A stretch of 64,000 nucleotides of DNA. Origin: Hemerocallis citrina. Taxonomy: Eukaryota; Streptophyta; Magnoliopsida; Asparagales; Asphodelaceae. The stretch is taken from NCBI GenBank assembly GCA_017893485.1, contig CM030362.1, positions 38,968,984-39,032,983 of the forward strand. Reading direction: 5' to 3'. Under the pieces are notes generated by a model. It was given only the letters and a program-made list of their open reading frames with translations. It did not search any database and was not told the origin of the DNA. This document shows, piece by piece, positions 1 through 64,000 of the stretch. The stretch's first letter is position 1, and every line of letters begins with the position of its first letter. The translations under genes and the position numbers were made by a program.

Positions 1-167
1 ATTCTGAGAATATTTTTGGGCATTTTACAAGCCCAGAATAACACCGTTACACCCCAAGCAAGATCCAAAACTCCCTTAAGAACACCGATAAAATCCCGTA
101 CGCCATTAGAACAGCAAAACTACTCCTCAAACACTGAAAAACTCAGTCTCTAGGAGTGGGGGGCTCG
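1..167 (+). mobile_element. 3' internal end of a Gypsy element entering from the left edge
   Basis: This short stretch ends in a purine-rich tract (AGGAGTGGGGGGCTCG, about 152-167) directly before an LTR. The same tract precedes the 3' LTR of the complete Gypsy element at 8540-18541 (minus strand there). It is therefore read as the polypurine tract and 3' untranslated end of a related plus-strand element whose body lies outside the window. No coding sequence is visible. Confidence 0.6.
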
Positions 168-785
168 TGATATGGCTAAAAATAGGATTAAATCGGGACC
201 GTTCACATCGGAGACGAATCTTAAAGCTCAGGAGTAAAACGGTAATTTCACCTACTAACGGGTCCGAAGCGGGTACTGGGTCTCTTCTCACAGATCCAAT
301 AACCCGCGAAAGAATCCACCTCAACTGGGTACGGGTCCCGACCTGATACAAACCCAGTCCGAAAGGATAGAATTAAGGTCTCTGATTGAACCAAATCAAC
401 GGGCCCGATTCGCGACTATCCTCTCACCGGAAATTAAGGGATTACATTCCTAATCTGAGTACGAGGATTTTACGCCTTATCAGATCACAGGAATCACATT
501 CCTAATCTGATCCCGACGACGACTATAAATACCCCCCACCTACCACTGTTACAGGTTAATCACTCTTTTGCCAATTTAAGCTCTTTTTTAATCATCACTG
601 GTTACTGACAAGAGCGTCGGAGGGTGCATCGCCGGGATCAACCCCGGTGTATAGCACTTCCTTGCAGGTGAACGGCGGGAGTCAGCATCCCAACTCCGAC
701 GAACAGGTTTGGACTCGCTATTCAGGTTTTTCCACGAACCCACAAATTCTATCTGTTTACCCAAACACCAGATTCAGCGGTAACA
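168..785 (+). repeat. 3' LTR of a Tat-like Gypsy element
   Basis: The LTR begins TGATATGGC and ends GCGGTAACA. It aligns along its length with the 609-bp LTRs at 8540-9148 and 17933-18541 but is clearly diverged, so it is an older member of the same family. It has a TATA box (TATAAAT, 524-530) followed by a hairpin-forming segment (GCCGGGATCAACCCCGGTG, about 631-649) seen in the other LTRs too. No primer-binding site follows, so it is a 3' or solo LTR. Because a polypurine tract precedes it, 3' LTR is favoured. Confidence 0.75.
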
Positions 786-1427
786 ATACTGTTACATGTT
801 CACTTGCCACTTGTTCTCCTACTAGTACTTGTTACCCAATCTTGTCACTTGAGTTGTCTTTCTTGCTAGCTAGTTTCTTGAATCCCCCTACTTGTTGCAT
901 ACCTATTATATTATGTTATACATTCTTAATTCCGAATATTGTTCCATATTTCTTGCACTTGTTTTCATATCCTTGCTTTACTATTTGCGGCCCTAACTTG
1001 CACTAAGGTCATTTGTCTTGTTTTCTCTATTTTTTCCTTTTTTATATTTATATATACAGACTTTGGAGACGAATTGCCTGCTGGAATTGGTCAGCAGACG
1101 TTCTAGGCTTCGCTTAGGGAGAAAAAACTTGCTTTAAATATTTTGTTTTTTAGTTATTTATTTCTTTTACTACTTAAATCTTGTAACGGGCTTATAGTCT
1201 CGAGTTTTATCTTTTGATCCAGATTTAAAAACTATTTGGGATATTATTATTTTGTTTCAACTGTTTCTGTTGATTAATAAATTATTCATGCACACGTGGT
1301 TGTATATATTTTGTTATATTTCTTGTTATGATGCTGAGTTGATCCTACAGCTTATGAATGATGAAAATTATTCGCTGGGCTTCGTCACGCGCTCGTATTC
1401 CGTATTTTTGGGAAGCGGGGCGTGACA
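786..1427 (+). repeat. Right part of another LTR, interrupted by the LTR at 168-785
   Basis: The stretch is AT-rich without coding content and ends in GGGAAGCGGGGCGTGACA, closely resembling the terminus GGGGCGGGGCGTTACA of the solo LTR at 56307-56849. I infer the downstream part of a Gypsy-type LTR, split by the neighbouring insertion. The left half is outside the window or lost. The family assignment rests on the terminus alone. Confidence 0.4.
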
Positions 1428-1680
1428 CATCCTTTTACTCATTTCGTACTCTTTACAAATTACCCATAGTGGCACAAACTTTTATTTTAAATGAGTGGCA
1501 CTTTGTAAATAATTATGTCGTAAATAAATTTGAACTTTGAGGGTATTGTAGTAACTTAACAACAGTTGAGTAAATAAATGATTAATAGAACTCCCACTTA
1601 AAAATGAATGGTTGAGATTAAATGATTGAATGTCTACAAATTATAGGTTGTCTACAAATGACAACCCCAACTCTCCCATT
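1428..1680. other. AT-rich spacer, nothing recognised
   Basis: This is AT-rich sequence between an LTR end and a LINE tail. I see no coding region, RNA gene or clear repeat. Confidence 0.5.
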
Positions 1681-3115
1681 ATAATATTACAGATGATAAA
1701 GAAACAAGCTCACATGATTGTGCAACTTTATAAGAAAAAAAAAGGAAAGATACGTATATGAAATAAACAAAAAATACAACATTGCAGGGAGGGTGGGACA
1801 AATCCAACATTAAAAATTGAAAAGCATCATCCAAATTACAGAAATAAAGACGAGATCCCTCCAACAACATCCATCGACGGTGGGAATCTCAGTTAAGTGT
1901 CGGCCTAGTAAGTCAAGAGTCGGCTTAATCTCTGTCTCCCCGTCGTCGTACTCATCCACCAGAAAAGCTATGACAATCATCTCTCTCGGTCTAGTCGCCA
2001 CAGCTGTGATCTAAAAGAAAATAAGATACATAATTTAAGTTAAATTACTATAAATACTATTCCAAGTCTCACGAAAGTAAAAATAATTTCTATCAAGCTA
2101 TAAAGCCCAAGTTGTTACGGCGGTGACGATATACCAAGCTTCCATCATCTATTGTCTGACACTAGCAAACTTAGGATCTATCCAAAAATCCTCATAGATC
2201 AGGAGATAGTTATTCTAACCGAGGGCCCTTCAGACCTCGACCCAAACTGCATTATTCCTATGACACTCAATGAATAGATGGTCTATAGACTCAATGATCG
2301 TATTGCAGAATGCGCAGTTGGTCATAATGTTATGTCACCCTTTAATAAGGTTCTCCCTTGTGAGAATCACATCGTTGAGTACTAGCCAGAAAAACACACT
2401 AAGTTTAAGATGAGCATTGGCCTTCCAGATTATTGACGATCATCTTGGTCTACAACATCTAAGCTGGGTACGGTTATAGAGTGAGCATACCGTCAATGTT
2501 CCATTCTTTTCCAACTCTCAAGTTCTCCGATATGGGCCTTGAGCACATTTCACCCTCGGTTGTGCTATGTAAAGTAAAGTTCATCTAGCCTAAGATGGGT
2601 CTCCTAGTTGAGACAATATCAGAAAGGAAGTTTCCACTACCCTCTTTTTCAGATTTTAGCGACTGTGATGTGTGGCTATATCACTTGATCACATAGATCT
2701 GGAAACAATTCTTTGAGGGTGTTGTGGTTAACACCATTTGTCCCACCAAAATTTTGTAGAGAAGTCATTTCTGATGAACGAACCAAGGAACTCTTGGACC
2801 AACACAGAAACCCAAATTGCACCCCCCCCCCCCCCGGCCGTGAAAAAAAAAACAAAAAAAAACCCTGTATATATGATTGAATAAATAATTTATATCAACC
2901 TTCTCTGGGTTCAGATTGAACAGTTTCCATTGCCACTTTTCAAGGAGAGTTAAGTTCATGTCTCTCAGATCAATGATTCCTAGTCCTCCATGGATTTTCT
3001 TACAACATGCATTTTTCCACTTAATTAAGTGATAATTTCCCCTGTTCGCGTAAATTCCGCTCTTCAGGAAGCGCTTTTGAATTCGGTCGGTCCTTTGAAT
3101 AATCCATCTTGGCAC
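1681..3115 (-). pseudogene. 5'-truncated LINE: end of reverse-transcriptase ORF2 and 3' UTR
   Basis: On the minus strand, 3115-2765 encodes a LINE-specific segment with IHGGLGIIDLRDMNL, the counterpart of KHGGLGIINLRDMNLALL in the full LINE at 29342-37005. Further left (about 2600-2030) there are frame-broken matches to the zf-RVT region of that LINE. The fragment lacks the endonuclease and the reverse-transcriptase core, as expected for target-primed reverse transcription that stopped early. A C-run (2821-2835) and A-runs beside it mark local decay. The left boundary, in the 3' UTR or poly-A region, is uncertain, and no target duplication was identified. It is non-functional. Confidence 0.7.
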
Positions 3116-3120
3116 GCAAA

Positions 3121-3478
3121 GGGGTGTTTGTTTGAGTGTAAGTGCTCTGTGGAAAAGAAATCAGTGGGAAGTGAACTGTTCACACTATCCGAAATCCCCA
3201 AAAAAAAATGTCGATTTCAGTGGATGGACACTATTCGCACATTTTAAATGCATTTCCCTTTCATTTTTTCTCACATTATCCAATAAAAAAAAATCTACCT
3301 ACTCCTCTATATTAATTTTTTAATTTATTTTCTAAATTTCTTTGTTTCTCCTCTTTATCTTACACTACGATAAAACTACATCCAAAAAACTACTTTTTAG
3401 AACTTATTTTCAAAGATTTCTTTTCCAAATAGTAATCTACATTAATTAGATACAATTTACAACCAACCAAACACTTCC
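3121..3478. mobile_element. Possible Tourist/PIF-like MITE
   Basis: This AT-rich non-coding segment starts GGGGTGTTTGTTTG and ends CCAACCAAACACTTCC, imperfect inverted repeats of the GTTTGG type used by PIF/Harbinger elements. TAA follows the right end, but the left side has AAA, so the 3-bp duplication is not clean. It directly abuts the truncated end of the LINE fragment. Confidence 0.4.
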
Positions 3479-3481
3479 TAA

Positions 3482-4095
3482 GAGCAACCACTATCATTGC
3501 TAACAAAATCTGCATATTTAGCAGTTGGGAAATAGCAAAAGCGGAAGAAGCGTGCTATCGTTGCTGCTAAATCTGCCAAAAGAAGGAAAAAAAATCAGAC
3601 GGAGCTTCATCCTCCGTCCAAAAAAAAAATGATAAATGGCATCTTCGTAATTATCAGATGGCAATTCGGTAATAATTTGGTATTTAAATTATGGGGAAAT
3701 GTTGGGACGGATGAAGGTGTGCTGTCTAATAATTTTTTTTATTTATTTATAATTTTCAATGGCAATTTGGTAATTAACAAATGACATTTTCGTAATATTT
3801 GGATGACATTTTCGTAATTTTTTGAAAAAAACCTGATTACTTAAATAAATAAATAAATAAATAAAAGAGAGACGGAGCTCCTTCCTCCGTCTTTCATCTT
3901 TTCATTTTTTTAATAATGAATTTTTCGACGGACAGAACATCATCTTCCGTCCGTTCGAATTTTTTTCTCAAACGAATGAAGATCATCCGTCTTTTACTTT
4001 TAGCATTTCTCAAGAGCGATTTCTGAGTTTATCAAACGAATGTTCACTCCAATTCAAAATTTTGGGTAAAGCGAACGATAGTGAGGGGTTTTTTT
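3482..4095. mobile_element. Possible short non-autonomous DNA element with inverted ends
   Basis: The left end contains ACCACTATCATTGCT and the right end AGCGAACGATAGTGAGG, which are near-complementary. The interior repeats short motifs such as GACGGAGC, CCTCCGTC and a GGCATTTTCGTAAT-like phrase. No coding sequence is present. I could not define a target duplication, and the superfamily is unknown. Confidence 0.35.
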
Positions 4096-5107
4096 TAATC
4101 CAAATGCAATTTTTTGGGTTTTTAGAAAATGACAATGGATGCTAAGAGTCCGTTTGGATAGTTGTTTTGGGGTCTTTTTTCGTTTCTTTTTTTGCAAAAC
4201 GCGTTTGGTTACATACTTCTCAAATATGTTTTTGGTTCTCTTTTTCAGAAAAAAACCAAAGGGGTCTTTTCTATCTCGTTCTCTCTCTCTTTTTTGGTTA
4301 CCCCCTTCCTCTCTCTTTATACACGCCCCAGCCCTCTTTACTCTCCTTTACTACCATCAACCGTCTCCTTTACTCCCTCTTTACTCTCATCAAGAGGCGA
4401 TCCTTTCTTCTGCGAATCGCTCTGTTTTCCCCCTTCCCAAGCTCGACACTCGATTCATGGTCTGTGAGACCAGATCTGCTTACACAAGAAGGTGTCTTCG
4501 AGAACGGTGCAGTCGAATCAAGCGTCGTTTGAGGCTTGAATCTGTTGGAGACAACTTCTTTACTCTTAAAAGCAAGCAAACCAAGGTATGCATCACTTTG
4601 ATCCAATTTTTTTGCTATGGTTTCGGTTTGGGGAGGTGTTAATTCCATATCTGTTGTAATTTTTTTCCCCCTTTTTTTGTTTTTTAATTTATTCGTTTTG
4701 ATTTGAGGGATTAAATTTTTTTTATGATGCTGTGATTCCGAGATGATGAGCGTCGATCCTCAAAATCGACGTCGATGTGTTAATTCCAGATCTGAATCAA
4801 AATTTTTTTCCTTTATACTTAAATAGGGATTAAATAATTTTATTGAACTGGAATTGGAGATGATGAGTTCTGATCCTATGGGATTCTTCGACTACACTCC
4901 TGACTAGTGGCTTCAAAATCGAATTGCTTGGATTAAAGAGAAACGATTTTGTTCCTGTGAAGTAAAAAAAGTTTTGTTTCAATATTTTTGAAAGAAGACA
5001 TCATCTACAATTGCTATAGCATCATCCAAAAATTATTACCGTTCACTATTATAGTTAAGCAATTGATGATTGTTATTTTATATTTATCGTTTCTGTGGCT
5101 AATCAAG

Positions 5108-5447
5108 ATGACTAGTAAGGGGAAGGAGATGGAGCTGGACAGTGATATTGTCCTTTGGCCAGCATGTAATGAATGTATATTTGTGGAATTGATGGAGGAG
5201 GAGGTCGATCGAAATAGTCTGAAAAGTTCAACCTTTGAAGCCAAAGTTTGGCAAAATTTTGTGGCAAGTTTGAATCAAATGTGTAATCGTACATACACAG
5301 TTAAACAATTAAAAGAGAAACATTCCTGACTTAGGATGAAGTGGAGAGAGTTTCACACTTTGAAGAATCAGAGTGGTATGGGTTGGGATGAAGACAACCA
5401 TACAGTCACTTGCGAGCCCAATGTTTGGGACACATATGTCAAGCTTC

Positions 5448-5484
<37 letters not shown>

Positions 5485-6112
5485 CAGTGTGTGATTATCA
5501 TCTTAATACACTTATTCATGACTTTAGTACTTGTAAATTAACAACACAACATTTTTGAATAGGCACACCCTCATGCTAAACAATTCAAATCTAAGGGATT
5601 GGTCCATTATGATGCTTTGACCAAAATTTTTGGTCAGTCTACTGCCCAGAGCTTACTTTCAAGGGCTTCAACTCAAAGGGTGTATGACTCCGATGAGGAA
5701 TGCACCCCCCACCCCCCCACCCCCCAATGCACCACATGTTAATTTGGTTGATGATGATGATTACGAACCAATACATTCGGGGTCTCACAAGAGGCAATCT
5801 GGGGGGTCTAGTGGTCGAGCAACAAAAAGCTCGAGAATTGATATTTGTATTGATGCCAATACCTCTGCGTATATTACAAAAACTGAATATTATAAGAAGA
5901 AAATGGGCGACCGAAGTGATCGCTCGGATGCAGAAGATCCGTTCTCCATTGATAAGTGCATGGAAATAATTAATACGATGGATGGGCTTGATCCCAAAAT
6001 GCTCCGTGTGGCAATGGATAACATAGTTGCAAACCCTAGTTGGCGTCGTGGCTTCATTCTTATGAAACCGGATCTTAGACTCTTGTGGTTGGACCAACTT
6101 GCGAATGAGTAG
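5108..6112 (+). pseudogene. Myb/SANT-like DNA-binding protein of the Harbinger element (broken)
   Basis: PIF/Harbinger elements usually encode a Myb/SANT-like partner that helps the transposase enter the nucleus and bind the ends. From ATG 5108 the frame gives a trihelix-like domain (VWQNFVASLNQ, then after a TGA at 5327 MKWREFHTLK and GMGWDEDNHT). A TA-rich, intron-like gap (about 5453-5562) is followed by HAKQFKSKGLVHYDALTKIF. The frame then shifts near the C-rich run at 5706-5731, and the C-terminal part (DDDDYEPIHSG, then FSIDKCMEIINTMDGL, then LRLLWLDQLANE) continues in another frame to 6112. With one stop and one or more shifts it cannot be translated intact. Family assignment is by motif recognition. 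Confidence 0.65.
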
Positions 6113-6447
6113 AGGGATCTAATTTGTTTAAGTGGATCCAACCCAATGTATTGTTTAAATGTCTTAACAATTTATTGAAATATTTCTGTATGAGTACATT
6201 GTGAATATGTAATGGCACAATGTGTTGGATTTTTCATTGGTAACAGTTTAATTTTAGATGCATTTGCTATTAATAGCTGTTGTTGTTTTTGTTTTTTTGG
6301 GTTTAACTTTCGTAGATAACATAAAATGTTAGTGTAATTGTTTATATAACCTCCACTATTTCATAAAGAATTTAAATTCGAATATTATTTATGTGGACGT
6401 ATTGTACTATTTCCGAGTGAAGTACTATTGCAATTGATACTATACTG

Positions 6448-7693
6448 ATGGACTTGTCAAGTGACACGTCAAGTAATGATAGTGACGGGCTTGATGGCTT
6501 GTTGGGACTTCAGTTTCTAGAGAGTATGTCTAAAAAAAATCTCCGTTTTACTTCTAAACTATCAGGCCGTGAATATCTACAAGAAATCCTAGATGGTCCC
6601 CCGGATAAGTGTAATCGCATATTCCACATGAATCAAAATTGTTTTTTGGCTTTGTGTCAATTTATTAAAAATAGCAACTACCTCGAGGAAATGCACGAGG
6701 AAGCCCAACGTAGACACGTCTCTGTTGAAGAAAGTGTTGCCATTTTTTTGTACATTATCGATAATAGTCATAAAATGAGAGGGGCTGCTGATTGGTTTCA
6801 GCACTCATTGGAAACAATCGAACGACATTTTACTAATGTGTTGAAAGGTTTGGCAAGAGCAGCAACAGTTCTCATTACTCCTCCAAACACGACACATGTA
6901 CATGAAAGGATCAGTTTTTCCACAGACTTTTATCCATAGTTTAAGGTATTTTGTTAGCTTCATGATTACCACCATATTATTCTAATATTTCAAATGTGTT
7001 CACTAAAGTAGTATGTTTCAAATTCACTATTGTAGGGAGCTATTGGTACTGCCGATGGCACATTAATAAATGCTTGCGTACCCGCTAGTCGACAAAATAC
7101 TTGTCGTGGCAGGAAAGGCGATATAACTCAAAATATGCTTGTCGTTCGTGATTTTGACATGATGTTCACATTTGTTTATGCGAGATGGGAAGGAAGTGCT
7201 AACGACTCCCGGGTAATACAAAGTGCATTAACAGAAGGACTGTTGCAAATCCCTCCCGATGATAAATATTACTTAGTAGATTGTGGTTACACGAACATGC
7301 CTGGGTTTTTAGCTTCCTGCCGCAAGGAGCCATATCACTTGCAACACTTCGAAGGGCCTAACCATGCACCAACTCAATATAGGCAACATTTCAATAAAAT
7401 GCATGCAAGGCTTCAAAAAAAGGTTTCCCATCTTCAAGTGTATGACAAACTACATGTTCACAAGACAGGTTCTAATGGTACTAGCTTGTTGTGCAGTTCA
7501 TAATTTTTAACGTAGATATTCAGCGGAAGATACATTCTTTTCTGATTTAGAAGATGAACAATTAATTAATCAGTTACACAATGAAGATAATGCTTCCACA
7601 TCTCAACCTTTGGATATGTCATCTTCTCAATTGAATCGCATGAATACTAAAAGAGATCAAATTGTTATGGCAATGTGGAATGCAAGGCATTAA
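6448..7693 (+). pseudogene. PIF/Harbinger DDE transposase (broken)
   Basis: Exon 1 (6448-6945) carries the helical N-terminal part (NRIFHMNQNCFLALCQFI, KMRGAADWFQHSLETIERHF). It ends in FYP-stop-FK, where relatives have Trp, so TGG appears to have become TAG. A GT-AG intron (6946-7035) follows. Exon 2 has the DDE_Tnp_4 blocks GAIGTADGTLI, MLVVRDFDMMFTFVYARWEG, SANDSRV and YYLVDCGYTN, giving the first two acidic residues. After HFNKMHARLQK an A-run (about 7412-7420) shifts the frame, and the block with the third catalytic residue (Glu before FGxLK) appears deleted. Traces run on to AMWNARH at 7693. It would excise and insert the host element if intact, but here it is dead. Confidence 0.75.
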
Positions 7694-8534
7694 TGTAATG
7701 TTATAGCCCAATGTACTGGTTCATGGCTTCATTGTGCTATTCCAATATATGGTTATAAATGCTTTTCTACCTTTTGTCGCCCATCTATTTGATAATTGTA
7801 TCTGAATTTGATTTGAGTATGATGGTTATGAGGATGATTATAATGGCATGTTTATTGTTTAAATTGACAGCAAAGCCTATTTACTTTATGTCTGTCTAGG
7901 CAATGATGAAATTCACACATCATATTTTGAGGCATGTGTCCCCCCCCTCCCCCCTTCACAAACCTGGTTTATTAGAACTTTTGAATAGGAAATGAACACC
8001 CGCAGTGAATATCCATCAAAATGAACATACTTGGGGATGATTTGTATTGACCCTTATGGTTTATGTGAAGCAAGATGGGTTATTATGTGGACTATTCGTG
8101 CTAAATTGAATGAATGCTTTTCGGGCTTAACTATGGGTGGTGGAGAGGGTGGGCAGTTGATTAGATATAGTTGGCATGACATAATAATGCAGCCCTATAC
8201 TAAGCTTGATGCTTCATTTGAACAAATGTTCCATACAAATGTGTTTTGAGCCTACAACTAATTCAATCCTCTAAGAACATCCTTTGGTTCAGTTGGATGC
8301 ATACATACAAAATCAAATATCTAATATGCATTAACCTATGACCGCTTTGGATTTTTATGAAAAGAGAAGCAAAAAATTGCTCTGAGAAGACGGTAACCAA
8401 ACGCTTTTCTTAATGATAGTTTTCATCTTATCATGATAGTCAGACAGTTGTTTATAAAGCATCTTCAACCTTGCATGAGTTCGTCGCTTTATTTTCATAC
8501 TGATTGTGGGATATGTCACGGCTTTTGATGTTTT
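7694..8534 (+). other. Harbinger non-coding 3' part with a TIR-like segment
   Basis: There is no credible coding region. The stretch at about 8100-8270 (AACTATGGGTGGTGGAGAGG and the following sequence) is related to about 18900-19020 and partly to 25385-25490, so it is a module repeated through the element. At 8350-8425, AAGCAAAAAATTGCT and ACGGTAACCAAACGCTTTTC resemble the subterminal repeat at 26085-26145, but the outermost CCAAACAGGG part is absent. Confidence 0.5.
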
Positions 8535-8539
8535 GTTTC

Positions 8540-9148
8540 TGTTGCCGCTTTTTTCGGTGTGGGGGCAAGCAGATGAATTTGTGAGTTCGTAGAAAACCTG
8601 AATAGCAAACACCTAACCTGTTCCGCCGGAGCTTGACCGTTGACTCCCGCCGTTCTCCTGCAAGGAAGTGCGATACACCGGGGTTGATCCCGGCGACGCA
8701 CCCTCCGACGCTCAAGTCAGTAATCAGAAATGATTAAGAAAGAGCGTTTAACTAGAAAAAGATTGATTACCTGTTAATGGAGATGGGTGGGGGGTATTTA
8801 TAGGCGTCTTAGAGAACCATTTAGGGATGTAATCCGCTTAGTCTGATATAGAATAATCTCCTTGTAAACAGATTGGGAAATTAATCTGATAAGGTATATT
8901 CTGGTAATCAGATAAGGAATTTTAATCCCTAAATCCCAGTGTAAAGATTGACGTGAATCATGGCCGTTGATCTAGATCTAATCAGGGACCTTGATTGTGT
9001 CTTGCTGGATCGAGTTGGCAGCGGGTTGAAACCCGTGCCCAGCTGAGGTGGATCCGTTTGCGGGTGAAATTACCATCTCGCCCCTGAGCTGTAGGATTCG
9101 CGCCCCATTTGGACGGTCTCGATTGAACCCCTGGTTTTGGCCACATCA
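8540..9148 (-). repeat. 3' LTR of the young Gypsy element
   Basis: On the minus strand the LTR runs from TGATGTGGCC to GCGGCAACA. It has a TATA box (TATAAATA on the minus strand, 8795-8802) and, downstream of it, the hairpin GCCGGGATCAACCCCGGTG (about 8676-8694). By eye it is identical to the copy at 17933-18541. Confidence 0.92.
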
Positions 9149-9164
9149 CGAGCCCCCCACTCCT
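9149..9164 (-). other. Polypurine tract of the young Gypsy element
   Basis: On the minus strand AGGAGTGGGGGGCTCG lies directly before the 3' LTR. This is the expected plus-strand primer, and the same sequence occurs at 152-167. Confidence 0.8.
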
Positions 9165-9555
9165 AAAGGCTGAGGGTGGTCAGTCTTTGAGGAGTAGTTT
9201 GACTAACTCAGTGGTCGGTGGAACTGTATCGCAGTCCGAATGGGTGATTTTTGAATCCTGGAGCACGGGGGTAGGCTAGTCCCTCCTCCTTTGATGTTCT
9301 GAAGCTGTGTCGAGTTTTTATCTATTTTTCCGGATGATTTATTTAATTTTGCGATGTGTTGGCTAATTGTTCGGGGGCTTTAACCGCATATTCTAGGTTA
9401 TAATTATTCGTTCGGTGGCTTAGAAATATTCCCCGAATTTTTAATTATTTCCTGGAATTTTTAGCTAATTTTCCCGAATTTTTAGCGATTTTTCGCAATT
9501 TTTTAAATAAATAAACCGATTTAAATAAATAAAAATCAATTTTTAATACCTATTT

Positions 9556-11245
9556 ATGGCGTGGCGTCATCTGGACCTTCGATCACGGCGGGGCGCGATT
9601 TTCGGAACGATCAGACGCCTCCTGCTCCTCGGAAGGATTTTTCCCAAAAACGAGGGTCGGCACTCCGTCACCCCGGCCCGGATGCGTTGCGCCGCGGCTC
9701 GAGGGGTTGGCGACTTGGCTCGAATGGTCGGTACCTCGGTTCGGATCATCCGGGGTACGTGGCATCATCTAGGCCGTCCATCTTTGGCGGGGATCCCCAT
9801 AGAACGCTATCTTGTCGTTTTGTGGACGTGGCAAGATCTGGGACGTCCATCATGACGAGCGTGCTTTCTTACGAGATCCAACGGCTCCTGAGGGTCGGAA
9901 GGATTTTTTCCCAAAAACGAGGGTCGGTACCTCAGCACCACGGCCCGGATGCGTAGCGCCGCGGCTAGGGGGGTCGGCGACCCGGTTGGAAGGGTCGGTG
10001 CCTCGGTTCGGAGCATCCGAGGTACGTGGCATCATCTAGGCCGTCCATCTTTGGCGTGGATCCCCATAAGACGCTATCTTGTCGTTTTGTGGTCGTGGCA
10101 AGATCTGGGTCGTCCATCATGACGAGCGCGCTTTCCTACGAGATCCAACGGCTCCTGAGGTCGGAAGGATTTTTTTCCAAAAACGAGGGTCGGTACCTCA
10201 GCACCACGGCCCGGATGCGTAGCGCCGCGGCTAGGGGGGTCGGCGACCCGGTTGGAAGGGTCGGTGCCTCGGTTCGGAGCATCCGAGGTACGTGGCATCA
10301 TCTAGGCCGTCCATCTTTGGCGTGGATCCCCGTAAAACGCCATCTTGTCGTTTTGTGGACGTGGCAAGATCTGGGCCGTTTATCTTGGCACGCATCACGA
10401 GGATGGGGTTCAGATCACGAGAAAACGCTATCTTGTCGTTTTGTGGGCGTGGCGGAATCTGAACCGTTCATCAGATTCTGACGCGAATTTTGGAGAGATC
10501 CGACGGTGATTTTGATTCGGGAGGATTTTTTGCCAAAAACGAGGGTCGGTATCTCGTCACCTCGGTCTGCATACCTCGCGCTGTTTGCCGGGCGCGGAGT
10601 TGCGTATTTTTTGGGCAAACTCGGTGGCTCGGCTCGGTGGGCCGGAGGCCGAGTTGTTTACTTATCTTCTTGATGGTTCCGCCATTCCGTATTAAGTGGC
10701 TCAGTTGCTCGGCTGAGCTGTTCGGTAGCTCGGCCGACCAAGCCGATGGCAAGCGGTTTGGAAGGTCTGTGTGGACGGATCTGGGCCGTTCATTTTGGCA
10801 CGCATCACGAGGATGGGGTTCAGATCACGAGAAAACGCTATCTTGTCGTTTTGTGGGCACGTGGCACAACTGGATCCACTCATCACGCTCTGGCACACAA
10901 TTTGAGAGGATCTAACGGCGAGTTGACCTCGGGATGATATTTTGCCAAAAACGAGGGTCGGTACCTCGTTAGTTCGGCGCAATCGATGGCCGAAACGAAT
11001 TCTCCACCAATGTGTTGTTCTGACTCTGCCGTTCGGCTCTTGGTGCCGATCGACGTGGGGTGTCCATAACCGTCGGATGGTGGCACGAATCCAGAGGCAG
11101 GCACAAGTACCAAGAAAACGTTATCTTGTCGTTTTGTGGGCACGTGGCACTACTGGATCCACTCATCACGCTTTGGCACACATCTTGAGAGGATCTAACG
11201 GCGAGCTAACCTCGGGGTGATTTTTTCCAAAAACGAGGGTCGGTA
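9556..11245 (-). repeat. 267-bp tandem repeat array in the Gypsy 3' region
   Basis: The phrase CCAAAAACGAGGGTCGGTACCTC, or a close variant, recurs at about 9644, 9911, 10178, 10532, 10945 and 11229. The first three copies are exactly 267 bp apart and highly alike, and the later ones are more diverged and unequal in length. The GC-rich open frames inside the array come from the repeats, and I see no protein family in them. Confidence 0.8.
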
Positions 11246-11346
11246 CCTCGTCAGCTCGGCACAGTTTACGGTCGGGACGGGTTCCGGACCGTTTATGGAC
11301 GAGTCGGAGAGACAGTCGAGCCATAGGAGAGATCCGGTTGTTGGAT

Positions 11347-11991
11347 TAGTTTAAGGGATGCAGGAGCAGTTTCGAATGGCGAGCTACTTCTAGTCCGCTT
11401 AGGAGCGGACTTGCGAAGCCAAATCGAGCCAAGTGTTGGACTCCGATCCATTCAACGGCTGCAGAAGCAATTTCGAACGGCGATCTGCCCCCGGCCCGTC
11501 TGAAGACGGACCGAGTAGGAAGAGTCGAGCCGAGTGCTGGACTCCGAACCATTGTGTGATAAGTTTAAGAGATGCAGGAGCAGTTTCAAATGGCGAGCTA
11601 CTTCTAGTCCGCTTAGGAGCGGATTTGCGAAGCAAAATCGAGCCAAGTGTTGGACTCCGATCCATTCAACGGCTGCAGGAGCAATTTCGAACGGCGATCT
11701 GCCCCCGGCCCGTCTGAAGACGGGCCGAGTAGGAAGAGTCGGGCCGAGTGCTGGACTCCGAACCATTGTGTGATAAGTTTAAGAGATGCAGGAGCAGTTT
11801 CGAATGGCGAGCTACTTCTAGTCCGCTTAGGAGCGGATTTGCGAAGCAAAATCGAGCCAAGTGTTGGACTCCGATCCATTCAACGGCTGCAGGAGCAATT
11901 TCGAACGGCGATCTGCCCCCGGCCCGTCTGAAGACGGGCCGAGTAGGAAGAGTCGGGCCGAGTGCTGGACTCCGAACCATTGTGTGATAAG
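11347..11991 (-). repeat. 214-bp tandem repeat, three copies
   Basis: GATGCAGGAGCAGTTTCGAA-type starts occur at 11357, 11571 and 11785, exactly 214 bp apart, with very few differences between units. The array ends at about 11991. It lies just downstream (in element orientation) of the Gag-Pol stop and next to the 267-bp array. Such arrays are common in the 3' untranslated part of Tat-type elements. Overlapping frames repeated every 214 bp are by-products. Confidence 0.88.
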
Positions 11992-12154
11992 GGGATTAGA
12001 GGCGGAAGTACGCGATAATGTAAAGAAAAACTTTATTTATTTATTAATATCTAATGGTCGGCTGCTTCTAAAGTTGCTAGCCGTTTATTACAATGAAAAA
12101 GAACAAAGGAAAAATTACTAGTAGCAGGAGTGGCGGCCCGACATCTCGAGTTAC
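11992..12154 (-). other. Short spacer between Gag-Pol and the tandem repeats
   Basis: The spacer is AT-rich in its first half and then leads into the Gag-Pol stop codon. It has no distinct feature. Confidence 0.5.
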
Positions 12155-15100
12155 TTAGATAGGCGGGGTTGCCTTCTCTAGGTATTTCAAAAGATGGTCG
12201 GCGTTCCAAGTCCTGGGAATTTCTCTACCATCAAGGTCTTCTAGCTTGTATGCACCGGGGCGGATCACTTTGGATACTTTGTACGGTCCCTCCCAATTCG
12301 GGGCCAGTTTGCTCTTCTGTCCGGGGAACGAAATGGCCAGCTTTCGGAGGACCAGATCCCCCTCTTTCAAGTCGGTTGGGCGGACCCGTTTGTTGTAGGC
12401 GAGTTCGATTCTTCTTCGGTAACTTTGCTGCCGTATGGCCGCTCTTTCCCGAATCTCGTCTATCAAATCTAGGCTCGTTCTGAGCCCCCCGGCATTCTGT
12501 TCTTCTTCGAAGGCAATCAGGCGAGGAGAGGGTATTCCAACTTCTAGCGGGATGAGGGCCTCGGACCCATAGGTGAGGTTGAACGGACTCTCGCCTGTCG
12601 GGGTCCGCTTCGTGGTTCGGTAATTCCACAACACATTGGGCAGCTGATCGACCCACAATCCCTTGGAGCACTTGTCGAGTCTCTTCTTGATGCCGGAGAG
12701 GATCTGTCGGTTGGCATTCTCGGCTTGGCCATTTGACTGGGGATGAGAGACTGAGGAGAAGCGGTGCTGTATAGCTAGGTCTTGACATAAGGCTCGGAAG
12801 GCAGCCCCAGCGAACTGCGTACCGTTATCTGTAACTACGACTCGGGGAACACCGAAACGGCAGATTACGCTTTTCCAGAAGAATTGGACGACTCTATGTT
12901 CCGTAATTGTAGCCAGGGGCTCGGCCTCGACCCATTTCGAGAAATAGTCGACTGCCACGACTAGAAACTTCAACTGTCCGGGGGCCGGTGGAAATGGCCC
13001 GAGTAGATCCATCCCCCACATTGCAAAGGGGATCGGACTTGACAGGGAGGAGAGTGGTGCTTGTGGAAGGCGTCAGATGTCGGAATACTTCTGGCAGGAG
13101 GTGCATTGCCGAACGTGCTGCTCGGCGTCCCGTAGGAGAGTGGGCCAGTAATACCCGTAGTTTAACACTTTGCGCGCCAAGGCTCTGGAGCCGGAGTGGG
13201 CTCCGCCGATGCCCTCATGGAGCTCTTGCAGGGCGTAATCGGCTTGTCCGGGGGAGAGGCATCTTAGGTAGGGTCGACCATCCACCTGGGTGAAGGAGCG
13301 CTTATACAGAACGCCTTCGACCATTATGTAACGCTCGGCCCGGGCCCTTATCTTTCGGGCTTCCTTCGGATCCCTTGGTAGGAGTCCGTCTCTTAAAAAC
13401 TCGACGAGGGGCTTCATCCAATTGTCTTCGAGGGGGAGTGGCAGTGTTTCGACGGAGTTGAAAGCCTCGTCCTCTATGCTGGGCTTGAGGAGGACTTCTA
13501 TCAGAACGGTTTGTTCGAGGCCTTGCAGGGATGAGGAAGCTAATTTGGACAGGGCGTCGGCCTGGGCATTTTCCTCTCTGGGGATTCTTCGGATGAGGGC
13601 CTCGTCGAAGAGCGCCATGAGGCTCTTCACTTTGGCCAAGTACTTTACCATTCTGTCATCGCGGGCTTCATATTCGCCGAGGACCTGGTTGACGACCAAC
13701 TGAGAGTCGCTGAAGATCTGCAGGCGTCGCGCCCCTGCGTTTCGGGCCATCCCCAGGCCGGCTATGAGTGCCTCGTATTCGGCTTCGTTATTCGAGGCTT
13801 TAAAGTTTATCCGGAGGGAATATTGGAGGACAAAGTCGTCTGGGCCCGCCAGGATGACTCCAGCCCCGCTCCCCTCGTTGCAAGAGGATCCATCGACATA
13901 TACAGACCAGATAGGCGGTGCCTTCGTCGTCAGCTCGGAGTCGGGGATAGTCGTTTCAACTATGAATTCGGCCAGCGCCTGCGCCTTGATTGCGGTCCGA
14001 GGCTGATAGGTAATATCATGTTGGCTCAGCTCGATCGACCACTTCATGAGGCGGCCGGAAGTCTCTGGCTTGTAAAGGATTTGTTTCAACGGCTGGTCGG
14101 TAAGAACGACCACCGAATGAGACTGGAAGTATGGCCGAAGCTTTCTTGCAGCCATCATCAGGGCGTAGGCTACTTTCTCAATTTTCGGGTACTGGAGCTC
14201 GGCGTCCCGGAGCACTTTGCTGACGTAGTAAATGGGCTTTTGAGTTCTTTCTTCTTCCCTGACTAAGACCGCACTTAGTGTCTGTTCCGAGGCTGCCAAG
14301 TAGAGGTAGAGAGGCTCGCCCGGTATGGGTTTGCTGAGCAGAGGCGGGTTGACGAGGTAAGCTTTAAGCTGGTCGAAGGAATCTTGTTGCGGCTGCCCCC
14401 ACTCGAACCCCTTAGTTCCCCTCAGGGCTTTGAAGAACGGGAGGCATTTCTCCCCGGACTTCGACAAAAAGCGCCCAATGGCGGCTAAACGACCTGTCAG
14501 TTTCTGAACTTCTTTGACGTTTCTGGGTGGGGCCATGTCCAGTATGGCCCTGATCTTCTCCGGATTTGCCTCTATTCCTCGTTGGCTGACCATAAAGCCG
14601 AGGAACTTGCCTGATGAGACGCCGAACGCACACTTGTTCGGGTTGAGTCTCATACTGTGCTTTCTCAAAACATCGAACGCTTCTTGGAGGTCGGCTTCAT
14701 GATCAACGCCTCGGATGCTTTTCACAAGCATGTCGTCCACGTAGACTTCCATGTTCCGACCAATCTGGGCCTGGAAAACCTTGTTGACGAGACGTTGATA
14801 CGTTGCCCCTGCGTTCTTCAGGCCGAACGGCATGACTCGGTAACAATAGAGTCCTTGGTCCGTTATAAAAGACGTCTTCGGAATATCCGGGGGGAACATC
14901 CTTATCTGATTGTAACCCGAGAAAGCGTCCATGAAGCTGAGGAGCTCATGTCCCGAGGTTGCGTCAATCAGAGTGTCAATGCTCGGCAGAGGGAAGGGAT
15001 CTTTAGGGCAGGCCCTGTTGAGGTCAGTGAAATCAATACAGATTCTCCATGTCCCATTGGATTTCTTCACCATGACTACGTTGGACAACCACTCCGGATA

Positions 15101-17860
15101 ATTCACCTCCTGTATGAATCGGGCTTTCAGCAGTTTGTCTACCTCCTCTTTGATGGCGAGCTGTCGCTCAGGGGCGAACTTGCGCCTCTTCTGCTGGACC
15201 GGTTTGGACCCCGGATCAACGCTGAGGCGATGGACCAAGAGTTCTTCGGAGATACCGGGCATGTCCGCTGCTGACCATGCGAAGAGGTCTCGGTTGGCTC
15301 GGATGCATTTCACAATATTTGAATGTAGGGCGGACGGGAGTGCCTTGCTGACATAAAACTTACGGGTCGGCTCCTGCTCCGAGAAGAGTACTTCCTCCAG
15401 CTCATCTACTGGCTCGGGAGTCGGCCGAGCAGCATCTTGTGGGATCTCGAGTGTTTCTAAGGAGAGGACGGGTCCGAGTGTGGAGGTCATGTAACACTTG
15501 CGGGCCTGTTCCTGATTGCCCCTAACTTCTCCCACTCCAGCCCGAGTGGGGAATTTCATTTTGAGATGATAGGCAGAAGGGACGACTTCAAGGGCGGCTA
15601 GGCCGGGCCGACCCAAAATGACGTTGTAGGCCGCTGGGACATCTACAACCATGAAATCCATTGACTCCGTGCGGGTAGTAGGAGTTTTACCTGCTGTGAC
15701 GTCGAGGGTAATCACCCCTTCGATCGTCACCGGCACTCCCGTGAACCCATGGAGCGTATACCCGGCGGGCTTCAGTCTGTCTCGGGAGAGCTTTAGCCCC
15801 TTAAAAGCATCGAGGAATAGGATGTTAACGGAGGAGCCGTTATCCACTAAGATTCTTTCGACTTTGAAATTGGCCATGTGAAGGTTGATGACGAGCGCGT
15901 CGCAATGAGGGGTGCGGACGCCCTCGAGATCGTCGTCAGAGAAGGTGACGGGCACTCCGAGTCCTTTGGGGGGAGGGGTGGCCCGGACAGAATTTACTTC
16001 CCTAATAAAAGCTTTCCGAGAAGAGTTCGAGGAGCCCCCCATTGGACCCCCATGGATAAGGTGGAGGACTCGCTCTTCCTCGAATTCTGGTGTCTCTTCC
16101 CGTTCTGGACGTTTGTTAGCCCCCCGAGGCTGGGGAGGAAGTTCGGCCCCGTCCTTTCTTACAAACTTCGCCAGCTGCCCCCTCTGGATGAGGGCTTCGA
16201 CCTCGTTTCTCAGAGCCCGGCAGTCGTTGGTGTCATGCCCATGGTCCCGGTGATAACGGCACCATTTGTCTTTATCCCTCCTTTTGGCTGGGGTGTTCAT
16301 CTTTGGAGCTGGAGGCAGGACCCCTTCTTTTTCGACTTCCATGAAAATGGCGGAGATGTTTGTGGTGAGGGGAGTAAATTTTTCAAATCTAGGGGGAGGC
16401 CGGCGCTGGCCAACATTATCCTTCTGAAACTTTTTGGGTCCCTCTTCTTCCGTTCCCTTCCTCTTAGACCCGGAGGCGGTCGCTTCCCAGTTGGGCGGTT
16501 CCTCGGCCTCTTCAGCTCGGATGTACTTTTCAGTGCGGAGGAGGAGGTCAGAAAAGTCATGTGGCGGCTTTTTGGCGAGGGAGGAGCGGAGGTTAGAATT
16601 TAGGATGTTGGATTGGAACGCCGCAGTAGCAACGGATTGGTCGAGGGATGCGATGGTTCTGGCCTCGGCTGTGAACCTCTTCACGTAGTCCCTCAATCTC
16701 TCTCCCTTCTGCTGACGGAGGTGCAACAGGGAAATGCTGGTCTTCTCGGCCCTTCGGCTGCTGACGAAGTGGGTGATGAACAGGGTCTCGAACTGTTCAA
16801 AGGAGAATATTGACGCCGGGGCAAGGCGAGAGTACCATTCTCGAGCTGGGCCCTTCAGAGTTGCAGGGAATGTTTTGCAGAGGAGGGCGTCGGACGCTTG
16901 ATGGAGGAGCATCAAAGTCTTAAAGCCTTCGATGTGGTCAACCGGATCGGTCTCTCCCGTGTAGTTCTCGAACTGGGGAGGTTTGAAACCGAAGGGAACA
17001 GGAGTATCCACTATGGTCCGGGAGAACGGGGGTTGGCTAGGACGGAGGGTCCTCCCCCTGAGTTCTTCTTCTCGGTTTATCTGTCCCAAGAGTTTTTCCA
17101 CCTCGTTCAGGCGGCGGTTCATGGTGTCATCTCTCCGGCGATGATCTGCCGAGCCACGGGACTCGTCTTCGTAGGATGGGGAGCGAGGGCTGCGGCGACG
17201 GTAGCTTCGGGAACGACGAGGACTTGGGGTGCGTCTGGAATTGGTAGGAGCGGGTCGAGGAGAAGGGGAACGTTGGCGAGGGCTCCGGACCGGACGAGGG
17301 GAGGGGGCCCTTGGCTCATTGGGATTCTGACGGAGATTGAGGGCCTGTTGTACCATAGCTTGGAATTGCTGGAACTCGGCACGGGTGATGGGTGCCTCAT
17401 TGTTCCGATGCTGCTGCCGACCTGCTGGTGAGTGCCTCCTTCGGTAGTGATCGGGGGAGTCTTTTCTCCCTCTTCGGGCGGGGGACCCCCTGTGTCCCCG
17501 GTGTCGGGGGGATCGTTCTTGGTGGGAGGCTTCCCCCCGAGCCCGCTTTTCGTCCAGATGGTGACGAAGGTCCTTATCCTCCGGGCGTCTGGGATGGGCA
17601 TCGCGGCGACCAGAGGCTCGGGGATGATGGGAGGCCATGGAGGCACTGGAGGCAGTGTGGTTGGGTATGTTCTCTGGATGAAGCGGCTGTTTCTGGGGGT
17701 TAGGCCCCTTCGGATCAGGATGTGGAGGGTTCCGCTGGAGCGGCTCTTCCACGGTAGGAGGGAGCTGCCCTTGTTGCTGAGTGGGATCAGGAAGGACCTC
17801 TTGCTGGTCGGGGTTGGGCGCTCGATTGGAGCCCCTAGATCTGACTTTGCGAGGCGGCAT
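12155..17860 (-). CDS. Gag-Pol polyprotein with a single in-frame stop
   Basis: Start is ATG 17860 ([10 protein letters not shown]), matching MPPRARRS at 38313 in the other element. Approximate order by residue: basic, Pro/Arg-rich N-terminus; Gag (290-440); Cys/His knuckle [14 protein letters not shown] (about 535); aspartic protease [11 protein letters not shown] (about 670); reverse transcriptase with [12 protein letters not shown] and [10 protein letters not shown] (about 1015-1045); RNase H (about 1185-1300); second RNase H with YVDGSSC and SDSQLVVNQ (about 1320-1440); integrase zinc finger to [14 protein letters not shown] at 13073-13075 then interrupts, and the same frame continues with the integrase core ([31 protein letters not shown], all three acidic residues present) to the stop at 12155. 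Everything else is open over about 1,900 codons. Confidence 0.9.
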
Positions 17861-17911
17861 GGCTGGAGAAAATCTGTTCACCGGGAAGAGGAGAGGTCTC
17901 TATTCGTTAGT

Positions 17912-17929
17912 TTCCCACAGACGGCGCCA
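17912..17929 (-). other. Primer-binding site of the young Gypsy element
   Basis: On the minus strand TGGCGCCGTCTGTGGGAA lies two to three bases inside the 5' LTR. The same core, TGGCGCCGTCTGTGG, stands in the same place in the second Gypsy element (38228-38242). I do not assign the tRNA. Confidence 0.8.
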
Positions 17930-17932
17930 ATC

Positions 17933-18541
17933 TGTTGCCGCTTTTTTCGGTGTGGGGGCAAGCAGATGAATTTGTGAGTTCGTAGAAAACCTGAATAGCA
18001 AACACCTAACCTGTTCCGCCGGAGCTTGACCGTTGACTCCCGCCGTTCTCCTGCAAGGAAGTGCGATACACCGGGGTTGATCCCGGCGACGCACCCTCCG
18101 ACGCTCAAGTCAGTAATCAGAAATGATTAAGAAAGAGCGTTTAACTAGAAAAAGATTGATTACCTGTTAATGGAGATGGGTGGGGGGTATTTATAGGCGT
18201 CTTAGAGAACCATTTAGGGATGTAATCCGCTTAGTCTGATATAGAATAATCTCCTTGTAAACAGATTGGGAAATTAATCTGATAAGGTATATTCTGGTAA
18301 TCAGATAAGGAATTTTAATCCCTAAATCCCAGTGTAAAGATTGACGTGAATCATGGCCGTTGATCTAGATCTAATCAGGGACCTTGATTGTGTCTTGCTG
18401 GATCGAGTTGGCAGCGGGTTGAAACCCGTGCCCAGCTGAGGTGGATCCGTTTGCGGGTGAAATTACCATCTCGCCCCTGAGCTGTAGGATTCGCGCCCCA
18501 TTTGGACGGTCTCGATTGAACCCCTGGTTTTGGCCACATCA
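17933..18541 (-). repeat. 5' LTR of the young Gypsy element
   Basis: The LTR is 609 bp, with no difference from the copy at 8540-9148 that I can see. The TATA box is at 18189-18196 and the hairpin segment at about 18069-18088. It would drive transcription of the element leftward. Confidence 0.92.
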
Positions 18542-18546
18542 GTTTC

Positions 18547-19744
18547 CATGGTCTACTGATGTGTTTGCAGGTTTTACTTGGATGCTAATGTAGTGCACTT
18601 GGATGCATGCAGTGCACTTTGATGCTTTAGAAGAATGAATGGATTTATCTAATGACATGAACTGCATCTCGCTTAAATATATTTTAAAGTATTTTTAATT
18701 TCTGTCATACTAGGCAATGATGAAATACACTATTAATGAAAAGGTTGTGTGTCCACCCCCATCTACCATCATGTGCCACTGATCAATCTGGATATGATGG
18801 ATGTGGTAGCTTCTGATTCAGTTTTTTTTTATATTAACGTAAACAGACAGCACTTCTATGTGGACCGTTCCCATTATACTGACCAAATAATTGATGAATT
18901 CAACTATGGGTGACGGAGGGGGTGGACACATGATTAGTAGTAGTTGGCAAAAAACACTAATCTTGATGATTTATTAGAACAATTGTTCTATGATAATGTG
19001 TTCTGAGCCTACGACTAATTATAGAGATGATGATGATATATTCTGATCCTATATAACTTTTGGAGTATTGAAAATTTTCATATACTAGAAATGAAATACA
19101 TGCTACATTGTGTTGGCTTCTTCTAGCAGGTGATGGATTCTGATGCTGCTCATGGCTTCTGAATCTTTCTTGGTGTTTTATTTTCCTGGCTTCATTATGC
19201 TTTTAGAATTTTTGAAGGTTTCATTTTTCACTTTCAAAATTAATTTCTTGTTACATTTCCTATAACTATCATGGCTTCTGATGAGTTTTGTTACTGCTCA
19301 TGTACCTTCCTGTGATGGGTTTGGATGCTGCTCATGGTTTCTGATGGCTTCTGTTGGATTGTGATGACTTCTTCTACCTTTATAAGGGATTATGGTATGA
19401 AATTCACTTTCAAATGCATGGCTTTATGAACCTACAAATTTTTCAATACTATGTACAATTTCCTTGCTGTGATGGCTTGTGATGATACTCATGGCTTCGG
19501 ATGTTTCTCATGGATTCTTTTGGTTTCTGATGCTGTAATGCTTCACATGCTGTCATTGCTTCTGATGCTATAATGCTTCTTTATGCATACAATTTCGGTG
19601 TAAGTGCTTCTTGATACTTGTATCAGATGCATGCAGATTTGGTGATGCATGCTTCTGATTCTTTATGATGCTTGTGATGGGTAATGAAAGCATCTGATGC
19701 TTTATAAGTGAGTAAAAGTGATCATATCCACATTGATCATTTTA
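18547..19744. repeat. Harbinger non-coding sequence with degenerate TGATGCT/TGATGGCTTCT modules
   Basis: No gene is visible. The stretch resumes the host of the Gypsy insertion. A piece at about 18900-19020 (AACTATGGGTGACGGAGGGG and after) is related to 8125-8270. From about 19120 the sequence is built from variants of CTGATGCTGCTCATGGCTTC and TTTATAAGGGATTATGGT, which recur at 25700-28170. Confidence 0.6.
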
Positions 19745-20389
19745 TATCACTACAAGGAATTTTACATATAATGATAGCAAAAATCCGTGGGTAAAAGGCG
19801 AAAAACCGTAGGTATAGCCCGTAAGACCTATACCAACGGACATATTTTTCCGTCGTATTTAATTAGCTATACCCACGGCAAAATACCGTCACTATAGCCT
19901 ATAGCGACGGTTTTTTTACCCGTTGGACAAAACCTCGGTGTTATACCCACGGTTTCGTATCCGTTGGTATAGGTTTTAAAGACACATTTTGCTTTCCTAT
20001 ACCCACGGTTGAAGCTCCATTGCTATAGGTTTTAGCGATGGTTTTCGCATCCAATTATCTGAATATATACTCATCGCTCTATACACAATTTTTTCTTATT
20101 AATTATATATGCTTATGATAATTTAATATTTTCCTTTATAATATTAATTCAATTATAAACCAAATACACAATGAAATAAATACATGTGTTTATGAAACAA
20201 AATTAAATAAAATTAAACTTCAATCATATTAATAATTAATGAAGTATTACAAGCATGTCAAATTCAAATTACAAAATAGTTAAAATGTCAACCTAAAAGT
20301 ACCATACTGACGTATAATAAGCATATAAAGTCTTATAATAATCTCATCCACTTAATTTCGAGGTTTTCTCCATCAACAGAAAATTAGTA

Positions 20390-20689
20390 CTTTAGATTAG
20401 GACACTCGGTTCCTTTCCCACCAAACCACTAAAACCACTCCAGGAACAAACTCTGCTGCTGATTCAATAGGAGGGTGAGAATCGCCTGACCGAGGCCTTC
20501 TTCTAACATCCGAATCTCAAGGCCCTTTGGACACCTCAGTAGCCATCCAAAATCCTTCAACATAGGTCGAAACCATGAATCTAAGACAGCAAATCTCACA
20601 TCTCCAGGGCACCGAAGCTTCCCTTTTCCTAGTGCTATGAAAACACTTGCAGAAACCCTGCTGAGCTCGTAGCGATAATGTGCATACCC
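20390..20689 (-). pseudogene. Captured exon piece of a BTB/POZ-like protein
   Basis: The minus-strand frame reads YAHYRYELSRVSASV, then DVRFAVLDSW, FRPMLKDFGWLLRCPKG, then LEEGLGQAILTLL and QQSLFLEWF, a stop, and GTECPNL in the same frame. This resembles the C-terminal region of plant BTB/POZ-domain proteins, where blocks like FRPMLxDFGWL and LEEGLGQ occur. I identify it from memory of that family, with moderate confidence. The TAG at 20429-20431 interrupts it. It follows the Ran-derived codons in frame without a visible intron. The native gene is expected elsewhere in the genome. Confidence 0.5.
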
Positions 20690-20944
20690 TGCTGGTGATT
20701 CCACAAAGTGAAGGTTTGCATCCCTGAATTAAACCAACTTCCAGTATAAGAAATCTTTCCTAATAGCTATCTTCTCACAAACGTAAGTCTCAATTAAGAC
20801 AAACTACTCAGTTTCTTACCCAGCAAGCTTTCGAGCCAAGTAGAGGAAAGGCTTTTCGAAATTGTAGTTGCTCTTGGCCGATATCTCATAGTACTGAAGA
20901 TTCTTCTTCCTATGAAAGGTGACCATCTTGGCTTTCACCTGCCT
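20690..20944 (-). pseudogene. Captured Ran GTPase fragment, two exons
   Basis: Exon 1 (20944-20820) encodes [20 protein letters not shown] followed by [21 protein letters not shown], the highly conserved Ran segment around the guanine-binding SAK motif. An intron with proper GT and AG ends (20819-20724) follows. Exon 2 (20723-20690) gives DANLHFVESPA, after which the sequence becomes BTB-like. Ran is the small GTPase of nuclear transport. The P-loop and the C-terminal acidic tail are missing, so the fragment cannot work as a GTPase. The retained intron shows capture at the DNA level rather than from an mRNA. Confidence 0.88.
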
Positions 20945-20946
20945 GT

Positions 20947-22008
20947 ACTGATGTTCTCGAGATCCGCAGTCTTATTCATTCTCTTTAATATTCCTGCGAT
21001 AACCTGCAAGCCACGAAGCAGCCAAAATCACTAAGTCAAAATTAGAAAGCGTAGATGTTTACAAGCAGCAAGATGATCAGATTGTACCAAAAATTGGGTG
21101 AAAATTGATTTTTAAAAAATAACATCAGGGACACCATATAGTTTGTAAATACCTTGCCAGGTCCTAATTCATAGCTTTTCTTAACGCCTTTGTTCAAGAG
21201 AGTCTTCACAGTCAACTCCCATTGAACTGGCGAAGTCACCTGTTTAAAAAGCATTAACCACCATGATAAACGAATGTTCAGGAAACTAAAAGTTCGAGTA
21301 ACATAATTCTTGGAAATATGTTTTTAAATTCAAAGCAGACTTTTCAAATAAATTCAATAAATAAAAACTAAATAAATAAGTAAAAATAATTTTGAAAATT
21401 TTCATTTTAGTCCTAATTATACTGTCAAACTACAACAGATGGTGATGAACATCATATTTAACCAGTAGACTATAAAATTAATAGCCTAACTGACATGCAA
21501 TATCAGTCAATACTGAGACGCATCGGAATGGCAGTCTGCCAACCAATTGAGAGATACTTCTAACAATGTCCGGTATAACCAATGACAAGCTTACTTGACC
21601 CCAATACAAATGGTAGCCATGGTAGTAATCGTAAATTTGTAGTAAAAGCACAAATATACTGAACATAGTTCCACCCTCTGGTGTATTTGTACAATTTTAA
21701 GGTGCATCAAATCATTTGCACACTCTGTAATGAGCTTTCTACGTAATAAAGCGAGCCTCTAAACTATGTGAAGAGTTGAGCAGTACTCTTTCTTCAGCAA
21801 TAAATGAAATTTCACAACAGGAGTAGCTGACCTGACGTGCCAAAATCTTTTTGATAGTATCACGATCAGAATGTGGTTGGGCGTCCACATTTGATATGAC
21901 AAGTATTCTGGGTTGCCTGATTTCAGTTGCTGCCAATGCTGCTTCTAACCGTGAGACAGCTGGTTCCATGAAGCTTGTGTGGAAAGCACCAGCAACAGCC
22001 AAGCGGAC
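20947..22008 (-). pseudogene. Captured malonyl-CoA:ACP transacylase fragment, three exons
   Basis: Exon A (22008-21832) encodes VRLAVAGAFHTSFMEPA to TIKKILARQ, including the GAFHTSFM block with the catalytic His region of FabD-type transacylases. Exon B (21239-21153) encodes VTSPVQWELTV to KKSYELGPGK. Exon C (21003-20947) encodes [19 protein letters not shown]. All borders keep AG and GT. In plants this plastid enzyme moves malonyl groups from CoA to acyl carrier protein for fatty-acid synthesis. Only the C-terminal third is present, and the active-site GHSLG part is absent. At about 20945 the sequence switches to Ran, and the transacylase frame meets a TGA three codons later. The fragment is non-functional. 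Confidence 0.88.
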
Positions 22009-24418
22009 CTGATATCCAATAAATACGTTAGTGCTAACTGGAGTTTCCAAAAAAAAGATGATAATTAGTTCCTTCGTAGAGATAGTGATGATGACGATGA
22101 AATGTAAGTCCCATACTAAAAGAATAGACATAAGCAAAGAACTTGTGCCTAGTATATGATCTCAACAGAATAATGCATTAGTTAAGAGTTCATTTCTTGC
22201 TATATTATAAATGTTGTAGTTAGTATCAGTGAGAATCCTTCTTGTTATTTGCTAGTCTGATAGTGGTGGTATATACATTAGAAAGGTAATTTGCTCAGGT
22301 GATGGTACAGATGTTGGGGGACTCATACTAGAAACAATGTCTTGTATTCCTTAAGAGGATCAATATGTAAAGATCATTAATGTAAATGTCAAATGTTATA
22401 TTACCACCATAATGCTATATGGTAAAATTATTGAAGATGAGAATTCTATCATAAATTAGACATGAATATAAATGCACATTGATAAATGTTAGTATGTTAT
22501 AGTGAAAACCTGCGAATCTCGCAGGAATATGAAAGAAGAATAAATGGACAAAAAATAATTAAAACATCACTTTCCTATTGCTGAGCATCAAATGATCATA
22601 TAGAAGACTAACATTCATAACTACAACATTCGAAGTTAATTATAAGTTATGATTCACCATTGGAGAAGGCCAGTGAAAGAAGATCTAAAGAAGAATAGAA
22701 CAATAAATAATTCGATCACAAACACTTGCAGAAAACACTTCCCTTTCCCTTGTCCTTTCCACACCTTTGTTGAACAAAATTTTGAAACATACCTGAAAGC
22801 ATTCGTTAAAATCTTTTATGAGAAAACTTGCCTTTACAGCCCTCAAAACACTTATACATCAATGAACAATTAATCAACAAAAAAATCTTGTAACATATTT
22901 CATACCATACGGCAATGATCAAATGACTACAACAATTCATGAGGATAAAAACTTGTTTTGATATCGTTGCATATTTTCCAAACTACATGAAAATATGTGA
23001 ATACAAATTTTGTTCTAAAAGTGGTTATAAAATTGAACTCCTGTGAAGTAAAAAACTCAAACCAACGAAAGAAAATAGAAAGCCGAAGTGCTCTTTGTTT
23101 ACTCTGATTGCTGCAAAATCATGAATTACTCAAGTCTTGTGAAATTTGTTTACCCTTTCATCATCTCGTTACAAATATAAAATATTTCAGCCAAATAATT
23201 TGGTAGCATTTTAATGCATGTTTAACCGGAAGAAAGACGAATGCATAGCAAATGGAGTTTTGGTGACTTGACACAGACATGAAATGTACAACTCAACGAA
23301 AATTTTGAACATATATTTAATTTTGTACAAATGAACTGTAGATCAGTAAATATTATATTTTCAGATCTTTCATAGACAAAACAGAAATATGCTTTTGAAA
23401 ATTATGTAAATTGACTATTGACTGCATTTAGAAATGGTATCAAGAATCTACCGCTACATTGGTAGACACATAACCATTTTTGTGGTATTTAAGTCTTGGA
23501 AATTTTATGGGACAGTCATTCCCCATTCTTCCCCATTCTGTTGTCCTTCCAGATATATATTGGCAAATTGAGCTGTATTATGAAAGCATAGTGTCTAGCA
23601 AGAAAGAAGATGAATTTAGCTGATGATGTTGTAGTTCCTTTATTTATGCCAAGAAGTTAATGTTATCAGAAGCTTTTGATTCACTGGCCACTTTACCTTT
23701 CTTTTTGTTGATTTATATAGGAGACAAGTTCAAACCCCTGCAAGACCTGCAAGATCTCCCAACCTCATCAATGACTTTCTGAAAAACACCTCAGGCAGCA
23801 TGTTTTACATAAAGATAAGTGCAAGATGAACTAACTAGGACGGTATATTACTGTATGGGTGATGGTCAGTACCTTAGAAATGGAAATAATATAGTACTTG
23901 CAAGAGTCGAGGCCATGAATATATATGATCTTGTACTTGTATGATGTCTCTTCACTGTTTACTTTTTGACACATACACTTTTTTCATGGCTTCCTGGAAA
24001 CAATGAGATAATGTCACATGAGTAAAATTAATAAAACTACATCTGAAATTTGATATTCTCAAGGCACATCTACTCTAGCAACCAAATAAATATTGCATAT
24101 TATAGAATGACAATACTCAAAATTTTTTGATACCAACAAGTTTGGCCTCGGAAAACAAATGCTTCATTACCTGAAATGGTGAATTCTGGTCCTCCTAGTT
24201 CCTCCTCTTCAGTCAATTACGCAACCTGCAGTTGATACGAAATATAGCTAGAAGATCAAAACTTGAATTGGAAAAGTAGGGTCAGTGTGAAATCGAGTGA
24301 GTTTTCCTCAAAATAAAGATGGTCGGCATTACCATTGACTGAAAAAAGTAATGAGATGTATTAAAGTTTCCAGTTTTCTGCTTGGGGGCTGAACCTGTTT
24401 TATATTGTTGCTTTGCAG
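22009..24418. other. CACTA interior, AT-rich, no further exon recognised
   Basis: About 2.4 kb of AT-rich sequence lies between the transacylase exon and the pectate lyase exon. It has the look of introns or untranslated captured DNA. I found no convincing additional exon, though short diverged ones could be missed. Confidence 0.5.
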
Positions 24419-24557
24419 GTGCCGGCATGGTTACTTCCATGTAGTGAACAATGACTACACTCACTGGGAGATGTACACCATCGGTGGGAGTGCCGACCCC
24501 ACCATCAACAGCCAGGGCAACAGATACCTTGCCCCAGCTGATCAATTTGCCAAGGAG
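24419..24557 (+). pseudogene. Captured pectate lyase exon
   Basis: After an acceptor site (TTTGCAG) the plus-strand frame reads [33 protein letters not shown] and [12 protein letters not shown], then a GT donor. This is the conserved core exon of plant pectate lyases, secreted enzymes that cut de-esterified pectin in cell walls. It is the only exon of the gene I can see, lies opposite in strand to the other captured fragments, and has lost the rest of the beta-helix and the signal peptide. Confidence 0.88.
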
Positions 24558-24609
24558 GTAATTTCTCAGATGATAACTCTAAATTCCTCAACTCTCATAC
24601 TAACTATAA

Positions 24610-24990
24610 AACTCGAGGCATGTGTTGTGTTCACCTCTGGTCTGCGGGATTGCTGTCGTCGCGACTGGTGTGCGGGAGTGCTGCCAGGGGGACAGGGGGC
24701 GGCACGACAGGACATGGACGGCAGTGCTGGACGGCGGGAGGCGCGGGAGGTGCGTCGCGACTGGTCTGCGGGACTGCTGCCGTCGTCTCTGGCTGCGGGA
24801 GAGGAAGGGGAGAGGCAGGGCTTCACTGGCGGTGCAATGGGGAATTGGGGATGGGGACTGGGGATTAGGGCTGTAGCGTCGCCTCTGGCTACGGGCGGGA
24901 GAGGAAGGGGAGAGGTCGGGCTTCACTGGCAGCGGGATAGGGAATTGGGGATGGGGACTGGGGATTAGGGCTGCAGTCTCGAATTGGGAA
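24610..24990. repeat. GC-rich imperfect repeats inside the CACTA element
   Basis: GGGATGGGGACTGGGGATTA recurs about 108 bp apart, and CTGGTCTGCGGGA-type phrases also recur. The stretch is open in several frames on both strands only because it is GC-rich and repetitive. It may derive from the 5' leader of a captured gene, but nothing proves that. Confidence 0.5.
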
Positions 24991-25039
24991 TTGGGGAATT
25001 GGGAAAGTGTATAACTATTAAGTATTTTTATTAAATAAA

Positions 25040-25240
25040 TATATATTAAATTAAGCGGATATCCGTATCCGAATCTGCTTTTTTTAGGGATATCCATATC
25101 CGTATCCGTATCCAAATTTTTTTTATTTGGATATCCGAATCCGTATCCGCCCGGATACGGACTTTTTATATCCGTATCCGCCAAAAAGTCAGATTCGGAT
25201 GCGGATCGAATCGGATATATCCTTATCCGAAAGCATCCCT
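25040..25240. repeat. GGATATCCGTATCCG-type repeat, possible hAT remnant
   Basis: Many short CGGATAC / GTATCCG phrases recur. Read on the minus strand, the segment starts TAGGGATGCTTTCGGATA, resembling some plant hAT termini, but the partner end and an 8-bp duplication were not found. Confidence 0.35.
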
Positions 25241-25356
25241 ATACCTATACCCACAGTTTACTATACGTCTGTAGGTATATGATGCCTATACCCACGGTTT
25301 TAGTGATCCGTCACTATAGGTATCCGTTGCTATATGGCAAATTTCTTGTAGTGTAT

Positions 25357-28200
25357 ATTGGCATGGCAATGAAATGCATTAAAATGCATGATTACAACTA
25401 GTTGGCATGGCATTCAGATGCAGCCCTAGACTAATCTTCATGTTTTATACAAATATTTTTTCTATACATAAGTGTTATGAGGCTTCGACTAATTGAATTC
25501 TATACATAAGTGTTTGTGATGCTAGTGATGCTTGTGATGCTAGCAATTACAATCCATCATGAGCCATGAGCACCATCAAAAACCATGACAGGAAGAAAAT
25601 TGTACACAGTATGGAAATTTGACAAAGAAAGTAATCAATGGTTTAGTTAAATAGCATTAGAAGGCATCATCTCTAGATTCATCTCAGGCATATGTGAAAA
25701 TTTTGTGTTTGTTTACTAGTATTTCACAATCTGGGGATGATGATGATTTATTCTAATCCTGTATACTCTTTGGAGTCTTGAAATTTTTGATGTTGCTCAT
25801 GGCATTTGATGGCTATGGATGGATTGTGATGGCTTCTTCTTGCTTTATAAGGGATTGAGGTTTGATTCTCACTTTGGAAAATATCCATATTGTACACAAT
25901 GTACCTTCCTATGATGGGTTTTGATGCTGCTCATGGCCTCTGATGGTTTCTGATGGAATGTGATGGCTTCTTCTTGCCTTATAAGGGATTAAGGTCTGAG
26001 TTTTACTTTCAAAATAACCTTCTTGTTACTATCTTATAACTGTGAAGGCTACTGATGCTTGTGATGGCTTCTTTGGTTTTTTTCCTGGAAAAGCTAAGCA
26101 AAAACTGCTTTGAGAACTTCGTAACCAAACGCATTTTCTTAAAAAGAAAACGAAAACAGGGCCCTAAACAACTATCCAAACAGGGCTCAGTTTGTTAAAT
26201 ACTGGTAACCAAACATGTACAAATTTCTAATAGAATTTGTACATGTGCCTGAGATGAAAATCTTTGTTCTTTAATGTTCTCTTAGCTCAATGATCTTGTT
26301 TGTAAGGATGTATACATAGTTTTGCAATAGAATGTGTTGCAGGCAACCTAGGAGATGATGGCTTCTGATCCTATAAATTTTCTAATACTGTGCACAATTT
26401 CCTTCCTATGATGGATTCTGATGCTGCTCATGCCTTATGATGTTTCTTCTAGCAGGTGATGGGTTCTGATGCTTATCATGGCTTCGAATCTTCGGGGTTT
26501 TAATTTCCTGGCTGCAACCTGGTTTGTATAAGTATTTTTGAAGTTTTCATCTTAACTTTCAAAATTAATTTCTTGTTACATTCCTTTTAACCATCATGGG
26601 ATCTGATGGGTTTTGCTGCTGCTCATGTACCTTCCTGTGATGTGTATTGCTGCTGCTCATGGATTTTGATGGGTTCTGTTGGATTGTGATGACTTCTTCT
26701 TTATAAGGGATTATGGTATGAATTTCACTTTGAAAACCTATTACATTCTTGTTACTATGTTAAAATTCTGAATGCTGTGAAGGCTTCTGATGCTTGTGTT
26801 GGGTTCTCATATCTAAACAAATCATTCTAATAAAAGGGTTTGCACATGTGACTCACATGAATATCAAAATGATGGATTTATGACCCTACAAAATTTCCCA
26901 TACTATGTACAATTTCCTTGATGTGAAGCCTTGTGCTGCTGCTCATGGCTTCTGATGTTTCTGAGGGAGTGTGCGAGGCATTTCTGATGCTGTGATGCTT
27001 CACATGCTGTGATGGCTTCTGATACTGTGATGCTTCTGATGCATGCAGTTTCGGTGGAAGTTTTTTCGTGTCATATGTTTGTTGGCAGTATCTCTCCATC
27101 TAACAGGAAGTACTTCTTTTAATTCTACTTTAAATCACCCTTACTCTTTTTCCTTTATCAGTCTAGGCAATGATGAAATGGACTAATGAATATTTATATT
27201 TCGTAATTCATCCATGCCAATTTATTTTTTCATGAAAAAATCATCTATATTTTATTATCCGAAGATGATGATGATATATTCTGATCCTATATAACCTTTG
27301 GAGTATTTAAATTTTTGAAATACAAGTAACCACAAACATGGTTGGGTTGTGATTGGAGTAACCAAACACAAATATCTACTAAATTTTGTATATGTCCCTC
27401 TCATGAATCTGGAGATGATGGCTTCTGCTCCTATTTAGCTAAACTATTGATTTCTCCTTTTTAGGAAATCACACTGTGTGAAATTTGTGATGGGTTCTGA
27501 TGTTGCTCATATCAGCTGATGGCTGCTGATGGGTTATGATGGCTTCTTCTTGCTTTGTAAGGGGTTAAGGTGTAAGTTTCACTTTGTAAAATTTGGATAC
27601 TGTGTACAATTACCTTCCTGTGATGGGTTCTGATACTGCTCATGGCATCTGATGGATATTGATGGATTTTGATGGCTTCTTTTTGCTTTGTAAAGGGATA
27701 AGGTGTGATTTCCACAATAAAAATTGAATTCTTGTTAGTATGTTATAAATTTGAAGGCTTCTGATGCTTGTGATGGATTTTCATACTTGGGTCATCTCAG
27801 TTTGTGAAATACTAATAACCAAACACATATTTCTAATAAATTTTGTACATGTGCCTCATATGAATCTGGAGATGATGACTTTTGATCCTATTTAACTAAA
27901 CTTTGATTTCTTTATTTCTAAAATTTCCATACTGTGTACAATACCTTACTCTGATGGGTTCAAGTGTTGCTCATGGCATCTAATGGCTACTGATGGATTG
28001 TGATGGCTTCTTCTTGCTTTATAAGGGGTTAAGATCTGAGTTTCACTTCGTAAAATTTGCATACTGTGTCCAATATCCTTCTTGTGGTTGGGTTGTGATG
28101 CTGCTCATGGCTTCTGATGTTTATGATGGATTTCGAAACAATTTGATGCTTTATAACAGATTAAGGATGATGTTTCACTTTTATTTATTAACTTGTATTA
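25357..28200. repeat. Degenerate repeat region of the Harbinger element
   Basis: This non-coding region is built from three recurring phrases: TGATGGGTTCTGATGCTGCT-like, CATGGCTTCTGATGG-like, and GCTTTATAAGGGATTAAGGT followed by GAGTTTCACTTT. TATAAGGGATT-like pieces occur near 25850, 25981, 26702, 27560, 27690 and 28020, so units are irregular, about 130-700 bp apart. The region continues what was interrupted at 19744. Confidence 0.6.
26085..26189 (-). repeat. Second Harbinger-type terminal repeat inside the element
   Basis: Read on the minus strand from 26189, GAGCCCTGTTTGGATAGTTG and the GCGTTTGGTTACGAAG-type subterminal sequence match the left end at 4146-4230. AGT follows instead of TAA, so it is either an alternative right end or the end of a second nested copy. 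Confidence 0.6.
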
Positions 28201-28949
28201 CCCGACTCTTACAGAATTCAGATAAAAACTTGCATAGTCGAAAGCTTGCCAGTGATGGGGAGATACAAAGAAGAAACAAAAAAAAGTTAAAGCAAAAGAT
28301 ACCACAAGATCCACATAAAAACAAGCATAATGCAATGTATGTTGCATCAGTGTAATTCAGCTCATTTGGGAATCCAACTTTCAAGTAGATATAATATAAT
28401 GTATTAGAGCTTAAAAAAACAGAGAGACGCAATGTAATATAATGTATTTGAGATTTGTTCATATTAAGTGACTAGAGATTAAAGCAAGTGTAACTAGTTA
28501 GAAAAAAAGGAATGCGATTTAACAATTTTCATTACATTATATTCATATCATTTTTCATATTACTCTTTTGCATATCGCATATCAGTTTATGGCAGGTTCT
28601 TAATATAATACCAATACAACATCTTCATTGGAAAAAGTATAGTCGCATATCAGTTCATATGAACAAGCTTAAGGTATTTCACATTAATACAACTCCTCAT
28701 ATTGATAATATTTGCTCCATTCGCTCTTTCACACGCTTCTTGTTTGTATACTTGTAGAACTTTGCTCTGTAACTGTAAAGAAAAAAAATTCAGAAGAAAA
28801 CTAATGCAAATTGACTAAACATACACCGTTTATAAGCTCATTGTCACGAAAACTACAAAAACAATTAATTTGAGAATTTAATTTTAAACCCAAACGCCTT
28901 TTCTAAGCACATTATTGAATAACTATTTTTAAATAAAATTTCAGATTTT
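28201..28949. other. AT-rich Harbinger interior, nothing recognised
   Basis: This is AT-rich sequence without coding content or clear repeats, between the repeat region and the right terminal repeats. Confidence 0.45.
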
Positions 28950-29215
28950 TTTGTTTACCAACCGCATTTTATACTCTCATTTCAAAAAACAGTTTTCAAA
29001 AAAAATTTATTACCAAACAGCTTTTACAGTCTTATTTTCAGAAAACAGTTTTCAAAAAAAAATTATTACCAAACAGCTTTTACACTCTCATTTTCAGAAA
29101 AAAGTTTTCAGAAAAAATTATTACCAAACAGCTTTTACGCTCTCATTTTCAAAAAACAGTTTTCAGAAAACTCTTTTCAGAAAACAGTTTTCAAAACAAC
29201 TATCCAAACGCAACC
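28950..29215 (-). repeat. Right subterminal repeats and terminus of the Harbinger element
   Basis: Units with TTACCAAACAGCTTTTAC and AGAAAACAGTTTTCAAAA recur about every 55 bp (about 28953, 29011, 29067, 29122). They end in AACTATCCAAACGCAACC at 29215, followed by TAA. They probably serve as transposase-binding repeats. Confidence 0.65.
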
Positions 29216-29328
29216 TAAGAGTTCAATCATTGTCCAGAACTTTTTAATAAAAATAAAAAAAAAGGAAAAAGGAAAAAGGTCAATGGACAGGGACAACTCA
29301 CCCTCAATTTCCTTTGGATTGCTGGTTA
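29216..29328. other. Flank between the Harbinger end and the LINE
   Basis: This short AT- and purine-rich flank starts with the Harbinger TAA duplication and ends at the LINE target duplication. There is no gene. Confidence 0.5.
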
Positions 29329-29621
29329 TGTACTAAAAGTTTTTTTTTTTTTTTGAGTTAAAAGGTGGAATAAAGCCACCATGTTTCATTAATAAGAAGT
29401 TAATAAAACAACCCGGTGAACCGGGGGAGAAACAAAAGTACAAAGCAGGAAACAAAAAATCGTGCAGAAAATAAAACATAAACCCCCAACAAAACCCTGG
29501 GGGGTGGGTCCAATCCTCCATACATCAACCCAAACAAAAGTATAGTAGGCCCGGAACGAACTCGTAGAGACTGTAGCGATTGGGGATAACGTCGTCCCTC
29601 AATCCAGTGTCAGCCCAAAGT

Positions 29622-32600
29622 CTACCTCCTCATCATCAAAATCCTTAACCTGGAAGACTCTGGCAATCCTCCCTCTCGCTCCTGTGGGGGCAGCTGCAGC
29701 CCAAAAAGAGATAAGATGCATGATATGAGTAAGGTTACCAGAAATACTACTACATGAAGCACGAAAATAAAGTTATTTCTGTCTAGCCATAACACACATG
29801 TAGTTGCCGCAATTGCAATGTACCACGCATCTTTCATTTCGTGGCGGGTTGAAGCGAATTTGGGACCGATCCACAAATCCTCATACTCATTGGGGTAGTC
29901 CCTTGTACCTTGGGCTCTTAACACCTCAACCATAGTTGCCTTGCTCCTTGGGCATTGGATAAAAAGGTGGTTCAGCGTCTCCGTTTGCATGTTACAGAAC
30001 CCACAGGCAGTTGCAATCTGGGGTTGTCTTTTTGCAAGGTTTTCTCTCGTGAGGATAGCATTATTGAGCACTAGCCAGAGGAATACTCTGACTTTCAGTG
30101 GTGTTTTTGCCTTCCAAAGCACCTGTGCCCAGCTGGGTCGGTATCCCCGGAAGTGAATACGATGGTAAAGGGATCTGACCGAGAAAGAGCCCTTGGGCTC
30201 TAGTCCCCAGCGCAGTTGGTCTGGTCCTTGGGTGCACATCGATCCGGACTGTGCGATGTGTGTTTGCAGTTCTAGCAGTTGCTGCTGTAGTCCTGGGGTA
30301 AGAGGTCCTTGAAATGCCAGTTTCCAATTTCCCCTCTTCCAGGTATCTGCCATAGAGATATTAGGGCGAATTGTTTTGGCAAACAGCTCCGGGAAAGTTT
30401 CTTTCAGTGTATGATCACCACACCACTTATCCCACCAAAATCTGGTGGACCGTCTATTTCCGATATTCGATGTCACTGCTGAATTGAACAGACTACTAGC
30501 TTTGGAAATTCCTTTCCAAAAACGGGAGACCGTAGCTCCTACTCGAAAGCCCAAGCTTCTCGTACCTTTTCCCCGTAGGTATGGTCGAATGAAATCCTTC
30601 CAGCCTTCCCCCCCGTGGTGGAAATCCTTCCACCACCATTTCCCTAAGAGGGCAAGATTCATATCTCTAAGGTTGATGATTCCTAGTCCTCCATGCTTCT
30701 TCTTCATGCAGGTAATACCCCATCTGATCAGGTGGTAGCCTCCCCTATTTGACTCTGCCCCTTTCCAAAGGAATCTTTTACGGATTCGGTCAATCCTTTG
30801 GATGACCCACTTTGGGAGCTCAAAAAAGGACATGTAGTAAATGGGTAGGATAGACCGTACTGAATTAATGAGTATCACTCTGCCTCCTAGTGACAGCAAT
30901 TTTCCTTTCCAACCAGATAATCTGTCCTCCACTCTATCTATTATAGGCAACCAGTTCGACTTAGCGAGTTTCCCCGGTCTGAGTGGGAGCCCTAAATATT
31001 TTATAGGGAACTCATTCGTCATACAGTTTAGTATGGTGGCATGCGCCCGGGCTTCTTCATCCGCTAGAGTAATGGGGATCAGTGCACTCTTGTGAAAGTT
31101 TATCCTGAGACCAGACCATGCTTCAAAGCAATAGAGGGCCCCTTTAAAGCAGACTGTTTCTGATCTGGTCCCGTTCCCAAAAAGTAGAGTGTCATCACCA
31201 TATTGTAGAATCGTGCACCCTTGATTGGAGTTGCAACTGGCCACCGATTTAATCCAACCTTGTCTCCGAAAATTTTCCAGCATTCCCCTTAGCACATCTG
31301 CTACAATAGTGAAAAAAAGTGGGGATAACGGATCCCCTTGCCGGAGTCCCTTCTTGCAGGGAAACGATGGTCCTGTCCTCCCATTCACCGATATTGCCGT
31401 TTTACTAGTCTGTAGGCATTGTTTGACCCATCTAATCCATCTGTCCCCAAATCCTATCCCTCTGTGAGCTTCCAGCAAACACTCCCAGTCGACGGAGTCG
31501 TATGCTTTTCCAAAATCCAACTTAAGAAGGAAATTCTTCGAATTGCTCGTGTGACAGTGGTGTATAACTTGTTCAGCAGTGGCCACACAATCCAGGATAC
31601 ATCTGCCCTTGATGAAGCCTATCTGGGATTTGTTGATAATGTTATCCATTAAACTCCCCAGGTGGATGGCCAAGACCTTTGTGATGATCTTCGCCGAGCA
31701 ATTAATGAGGCTTATTGGTCTGAAATCCCCCACACGTTTAGACTCCTCCCGTTTGGGGATCAGGACAACTTCTGCAAAATTGAACATGCCCAATCTGAGG
31801 TTGTTATGAAAAAATTCCCCCATTAATGCCATTATGTCCTCTTTAATTTCTTCTTAGAATACTTGGTAGAACATCATTGGAAAGCCGTCTGGCCCAGGTG
31901 ACTTGTCAGCGCCCACTTGGTTGATGGCCTTCTTCACTTCCATTTCTGAAAAAGGATCCTCTAGACTGGAGAGAGTTTGCACTGAGTCAACCTGGGTCTC
32001 CTGCCAGAAATCCTCCCTCAAAGGAACCCTGAAATCATTCTTTCTTCCAAACAGGCCCTTATAGTAGTTCTGGAAGGTTGAGGAGATCGCCTTCTCATCC
32101 TACAAAGTACCCGACTCCATCTGAATTGAGAGGACGAGATTGGATCTGCGTCTGGCGCTAGCCACCCGGTGGAAGTAGGTCGTATTCGTGTCTCCCTCTT
32201 TAAGCCACAAAATCCTTGACCTTTGATGCCACTTGATCTCTTCCAACCTATAGAGATTGGCGATATTTTTCCGGAGCTCTAATAGCCTGTTCCTTTCTTC
32301 CTGAGACAAGACTCTCGTTTCTTCCACCCTTTCCAGCTCATCGATACCTTCCAAGAATGCCTCTTTGGAGCGCCAGATGGTCGAGAACCTAGATCGGTTC
32401 CATCTGCGCAGCCGTTTTCTCAATCGTCGAATTTTCTCACACCATCAGGATGCAGCGTCCCTCCCAGCGGTTGGGAGCACCCAATTTTCCATAACCATGT
32501 GATGAAACCCCTGAATTTCCAGCCAGGCTTTCTCGAATCTGAATTTCCGCATCCTCTGCGCTCCGTATACCCCCACGTCGAGCAGTATTGGGGTGTGGTC

Positions 32601-33263
32601 TAACGTGGGCCTTGGGATCGATCTGGCTGTAGCTAATGGGAATGAAGCTTCCCACTCCATAGATACTAGTACCCTGTCAAGCTTGGCCATGACCAGAGTT
32701 GCTTGCATATTGGACCATGTGAAAAGTCTGTCATTAATAGGGATGTCGATCAGCTCTAGTTCCGTGATCACCCTATTGAACTCCACTCTGTGTCTATCGC
32801 TGGACCCTCGACCTTTGTGCACAAAGGCAAATCTGGTGATATTGAAGTCCCCCCCCAACAATCCAAGCCCCGACCAGCGTTGTCGAATATTGATCAGCTC
32901 TTGCCAAAATGCATCTCGATCTGAAGCTACATTCGGTCTGTAGACGACAGTCACCATCTGCACCCAGTCATCAGATCGTCGTTTCAATCGAATAGTCAGG
33001 GAGAACGTTCCACTATATACCTCAGTACAGGAAAGAATATCCGAGTTGAACCCAATAGCGATTCCACTAGAGGCTCCTGCTGATGGGCGTAACACCCATT
33101 CCTTGACTCTGTTACCCCCGATTCTTTGGAGTTTGAGCCCGTGCTGGAGCTTAGTCTCCTGCAGCCCTACCACTTCCGCCTTGGAGTTGCTAATGACGTC
33201 CCTAATCATATCTCTCTTACCCCTATCCCCCAGCCCCCTAACATTCCAGAATAGAGTATTCAT
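29622..33263 (-). pseudogene. LINE ORF2: endonuclease and reverse transcriptase, three internal stops
   Basis: ORF2 is one reading frame of about 1,213 codons from ATG 33263 (MNTLFWNVRGLG). The apurinic-type endonuclease shows LQETKL, GGDFNITRF, KLDRVLVS and LDHTPILLD. The reverse transcriptase shows FRPISLINCSAKIITKVLA, KLDFGKAYDSVDW, GLRQGDPLSPLFF and QYGDDTLLF (YGDD where most plant LINEs have YADD). A C-terminal zf-RVT domain has FCNMQTETLNHLFIQC. Stops in the same frame at about 32445 (TGA), 32100 (TAG) and 31856 (TAA) would leave only the endonuclease and fragments. The protein would nick target DNA and copy the LINE RNA there. Confidence 0.88.
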
Positions 33264-36200
33264 TGGGGAACTATGTCAAGGGTGATCGTTGTGGTGGGTG
33301 TGGGACCGGCTACATCCTCGAGGATGTCCGTCGTCCCAACGCAATTTCCTAGAGTGGTCTCAAGAGCCTTAACCCACTCAGTTTCCCAACCCCTAATTTT
33401 GTTGAGAAGTAAAGCAATGCGGTCTGTGTCCCACACCTCTGACCCACATATTTTAGCGAGGAAAAAAACTTCAGAGTCCGACATAAAATTTAAAATAGAA
33501 GCTAGAAACATTTTAGTACATCCGTTGTCGAATTTAGCGGCTTTAGCTGCCACTGCAACCTCAAGATAGTCATCCAAGGACTCCACATGAGCCCTCTTGG
33601 GCGAATGCCGGACTCTAAACCCAACTGCCCTGCTCATTTCTCCAGAACTATCTCCAGGTCCTGAATCTGGAAAAGTGGACAAGACCATCTCTGGCGATGT
33701 CTCCCTCTGTGTGTTAGCGATGAATTCTAGGTCCTCTGATTCTTCATCAGTGAAAGAGAATTCATCGTCAAAGTTTAGTCGTCCTTCCCGGTCCTCTTCA
33801 CTATCTGAGTGGTGAATTTCCCCTTGCAGGGTAGGTACAGCTATAACGGACTCCTCATTGAACCCACAGACTGGCGACTCATCAATAATAGCTGCACTTT
33901 TCTCTGTGGACCCCTCAATGGGCCCACAATGTGACTGAACGTTTGCAATTGTAGACTTGCAATTCCCAGAGACAATTGACTGAGATTTGGACCCCTCTTT
34001 GGGCCCATTAACATCAATAAGAAGCAACTCCCCCGATCCACTCCTCACATTAAGAGTTTCATCGTAGCGGCATGATACTCCGCGAGCCATCATACCGCTA
34101 CACTTGATCTCTGAGTTCGCCGCTTGGATTGATTGGGCGGTATTAATTACCTCCCTGCCAGCTGTCATCGATTGAATGGGTGAGGGAGCGGTTGGCGCAG
34201 ACTGTGCAGATCTCGAGGTTTGCTGCGCTATAAACGACGAAGAGATGAAGACCCTCTCGTCCTTCCTTATTTCGCCAAAAGCTACCTTTCCCTTTTCTCC
34301 TTCTTTGTTTTCTTTACCAAAATTGCCATCTCTCACACGATCTGCTCCGCTACCCACTCCCTCAACGGCACACTCGCTCGCCTTTGCGTGCTTTTCGTAG
34401 GGACTGAGCAGAGCTGTGCACGTTGCTTTTTCCAGTCTGGTCCCTATCTCTTGTCTCCCTTGCTCCAAAGCAGCTTCGTTTTCTAGCTCTGTTGAGAACC
34501 AGAGTTTGGTAACCCACTCTCTGGTGGAAAGTGCACCCTTGCTTGTCTTCTTTCCCAGTTTGTTGGTATCCTTCACCAACCCCCGTTTCGAAGCCTGCAT
34601 GCTGTAGTCTGGTGTAGCTTTGCCATGTTGGGGGCCTGCAGGCCTTGACCTACCCCTCTGAGCCACATCGTCCTCCTCTACTCTAGTACCCAGAGGTAGA
34701 TCACCATTTTGGGAAATTTTTTTGGCTCTTTGTGTGTGGTCAGGCTTTGTCTCTTCTGGCCTTTCCAAATCTGGGTGACAGAGTCGATCCGCCATTCGTT
34801 CTGAAGAGTTGAGGGTTCTTATGGACTTTTGACCTTTGGATCTAACGGCGAGGTCCCTGTCTGAGTCCGTTTGGAACGGCGTGGCTGTTCAGCGTTGCAC
34901 GCCCCCCTAGCAGCCTTGATGATCTCCTGATGAGCCCTTTCAACATCGTGCGAGCCATCAATAGTGAGGTCCCTTGTTGGCGACACCACTTGCCTGTATG
35001 ATCTAATGTCTCTAAAAGCTGCTGTAGGCGCGGTAGGGGGAGGGTCTCCTGTGTATCCTGTGCTTCATCTTTTCTATCGAGAACGAATACAATCATATAG
35101 GATTCTTCGAATGAAAACACCTTAGCAAAGCGTGACATTAAGGCGATGTTGGTGCTTCGAATGAGAACTCTTGCCGATACCAGATCTGATCGGCGCACCA
35201 TTTTCTCGTCCATCTCCTCCACCGTCCCAAAATCCGCTACAATCTCTTGAAGTGCTTCTCTCTTCCAGAAGTGGAGGGGGATGTTATGGATCCAGATCCA
35301 AAATTTGTCTCCCTGAGGGAGCTCCGCTCCGAAGTAGGGTGTCCACGCGCTGAAGTTAACTTGGAAGTGTCCAAAGTTGACAACTCCCATGCCTACAACT
35401 TCGATAACTTTCTCTGGTGAAGGAAATGAGATTAAGAACTATAAGTGGAATAGCTTCTTCATGACCCAATCTTTATGAGCTCGCATAGGCCATCTAGTGG
35501 CCAGGGCCTCCATTAAGTGCACCTCCGATGGCCTCCCTTTTCTGATCTTGGCAATGGTACACCACTGTCTCAACCAACGTTCTTCATTTTTGATTGTTTC
35601 AAGGCTATTTGCTTGTCGAATCATTGTGGGGTTCTCAAGCGATCTCCCACGACTCACTGAGCGTTCTTCGTCGCTGTGGGTTTCCACCACATTGGTGCTA
35701 ACATACGATCGATGTCCCCATTTCAAGCATTTGAGGCACCTCACTTCTTTGGTACATTCACTTCTGTAATGGCCGAGATCACAGCAGTTGAAGCATGGCG
35801 CCGGCTTGCGCTTGCCCTTCCTCTGTTTCTTGCTAAGTGGGAGTGGTTCGGATTGAAGGTTAGAATTTTGCATCTTGTTTTTCTTCCCTCTGACTTGAAC
35901 CCAATGCCCATCCTCTTCCACTTTGCCAGAGTCGCCTCCTACCGTAAACCCTTCCGACGCTGCTCCTTCATGAGCTCGCTGCATGCTGGCTTTAAGTGGG
36001 GGGCACTCTTGAGCAGATGGACTGGCAAAGCCGTCGGTGTTTGGGTTCAGTGGGGTGGTCGGAGTCGTTTGATGTGGTTCACGAGTCACCCTGAGGTCAT
36101 TGCGTTGCTTTGGTGGGTTAGGACCTCTGAAATGTTCACCTGAGGTCCTATGTAGAAAAATCTGATTAGAATGTTGATTGGGGTGTTGGTGCAGTTGAGA

Positions 36201-36985
36201 CGGTTTGGGGTGTGTGTTGGTAGGGTGAGGTTGTTTTCTATGAGCATCCTGATCAAATCCCCTCTGAGTGGCTCCCCTGTGTTGAGGAAGACGATGTTCT
36301 GAGGGCGAGGTTCTCCTCCGCCTATACTGGTTGGAGGGAGGACCCCGTCGTTAGGCCCTTCTCTCAACCTGCTCTCCTTGTCGGCTATGGTATCCAAGGT
36401 CCTTGACCGGTCCCTCAATAGAGCGGTGATGATCACGTCTCCTCCCCTCAAGGTGTTGATGTGCAAGTTGGTGTGCGCGCGTCGAAGAGTGATTGTGTCT
36501 GAGCTCTTGGCCTCTTTCCTCAACGGGAAGTGGGATCACTGTTGAAGAGGGCATCGCGGGGATGGAAGGGGAGGCCACTGCCACATTGGGGGGTAGCACA
36601 GAGGTTTTGATCATGGTCGGAGAAGGGGGTGTAATTGGTTGTTGGTGTTGTGGCGGAGGGTGAGAAGTCTCCAGAGGAGAAGTCGGAGCCAGTGGATAGC
36701 AGACCCTCTCATTGGGCCCGCATCCACTGAGTTCTAGGACGGAAAGCATGTCCGGTTGTTTGTGGAGCACGGGAGGAGCACGGTGGGGTAAGAGGATGAT
36801 GGGGAAGAAGGTGGGTAAGGGTGAGTTTGCTGTTGAGCACTAGGTTTGTGTGGAGAAGCAGGTGGGGAAGGGGAGGTCAGGGAAGGGCATGAAGGTCGGA
36901 GAAGGCGTGTTAGATGGTCGGGGTGGAGGCTGGGGATGATGTCGGGGAGGGCTCAAGGGTAGGGAGTTGGTGGGAGGTCTTCATA
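33260..36985 (-). pseudogene. LINE ORF1: nucleic-acid-binding protein (frame-broken)
   Basis: A candidate start is ATG at about 36985, 20 bases inside the 5' end. Recognisable blocks are a zinc-knuckle pair CFNCCDLGHYRSEC and CLKCLKWGHRSYVS (around 35850-35700; the last Cys of the second knuckle appears to be Ser), a stop at about 35439, and a DUF4283-like domain (FWIWIHNIPLHFW to SARVLIRS, about 35310-35150). After a frame change near 34820, a long acidic Ser/Glu-rich stretch ends at 33260. Earlier segments (about 36770-36086) are Pro-rich and shift frames. The protein would coat LINE RNA. Its TGA overlaps the ORF2 start as ATGA (33260-33263). Confidence 0.7.
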
Positions 36986-37018
36986 GTTAAATGCAAAGTT
37001 GGCTGTGTACTAAAAGTT

Positions 37019-37493
37019 GACATTCGCTTATCTTTATTAAACCGGTTATGCTTGTTCTTACTAGGGAACAAGTGAATATATCAACGCTAATAGTAAATCC
37101 AAATTCTATTGACTACACCTCACCAAAACAAAAATAATTAGCACCTTAATTAATAGACAAGATAATTTTGGAAATAGTTAGGCATTCAATACATATATAT
37201 GTACTCAAAATGAAAATTCCATCAACTCTATGTATCAGTCTTTTTAACTTGCCTCTCCCCTGTTTTCTCCGCTCCCAAACCGAATCTGACTCCTTAATAT
37301 ATCATTCTCTTCGTTCCAAACCCTAATTCTCTGAAACATCAAATACAGTTAAAACTAAACGAAAACCAGTTCTAATTAAGCCATTGAACAAATTCAATTT
37401 CTACAGATTACATCTTCGCAAAACAAATATAATTAAGCGCCAAAGGCGTATCTGAGTTTCAGGGGACCCTAAGCAAATTTTCAAATAGGGTCA
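37019..37493. other. Flank between LINE and Gypsy, no gene
   Basis: This AT-rich flank has no coding region. TAATTAGCACCTTAATTAAT near 37132 resembles TAATTAGCACACAAGCTTAA near 50411 on the far side of the Gypsy element. GGTCA (37489-37493) is the left copy of the Gypsy target duplication. Confidence 0.45.
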
Positions 37494-38224
37494 TGAGGTA
37501 GGATAAAAATGGCCTGGGGCCCAGGATGGCTCTCGCTCCAAGTCAAGCCGGCTCGGCCCCGGACCACCACAGGCTCGGTGTCGAGCTGTAAGTTCACCAC
37601 CACGAAACCAGCCCCTCCCGTTCCGACGACCCGTCATGACCCTCGGTCTCCGATCCTCGGCGGTCTCACGGGCCTTCCACTCATCCGGGTAAGGGAGGGG
37701 GATGACCTAGCGCAACCTAGGCCCTCCGATCCTCCCAGAGACACAGGGCCCCCGCGATCTGCCGTGTCAGCTCCAAAGCCACTTAGGGCTTTGCCACATC
37801 AGCCCTAAACCGCTCTGGGACGCTGCCACGTGTGCCCTAAACCACCTGGGCCTCTTGCCACGTCAGGCCCATGGGCTTTCGAGTCCAGACCCGGCCCCCA
37901 AGCGGATCCAAACCCAGTTGGGTTATCTATAAATACCAGGTCCTCACCCACCTTCAAAGGTAATCAATCTTTCTTCCACAAAATCCTAGTTACTGCTACT
38001 CTCTCACAGAGACTAACTAGATCGTTGGAGGGTCTGCCACCGGGATAAACCCCGGTGTTTCTAGACCGTCTGCAGGTACGCGAGGCGAGGCAACCCGAGC
38101 CGCTCCTCCAGTGCCGAGGCGAGCCTCCAGCTCACCGTCCGTTACCGAGCTCTTCCCCCTTTACAAATTGAGTCCGAACTCACACCTGGTGCATCCACAC
38201 CCTCTCCAAAAACAAACCGCATCA
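37494..38224 (+). repeat. 5' LTR of the second Gypsy element
   Basis: The LTR runs from TGAGGTAGG to CCGCATCA. It has a TATA box (TATAAATA, 37928-37935) and then the hairpin CACCGGGATAAACCCCGGTG (about 38038-38057). It would start rightward transcription of gag-pol. Confidence 0.92.
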
Positions 38225-38227
38225 GGT

Positions 38228-38242
38228 TGGCGCCGTCTGTGG
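38228..38242 (+). other. Primer-binding site of the second Gypsy element
   Basis: TGGCGCCGTCTGTGG lies three bases after the 5' LTR. The same site is used by the element at 8540-18541. Confidence 0.8.
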
Positions 38243-38312
38243 AAACTTTATTTATCCGGTAAGGACGACAGTCCGAGCCTCGCCACCGACACTCCCTCCG
38301 GTCCACTCTTCC

Positions 38313-39698
38313 ATGCCTCCCAGGGCCCGGAGGTCGACTTCTTCCGCCCGCCGTAACGGGCCTCCTAACCAGGACGCCCTCGCGGGAGGGCAAGGGTCAA
38401 ATAATCCGGGGGCGAACCTCAGACCCCAGCAAGGCGAACCTCACGTCGAGCAACCCGACCTTCGTCGGGTCATCATGAACCGAAGGGCTAGTCAGGCCAG
38501 GGGAGGGACCGCTTCCAACTCGGCCCCGAACCATTCAAGGTTGTCAGTACTCAGCCGCATCGGCTGAATTCCTACACCCCGACCCGACCCTTCCGACCAC
38601 GGCGTGGTCACAAGGGCCGAGTTCCGGAGCTTTCGGGAGGAAATCATGGAGGCGCTTCACGGAGCGCCAAGGTCCGCAACGCTCGACCGACCCCGTCAAA
38701 AGAGCGAAGGAAGGAGCTACACTCACGCGCCGCCTCCTCCACCGGAGCGCACAGACCAGGTACTCCGTCGCCTCACTGAGATGGAGAATCGCCTCGAGCG
38801 CATCGGCGACGGGAATCCAAACCCCGTCCTAGGCCGAGCGCCTTCTCGGCCGCCATTCTCCGTCAACATTTTAGAAGCGGAAATCTCCTGGAACTTCCGG
38901 CCTCCGCAATTCGAGACTTACAACGGCGAGGGTGATCCAGCTGATCACATGGAGGGCTTCAAGACCCTCATGATGATTCACAGCGCTTCGGATCTCCTGC
39001 TGTGCCGAGCCTTCCCGGCTACCCTTCGGGGCCCGGCCAGGGAATGGTTCTCCAAACTCTCCCCAGGCTCAATCTTTTCGTTCGATCAGCTGGAAGCCAA
39101 CTTCTTGGACCACTTCGTCACTAGCCGGAAAGCCGAGAAGACAAGCGCCTCCCTGCTCGACCTCCGCCAGAGGGAGGGGGAGTCACTCAGTGACTTCGTC
39201 AAAAGATTCACAACCGAGGCAAGATCCGTCTCTGCCCTCGACGCCGGGGTCGCCTCGGCCGCCTTCCGGCACAATGTCCGCCACAATCAGCTGAAGGTCT
39301 CCCTGGCGAAGAAACCACCTCTGGACTTTCCCGACCTTCTCAATCGAGTCGAGAAATACATACGAGCTGAAGAAGCTCTAAACTCAGAGGGCAGCAAAGA
39401 AGTCATAGGAAAGGGCAAGCGCAGGGTCGATGAGATCGAACCCGCCAAGAAAGAAAAGGAAGGGGTCGGCGCGAAGAGGGTCCCTCCGGTCCCTCGTTTC
39501 TAAAGGTACACTCCCTTGACACAGAACGTGTCCGCCATCCTCTTAGAAATCGAGGACAAAGGCTTTGTCCGACTCCCTCCCCAACCAAGCAACAACAAGA
39601 AGCGAGACCAACACTTCTACTGCCGTTTTCACAGGGACCATGGGCACGAAACTGACCAGTGTCGGGCCCTGAAAGACGAAATCGAGGCCCTCATTTGA
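38313..39698 (+). pseudogene. Gag of the second Gypsy element (broken)
   Basis: ATG 38313 starts MPPRARRSTSSARR. An in-frame TGA at 38565-38567 interrupts the variable N-terminal part. The Gag domain follows in the same frame: FRPPQFETYNGEGDPADHME, then REWFSKLSPGSIFSFDQLE and KKPPLDFPDLLNRVEKYIRA. TAA at 39501-39503 comes next, then the Cys/His knuckle CRFHRDHGHETDQC, then TGA at 39696-39698 with a one-base shift into the protease frame. The intact relative at 8540-18541 has none of these breaks. Gag would form the particle that packages the element RNA. Confidence 0.85.
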
Positions 39699-42600
39699 CG
39701 GGGTACCTCCAGGAGTTCACAAAAGAGAACCAACAGGATCAACGAGATACCAGGAACCGAAGGCCTTCGCCTCCGAACCCTACTCCGAACTTCATTCAGG
39801 GTCGGGATCCCGACCCCGAGGGAACCGGAACCCCGGCAATTCTGCATTGTGTTCACGGAGGACCGATGGGGGGAGATTCGAATACTTCTCGGAAAGCCTT
39901 CATCCGCGAGGTGAACGCTGTCCAAGATCTCCCCTCACCTCGATTGCAAATGGTACCCGTCTCCTTCTCCGGAGAGGACCTCAAAGGCGTCCGCCTCCCC
40001 CATTGCGAAGCCCTCGTCATTAGCCTCCACATGGCTAATTGTGAAGTACGCCGGATCCTCGTCGACAACGGCAGCTCAGTAAACATCCTCTTTCTCGAAG
40101 CCTTCGAGAATCTCAAACTGCCCAGAGGCAAGCTTAAACCGGCCGGATACACCTTGCACGGGTTCTCTGGCTTCCCTGTCTTCATAGAAGGGATCGTGAC
40201 CCTCGACGTCACCGCAGGCTCGGTTCCTATTCAGCGGACCGAGTCTATGGATTTCATGGTGGTGAACGTCAAGGCGGCGTGCAATGCCATACTTGGCCGA
40301 CCGGGGCTGTGCTCCCTTCAGGCGGTACCGTCGGCCTATCACTTGAAGCTAAAATTCCCCACCCAACAAGGGTCGGTGTCGTCCGAGGCAACCAAGAGGT
40401 GGCGCGGTCCTGCTACATGACCGCCATCGGAGGTGGTGTCTTCCCCCTCGATGCCGTCGAGCTCGGGTCCGAGGGCAACGGTTCCACTCCAGAGCCAGCC
40501 GACAAGCTGGAAGAGGTCCCGTTCGAGGCCGCAGATGAATCGAAGTGGTTCCGAGTGAACCGCTCGCTCTACGAAGGTCTGAGGGCGGACATAGTTGACT
40601 GCATCCGCCGTAACGTCGATCTCTTCACCTGGAAGCCCTCCGATATGCCCGGGATTTCTGAAGACCTGATCATGTACAGGCTGAGCATCACCCCGGGATC
40701 CAAGCCGGTCGCTCAGAAAAGGCGCAAGTTCGCCCCGGAGAGGCAGCAAGCTATGAAAGCAGAGGTGGAAAAACTCTTGTCCGCTCGGTTCATTCAGGAA
40801 GTCAGCTACCCCAAGTGGTTGGCCAACGTCGTCATGGTTAAAAAGGCGACCGGGGGATGGCGAATCTATATAGATTTCACGAATCTAAACAAAGCATGCC
40901 CTAAAGATCCTTTCCCCCTCCCCAGCATCGACGCCCTGATCGACGCAACCTCGGGACACGAGCTGCTGTCCTTCATGGACGCATTCGCAGGGTATAATCA
41001 AATTCGGATGTTCCCGCCCGACATTGCGAAGACCTCGTTCGTCACCGACCAGGGTCTTTTTTGCTATCGCGTTATGCCCTTCGGGCTGAAAAACGCCGGA
41101 GCCACCTATCAACGGCTCGTGAACCGAATCTTCAAAGACCTAATCGGCCGCAACATGGAGGTCTATGTTGACGACATGCTCGTCAAAAGCCGGGCCGGGC
41201 CGGACCACGTCGCTAACCTCGAGGAAGCCTTCGGAATCCTCCGACATCATAACATGAGGCTCAACCCGGCCAAGTGCGCATTCAGGGTCTCCTCCGAAAA
41301 GTTTCTGGGGTTCGTCGTCAGCCAGCGCGGCATCGAGGCGAACCCAGAGAAGATTCAGGCCATAATAGACATGGCCCCACCCCGGAACGTCAAGGAGGTG
41401 CAGAGACTCACGGGCCGGTTGGCGGCCATCGGTCGCTTCCTCTCCAAATCAGGGGAGAAATCTCTCCCCTTCTTCAAGGCTCTGTGCGGCAAAGGGGGCT
41501 TCGAGTGGGGTGCCCCTCAACAAGAAGCCTTCGAGCAGCTGAAGCAGTACCTCGCCAACCCTCCTCTCCTCAGCAAACCCGAGCCGGGCAAACCCCTGTG
41601 GCTCTACCTCTCCACCTCGGATAGCGCCCTCGGTGCTGTCCTCGTCCGAGAAGAGGACGGAGTTCAGAAGCCACTCTATTATGTGAGTAAGGTCCTACTC
41701 CCCGCCGAGACGAGGTACACAAAGATCGAAAAGATGGCCTATGCTCTGGTCATGGCGGCCCGGAAGCTCCGCCTTTACTTCCAAGCTCACTCCATCCAAG
41801 TTCTAACTGACCAGCCCTTGAAAACCATCCTCCACAAGCCGAAGAACTCTGGCCGCTTGGTCAAGTGGTCAATAGAGCTGAGCCAATACGACATCGGCTA
41901 TCAGCCGAGGACGGCAATCAAAGGTCAGGCCCTCACCTAGTTCATCACCGAGTGCACAATTTCTGAGCAGCCAAGTGTCAAAAGGTCGGATCCGATCTGG
42001 GAAGTCTATGTCGATGGGTCCTCCTGTGAAACCGGGAGTGGTGCCGGAATCATCCTCCGAGGTCCCGACCAATTCCTCCTTCAATACTCCCTCCGCCTCA
42101 ACTTCCCGGCCTCTAACAACGAGGCAGAATACGAGGCCATGATTGCCGGACTAACCCTGGCACACCGAGCCGGAGCCAAGCAGATCCGAGCCTTCAGTGA
42201 TTCTCAGCTTGTGGTCAACCAGATCACCGGAGAATACGAGGCTCGCGACGACCGGATGGTACGATACTTGGTCGTGGTCCGACGGCTCCTAGCATCCTTC
42301 TGCTGCTCCACAGTTGTTAGGGTCCCCAGAGAGCAGAATGCCCAAGCAGACGCCTTGTCAAAACTTGCCTCCTCCTCCTTCGAGGGCCTCGACCAAACGG
42401 TACTCATCGAAATCCTCTTAAAGCCAAGTATCAATGACCAAGACCGGGAGGCAATGTGCGTACAAGGCGGTATCAATCCGGACGACTGGATCACCCCCAT
42501 TCGAAGATTCCTAGTCCGAGACGAGCTCCCCGAAGACCAGGCCAAGGCAAGACGAGTCAGGATCCAAGCTGAAAGGTTCGTCATGATCGACGGCATCCTC

Positions 42601-43743
42601 TTCAAACGCTCATACACACTGGCCGATGGTAAGCCGTACCTCCGCTGTCTCACCAATGACGAAGCCAGCTACGTGCTGAAGGAACTTCATGAAGGGATCG
42701 GCAGATGCCATATGGGAAGCAGATCCCTCGCTCGCAAAGCCCTGAATCAGGGTTACTATTGGCCCACCATGCTCCAAGACTCCCAAGACCTGGTCAAGAG
42801 GTGCGGCCCCTGCCAGAGGTTCTCCCCTATCAAGAGGCTTCCTGAAGCCAATCTACGATCCCTGGCTAGTCCTACGCCATTTGCCATGTGGGGCATGGAC
42901 CTTGTGGGCCCCTTCCCCGTAGAAATAGGACAAAGAAAATTCTTGATAGTCGCCATCGACTACTTCACAAAGTGGCTCGAGGCCGAGCCACTGTCCAGCA
43001 TCACCGAGCGCCAAACACAGCAGTTCTTCTGGAAGAACATCGTTTGTCGATTCGGGATCCCTCAGGTCCTCGTTACAGACAACGGGACCCAGTTCGCAGG
43101 CCAAAACTTCCGAAAGTTCTACGAAGACATCGGCACCCAGCAATGCTTCTCCGCCATATGCCACCCTCAGTCCAACGGCCAAGCGAAAAACGCGAACAGG
43201 CAAATCCTCGACGGCCTCAAGAAGCGCCTCGACAGTTCCCCCAAGGGGCTGTGGGTAGAAGAGCTGCCCAGCGTGCTGTGGGCGCACCGAACCACCAAGA
43301 GGATCCCCACGGGAGAGACACCGTTCAGTTAAATCTACGGGACCGAGGCAGTGATCCCCGTAGAAATTAGTTTGCCCTCCCCCCGGATCATGGCCTTCGA
43401 CGAAGCCGACAACTCATCCGGCCTAAGGGCCAACATGGACCTCGTTGCCGAGGTCAAGGAAAAGTCATCCGTCCGAAGAAATATCTATCAACAGCGGATC
43501 GATAGGTTTTACAACAAGAAGGTCCGCCCAACAGACATCAAGGCCGGATACCTCGTGTTACGCAAATTGTCCGTCTCTGATCCCACCAAGAAGAGGAAGC
43601 TGGCCCCCAACTGGGAGGGCCCATACAGGATAGCGGAGGCCATAGGGCCCGGCACTTATCGACTGGTGGACATGGAGGGTCGAGCGATCAAGCGACCCTG
43701 GAACCCAGAGCACCTAATGAAGTTCCTAGAAGAACGGTCATAG
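39699..43743 (+). pseudogene. Pol of the second Gypsy element (broken, integrase Glu lost)
   Basis: The protease has [17 protein letters not shown] (about 40060). A frameshift at about 40375 precedes the reverse transcriptase ([25 protein letters not shown]). RNase H ends at GQALT-stop, where the relative has Glu (TAG 41938-41940). The second RNase H has YVDGSSCETGSGAG and SDSQLVVNQ. The integrase has a zinc finger (CGPCQRF), WGMDLVGPFP and [10 protein letters not shown], but SNGQAKNANRQ, where Lys replaces the catalytic Glu seen in the 8540-18541 element. TAA at 43330-43332 breaks the C-terminal part, which continues to 43743. It cannot make functional Pol. Confidence 0.88.
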
Positions 43744-44181
43744 GTCCCTGCTTGGCTAATGTAGATAATATTTTTGTAAGCTTTCATATGTAAAGGGCCG
43801 TTTTAGTGCCCCTCTCTATCATATATGAAAAGATCCCTTTTTGTCAACTCCAAACGCCTCGGCAGGTCTGACCTAACACCGGACAATGGGATCGGCACCC
43901 GAGTCCCCACTCCGGTATCGTCCCCAACGTCTCGGTAGGTCCGAATCGGCTTCAGGCCAAGGAGTTGCCATAATGCCTCCCGCTGCCCATGATACCACGC
44001 CCGGTACCGATCCCCCCACGGGTCGGCAGGGCCGAACCTCACCTCCACCAATCAATAGGCTATTGGCCAGGGCAACAAATGAAAAGAAACCCCTTATTCA
44101 TACTCCCTTATTAAGTTCTGGAAAACAAATAGAGACCATTACAGGACCACTCCACTCATCTCACAAAGAAGGAATTCACTC
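43744..44181. other. Convergent gap between pol and the antisense gene
   Basis: Both the sense pol and the antisense gene end into this interval, so it should hold their 3' ends. It starts with an AT-rich stretch (TTTTTGTAAGCTTTCATATG) and then becomes GC-rich. No gene is seen. Confidence 0.45.
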
Positions 44182-47140
44182 TTAGGACCCCTCGGGTCCG
44201 AGGAATGGCAATCCCACTCCAATCGAATGACTTGGATCTCTCTCCTCATCACGATGGTCCTTAGAGTCAGCCACGGTCGACACACCGGCAACGGAGCTCT
44301 GGGCATCAGCCGGTCGGACACGCTCCAGCTGCAGTAGCGCCGAAGGAACCCCCTCCGCTCGCCGGTCTCCTGAGGAGGATGCCATCCTCGTTCCGGACAC
44401 ACCTAGCATCGTCTTATAGCGGTGTATCTCCATTTCCTTCTCCACTATGACGTCGCGAAGAAGCCTCTCGGACGAGGGCCTCTGCACCGACGCACCTGAC
44501 ATGGTGAACCCGAGACCGGCACTTCCGAGGTCCCGATCTACCATTGCGCTCTTCAGCCGGTTCGCCTCGGCACTCAGAGCCTCGGACTTCTCTCGATAAT
44601 AGTTGAAGGCAGCATCCTGGTCGCGAGCCCCCTTGCGATAACGGACCAACGTGGCCTCTAGAACCTTGATTTTACTCCGGAGCCACGCCACGTCGGAGCG
44701 ACGAGGGTCCGCCTCGGGAAGGAGAGCCGTTACCTAAAAGAGAACCAACCACGGCTCAAAACGCATCGGCAAAAGGGGTCCGAAAAAATCCGAGTACAAA
44801 AGACTTGGCCAATCAAAAAATCGTTTTTTATAAATCAAATCCTTCATACAAAAATGCGGTGGCCAGTCCGCGGTCGGCAAATACAATTGAAAGAAAGAAA
44901 AAGACAAACAAGAGGCAAACAGCATATGTTATCACCTCAGCATCAGCCGGGTTCACGGGTGGATCGACAGCCGAACCCACGACGGGAGGGTCAACATCAG
45001 GGATCTTCGGTGGCCCTTCGATCTCCATGTCATAGTCGAGGCCGGTCAGGTCGATGGTCGAGTAGAAGTGCCTCACATGGCTGAGGGCCTTCGCGTAGAT
45101 CGCGTCTTGGGCCACGATCACCAGGTCCTGCCCCGTCGTCGTCAGTTCCTCCTTCTCCTGCGCGAACTTCTTCTTTAAGGCGGCCACCCTTTTAGCCCAC
45201 TCGGCATCCCTGGCATCGAGCTCGACCTTCAGCTGCTACTCCCTCTTGTGCGAGCCGTCGAGCTCGATCTTCATCTCCTTCATTTCTTGCAATCTCTTGT
45301 CTGCCCGAGCTCGCTCCCGTTCCACGGCCGCCTCATAGAGACCCTTCACGTGGGCCCCCTGCACACAGGCCTGCAGTAACCAAGCACTACTAAGGAAGCC
45401 TCTTTCACAATATATTCACAAGGCAAGTGGGGTCGACGGACTTACCAGCACATTGGCCTGCGCGAGGCGCGTGTACGCCTGCTCCAAGGTCTCGGCGTTC
45501 ATCTCCTCGCGGTCCCGGGGAGTCACCAGCTTCTCCGCCACCTCGACGGCCTGGGGCCCACGGGTCAGACAGTCCCCCACCCGTATCGACCAGGCCGGCA
45601 CCCACGGCCGTCGCAGCTCCTCCATTACGGTGTCCTCTCCCTCGGCTCCGACCAGGGGACCTTTCCCCTTGCTATGTTCGGACGCCTTCGCCTGAGCCGA
45701 GCTCCCCTGAGCGGCCACCTCCTTACTCGTCTCCGAGCGAGTTCTCTTGCCCCTCGGCTCAAGCGTTGCCTCGGATGCAACCTGGCTCGGCCCCCTCACC
45801 CTCTTTGCGTCCTCCGCCTCCTCGGCCTTCTTCTGCCTCAAAGCGAGCCTCCGTGCCTTGATTGAGTCTGGATCCATACCTGCAAAAAGACCCATTAAGG
45901 ACAATGAGCTCAAAAGAACAATAAGACCAAGAGAAAGAAACAACTACATACAAGGCACGGCCGGGCTCAGTCCAACGCTCGCCAGGTGCCCCTCCGTCAC
46001 CTTCGGCCAGCTGATGTTGTGCGACAGGCAGAGGCGCTCAACAAATTTCCACTCTTCGGCCGTCAGGTCCTTCGGCCTCGGTGCTTTGAAGCCCGGCTTG
46101 TAATGGTTCCATCGAGTGGGAATATCCCAAGGCTCCTCGCTCCGGATCACGAAATATTTTCGTTTCCACTCCTTGATGGAGTCCGGATGACCATGGACAT
46201 GGACCACCTTCCCCTTACTCCGAGGCGAAACATAGTATATCCCCTCCGAATCCCCCGACGAGCTGATCCCTAGCATTGCCCGGAACACGCCCAACCTAAG
46301 AGGCACCTTCTGCTCCTCACACAGCAACACGAAACAGATGATCTGCTTCCATGAATTCGGCTCGTACTGCATCGGAGCCAGGGACGCCCAATTTAACACG
46401 TCCCGGACAAACGGATGGACCGGCAGCCTCAGTCCAGAGCCGAAGGCATCCACGGGGAAGACACAGTACCATGCCGGTAGGGGGTCGGTAGGACGGAGGC
46501 TCGGGCTCGGCAACATGAGTTCGTAACCGGACCCGATGTGAAACGCCGACTGAGCAACCTCCAAGTCACCAGCTTCCAAGATCGTCGGAAGCGTGTCCAT
46601 CTTCACCCTCTTCCGACTCGGCGACGACGGTTGAACCCCATACAGCACCTTATCGGAGAGGTCGCCGGGGTACCGTCGGAATGGGTTCGGCTGTACAGGC
46701 GACCCTGTCACCACATTCCGGAGGATGAGCACCTGGCTCGGCCCTCCGGCATTCCCCCCCTTCTTTCTTGGCACCCTCTTCTTCTTGGCCCTCTCCGGCG
46801 AGGGAGTGGATAAGCGCCCAAGACCAGCCGGCGTGGAGGACGAACCCACTCCCCGGACCGTGGATCTCCTCCCCGTACCTCCCGTCCGAGCCTCGGCGGC
46901 TTCACCCTCGCCTTGACCGCCCCCCTCTTCAGAAACCGATTCCAGAATCTGGACCTCGTCCGAAATGTCACTCCCCTCCTCAGAATCACTACTCTCCACC
47001 ACGTACGGCTGCCGGGAGCGCAGGGGCTTCACGTCATACACCGTTTCCTCCTTCCACATTGTCGAGTCTGAGAGCCCGGTGGCAGGCGCCCCTTCCCCTC
47101 TAGACGTCGACGCCGAAGAGCCAGACTGAGCCCTAGACAT
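44182..47140 (-). CDS. Antisense four-exon gene inside the Gypsy element (Transposase_28-like)
   Basis: Exons on the minus strand are 47140-45952, 45879-45446, 45370-44936 and 44733-44182. All introns are GT-AG (GTATGT, GTAAGT and GTGATA donors; TTTTTGCAG, TTACTGCAG and CTCTTTTAG acceptors), and the phases join into one frame of 869 codons. One stop, TAG at 45236-45238 in exon 3, breaks it. The N-terminus is Ser/acidic-rich. The region of LPVHPFVRDVLNWASLAP and PNSWKQIICFVLLCEEQ resembles the Pfam family once called putative gypsy-type transposon (Transposase_28). The C-terminal half is Glu/Lys/Arg-rich and coiled-coil-like (KAEEAEDAKR, RARADKRLQEMKEMK). The biochemical role is unknown. Extra antisense ORFs are known in some Tat elements such as Grande. 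Confidence 0.72.
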
Positions 47141-47291
47141 GACTAACTAAATAAACTTACCGACTAACCTTGGGTTGCTTCGGAAGGATGAGCCTGGTGC
47201 TGCAAACAGTAGTGACGAGCGCCGAAGTGTTTGGAAATTTCTTAGAAAAAGCAGCAAGAGGGTAATGAGCGGAATGGGGGATAGGTGGGGG

Positions 47292-47299
47292 TATTTATA
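47292..47299 (-). promoter_or_regulatory. TATA box of the antisense gene
   Basis: TATAAATA on the minus strand lies about 150 bases before the antisense ATG (47140), within CTCTATAAATACCCCCACC. This spacing suits a plant promoter with a short leader. Confidence 0.55.
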
Positions 47300-47399
47300 G
47301 AGAAAAAAGTGACTCCTCATTTTTCGCGTAACTGCTCCTCGATTGGCGTGAAACTGCCACCTATAAAGTCGCGCCACGTTTAGAATGTGCGCCGCTGAC

Positions 47400-48165
47400 A
47401 TCACCCAGCTCCAGCTTGGAAGCCAGACGCGAGGGTCGGTCCGGATGAAGTGCTTCGGACAAGGACACCCCCGCGCCTGTCCCTAGGAGGCAAGAGAAAA
47501 TTTTGTTTGTCTTAAGGCACCCGCTCTCGGCGAGCGCCCCGGGCCCCGGGACTAGGTCGGCTGTCCTCTCACCCGCGAACAACTCGGGACTTGCGACCTC
47601 GGAAGTCGAAGGCCCCGAACCATTCGAGGGCGGAGAAAGACCACCATCGCCGGGGACCCTGTCAGAGAGCAGATCGGCCCACCTCCCATCTCTAACTCCT
47701 TCGGGCTGACCACCATCAGAAGCTGTCAGCCCGGAAGGAAGACAGAGATCGGAGAAGACCCATCCGACCGAGAAAACCTACCCACCGGGTCCGAACTTCA
47801 TTGGTAATCCCTCCCGTCATGATCTCCCCTGACTCTGACTACCGCATCAGGGCCGTCAGAATCAGGAGAAGATCATGGCGCGAGAATAACCACCCGTCCG
47901 ACCCTCTCAGGGTTAGAATTTTTCAAGAAACAGGCGTCCGCCCAAGGCAGACACCTCCGGTGGTCGATGAACCACCATTGCTGTGATCAAAGCTACCGGG
48001 GGGAGCGGGGTATTTATAACCCCCCCCCAAGGACCAGCCACTATGCCTGGGGAACTGAAGCGCCAAGCATTTATTAGAGGAGCCATTTAATGACCCCGGG
48101 AAGTTGGAACGCCGCACGAATCCCAGAGCGCCATTAATGCTCCACGAAGTCAGCCAGCATCAGCT
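47400..48165. other. Non-coding part of the Gypsy 3' region, second antisense TATA
   Basis: I see no protein family here. A second TATAAATA on the minus strand (48011-48018, in GGTTATAAATACCCCGC) resembles the one at 47292, which may mark a duplicated promoter or a second leader. Confidence 0.4.
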
Positions 48166-48905
48166 CAGCCTTCTCACGAAGGCCCAACGGTTCGCCATCG
48201 CTCTTGCCGACCCGTAAAACCCTCGCCGGCTCAAGGTAGGGTCTCGCACCAGGGTAGCCTTCTCACAAAGGCCCAACGGTTCGCCATCGCCCTTGCCGAC
48301 CCGTAAAACCCTTGCCACCTCGAGGTAGGGTCTCGCACCAGGGTAGCCTTCTCACGAAAGCCCAATGGTTTGCCATCACCCTTGCCCACCCGTAAAACCC
48401 TCGCCAGCTCGGGATAAGGTCTCGCACCAGGGTAGCCTTCTCACGAAGGCCCAACGGTTCGCCATCGCCCTTGCCGACCTGTGAAACCCTCGCCAGCTCG
48501 GGGTAAGGTCTCGCACCAGGGTAGCCTTCTCACGAAGGCCCAACGGTTCGCCATCGCCCTTGCCGACCCGTGAAACCCTCGCCAGCTCAGGGTAAGGCCT
48601 CGCACCAGGGTAGCCTTCTCACGAAGGCCCAACGGTTCGCCATCGCCCTTGCCGACTCGTGAAACCCTCGCCAGCTCGAGGTAGGGTCTCGCACCAGGGT
48701 AGCCTTCTCACGAAGGCCCAACGGTTCGCCATCACCCTTGCCGACCCTTGAAACCCTCGCCAGCTCGGGGTAAGGTCTCGCACCAGGGTAGCCTTCTCAC
48801 AAAGGCCCAACGGTTCGCCATCGCCCTTGTCGACCCGTGAAACCCTTGCCAGCTCGAGGTAGGGTCTCGCACCAGGGTAGCCTTCTCACGAAGGCCCAAC
48901 ACGAC
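48166..48905 (+). repeat. 89-bp tandem array, eight copies and a part
   Basis: AGCCTTCTCACGAAGGCCCA or a near variant starts at 48166, 48255, 48344, 48433, 48522, 48611, 48700, 48789 and 48878, exactly 89 bp apart. Each unit holds CCAACGGTTCGCCATCGCCC and GGTCTCGCACCAGGGT. The units are highly alike, so the array expanded recently relative to the element. The 63-residue frames repeated every 178 bp are by-products. Confidence 0.92.
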
Positions 48906-48942
48906 CCGAAACTACTCCTCCACGGCCAACTCTCGCATCCCC

Positions 48943-48960
48943 GCAGGAGTGGGGGGCTTA
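48943..48960 (+). other. Polypurine tract of the second Gypsy element
   Basis: GCAGGAGTGGGGGGCTTA lies directly before the 3' LTR and shares the GGAGTGGGGGGCT core with the other Gypsy elements. Confidence 0.8.
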
Positions 48961-49691
48961 TGAGGTAGGATAAAAATGGCCTGGGGCCTAGGATGGCTCT
49001 CGCTCCAAGTCAAGCCGGTTTGGCCCCGGACCACCACAGGCTCGGTGCCGAGCCGTAAGTTCACCACCACGAAACCAGCCCCTCCCGTTCCGACGACCCG
49101 TCACGACCCTCGGTCTCCGATCCTCGGCGGTCTCACGGGCCTTCCACTCAGCCGGGTAAGGGAGGGGGATGACCTGGCGCAACCTAGGCCCTCCGATCCT
49201 CCCAGAGACACAGGGCCCCCGCGATCTGCCGTGTCAGCTCCAAAGCCACTTAGGGCTTTGCCACATCAGCCCTAAACCGCTCTGGGGTGCTACCACGTGT
49301 GCCCTAAACCACCTGGGCCTCTTGCCACGTCAGGCCCATGGACTTTCGGGTCTAGACCCGGCCCCCAAGTGGATCCAAACTCGGTTGGGTTATCTATAAA
49401 TACCAGGCCCTCACCCACCTTCAAAGGTAATCAATCTTTCTTCCACAAAACCCTAGTTACTGCTACTCTCTCACAGAGACTAACTAGATCGTCGGAGGGT
49501 CTGCCACCGGGATAAACCCCGGTGTTTCTAGACCGTCTGCAGGTACGCGAGGCGAGGCAACCCGAGCCGCTTCTCCAGTGCCGAGGCGAGCCTCCAGCTC
49601 ACCGTCCGTTACCGAGCTCTTCCCCCTTTACAAATTGAGTCCGAACTCACACCTGGTGCATCCACACCCTCTCCAAAAACAAACCGCATCA
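48961..49691 (+). repeat. 3' LTR of the second Gypsy element
   Basis: The LTR is 731 bp, with about 20 differences by eye from the 5' LTR, mostly C/T and G/A changes as expected from cytosine methylation and deamination. The TATA box is at 49395-49402 and the hairpin at about 49505-49524. Confidence 0.92.
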
Positions 49692-49696
49692 GGTCC

Positions 49697-50201
49697 TTTT
49701 ACAAGTTGACAAAATAATAATGACTATTATTTAAATACAAACAAATTTGGAGCATTTGATGACAAACTATTTTAATGAAAACAAATTTATATATATGTTT
49801 CAAAAAAAAATTTAATTGATAACGTACGCTTTTTGTATGAAATGCCTCGTGACCAAAATAATCTCGAACTAACTCTAACAACAAAAATGAAATATGTTAT
49901 CTCAAAGAGATAAATATAATATATTAATGAACACGATCAGAATGAAATAATGATGAATATATGTATATGAGAATACTAGTTGGAAGCTTAAAATGTAGAA
50001 TAACCATATGCACTTGAAGATTTGATAAGAAATTTATCATAAACATGCAAATATGATATACCATAGAACATTGAAAAAATATCATAGAGTAATATACATG
50101 GGCTAAGTGAAAAATAATATTAAATTCATAAAATGGTAAAATGACATGCATGGCTATGTGAAAACTAATTAGTTTTTTAAAAAAATGATTAAAAAATTAA
50201 T
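49697..50201. other. AT-rich spacer, nothing recognised
   Basis: This is AT-rich sequence with no coding region, RNA gene or repeat that I can identify. Confidence 0.5.
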
Positions 50202-50278
50202 TGGCCATGCAAAGTTTTGATGAATCTGCAACCTTTACATTATTAGCACCACATCCTAACCAACTGAGCTAATAATCC
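50202..50278 (-). tRNA. Decayed tRNA-Ile(AAU) pseudogene
   Basis: On the minus strand ATTAGCTCAGTTGGTTAG (D arm, A box) is followed by GTGGTGCTAATAAT (anticodon AAT in its loop), AAGGTTGCAG and CTTTGCATGG, in the order of plant tRNA-Ile(AAU). The T-loop TTCGA and B box are damaged (ATTCATCAAAA), one base is missing after the D arm, and the acceptor ends no longer pair fully. It is most likely a pseudogene, or less likely the head of a tRNA-derived SINE. Confidence 0.6.
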
Positions 50279-50409
50279 AACTATTAATATAATGTAATTA
50301 TATCAGAAAATATTTTATTTTACTTTTTAACATTGTAAATACTTCAAAAATATGAGGCCCTCTAAAATTGAGAGTCCAAAGCAGTTGTTTGGGTCCAGAT
50401 CCGCCCCTG

Positions 50410-51325
50410 TAATTAGCACACAAGCTTAATTAGTAGACAATATCAATGATCGAAATTCTAAAGGCATGCAATGCCGACCCTATCTATTAAAGTAAATCCC
50501 ATCGACCCTATGGTTATCTTTATTCCACTCTCTCAGTTAACTTTGGGTAGGGTTCAGTATCCTGCCCTATAAACCATTAATTTCAAATGCTATATCAATA
50601 TATCGACTTGATCATCAACCTTGACCCTTAATTTAGATAATCAATCCTATAATGGCAGATATTCAGGAACAATAATTGTGCACGAAAACAGGATATATAT
50701 GGTCCCCCTAACTGCAGAATATACAAGCCAGTACCCACTTGCACTAATTCATTACATTAAATATGAATCACACGAACAACTAGCAAGTATGTGATGATTA
50801 AAATATACTCTGTGATGTATATATGATGATGGCTAATTCATGCAAATTATTACTCTAAATAAAGTGATATGAAAGAAGGGAATAAGGTTCAGAGTATGAA
50901 AACTAATAGACACACGACTGGGCAACAAGAAACTAAACAAAATTGTTTTTTTTAAAGTAAATATTCGACAAGTATGACTTAACTTATACTAACCCAATCA
51001 CATCTATCTAATGGATTAAATTATGTTCAACTTACCTGTCTCAATAAGTTAATTATTATCCCCCTACGCACATTCATGATAACGTAGTTATGTATATAAT
51101 AAGAATAATAATAATAATAATAGAAAGGCAAGTTGGGGATTATTAGGACGCAAGACGAAGATTTGAATAAATTTATACTGGTGTTGTTAGCACTGAGAAA
51201 GTTCTGTACTAAACTAAATTACTTAATTTCTAATATTGAAACAATATATATAATTTTTCCTGTAGATCGACAAAGATATAAAGTCCCAAGCCTAAGTTCG
51301 ATACTTATTTCTTTTTAGATGTGTT

Positions 51326-51362
<37 letters not shown>

Positions 51363-51741
51363 ACTAATTTAAGCCTGTAATAAATAACAATTAGTCATCA
51401 ACCAAACAAAAGATATAAAATAATCATAATAGCAGATCTCCCTAATCAAGGAGTATACTTGTGTATCTTTCTGAATCATAATGTACTCCATGTATATCAT
51501 ATATCAACCATCAATAATGTACTGATTTCTTTATAATTAATTAATGGTATTAGACGTCCCTTAGGTTTGGCCAAGCGTCCATTTCACAGCTAAATGCCCC
51601 TCTCAGTACACGTAAACTCCGATGTTGTAGAGGTTTAGCCATTTATATTTATATCTTACACTATCAGTATCTCACTTTGATATTTGTGCACCATGCGAGT
51701 AGTTTGTTTATCCTCTCCAGGCAGCCTCACTCTCTCTTCCT
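50410..51741. other. AT-rich intergenic DNA
   Basis: No gene is seen. There is an (AAT)n run at about 51103-51122 and a C homopolymer at 51327-51360. The rest is AT-rich without a recognised element. Confidence 0.5.
51327..51360. repeat. 34-base C homopolymer
   Basis: An uninterrupted C-run lies in AT-rich surroundings. The length in the real genome is uncertain because sequencing measures such runs poorly. Confidence 0.8.
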
Positions 51742-51984
51742 CTCAAAACTAAGGCTGGTAATGGGCGGATTTGTGCCGGACAAATATAATTGCAAGCCCG
51801 AATTTCTAAATTGGGTCAAAACTGGCACGATTTATCTCCGGGTTTAAAATCTTGGGTCCAAGTTCGGGCCGATTAGGCCCCAAAAAACTGGGTCAGGCCT
51901 AAGCCCAAACTAATTATGTAGTTGTAATATATAATTTGCTAATATTAACATAATAACATTTAGAATATTTCAAACTAGAAAATT

Positions 51985-53250
51985 AATAAAAAATGGTGAC
52001 ACCACACCACGGCATCTCCCGAAGGACCCAGTTCTCAAAAGAGATACCACTGCGAAAAAACGTCACCATTCGGCAGAGCAGAAGGAGAACACCATAATCA
52101 CCCAAGCAAGCGAGAGATGAGGTTACCTTAGTCGAATAATCAAGACTTAAGCCCCTCAAACCACTCTGAATACTCAGAACACAAGCTAAACGGTCGCAAC
52201 CGAGAAGCAAAAGCCAATTCCAAATGATGTCTCAAATAGCAATAGGAAAAAATAGATAAAAGTCAAGTGCAATCGTAGCAGCAAACCACCCAGGCAACAC
52301 AAACCCAGAATAATCAACCCACATAAACAATGTACACAGCAACAAGATGTAACAAGACTAAACATAATAAAGGCCGGGAACCAAAAAAGAAATCATCGGC
52401 CGCAAAGTGAACGAGACAATAGCCACCACCAGAACATATCGTTACTACTTCACAAAAAAAAAAGAAACCACATCAAAAGAGAAGATACCAACAACAACGC
52501 CTAAGACACAGGCCAAAAGCACCAGAACAAAAGCTTGGCTTTTTAAGCCCCCAGCTACCCCCAGAACCGCCCAAAAACAAACACAAGAAAGTGAGCCAAA
52601 GGCCATAACCACCACTTTAGTCCTGCAGCAAGAAGGCAAAATTACTGCCAATTAGACCAGGAAAAGTACTAGTTTATAAGGAAGTATTAGAACGAAAAAT
52701 ACTAATCGCCTCATCCAGACGACTTAAGTATGATGCTTTCACTTTATCATGCGGTAAAGTGGAAGGCCAAAATTTAGTGAAAAATAAGAAATCGTCGATA
52801 ATCTTATCGATTGAAGAGAAGGATTGATTAAAAATCCGATTGTTGCGTTCCGACCAAATGACCCAAATGATCGAAATGATAGAAAGAACCCACGATTTAT
52901 GAAATTCTTTCCTTGGCGAGACAATCTCCAACAATCCGAGAAATCACTGGGTAATGAAGGCGCTTGACAAGCAAGCAAAATGATCCTCCATAACGGTTGA
53001 ATAACGTTACACTTGAGAAAGAGGTGATCGGCATCCTCATGAGCGGATGAGCAGAAAGAGCATAATTGACCTAATGCCAGGTTCATCTTGTTTAGAACAT
53101 CAACAATTACGAGTTTGTTATTAAGAGCAAGCCAAGTTAAAATTTTGGATTTCAGGGGAGCACAACTGCTCCATAAGGACTTGGCACTCGGGGAGTAGAT
53201 ACCCCCGAAGTTGAGAAAGTTATAGAAGGATTTAACCGAGTAGTTACCAG
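51985..53250 (-). pseudogene. LINE 3' fragment inside the hAT element
   Basis: Minus-strand frames at 53086-52674 read LCSFCSSAHEDADHLFLKC (zf-RVT zinc-binding block) and ISIIWVIWSERNNRIF, both typical of the C-terminal end of plant LINE ORF2. They are split over two frames. Leftward, about 52670-51985 is a T/G-rich (minus strand) 3' untranslated tail. The endonuclease and reverse-transcriptase core are missing. It is a different family from the LINE at 29342-37005. Confidence 0.65.
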
Positions 53251-53716
53251 AAGTGGTCCATCTCCATTGGAGGAGTTCGGCTCTTCGCTCTAGGCCGGTC
53301 TTTCAGCCACTTTGGCTTTTTTTTCTTCGTTCAGTTCGATCTCTTGCGGCGAGGTGGTTTTTGGCCGTGGTCGTTTCCGTAGTGCCGATCGTTGTGGAGG
53401 TTTGCAGGGCACATGGCTTGCGGCTGTCTTCGTTCAAGCCCTTCTTTGCCTCTTCAGACATTGAAGCCCCTTCGCTTTGGCTCGTGGAGCTGTTGTTCCG
53501 CTTTCCTAATTATATATTGTTTATTCGAGAGTTTCAGTTGTTCCCTAGTGTTAGTGTTTTGCTTTTGTTGATAATGCCTTTGTACATACTCTTGTATCTG
53601 TTGGATGCGTAGTTTTACTTCTAGTAAAACTGCTCCTTGCTGTACTCTTTTTGTCGTTAATATAAGTTTGGTGGGCTTGGAGTCTTAGGACTCTATCCGC
53701 ATTATCAAAAAAAAAA
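53251..53716 (+). mobile_element. Plus-strand LINE tail ending in poly-A
   Basis: The segment reads like a plant LINE 3' UTR (TTTTTGTCGTTAATATAAG, then TATCCGCATTATC) and ends in an A-run at 53706-53716. It abuts the minus-strand LINE fragment head to head. No conserved coding remains, and the open frame at 53253-53612 is low-complexity and hydrophobic without a family. Confidence 0.45.
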
Positions 53717-54224
53717 CATCTAGATTATTTCTTCAAAAATAAAAATGCCTTGAGCACTACATGATTAAAAATATCTATTAATTAATTTTTGTAAAATTAT
53801 CTATTTTTATTTATTTATATTCTAATATTATATTTATAAGTTATCAATTTTCTCTAAATAAACTATAATACTCCTTTCAACTTATACAAATCAGTGTCTA
53901 CTAGAAAGAAAGAAAAAAATATACAAATTAATAAACATATTTTTTTAAAATTAATCATGATTATACATAATATTAACATAAATTTTCTTATGCATGTGTA
54001 TATATGTAATTATATGTACATATGGACATGTAGATGAACAAATTTGATCCAGGCTCATCGAGTCTAGATACTTGAGTCCGAGTTCAGCCCAAATTTTGTT
54101 TAGGCCTAAAAAGTTGGGCTTGAGCCCGACCGGAATTAGCAAATGATTAGCTCAAGCTCGCGAATGACCGGGTCAGATCTAGGGCCTGGATCGGGTATGG
54201 CCAATTGCCACCCTTACTCAAAAC

Positions 54225-54745
54225 AGTGAAGATCTGGGCGTCAAATGTACTAAAACTTCCAGAGAAGAGAGAGGGGAGGGACCAAAATATTATTGAAGCC
54301 ACCCCACTTTGGAGAACCCTATGCCTTTGGAAAGGGACCAGAGTGATATATATACATGGTTTGAAATTAAATTAAATTATGGAGCAAGTTATATAAGAAA
54401 GAAAATTATTGATTGAATAGTTTGGGAAATTTGGGTTCCCAAAATCTTGGGACCATCACATTGAATCAGAGTGTGTTTGTTGTTGGACCAGAGTACCAGA
54501 CATTGTTGTGGGGACAAACAACCCTAGTGGGTTTTGGAGGGTGGAAGGGCAGGTCATGTTACTGGCCAACTTACAAGGGTATGGGTTTTAAGCGGCTAAT
54601 AGGAAGATACCATCCTTTTGCCTGCAAAAATCAAACTCACAGACTACTCACACACTACAACCAGCTCACCAAAGAACTATATGGGGACTGCAGAGTCAAC
54701 CCCATAACCTTTTCACTCATTTTGAAGAGTACGGCTGCAACTTGG
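54225..54745. other. Intergenic flank, no gene recognised
   Basis: An open frame at 54413-54751 (112 codons) has no recognisable motif and runs into the LTR at 54746, so I do not call it a gene. Confidence 0.4.
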
Positions 54746-55454
54746 TGTTAGGAATTTTGAGGATCTTATTGAGTCTTTAACACAATCAACACAAACCACC
54801 AAGCAAACTAAATCGCACCAATCACACAAAGCACACAAGAATTATCCTGGTTGGGGCTTTCGCCTTAATCTGGGAGAGGAAGAAACGATATATTAATTCA
54901 ACTAGAGAAAATACAAGAATATTACAATTCTCACTACGACCCTCTCTCAAGCCTAACTGGAACTTAATGCTGCTTACAATGGAGAAACTCTCTCACCATT
55001 CTTTATGAAGGACTCTCTTCTTCTATTCGGCACTCAATAGAATCATATAGATCTATGAGTCGTTACAATTGTTTATATAGATCTAGAGACAAACCCTAAG
55101 TTGATATCTTGTTACAATAGCCATTGGATAGTACATAAGAGATAACCTTACGATAAGAGTCACACAATCTAACTTGAAGAGCAAGTTGGGCTTTTTACGA
55201 ACCGGCTAGACTCAAGCCCGAAACCCATCAGCGCCGCGAACGGTCGACCGCACCAACAAGTCGCTCGACTTTTCCCTTCTCTGGAAGAATTCGCGTAGGG
55301 GTCGGTCGATCGCACATGAGTTGCGGTCGACCGCAACTTCTGCTGTTGCTGTCGCTGACTGTTGCTCGCCTCCACTTCGTTTCCAATCGTCTCGATCCCT
55401 CTATCGTCTTATCATCTTCTTATCCAACATCGTATGCAAGACATAAACCCAACA
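54746..55454 (-). repeat. 3' LTR of Copia element 1
   Basis: On the minus strand it starts TGTTGGGTTTATG and ends TTCCTAACA, with inverted TGTTGG/CCTAACA ends. It is preceded by AAGGTGGAGAT, a typical Copia polypurine tract. The LTR contains several GGTCGACCGC-type palindromes (about 55235-55330). The partner 5' LTR is not in the window. Confidence 0.75.
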
Positions 55455-56306
55455 ATCTCCACCTTGGATTGCATACGCATGAATCTATACCTGTGTGATT
55501 TAAAACTCTTCAAGACCTTTCTTCTCCGCTTTGTAAACAACATGTTTCTATGATTTCTTCTGCTAGTTGAACCAACCTCCACATGTTTTCCTCCAGCTGT
55601 ATGCCCCCCTCGAGGGCACATCCCTGTAGATGTAATCATAGAGGTGTCACCCTCCACCGAACTCCATCTACATCAAGGCTCTCTCCATCTTCCAACGGTA
55701 TTTGAACGTTACATTCTCGCGTCGGTAATTCTAGTGATGGTTTACTAGATGATGCTTTAGGAAGAATGGACTTCCATACACTCGGCCGAGTTTTTTTGGT
55801 CCCACAAAGCTGGTAGAGGTTGTGCTGACCCTGCCCAATCCCCCTCTTATCCTTCATTACCTTACGACGACTCTCCCAAACTGTCAAAACTCCACCTCGA
55901 GCTGTGTACCTGCAGCCACGAGCATCAAAAGTACCCAAGGATATAAGATTTGCTGTATCGAAGGAATATGCAAGACCACTTCTAGTGTGAACCCTTTACC
56001 ATCTGGCGTCTCCAATTCAACTGTTCCCTCACCACTACTTCACAAATCTCACCACTTTCCGTTCTCACACTACGGCCTGTTGATGACTTGTAAGTAGAAA
56101 ACATCTCCCTCTCGGAGCAAATATGAGAAGAACTTCTCGAATCAAGATATTAACTTGAATCCACATATGAAGAACTTGAAACAAGAAGACAATAATCGTC
56201 ATTATTACCTGACTCAGTTGCGCGACTATATGGGCTTGTTCCCCTCCTTTAGTAGCACTCTTCTGACTCAACCACTTGATACAGTCTCTCTTGTAATGCC
56301 CAATTT

Positions 56307-56326
56307 GTAATACCCCATAATTTCAA

Positions 56327-56415
<89 letters not shown>

Positions 56416-56849
56416 ATTGGGGGTGGACCTATAGATTCTTCTATAGGAGTAAAAAAATATGGAATTAGGTGTGAGGGGGGGCCCACGATAAGAGTTGAAA
56501 AACACAGTTGAGTGCTATGTTGTATGGGGGTGACGATGACGTCACCCTGGGGGAAAAAGGGGCTCACCCGATTTCTATTTGAAGAAAGACAGAACATATC
56601 TGTGCTTTGAGTAGTTGCTGACGTGTACACAGGGTGCACAGGATTTGAGGAGAGATGTGTGATTATTATCCCATATCGGGAGTAGACAAAAATTAATTGA
56701 GTATAAATAAAATTGCCTATGATCAAGAGTCACCTAATTGGTTAACCACCTTTTGAGAGGCAGCCTGTGGTGGGTAGTTGTACTACATAGTATCTAATTT
56801 GTCTTCTAAAAATAATAAAATAGTCAGAGTATTGGGGCGGGGCGTTACA
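56307..56849. repeat. Solo Gypsy-like LTR inserted in the Copia gag
   Basis: The LTR starts TGTAATACCCC and ends GGGGCGGGGCGTTACA, with flanks CAATT (56302-56306) and CAACT (56850-56854), a 5-bp duplication with one change. It contains a long (TA)n run. No internal region or second LTR is present, so it arose by recombination between the two LTRs of a former element. Its start resembles the sequence at 61231. Confidence 0.8.
56327..56411. repeat. (TA)n microsatellite, about 84 bp
   Basis: An almost pure TA dinucleotide run lies inside the solo LTR. Its length is likely variable. Confidence 0.9.
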
Positions 56850-57197
56850 CAACTCATCTACAGTAATGGAAACGAATCTTACCCTTGTGTGCCGCATCTC
56901 TTTCAATTGATGTATCACCATCCACCGCAAAACACCCTAAAGGAATAGACCCTCCTTTATGACTCTTTTTCTTAGTTCATCTTCCTTTAGACCCTTAATC
57001 ACCCCGGCTACAGTAAGTATCTCCTTGGCTGATTTCCCATGTAGCATGGTAGTTATCAAGTGATCATAAGAAGTTGGCAGTGAATAAATCAAGTTGAAAG
57101 CTTTATCCTCTTCGCTAAGATCATCAGCATTAATCGCCTTCAATTTAGATATTACCTTATTGAACTCCACAATATGATCTTGAAGATGGATACCTTC

Positions 57198-57395
57198 TGT
57201 TGAAATATAGTAATTGCTAATGTGTATATTCTATTTCCTAATCTATAGGAAACAGATTCCTCAAATCTCTCACCCCTCAATCTTCTCTCAATCTCCTTTC
57301 TTCTCCTCCAAGAATGTAATCCTTATATATAGATGGATACAGAAAAGAATATGCATGAATAAGAATAATATTTATTTTTCCTAAATCTGTTTTCA
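57198..57395 (+). repeat. 5' LTR of Copia element 2
   Basis: The LTR is about 198 bp, short for a Copia element. It is bounded by TGTTGAAA on the left and by the primer-binding site three bases after TTTTCA on the right. The 3' partner is missing from the window. Confidence 0.65.
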
Positions 57396-57410
57396 ACTTG
57401 GTATAAGAGC

Positions 57411-58110
57411 CTGACAAGATCTAGGCTAGTTAAAGAAGAAGAACCCGATCCTCACTATTGTAGATTCCTGATAGTGGAACCCGATCCTCGATCCCCGATC
57501 ATCTTCAACGATCGAAACCCAGACCCTGAACCCCCGGATCATCTTCATCATCAAAACCCGGAACCATAATAATCCTTCTATCGGTCGCCTTGTTCTTCTT
57601 TTCCGTCAACTGCACCCGAACGCCATTGTCGCCCTCTCATCTTGACCACAGCCCTGAATCCACAGCCCCAACCATGCCCTGTTGCTATCCCTCTTCCCAT
57701 CGACAGCCCCCCCGTCGCCGTTGTACACCTGACCTCGCGCACCCCGCGCGACTGCCACCTGCACCTCCTCACGCAGCTCTCGACTGTGCCTCGCCGCCGC
57801 TGCCTTCGCTCGTTGCTTCCGCCATCGAGCCACCCCTTCGAGCACCCTGCTGCTCATAGCCATCCGCATCCCGCCTCGCCTCCAAGTCACAACCCTGCCT
57901 CTTCCCCATCAACCTTCAGCCCTAACCTCCTGCAACCTTCGAGCCGCCCTCATCGCCAGCTTTCCGCCGTCGAGCCCTCCACTCGACCACCGACAGCGCC
58001 TCCTTCGCTGTTTTGCTTATTTTTTGTCGATCCCGCAATCGTTCTGTTCATTTGCTGAGTTGCTGATTATTGCTGGATCTGTTCGTTGTGCTGTTTGCTG
58101 TTCTTCACCA
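57411..58110 (+). other. GC-rich leader of Copia element 2, Gag core missing
   Basis: The region holds repeated ACCCGATCC and CCGGATCATC phrases and an open frame (57642-58058) rich in Pro, Ser and His without any Gag motif. The next recognisable block is the zinc knuckle at 58140, so the Gag core domain appears to have been deleted. Confidence 0.5.
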
Positions 58111-61100
58111 TAGGACCAAAACTACCATATGAGTCAAAGAAGTGTACTTACTGTGACAAGATCGGTCACACGAAAGCCCGTTGTTATAAGATTATCGGCT
58201 ATCCAGAGAACTGGGATCATAGCAGGGATACTTGGAAGAAGAATTGCAATTAACTTACTGTCGCCATTGGACTGGCCGATCCAACTAAGAAGAGTGGTAG
58301 ATCAACCTCTACAGCTGCAGGTAATGATGGTAAGGTTTTTAATATTACAGCCTCTGTTATGAATAATGCATGGATAATTGATTCGGGTGCTACCGACCAT
58401 ATGACTTTTGATTCTAGACAGGTCCAAAATTTTCAATCATCCACCAAATCATCTGTGTCCACTGCCAATGGTGATCCCTCCGCCATTATTGGCGAGATTT
58501 CCATACCTCTCAAAAATAACCTAACCTTAGATACTACCCTAGTTGTGCCATCCTTGAATTTTAATCTGTTATCTGTTACTCAAATAACTACTGCCATACA
58601 TTGTATTGTAGTTTTTTCGCCTTCACATTGTGTGTTTAAGGATATTCGGACTCTCAAGATGATTGGTTATGGGGTTAGACATGGGAAACTCTATTGCCTG
58701 GATTTAGAATCTGAAAGTTCCAGTAAGTTAACTCAAGCTCTAAGTGTGGAAGGATCCGAAGGTGAGAAGAAGAAATCAGATATTTGGCTATGGCATCGAC
58801 GTCTAGGGCATGCTTCTTTTGGTTATTTGAAGAAATTATTTCCAATTTTATTTTTGAAGTTGGATATTTCTGCCTTTCGGTGTGATGTGTGTGAACTCGC
58901 AAAAGGTCACCATGTCTCTTTTCCTCCAAGTCAAGTAGAAGCTCTTTTCCATTTATGATTATTCATTCTGATGTTTGGGGTCCATCCAAAAACACAATAT
59001 TTGGAGGAGCCAAATGGTTTGTGACATTTATTGATGACTGTACTCGTATGTCCTGGATTTGTTTGATGAAGTCGAAAAGTGAAGTTAGTGGCTTGTTTCA
59101 CAAAATTTTCCAAGCATGTTATGACTCAGTATAAATCACAGGTTCAAGTTCTTAGGATTGATAATGGCGAAGAATACCTGAGTTCGAATCTGCAACAATA
59201 TTTGGTGGAACACGGAATTGTTCACCAGACTACATGCTCATATACACCTCAACAAAATGGAGTTGCAGAAAGAAAAAATAGATATTTTCTCGAGGTGGTC
59301 CGTACTTCTCTTATCCATAGAAATATGCCACTCATTTATTGGGGGAAAGCCCTTGTTTCTGCTGCATACTTAATCAATCGAATTCCCTCTAATATCCTAA
59401 ACTTCCTCACGCCATTTCAAGTATTAACTAAAGCTGTGAATGCACCAAAAGTAGTCAACTTGCCACCTCATGTGTTTGGGTATGTTGCATTTGCTCATCT
59501 TCATCAACATAAACATAATAAGTTAACTCCTCGAGCTGTCTGATGTGTGTTTGTGGGATATGCACATGATAAGAAAGGGTATCGGTGTCATCACCCACCA
59601 ACTCAAAGGATATTTGTGACTATGGATGTTGTGTTCCATGAAGATGAGATGTATTTTTCCTCTTAGATTGAACTTCAGGGGGAGTACCGTAGTGAAGTTC
59701 AAACTCTTGCCTATGATGAAGTGGTTACCATTCAGACTGAACAATCGGATATAAGGGAAGAAAATCTAGATGTAAGTAGTGACGATCACTCGAATGTAGA
59801 TTTGGTTGAGGAAGGAGATTTTTCCACGAAGAACTGCAATCAGTGCCGAACCTCCATGAAGATGAGCCATCTCTACCACCAGCACCGTCAGAACCATCTC
59901 CACCACTAGTACCATCAGATCTATCTCTACCCCCAGCAGAACCCCAAAACCAATTGTCATTGCTGTCGAAGCTCCAAGAAGAGAACTCCCAAACCGTACT
60001 ACTAGAGGTATCCCAAAATTCACTTATGAGCCTAATCCCACTAGTAAAGTCAAGTATCTTATGAGTCATTATGTTTCCACTCATCGATTGTCTGAATCAA
60101 ATAAGTTATTTGTGAATCAATTATCTGTTGTATCTATTCCTAACAGTGTGCAGGAAGCCTTAGCCGATCCAAGGTGGAAAGCAACTATGGATAAGGAGAT
60201 GAAGTCCTTGAAGAAGAATGAGACTTGGGATAGTCGAGCTGCCAGTAGGGAAGAAGTCGGTAGGATGCAGATGGATTTATACGGTAAAATATAAGTCAGA
60301 TGGTTCGATAGAGCGATACAAGGCAAGGCTGGTTGCCAAAGGGTACACTCAAACTTATGGAATTGATTATGAAGAAACATTAGCACATGTGGCAAAGTTC
60401 AACACTGTTCGAGTTATACTGTTACTTGCTGCAAATCTTGACTGGTCATTGGAGCAATTTGATGTGAAGAATGCCTTTCTGCATGGGGAATTGACAGAAG
60501 ATGTTTATATGGATCTACCACCAGGATCAAATAGACTAGTCCAACACAGTAATAAAGTGTGTCGGTTGAGGAAGGCACTATATGGTCTCAAACAGTCGCC
60601 AAGAGTTTGGTTTGGGAGGTTTACAAAATCAGTGAGGACTTTCGAATATTGTCAGAGTAATTCAGATTATACCCTATTCCTGAAAAGGAAAGAAGGTAAG
60701 ATTACTGCTCTTATTGTATATGTGGATGATATGATAGTAACTGGAAATGATCCTGAGGAGAGAACGGCATTGAAGAGCTACTTGTCATAAGAGTTCGAAA
60801 TGAAGGATCTTGGTCCTTTGAGATATTTCCTTGGTATTGAGGTTTCTCGCTCGAGAAAGGGTATATTTCTGTCTCAAAGAAAGTATGCTCTCGATTTAAT
60901 GATGGAAATTGGAATGTCTGCTTGTCAGCCGATTGGTGCACCTTTAGAAGAAGGACTGAAACTTTGCAACGAATCTGATCATGTGCCTTGTGATAAAGAA
61001 AGATATCAGAGATTGGTTGGATGACTGATGTATCTTGTGCATACACGACCAGATTTATCATATGCATAAAGTGTGGTAAGTCAGTTTATGCATGCACCTC

Positions 61101-61230
61101 AGGAACATCACATGGATACAGTGATGAGAATTCTGAGATATATTAAGTCTATTCTAGGAAAAGGGGTCCTATTTGCGAAACATGGTCACTTGAAGATCGA
61201 GGCATATACTGATGCTAATTGGGCAGGATC
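58111..61230 (+). pseudogene. Copia element 2 gag end and pol (broken, 3' truncated)
   Basis: Domains in order: zinc knuckle CTYCDKIGHTKARC (about 58143); stop at about 58251; aspartic protease WIIDSGATDHM (58371); pre-integrase WLWHRRLGHASFGYL; integrase with HSDVWGPSK, DNGEEYLSSNL and PQQNGVAERKN, so the three acidic residues are present though frames are broken; reverse transcriptase GCRWIYTVKYKSDGSIERYK, DVKNAFLHGEL and VYVDDMIVTGND (60720); DLGPLRYFLGIEV; RNase H HMDTVMRILRYIK and EAYTDANWAGS. Stops or shifts occur near 58958, 59132, 59541, 60064, 60290, 60788 and 61022. Sequence ends in RNase H at 61230. The element is dead. Confidence 0.85.
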
Positions 61231-64000
61231 TTTAATATCCCAGATTTCTAAATAATATTTTTAAGATTAATAAATGGATTAAAATAATTTTTGGTGATTT
61301 AATAAATATTTTTTCTGAAAATTTATCTTTTTACACGTGCAAAACATGTGCAAATATTTTCTTGGGAAGTTCAAAGTCAAAAATTATTTTTCTGAAAAAT
61401 ATTATTTATTATTAGATATTATTTGTGAATTTTCTGGAGTTTTCTGATAATTATTGGACCTATTTGCAAATATTACAAAAAGAATGACTTTTGTGCAAGA
61501 TTACCGCTTGGAGTGAAAACTCCAGATTTTTGAATTTTTGGGCTGGGTATAATGCCTAGTCAACTCAAGGTTAAAAATTTTACTTTTTGTTTTGATGAAT
61601 TTGATTTATTTTACAAGTTTCGATAAAAGATGATCTTTTTGCAAAATTGTCATTTTGAGGGGTAACAGTGCAAATTCGTTTTCTGGGTTTTTCAAACAGT
61701 GCCGACTGAATTTATGATGGTTGTTTTTGTTTTTAAATCTCAAATAAATTGGTTTTATCAAGTTTCCAAGTATATGGATCTATATATGTAAGGATGTGTT
61801 TTTAAAAGGAGTATTTTTGCAATGTGTTCAAAACCCTAAAACCTTGGATCCCAGCCTATTTAAAGGTGGAGTGCAGTCGTCTTTCACTGCACAGCACAAG
61901 GGATTTCATTAGTTAATTTTTTTGGAGTTTTAAAGCAAAATATCTTGGATTTCTTGCGAAGGAGGGATTTTTCGTATTGCTTTATTATCTTCGTTTGATC
62001 TCTTCAACAAGGTGAGTGACATGTTTTATTTTGTTTTGTTTTATGTATGTTATACGTGATGATCTATTGATTGGAAAGCATTCTAGAAGTTTGTATGATG
62101 ATATATGAAGTTTGATGAGTAGATGAATTAAAAGTGAATCCTTTCATGAAACTATATTATTGATGATTGGAACCCTAATTTGTTGACTTGAGATTGTTAG
62201 AGAACTGAATAGAAATCATGAGTATGATGCTTTCCTTCATATAATTGTTGTTTTAACTTATCATGATGTGTTGTATGATGATATTGCATAAAAGTGGATA
62301 AAAAGATTACCTTTACTTGTATGTAAATGGATGAACTCTATTTGGGAGCTTTTCGTTGAGCAGAAACTTGATTAGTGATTGTTATAATTGCTCATATGCA
62401 TGGACAAATTATTGTGAATGATTGTGGATGGGTTTGATGGCTATTGAATGTGGAGTCTTGAGGAAAAGGGGGTTTAGATTTGGATCTATGCATTATGATC
62501 AATTTGAGGATTTCGTGATTTGGTGAAGTTTTGAGAAGTTTTAAATTGGATATGATTGGTTTTAGTACTGAGATAAATATAAATATTTTACTATTTCTAA
62601 TTGATGTGTTTTGAAGTTTTCTTGGCACACAAACATGTGTACATATATCTTATTTCGTTGTTTTCGAAGAAAATGGGTTTTCGTGTGTTTTGATGGAGTT
62701 TTGATTGGATTTCAAATGTTTTGGTTCTGAGATAGTTTTAAACTCTTTACTACTCTTATTGATGGATTTTTGAAGTCTAAACTGATGTTAAAATTCGTAT
62801 TCGAACATATATGTACAAAAGATGTTGTTTTGAAAGATTTTTGGGTAAACTCCTATTTCGAGATCTTGATATGTTTTGATGTATTTTAATAACTCCTATA
62901 TGTTATACAAGTTACAGTTAATTATCTCAAGAAATTAGTTCTTCAAATTTGTGATTTTTACAAAGTGGAATCGTGTATCGGTTAAAACATGCACAGCCTT
63001 TAAACTACAGTCTGGAGGTTTGACAGTCGACCGACCAATGTCGACAATCGAATATCGGGGTCCTGGCTGAAGTATTTTCTTGAGTCTCGAATTTTTCTGC
63101 AGGACAGTCGACTGACTACCTTATACAGTCAACTGTCTCTGCTCTGAATTAATGTTTTCTTTAAGTGTTGGATTTCCCGCAGGACAGTCGACTGTCCAGA
63201 TTATACAGTCGACTGCTAATGCTCTGATTGTAGTTTTCTTGAGTCTTCAGATTTTTCCGCGGGACAGTCGACTAGCTACAGTATGCGGTTGACTGTTACT
63301 GCGCTGCTTGATGTTTTTCTTGAGTTTGGATTTCACGCGGGACAATCGACTGACTACTCTATAAAGTCGACTGCTACCGCTCTGACTGATATTTTCTTGA
63401 GTTTTTCTGATGCTTCTTTTGATCGATTGTTCCTTCAATATTATATTGTTTTAAAAGATGTTTTGCTACAGATTAAAAAGATTTTACAGAGATTTATATT
63501 GAAGCTTTAAATGTATTCTTTTGGACCTTATTTGAGTTATATGTGTTTTCAAAGGAATGAATGTTTCGTGATATTTTACAGCTTAAAAATATGATTTTCA
63601 GTTATTTAATAGATTTAATATTTATTTGGATTCTGGAATTTATATAAGATTTGGATTTTGTTGATTTAAGAAGTTTCTTTATATAATCGTTTTGACGATA
63701 GATTTGTGAGTTTTAATGAAAGTTTTGGTCTTGATGGATGAGTTGTGATTTCTCTAAGAGTTGAGTGGGAGTCCTGTGTACCGGCAGATAAGATTTGTTG
63801 ATTTAGACCAGTTGGGTCTTGGAATTGTTGTTTAGTATTTAAATCCGGCAGGATACACTAACTCTAGAGATGAGGCTTTTTGTCTTTTAATAATAACCAA
63901 CTTAAGGACAGGCACTAGTGGAGATGTGGTGGAATTTGGAAAACGTAAGTATATACTTTGGTCTGTTAGTCCAACGGATGTATTCCAGGACTATTTGTTA
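61231..64000 (+). repeat. Left part of a long Gypsy-like LTR or leader, runs out of the window
   Basis: TAATATCCCAGATTTCTAAA at the junction resembles the start of the solo LTR (TGTAATACCCCATAATTTCAAA), so a related element probably inserted into the Copia RNase H. A TATTTAAA box at about 61856 and a GAAGGAGGG / CAACAAGGTGAGTGAC leader (near 61965-62020) suggest a promoter and a possible donor splice site. No coding region is seen in 2.8 kb. The orientation is inferred. Confidence 0.5.
63000..63405. repeat. 80-bp tandem repeat with paired GTCGAC palindromes
   Basis: GACAGTCGAC-type starts occur at about 63022, 63102, 63183, 63263 and 63341, about 80 bp apart, giving five diverged units. Each unit has two palindromes of the CAGTCGACTG type 22-24 bp apart, separated by ...TTATA..., followed by CTGCTCTGA and a TTTTCTTGAGT phrase. 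Confidence 0.85.

Follow-up and report, generated by a model that had tools for sequence, protein, structure and literature searches.

The stretch of DNA analysed here (the window, 64,000 nucleotides of Hemerocallis citrina contig CM030362.1) contains a non-autonomous CACTA element at positions 19748-25353, which carries gene pieces copied from at least six other genes and at least seven donor loci (Table 1). The element is bounded by 23-nt terminal inverted repeats (19748-19770 and 25331-25353) that start with CACTA and are 87% complementary (CACTACAAG...CTTGTAGTG), is flanked on both sides by TAT, and has subterminal units of the TATACCCACGG type (19858-20034 and 25241-25300), some of them inverted as well. 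An earlier sequence-only reading had defined the element by these features and had found in it no transposase of its own; both statements held, as a transposase match was absent in a Pfam search of 15 of its frames, the longest open frame of the element being 212 aa.

A search for other copies retrieved 26 with the same left end (this one included), of which at least four are full-length; these copy numbers are lower bounds. In the other 25, the left end starts at the CACTA base or up to 6 bp before it. Apart from the window element, full-length copies with both ends carry their own perfect 3-bp duplications, namely AAG at C6:238.51M, GTA at C6:151.41M and AAC at C8:137.08M, as does a related 5509-bp element at C3:99.98M that holds only BTB sequence (ACA/ACA), such that all five copies with both ends read are flanked in this manner. 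Because each of the four full-length copies is flanked by a perfect duplication of its own, the element is mobile, and it is of the Pack-CACTA type of the CACTA (En/Spm) superfamily. The copies at C6:146.34M and C6:146.35M lie next to each other, are almost identical and share their flank over the length compared, hence the 26 copies represent at most 25 independent insertions. Target-site duplications of CACTA elements are 3 bp long. For Pack-CACTA elements of rice and maize, a duplication of 5 nt is given in the available text of PMC8903248.

Table 1. Features of the CACTA element and its flanks, in positions of the window (MCAT, malonyl-CoA:ACP transacylase)
Feature	Position	Strand	Match or basis
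Target-site duplication TAT, left	19745..19747		direct reading
CACTA left end: terminal inverted repeat and subterminal TATACCCACGG-type repeats, then AT-rich sequence common to 26 copies	19748..20392		
BTB/POZ exon piece (outer layer, part 1)	20393..20674	-	donor C6:293.45M, 97.9%
Filler 1, BTB/Ran join	20675..20690		no template found
Ran GTPase piece: exon, intron, start of following exon (middle layer, part 1)	20691..20949	-	donor C1:158.34M, 98.1%
MCAT piece, three exons and introns (inner layer)	20947..22512	-	donor C3:268.53M, collinear, 96.1% including gaps
Filler 2, MCAT/Ran join	22513..22531		exact 12-nt match to MCAT exon (20988-20999), inverted
Ran intron piece (middle layer, part 2)	22532..22714	-	donor C1:158.34M, 96.7%
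Filler 3, Ran/BTB join	22715..22757		exact 15-nt match to BTB exon (20641-20655)
BTB gene piece (outer layer, part 2)	22758..22800	-	43/43 identical to donor C6:293.45M
Sequence common to BTB-only elements, partly repeated in genome	22801..22942		
Stretch common to second kind of mobile element	22943..25241		similarity at C4:176.13M and C5:248.70M
PP2A B55-like gene family piece	23130..23764	+	C7:8.28-8.32M, 91-94%
Alpha/beta-hydrolase gene piece	23757..23938	-	nearest gene cluster C8:205.69-206.31M, 75-84%
Clustered-locus piece	23938..24385		C1:23.58-23.88M, 89-94%
Pectate lyase exon and flanking intron	24392..24605	+	donor C8:224.32M, 96.7%
CACTA right end	25242..25353		also in BTB-only element at C3:99.98M (BLAST match for first 29 bp, remainder by eye)
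Target-site duplication TAT, right	25354..25356		direct reading

Gene pieces, donor loci and joins

The four gene contents first read from the sequence were borne out by PDB and Pfam matches. The joined MCAT exons (minus strand, 22008-21832, 21239-21153 and a third from 21003) matched malonyl-CoA:ACP transacylases in the PDB (E 1.2e-18), the Pfam match in a single frame being weak (PF00698, E 0.18). On the same strand, the Ran exon, followed by 11 codons of the next exon, matched Ran/Gsp1 in the PDB (E 7.2e-21), and the BTB exon matched PF25553 (E 6.3e-39). The pectate lyase exon matched PDB entry 1pxz (E 3.7e-13), with zero matches for the fragment in Pfam; it lies on the plus strand, so that the gene pieces are not all in one orientation. 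A genome search returned all four named donors as separate loci with introns, in agreement with the proposed capture of genes into a CACTA element. That introns had been kept was likewise confirmed, as the donor loci carry the same introns and MCAT is collinear with its donor over 1582 columns; retroposition of the gene pieces was rejected because introns are present.

On the minus strand the order is BTB-Ran-MCAT-Ran-BTB, with Ran and BTB each present as two separated pieces. MCAT occupies the place of 295 bp of Ran donor sequence that are absent, and Ran occupies the place of 541 bp of BTB donor sequence that are likewise absent. The Ran locus contains both Ran pieces, in order and 295 bp apart. 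The BTB locus is collinear with the BTB-only element over 866 bp (98.4%), and with two paralogues past the captured limit (L085 1128-2241). Ten more genome matches to the Ran intron piece were found at 80-87%, and it was assigned to the Ran donor because of its 97% identity and collinearity there. The 3.1-3.3 kb read of each donor contained nothing closer to a CACTA end than 3 mismatches in 15.

The Ran/MCAT join appears blunt, and the other inner joins carry fillers, two of which (2 and 3) are similar to sequence near the opposite edge of the gap. The 15-nt BTB exon copy in filler 3 was reached by none of 300 shuffled fillers and the inverted 12-nt MCAT exon copy in filler 2 by seven of 300; for filler 1, the best match was equalled by 134 of 300 shuffles. 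An end-motif scan of this copy revealed no CACTA ends at the BTB/Ran, Ran/MCAT, MCAT/Ran or Ran/BTB joins, the inner matches having 3 mismatches and lying within donor introns.

The right half contributes three further donor loci, those of a PP2A-B55-like gene, an alpha/beta hydrolase and one clustered locus. The putatively PP2A-related piece gave a 28-residue PDB match (E 3.1e-4), from which it is named, and nothing useful in Pfam. The hydrolase piece has a 97% match at C2:249.77M, and a relative at C2:249.76M continues the hydrolase on both sides, with identities to a cluster gene of 87% across 195 bp and 81% across 200 bp, for which reason this piece, too, was probably cut into later. Similarity to C4:176.13M and C5:248.70M extends up to 25241-25242, ending ...GCATCCCTA, beyond which the flanks differ. 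A further copy of the second element lies at C6:202.11M. We take this terminus to resemble hAT ends. An 8-bp duplication was sought as proof of a hAT origin and was not found: a scan of the window and the loci, which lack the far ends of the second-element copies, gave no pair of a matching opposite terminus and an 8-bp target duplication. Since the whole 2.3 kb (22943-25241) is common to a second mobile element, direct capture by the CACTA element is improbable for the pectate lyase piece and likewise for those of the three additional donors. Thus, of the original proposal that CACTA had captured four donors, the identities of the four stand, though the loci number at least seven and pectate lyase seems to have arrived within another element.

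The copy series and divergence from donors

The 26 copies differ in content, with BTB but not Ran in four, BTB and Ran without MCAT in seven, BTB, Ran and a short MCAT piece in six, BTB, Ran and a longer MCAT piece in five, and the last of these combinations plus the pectate-lyase half in four; in this comparison the BTB+Ran copies were taken without the right BTB piece or right end, and the MCAT copies lacking pectate lyase without right ends. The BTB+Ran copies include C8:159.06M and C5:47.76M, and C2:393.56M and C6:184.21M are among the MCAT copies that lack pectate lyase. The BTB/Ran join occurs in 22 copies, all 22 of which have the CACTA left end in the stretches read. In a tree of the left ends, the 22 Ran-bearing copies stood apart from the BTB-only copies and the donor with support of 87/78, which misses the tool's own mark of 95/80, and the four full copies clustered together (98/93).

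Sequence displaced from the more complex copies survives in the simpler ones. In the BTB-only element at C3:99.98M the 541 bp of BTB are still present and run on uninterrupted as in the donor; the BTB+Ran copies retain Ran sequence that is absent from the MCAT-bearing copies (L030 1317-1500). The BTB+Ran copies are nonetheless not the direct ancestors of the MCAT-bearing copies, as they carry other DNA beyond Ran position 1317. Three BTB-only relatives show between them two distinct deletions within the BTB piece, and breaks therefore recur within the same BTB stretch. In the one complete BTB-only element there is no Ran or MCAT scar at the matching point, and a Pfam search of it for further coding-like pieces gave zero matches.

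Substitutions relative to the MCAT donor amounted to 2.0-2.7% (nine copies with more than half of the MCAT piece), to the Ran donor 1.9-3.8% in the Ran pieces (7.7% in one copy), and to the BTB donor 1.8-4.3% in the BTB down piece. The lowest value, 1.3% (7/541), was that of the BTB middle in the single copy with the whole stretch, another copy having 4/175. Dating the order of capture by divergence was consequently rejected, the three donors being about equally diverged and the supposedly oldest part, the BTB middle, the least so.

Routes by which the element could have been assembled

How cut-and-paste transposons pick up genes is still debated, the choice being between fusion of neighbouring insertions and templated repair of internal breaks. 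We consider it probable that the observed nested layout, donor loci, relatives with the displaced sequence, target duplications and near-neutral change (below) reflect a Pack-type CACTA element whose interior was rewritten several times by templated repair, followed by a replacement from a second element. Moved by a transposase presumably made elsewhere, the element would first have copied an 866-bp stretch of the BTB gene. A break inside this stretch would then have been repaired by copying part of Ran, with the loss of 541 bp of BTB; this first Ran capture would have measured 737 bp on the assumption that the two surviving pieces formed one stretch, a whole that is present in no copy. A break inside the Ran stretch may in turn have been repaired by copying approximately 1.58 kb of the MCAT gene, with the loss of 295 bp of Ran, each nested step thus being a putative gap filling. 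In the lineage of this copy, 2.3 kb of a second gene-carrying mobile element would have replaced the right interior and brought the PP2A-B55-like, hydrolase, clustered-locus and pectate-lyase pieces, having either inserted and been trimmed or served as the copied template. Transposition would have spread the stages.

Fusion, whereby two CACTA copies insert near each other and the DNA enclosed by their outer ends becomes mobile, is the published model for Pack-CACTA capture (Catoni 2019, via PMC13317346 and PMC8903248), and the available text of PMC8903248 reports CACTA clusters in keeping with it. The last step (22943-25241) joins sequences of two mobile elements, as fusion would. For the nested pieces, however, fusion appears unlikely. 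Their donors sit on C6 (BTB), C1 (Ran) and C3 (MCAT), so that no single known neighbourhood holds all three, and captured DNA from a neighbourhood between two element ends was not found for them; CACTA ends are absent at the four inner joins of this copy; and fusion takes up DNA between element ends, not inside an earlier piece with a loss of 541 and 295 bp. Such recipient loss and the templated fillers 2 and 3 are instead what gap-filling capture leaves behind. The nested geometry, the relatives with the missing sequence and the two of three fillers that resemble the opposite gap edge speak for repeated templated repair within the element rather than for fusion.

A single complex event, with several template switches during replication or break repair and the simpler copies arising by later deletion, would fit the similar divergence of the nested donors (about 2-3%) and fillers 2 and 3, which resemble template switching. 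We regard it as improbable, given that the 541 bp of BTB in C3:99.98M and the additional Ran sequence of the BTB+Ran copies could not have been restored by deletion; the separation of the BTB-only copies from the other 22 in the tree, at moderate support, also speaks against it.

It is highly improbable that splicing joins the MCAT, Ran and BTB exons into a useful new transcript and protein that selection maintains. The MCAT and Ran introns have their GT and AG, six of seven tested splice-site strings equal those of the donor, the predicted spliced Ran-BTB frame of this copy is open over 139 codons, and exons of soybean Tgm-Express1 are spliced into host transcripts (PMC1947982, in the available text). 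Nevertheless, changes varying among copies were near neutral, at 0.102 per site for non-synonymous or stop changes (50 over 491.7 sites) and 0.113 for synonymous changes (16 over 141.3 sites) in MCAT, Ran and BTB exons, and included six stop changes in addition to some 1-bp gaps. Differences fixed relative to the donors (present in at least 80% of copies) were mainly synonymous (two non-synonymous, six synonymous). This codon test covered four exon pieces, two of MCAT, one of Ran and one of BTB, in 9, 9, 22 and 23 copies, respectively; the last, short exon of MCAT and the exon of pectate lyase were not part of it, and eleven loci were excluded by name, namely three donors and eight paralogue loci of Ran or BTB. 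The MCAT frame meets a TGA directly after the Ran join in all 14 copies read (a fifteenth escaped the exact search string), the BTB frame of this copy stops where that of the donor continues, and the pectate lyase exon is oppositely oriented. A chimeric reading frame under selection was rejected because of the near-neutral change and the broken frame, and the earlier suggestion that exon shuffling here assembles new transcripts is thereby unsupported at the protein level.

Separate insertion of several gene-carrying transposons into one another, with no capture, is probably partly true of 22943-25241, where similarity to C4:176.13M and C5:248.70M ends at 25241-25242 and the flanks differ, but is scarcely credible for the whole, as the Ran and MCAT pieces consist of bare donor gene right out to their edges, except for the fillers, and the donor sequence that they displaced is gone, unlike after a simple insertion.

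Beyond this locus, we lean slightly towards the wider proposition that CACTA elements gain genes when breaks at a favoured internal site are repeatedly repaired from a template, each donor landing inside the previous one. If so, an element is a layered record of capture, old outside and new inside, with surviving relatives for each layer.

Comparison with known gene-carrying elements

One genome still contains the donors and recipients together with simpler relatives, at a divergence of about 2-3%, and so each join is open to inspection: the simpler relatives show the order of the BTB, Ran and MCAT captures, and the position of donor inside donor separates the fusion and repair models for at least two steps. 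There is also a caution for annotation, in that exons of four familiar genes found together may be neither one gene nor the catch of one transposon.

Four donors in one element had been thought a rich case, which is true only in relative terms, as soybean Tgm-Express1, a CACTA element of 5.7 kb, carries fragments of exons and introns from five unrelated genes (PMC1947982). Transcripts were shown for Tgm-Express1, and the available text describes no capture order, donor nesting or copy series, the reverse of the situation here. The animal Pack-TIRs of PMC8277862 are similar in that an internal break, a template switch and microhomology or short new sequence at the joins accompany capture inside the element. 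They differ in being mostly hAT or TcMariner and mostly single-copy, without a nested series described in the text available; their gap filling prefers donors on the same chromosome, whereas the three nested donors here lie on three contigs. Maize filler-DNA Ds-like elements (PMC3260210) similarly consist of short transposon ends flanking DNA that was copied from genes located on other chromosomes, yet these are few cases of the hAT superfamily, and donor-in-donor nesting is not described in the part of that source available.

The closest likeness is to the Pack-CACTA and Pack-TYPE elements of Arabidopsis, rice and maize (PMC8903248), which share CACTACAA-type ends, a target duplication, the lack of a transposase, host gene pieces and multiple copies. 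According to the available text of that paper, Pack-CACTA elements carry the most distinct loci among the Pack-TYPE classes tested in maize, and newer DNA was found to be more internal by statistical inference only. No CACTA series with donor inside donor was found in the literature searched, from which subscription journals were mostly out of reach. The element described here is an unusually readable case of a known kind, Pack-CACTA, differing from those of PMC8903248, as far as its available text goes, in that one donor lies inside another and relatives with the displaced sequence survive.

The element and its donor genes

The element was found to have inverted ends of 23 nt each, starting with CACTA and 87% complementary, with TAT triplets on both sides and TATACCCACGG-type repeats near both ends. 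Its longest open frame is 212 aa, and no transposase match was obtained among the 15 element frames given to Pfam; the sequence-only reading of CACTA ends, a TAT duplication, subterminal repeats and no transposase of its own was thereby borne out. Searches of the genome (3.78 Gb in 701 contigs) retrieved three other full-length copies, each bounded by these same ends and by a perfect duplication of its own (AAG at C6:238.51M, i.e. contig 6 at 238.51 Mb, GTA at C6:151.41M and AAC at C8:137.08M), in addition to a related element of 5509 bp at C3:99.98M with ACA on both sides. In the 25 other copies that reach the left end, the start falls on the CACTA base or no more than 6 bp ahead of it. The element belongs to a mobile family and shows every Pack-CACTA feature tested.

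Ty3-type LTR retrotransposon frames flank the element, and a LINE-type reverse transcriptase frame lies nearby in the window. A 63-nt inverted repeat (81%) is present on both sides outside the element, with flanks rich in TGATGCTGCTCATGG-type repeats; the CACTA element had probably inserted into an older repeat.

Features of the element and its surroundings, in window positions (left-half pieces in minus-strand order)
Position	Feature	Source or match	Identity
19748-25353	CACTA element		
22800-22758	BTB piece	C6:293.45M	
22757-22715	filler 3, Ran/BTB join		
22714-22532	Ran piece	C1:158.34M	96.7%
22531-22513	filler 2, MCAT/Ran join		
22512-20947	MCAT piece	C3:268.53M	96.1%
20949-20691	Ran piece	C1:158.34M	98.1%
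20690-20675	filler 1, BTB/Ran join		
20674-20393	BTB piece	C6:293.45M	
22943-25241	putative end part of second mobile element	C4:176.13M, C5:248.70M	
22943-23133	191-bp piece	more than 10 places	92-99%
23130-23764	PP2A-like piece	C7:8.28-8.32M	91-94%
23757-23938	hydrolase piece	alpha/beta-hydrolase cluster C8:205.69-206.31M	75-84%
23757-23938	hydrolase piece	C2:249.77M	97%
23938-24385	C1:23M piece	locus cluster C1:23.58-23.88M	89-94%
24392-24605	pectate lyase exon	C8:224.32M	96.7%
12155-17899, 38568-43332	Ty3-type frames (gag, reverse transcriptase, RNase H, integrase)		
29622-31853	LINE-type reverse transcriptase frame with zf-RVT		
19441-19503, 25555-25617	63-nt inverted repeat		

Genome searches with the exons located separate donor loci for all four genes proposed from sequence alone, namely malonyl-CoA:ACP transacylase (MCAT), Ran GTPase (Ran), a BTB/POZ gene (BTB) and pectate lyase; the count of four was too low, as three additional donor loci were found for the right half. 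The MCAT piece is collinear with its donor over 1582 alignment columns, and that locus has a native stop as well as additional upstream exons of MCAT; a by-eye joining of its exons matches PF00698 at 1.6e-11. Both Ran pieces occur in order at one locus; the Ran exon has near-equal matches at other Ran loci, and the intron piece is matched at 97% only at C1:158.34M, the next Ran locus having it showing 13.1% substitutions. The BTB source, whose gene frame matches PF25553 at 8.4e-116, is similar to two paralogues past the captured limit, which makes it a gene instead of a further element copy. The pectate lyase source has a pectate lyase exon upstream too (PF00544 at 3e-7). No CACTA end nearer than 3 mismatches in 15 was found in the 3.1-3.3 kb read at each of these four loci. 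The BTB donor contains, directly upstream of the exon that was captured, a repeat that has TATCCGTATCC-like units and terminates in ...GCATCCCTA, the terminus type seen at window position 25241.

In the right half, the downstream exon at the C7 locus is PP2A B55-like (PDB 3dw8, E 3.1e-4 over 28 residues), with no useful Pfam match, and the C8 hydrolase cluster matches PF00561 at 1.7e-8. Two loci, C4:176.13M and C5:248.70M, match the window from 22943 to 25241-25242, up to ...GCATCCCTA; their flanks differ beyond, and to the left of 22943 they share sequence absent from the window. On this evidence the stretch resembles the terminal portion of a second mobile element, one that carries gene pieces and, from the appearance of its terminus, could be hAT-like. 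As the last step, that element probably brought in the pectate lyase, PP2A-like, hydrolase and C1:23M pieces. At the right end, the outermost 112 bp are CACTA sequence common to C3:99.98M (29 bp by BLAST, the rest by eye). The matches to the 191-bp piece lie without the rest of the element (40 of 119 candidates scored).

Nested captures among the copies

The BTB stretch of the BTB-only element at C3:99.98M is 866 bp contiguous with the donor. In the window copy, Ran and MCAT occupy the place of the 541 bp that separate the two BTB pieces in the BTB sequence, and MCAT that of the 295 bp separating the two Ran pieces in the Ran donor. Copies with BTB and Ran without MCAT are contiguous with the Ran donor over approximately 443 bp (locus L030, 1317-1759), part of which is absent from MCAT-bearing copies. 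As the intact BTB stretch and the contiguous Ran keep the displaced sequence, neither state can have arisen by subsequent deletion from a full copy. The BTB and Ran copies are related but not directly ancestral: past Ran position 1317 their DNA is different, and their right BTB piece is outside the stretch read.

Four of the 26 copies carry BTB without Ran, seven BTB and Ran without MCAT, six BTB and Ran with a 248-bp MCAT piece, five BTB and Ran with a longer MCAT piece, and four, including the window copy, the pectate-lyase half as well. Positions 22783-22850 are also present in three of the six short-MCAT copies, the MCAT of which was therefore probably shortened by another replacement. Four of the seven BTB and Ran copies also hold, in full or in part, an exon of a metallophosphatase (PF00149, 3.1e-7), an additional donor piece. 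At C8:159.06M (locus L031, 95-420) this piece is purple acid phosphatase-like by eye; it is whole in two of the seven and partial in two, and its 99% matches at C264:363136 and C4:139.63M are the donor or other elements.

In a tree of left ends, the donor and the BTB-only copies were split from the 22 Ran-bearing copies with support of 87/78, under the 95/80 threshold of the tool; all four full copies grouped together (98/93). The right half of C3:99.98M has coding-like pieces by eye, with no Pfam match. Copies at C6:146.34M and C6:146.35M, 13.5 kb apart, are 99.9% alike, share a flank over the length compared, and probably represent a recent local segmental duplication.

Copy-versus-donor substitutions were approximately 2-3% for each of the three nested donors, and among copies the median end branch was 0.0075 changes per site. 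By the neutral rate in grasses of 1.3e-8 per site per year, which may not be the host's, the age is at most about one million years. Divergence gives no order of capture, as the lowest value belongs to the BTB middle piece (1.3% in one copy, 4 of 175 in another), which was expected to be the oldest. Across two MCAT exons, one Ran exon and one BTB exon, variation among copies was near-neutral (44 non-synonymous and 6 stop changes per 491.7 sites versus 16 synonymous per 141.3); fixed differences between donor and copy comprised 6 synonymous versus 2 non-synonymous, as expected if the donors were working genes. The predicted spliced MCAT meets a TGA just past the Ran join in all 14 copies read (a fifteenth was missed by exact string), and the predicted spliced Ran-BTB of the window copy has 139 open codons, then a stop.

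Joins and the mechanism of capture

At each inner step, recipient sequence was lost and replaced by DNA that is collinear with a distant gene and retains its introns, indicating a genomic DNA template. When every filler was shuffled together with two or three flanking bases, the 15-nt exact match of filler 3 to the BTB exon piece, 19 bp from the opposite edge of the same gap, was equalled by none of 300 shuffles, and the inverted exact match of 12 nt between filler 2 and the MCAT exon, approximately 40 bp from the opposite edge, by 7 of 300; no template was found for filler 1 (134 of 300). The Ran/MCAT join is blunt in appearance. Copying from the opposite edge of a gap is the expected trace of repair synthesis with template switching. 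Three BTB-only relatives carry two distinct internal deletions within the same BTB stretch, as expected of failed repairs. Owing to the lost recipient sequence, the edge-derived fillers and these recurrent deletions, we favour capture by gap filling at internal breaks: presumed breaks in the element, of presumed cause, would each have left a gap filled by copying distant genomic gene DNA.

The mechanism of Rubin and Levy is reportedly abortive gap repair. It is to these authors that PMC8978399 refers for the mechanism of CACTA captures, and gap filling has been argued for animal Pack-TIRs in PMC8277862. Capture of several loci by one element is already known: soybean Tgm-Express1 is described as having captured five genes (PMC1947982), and in maize no other Pack-TYPE class holds as many distinct loci as Pack-CACTA (PMC8903248). 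No report of donor-inside-donor capture with surviving simpler relatives was found in the literature searched. PMC8903248 also inferred, on statistical grounds, a more internal position for newer DNA; in the H. citrina series this newer-inside pattern is seen copy by copy.
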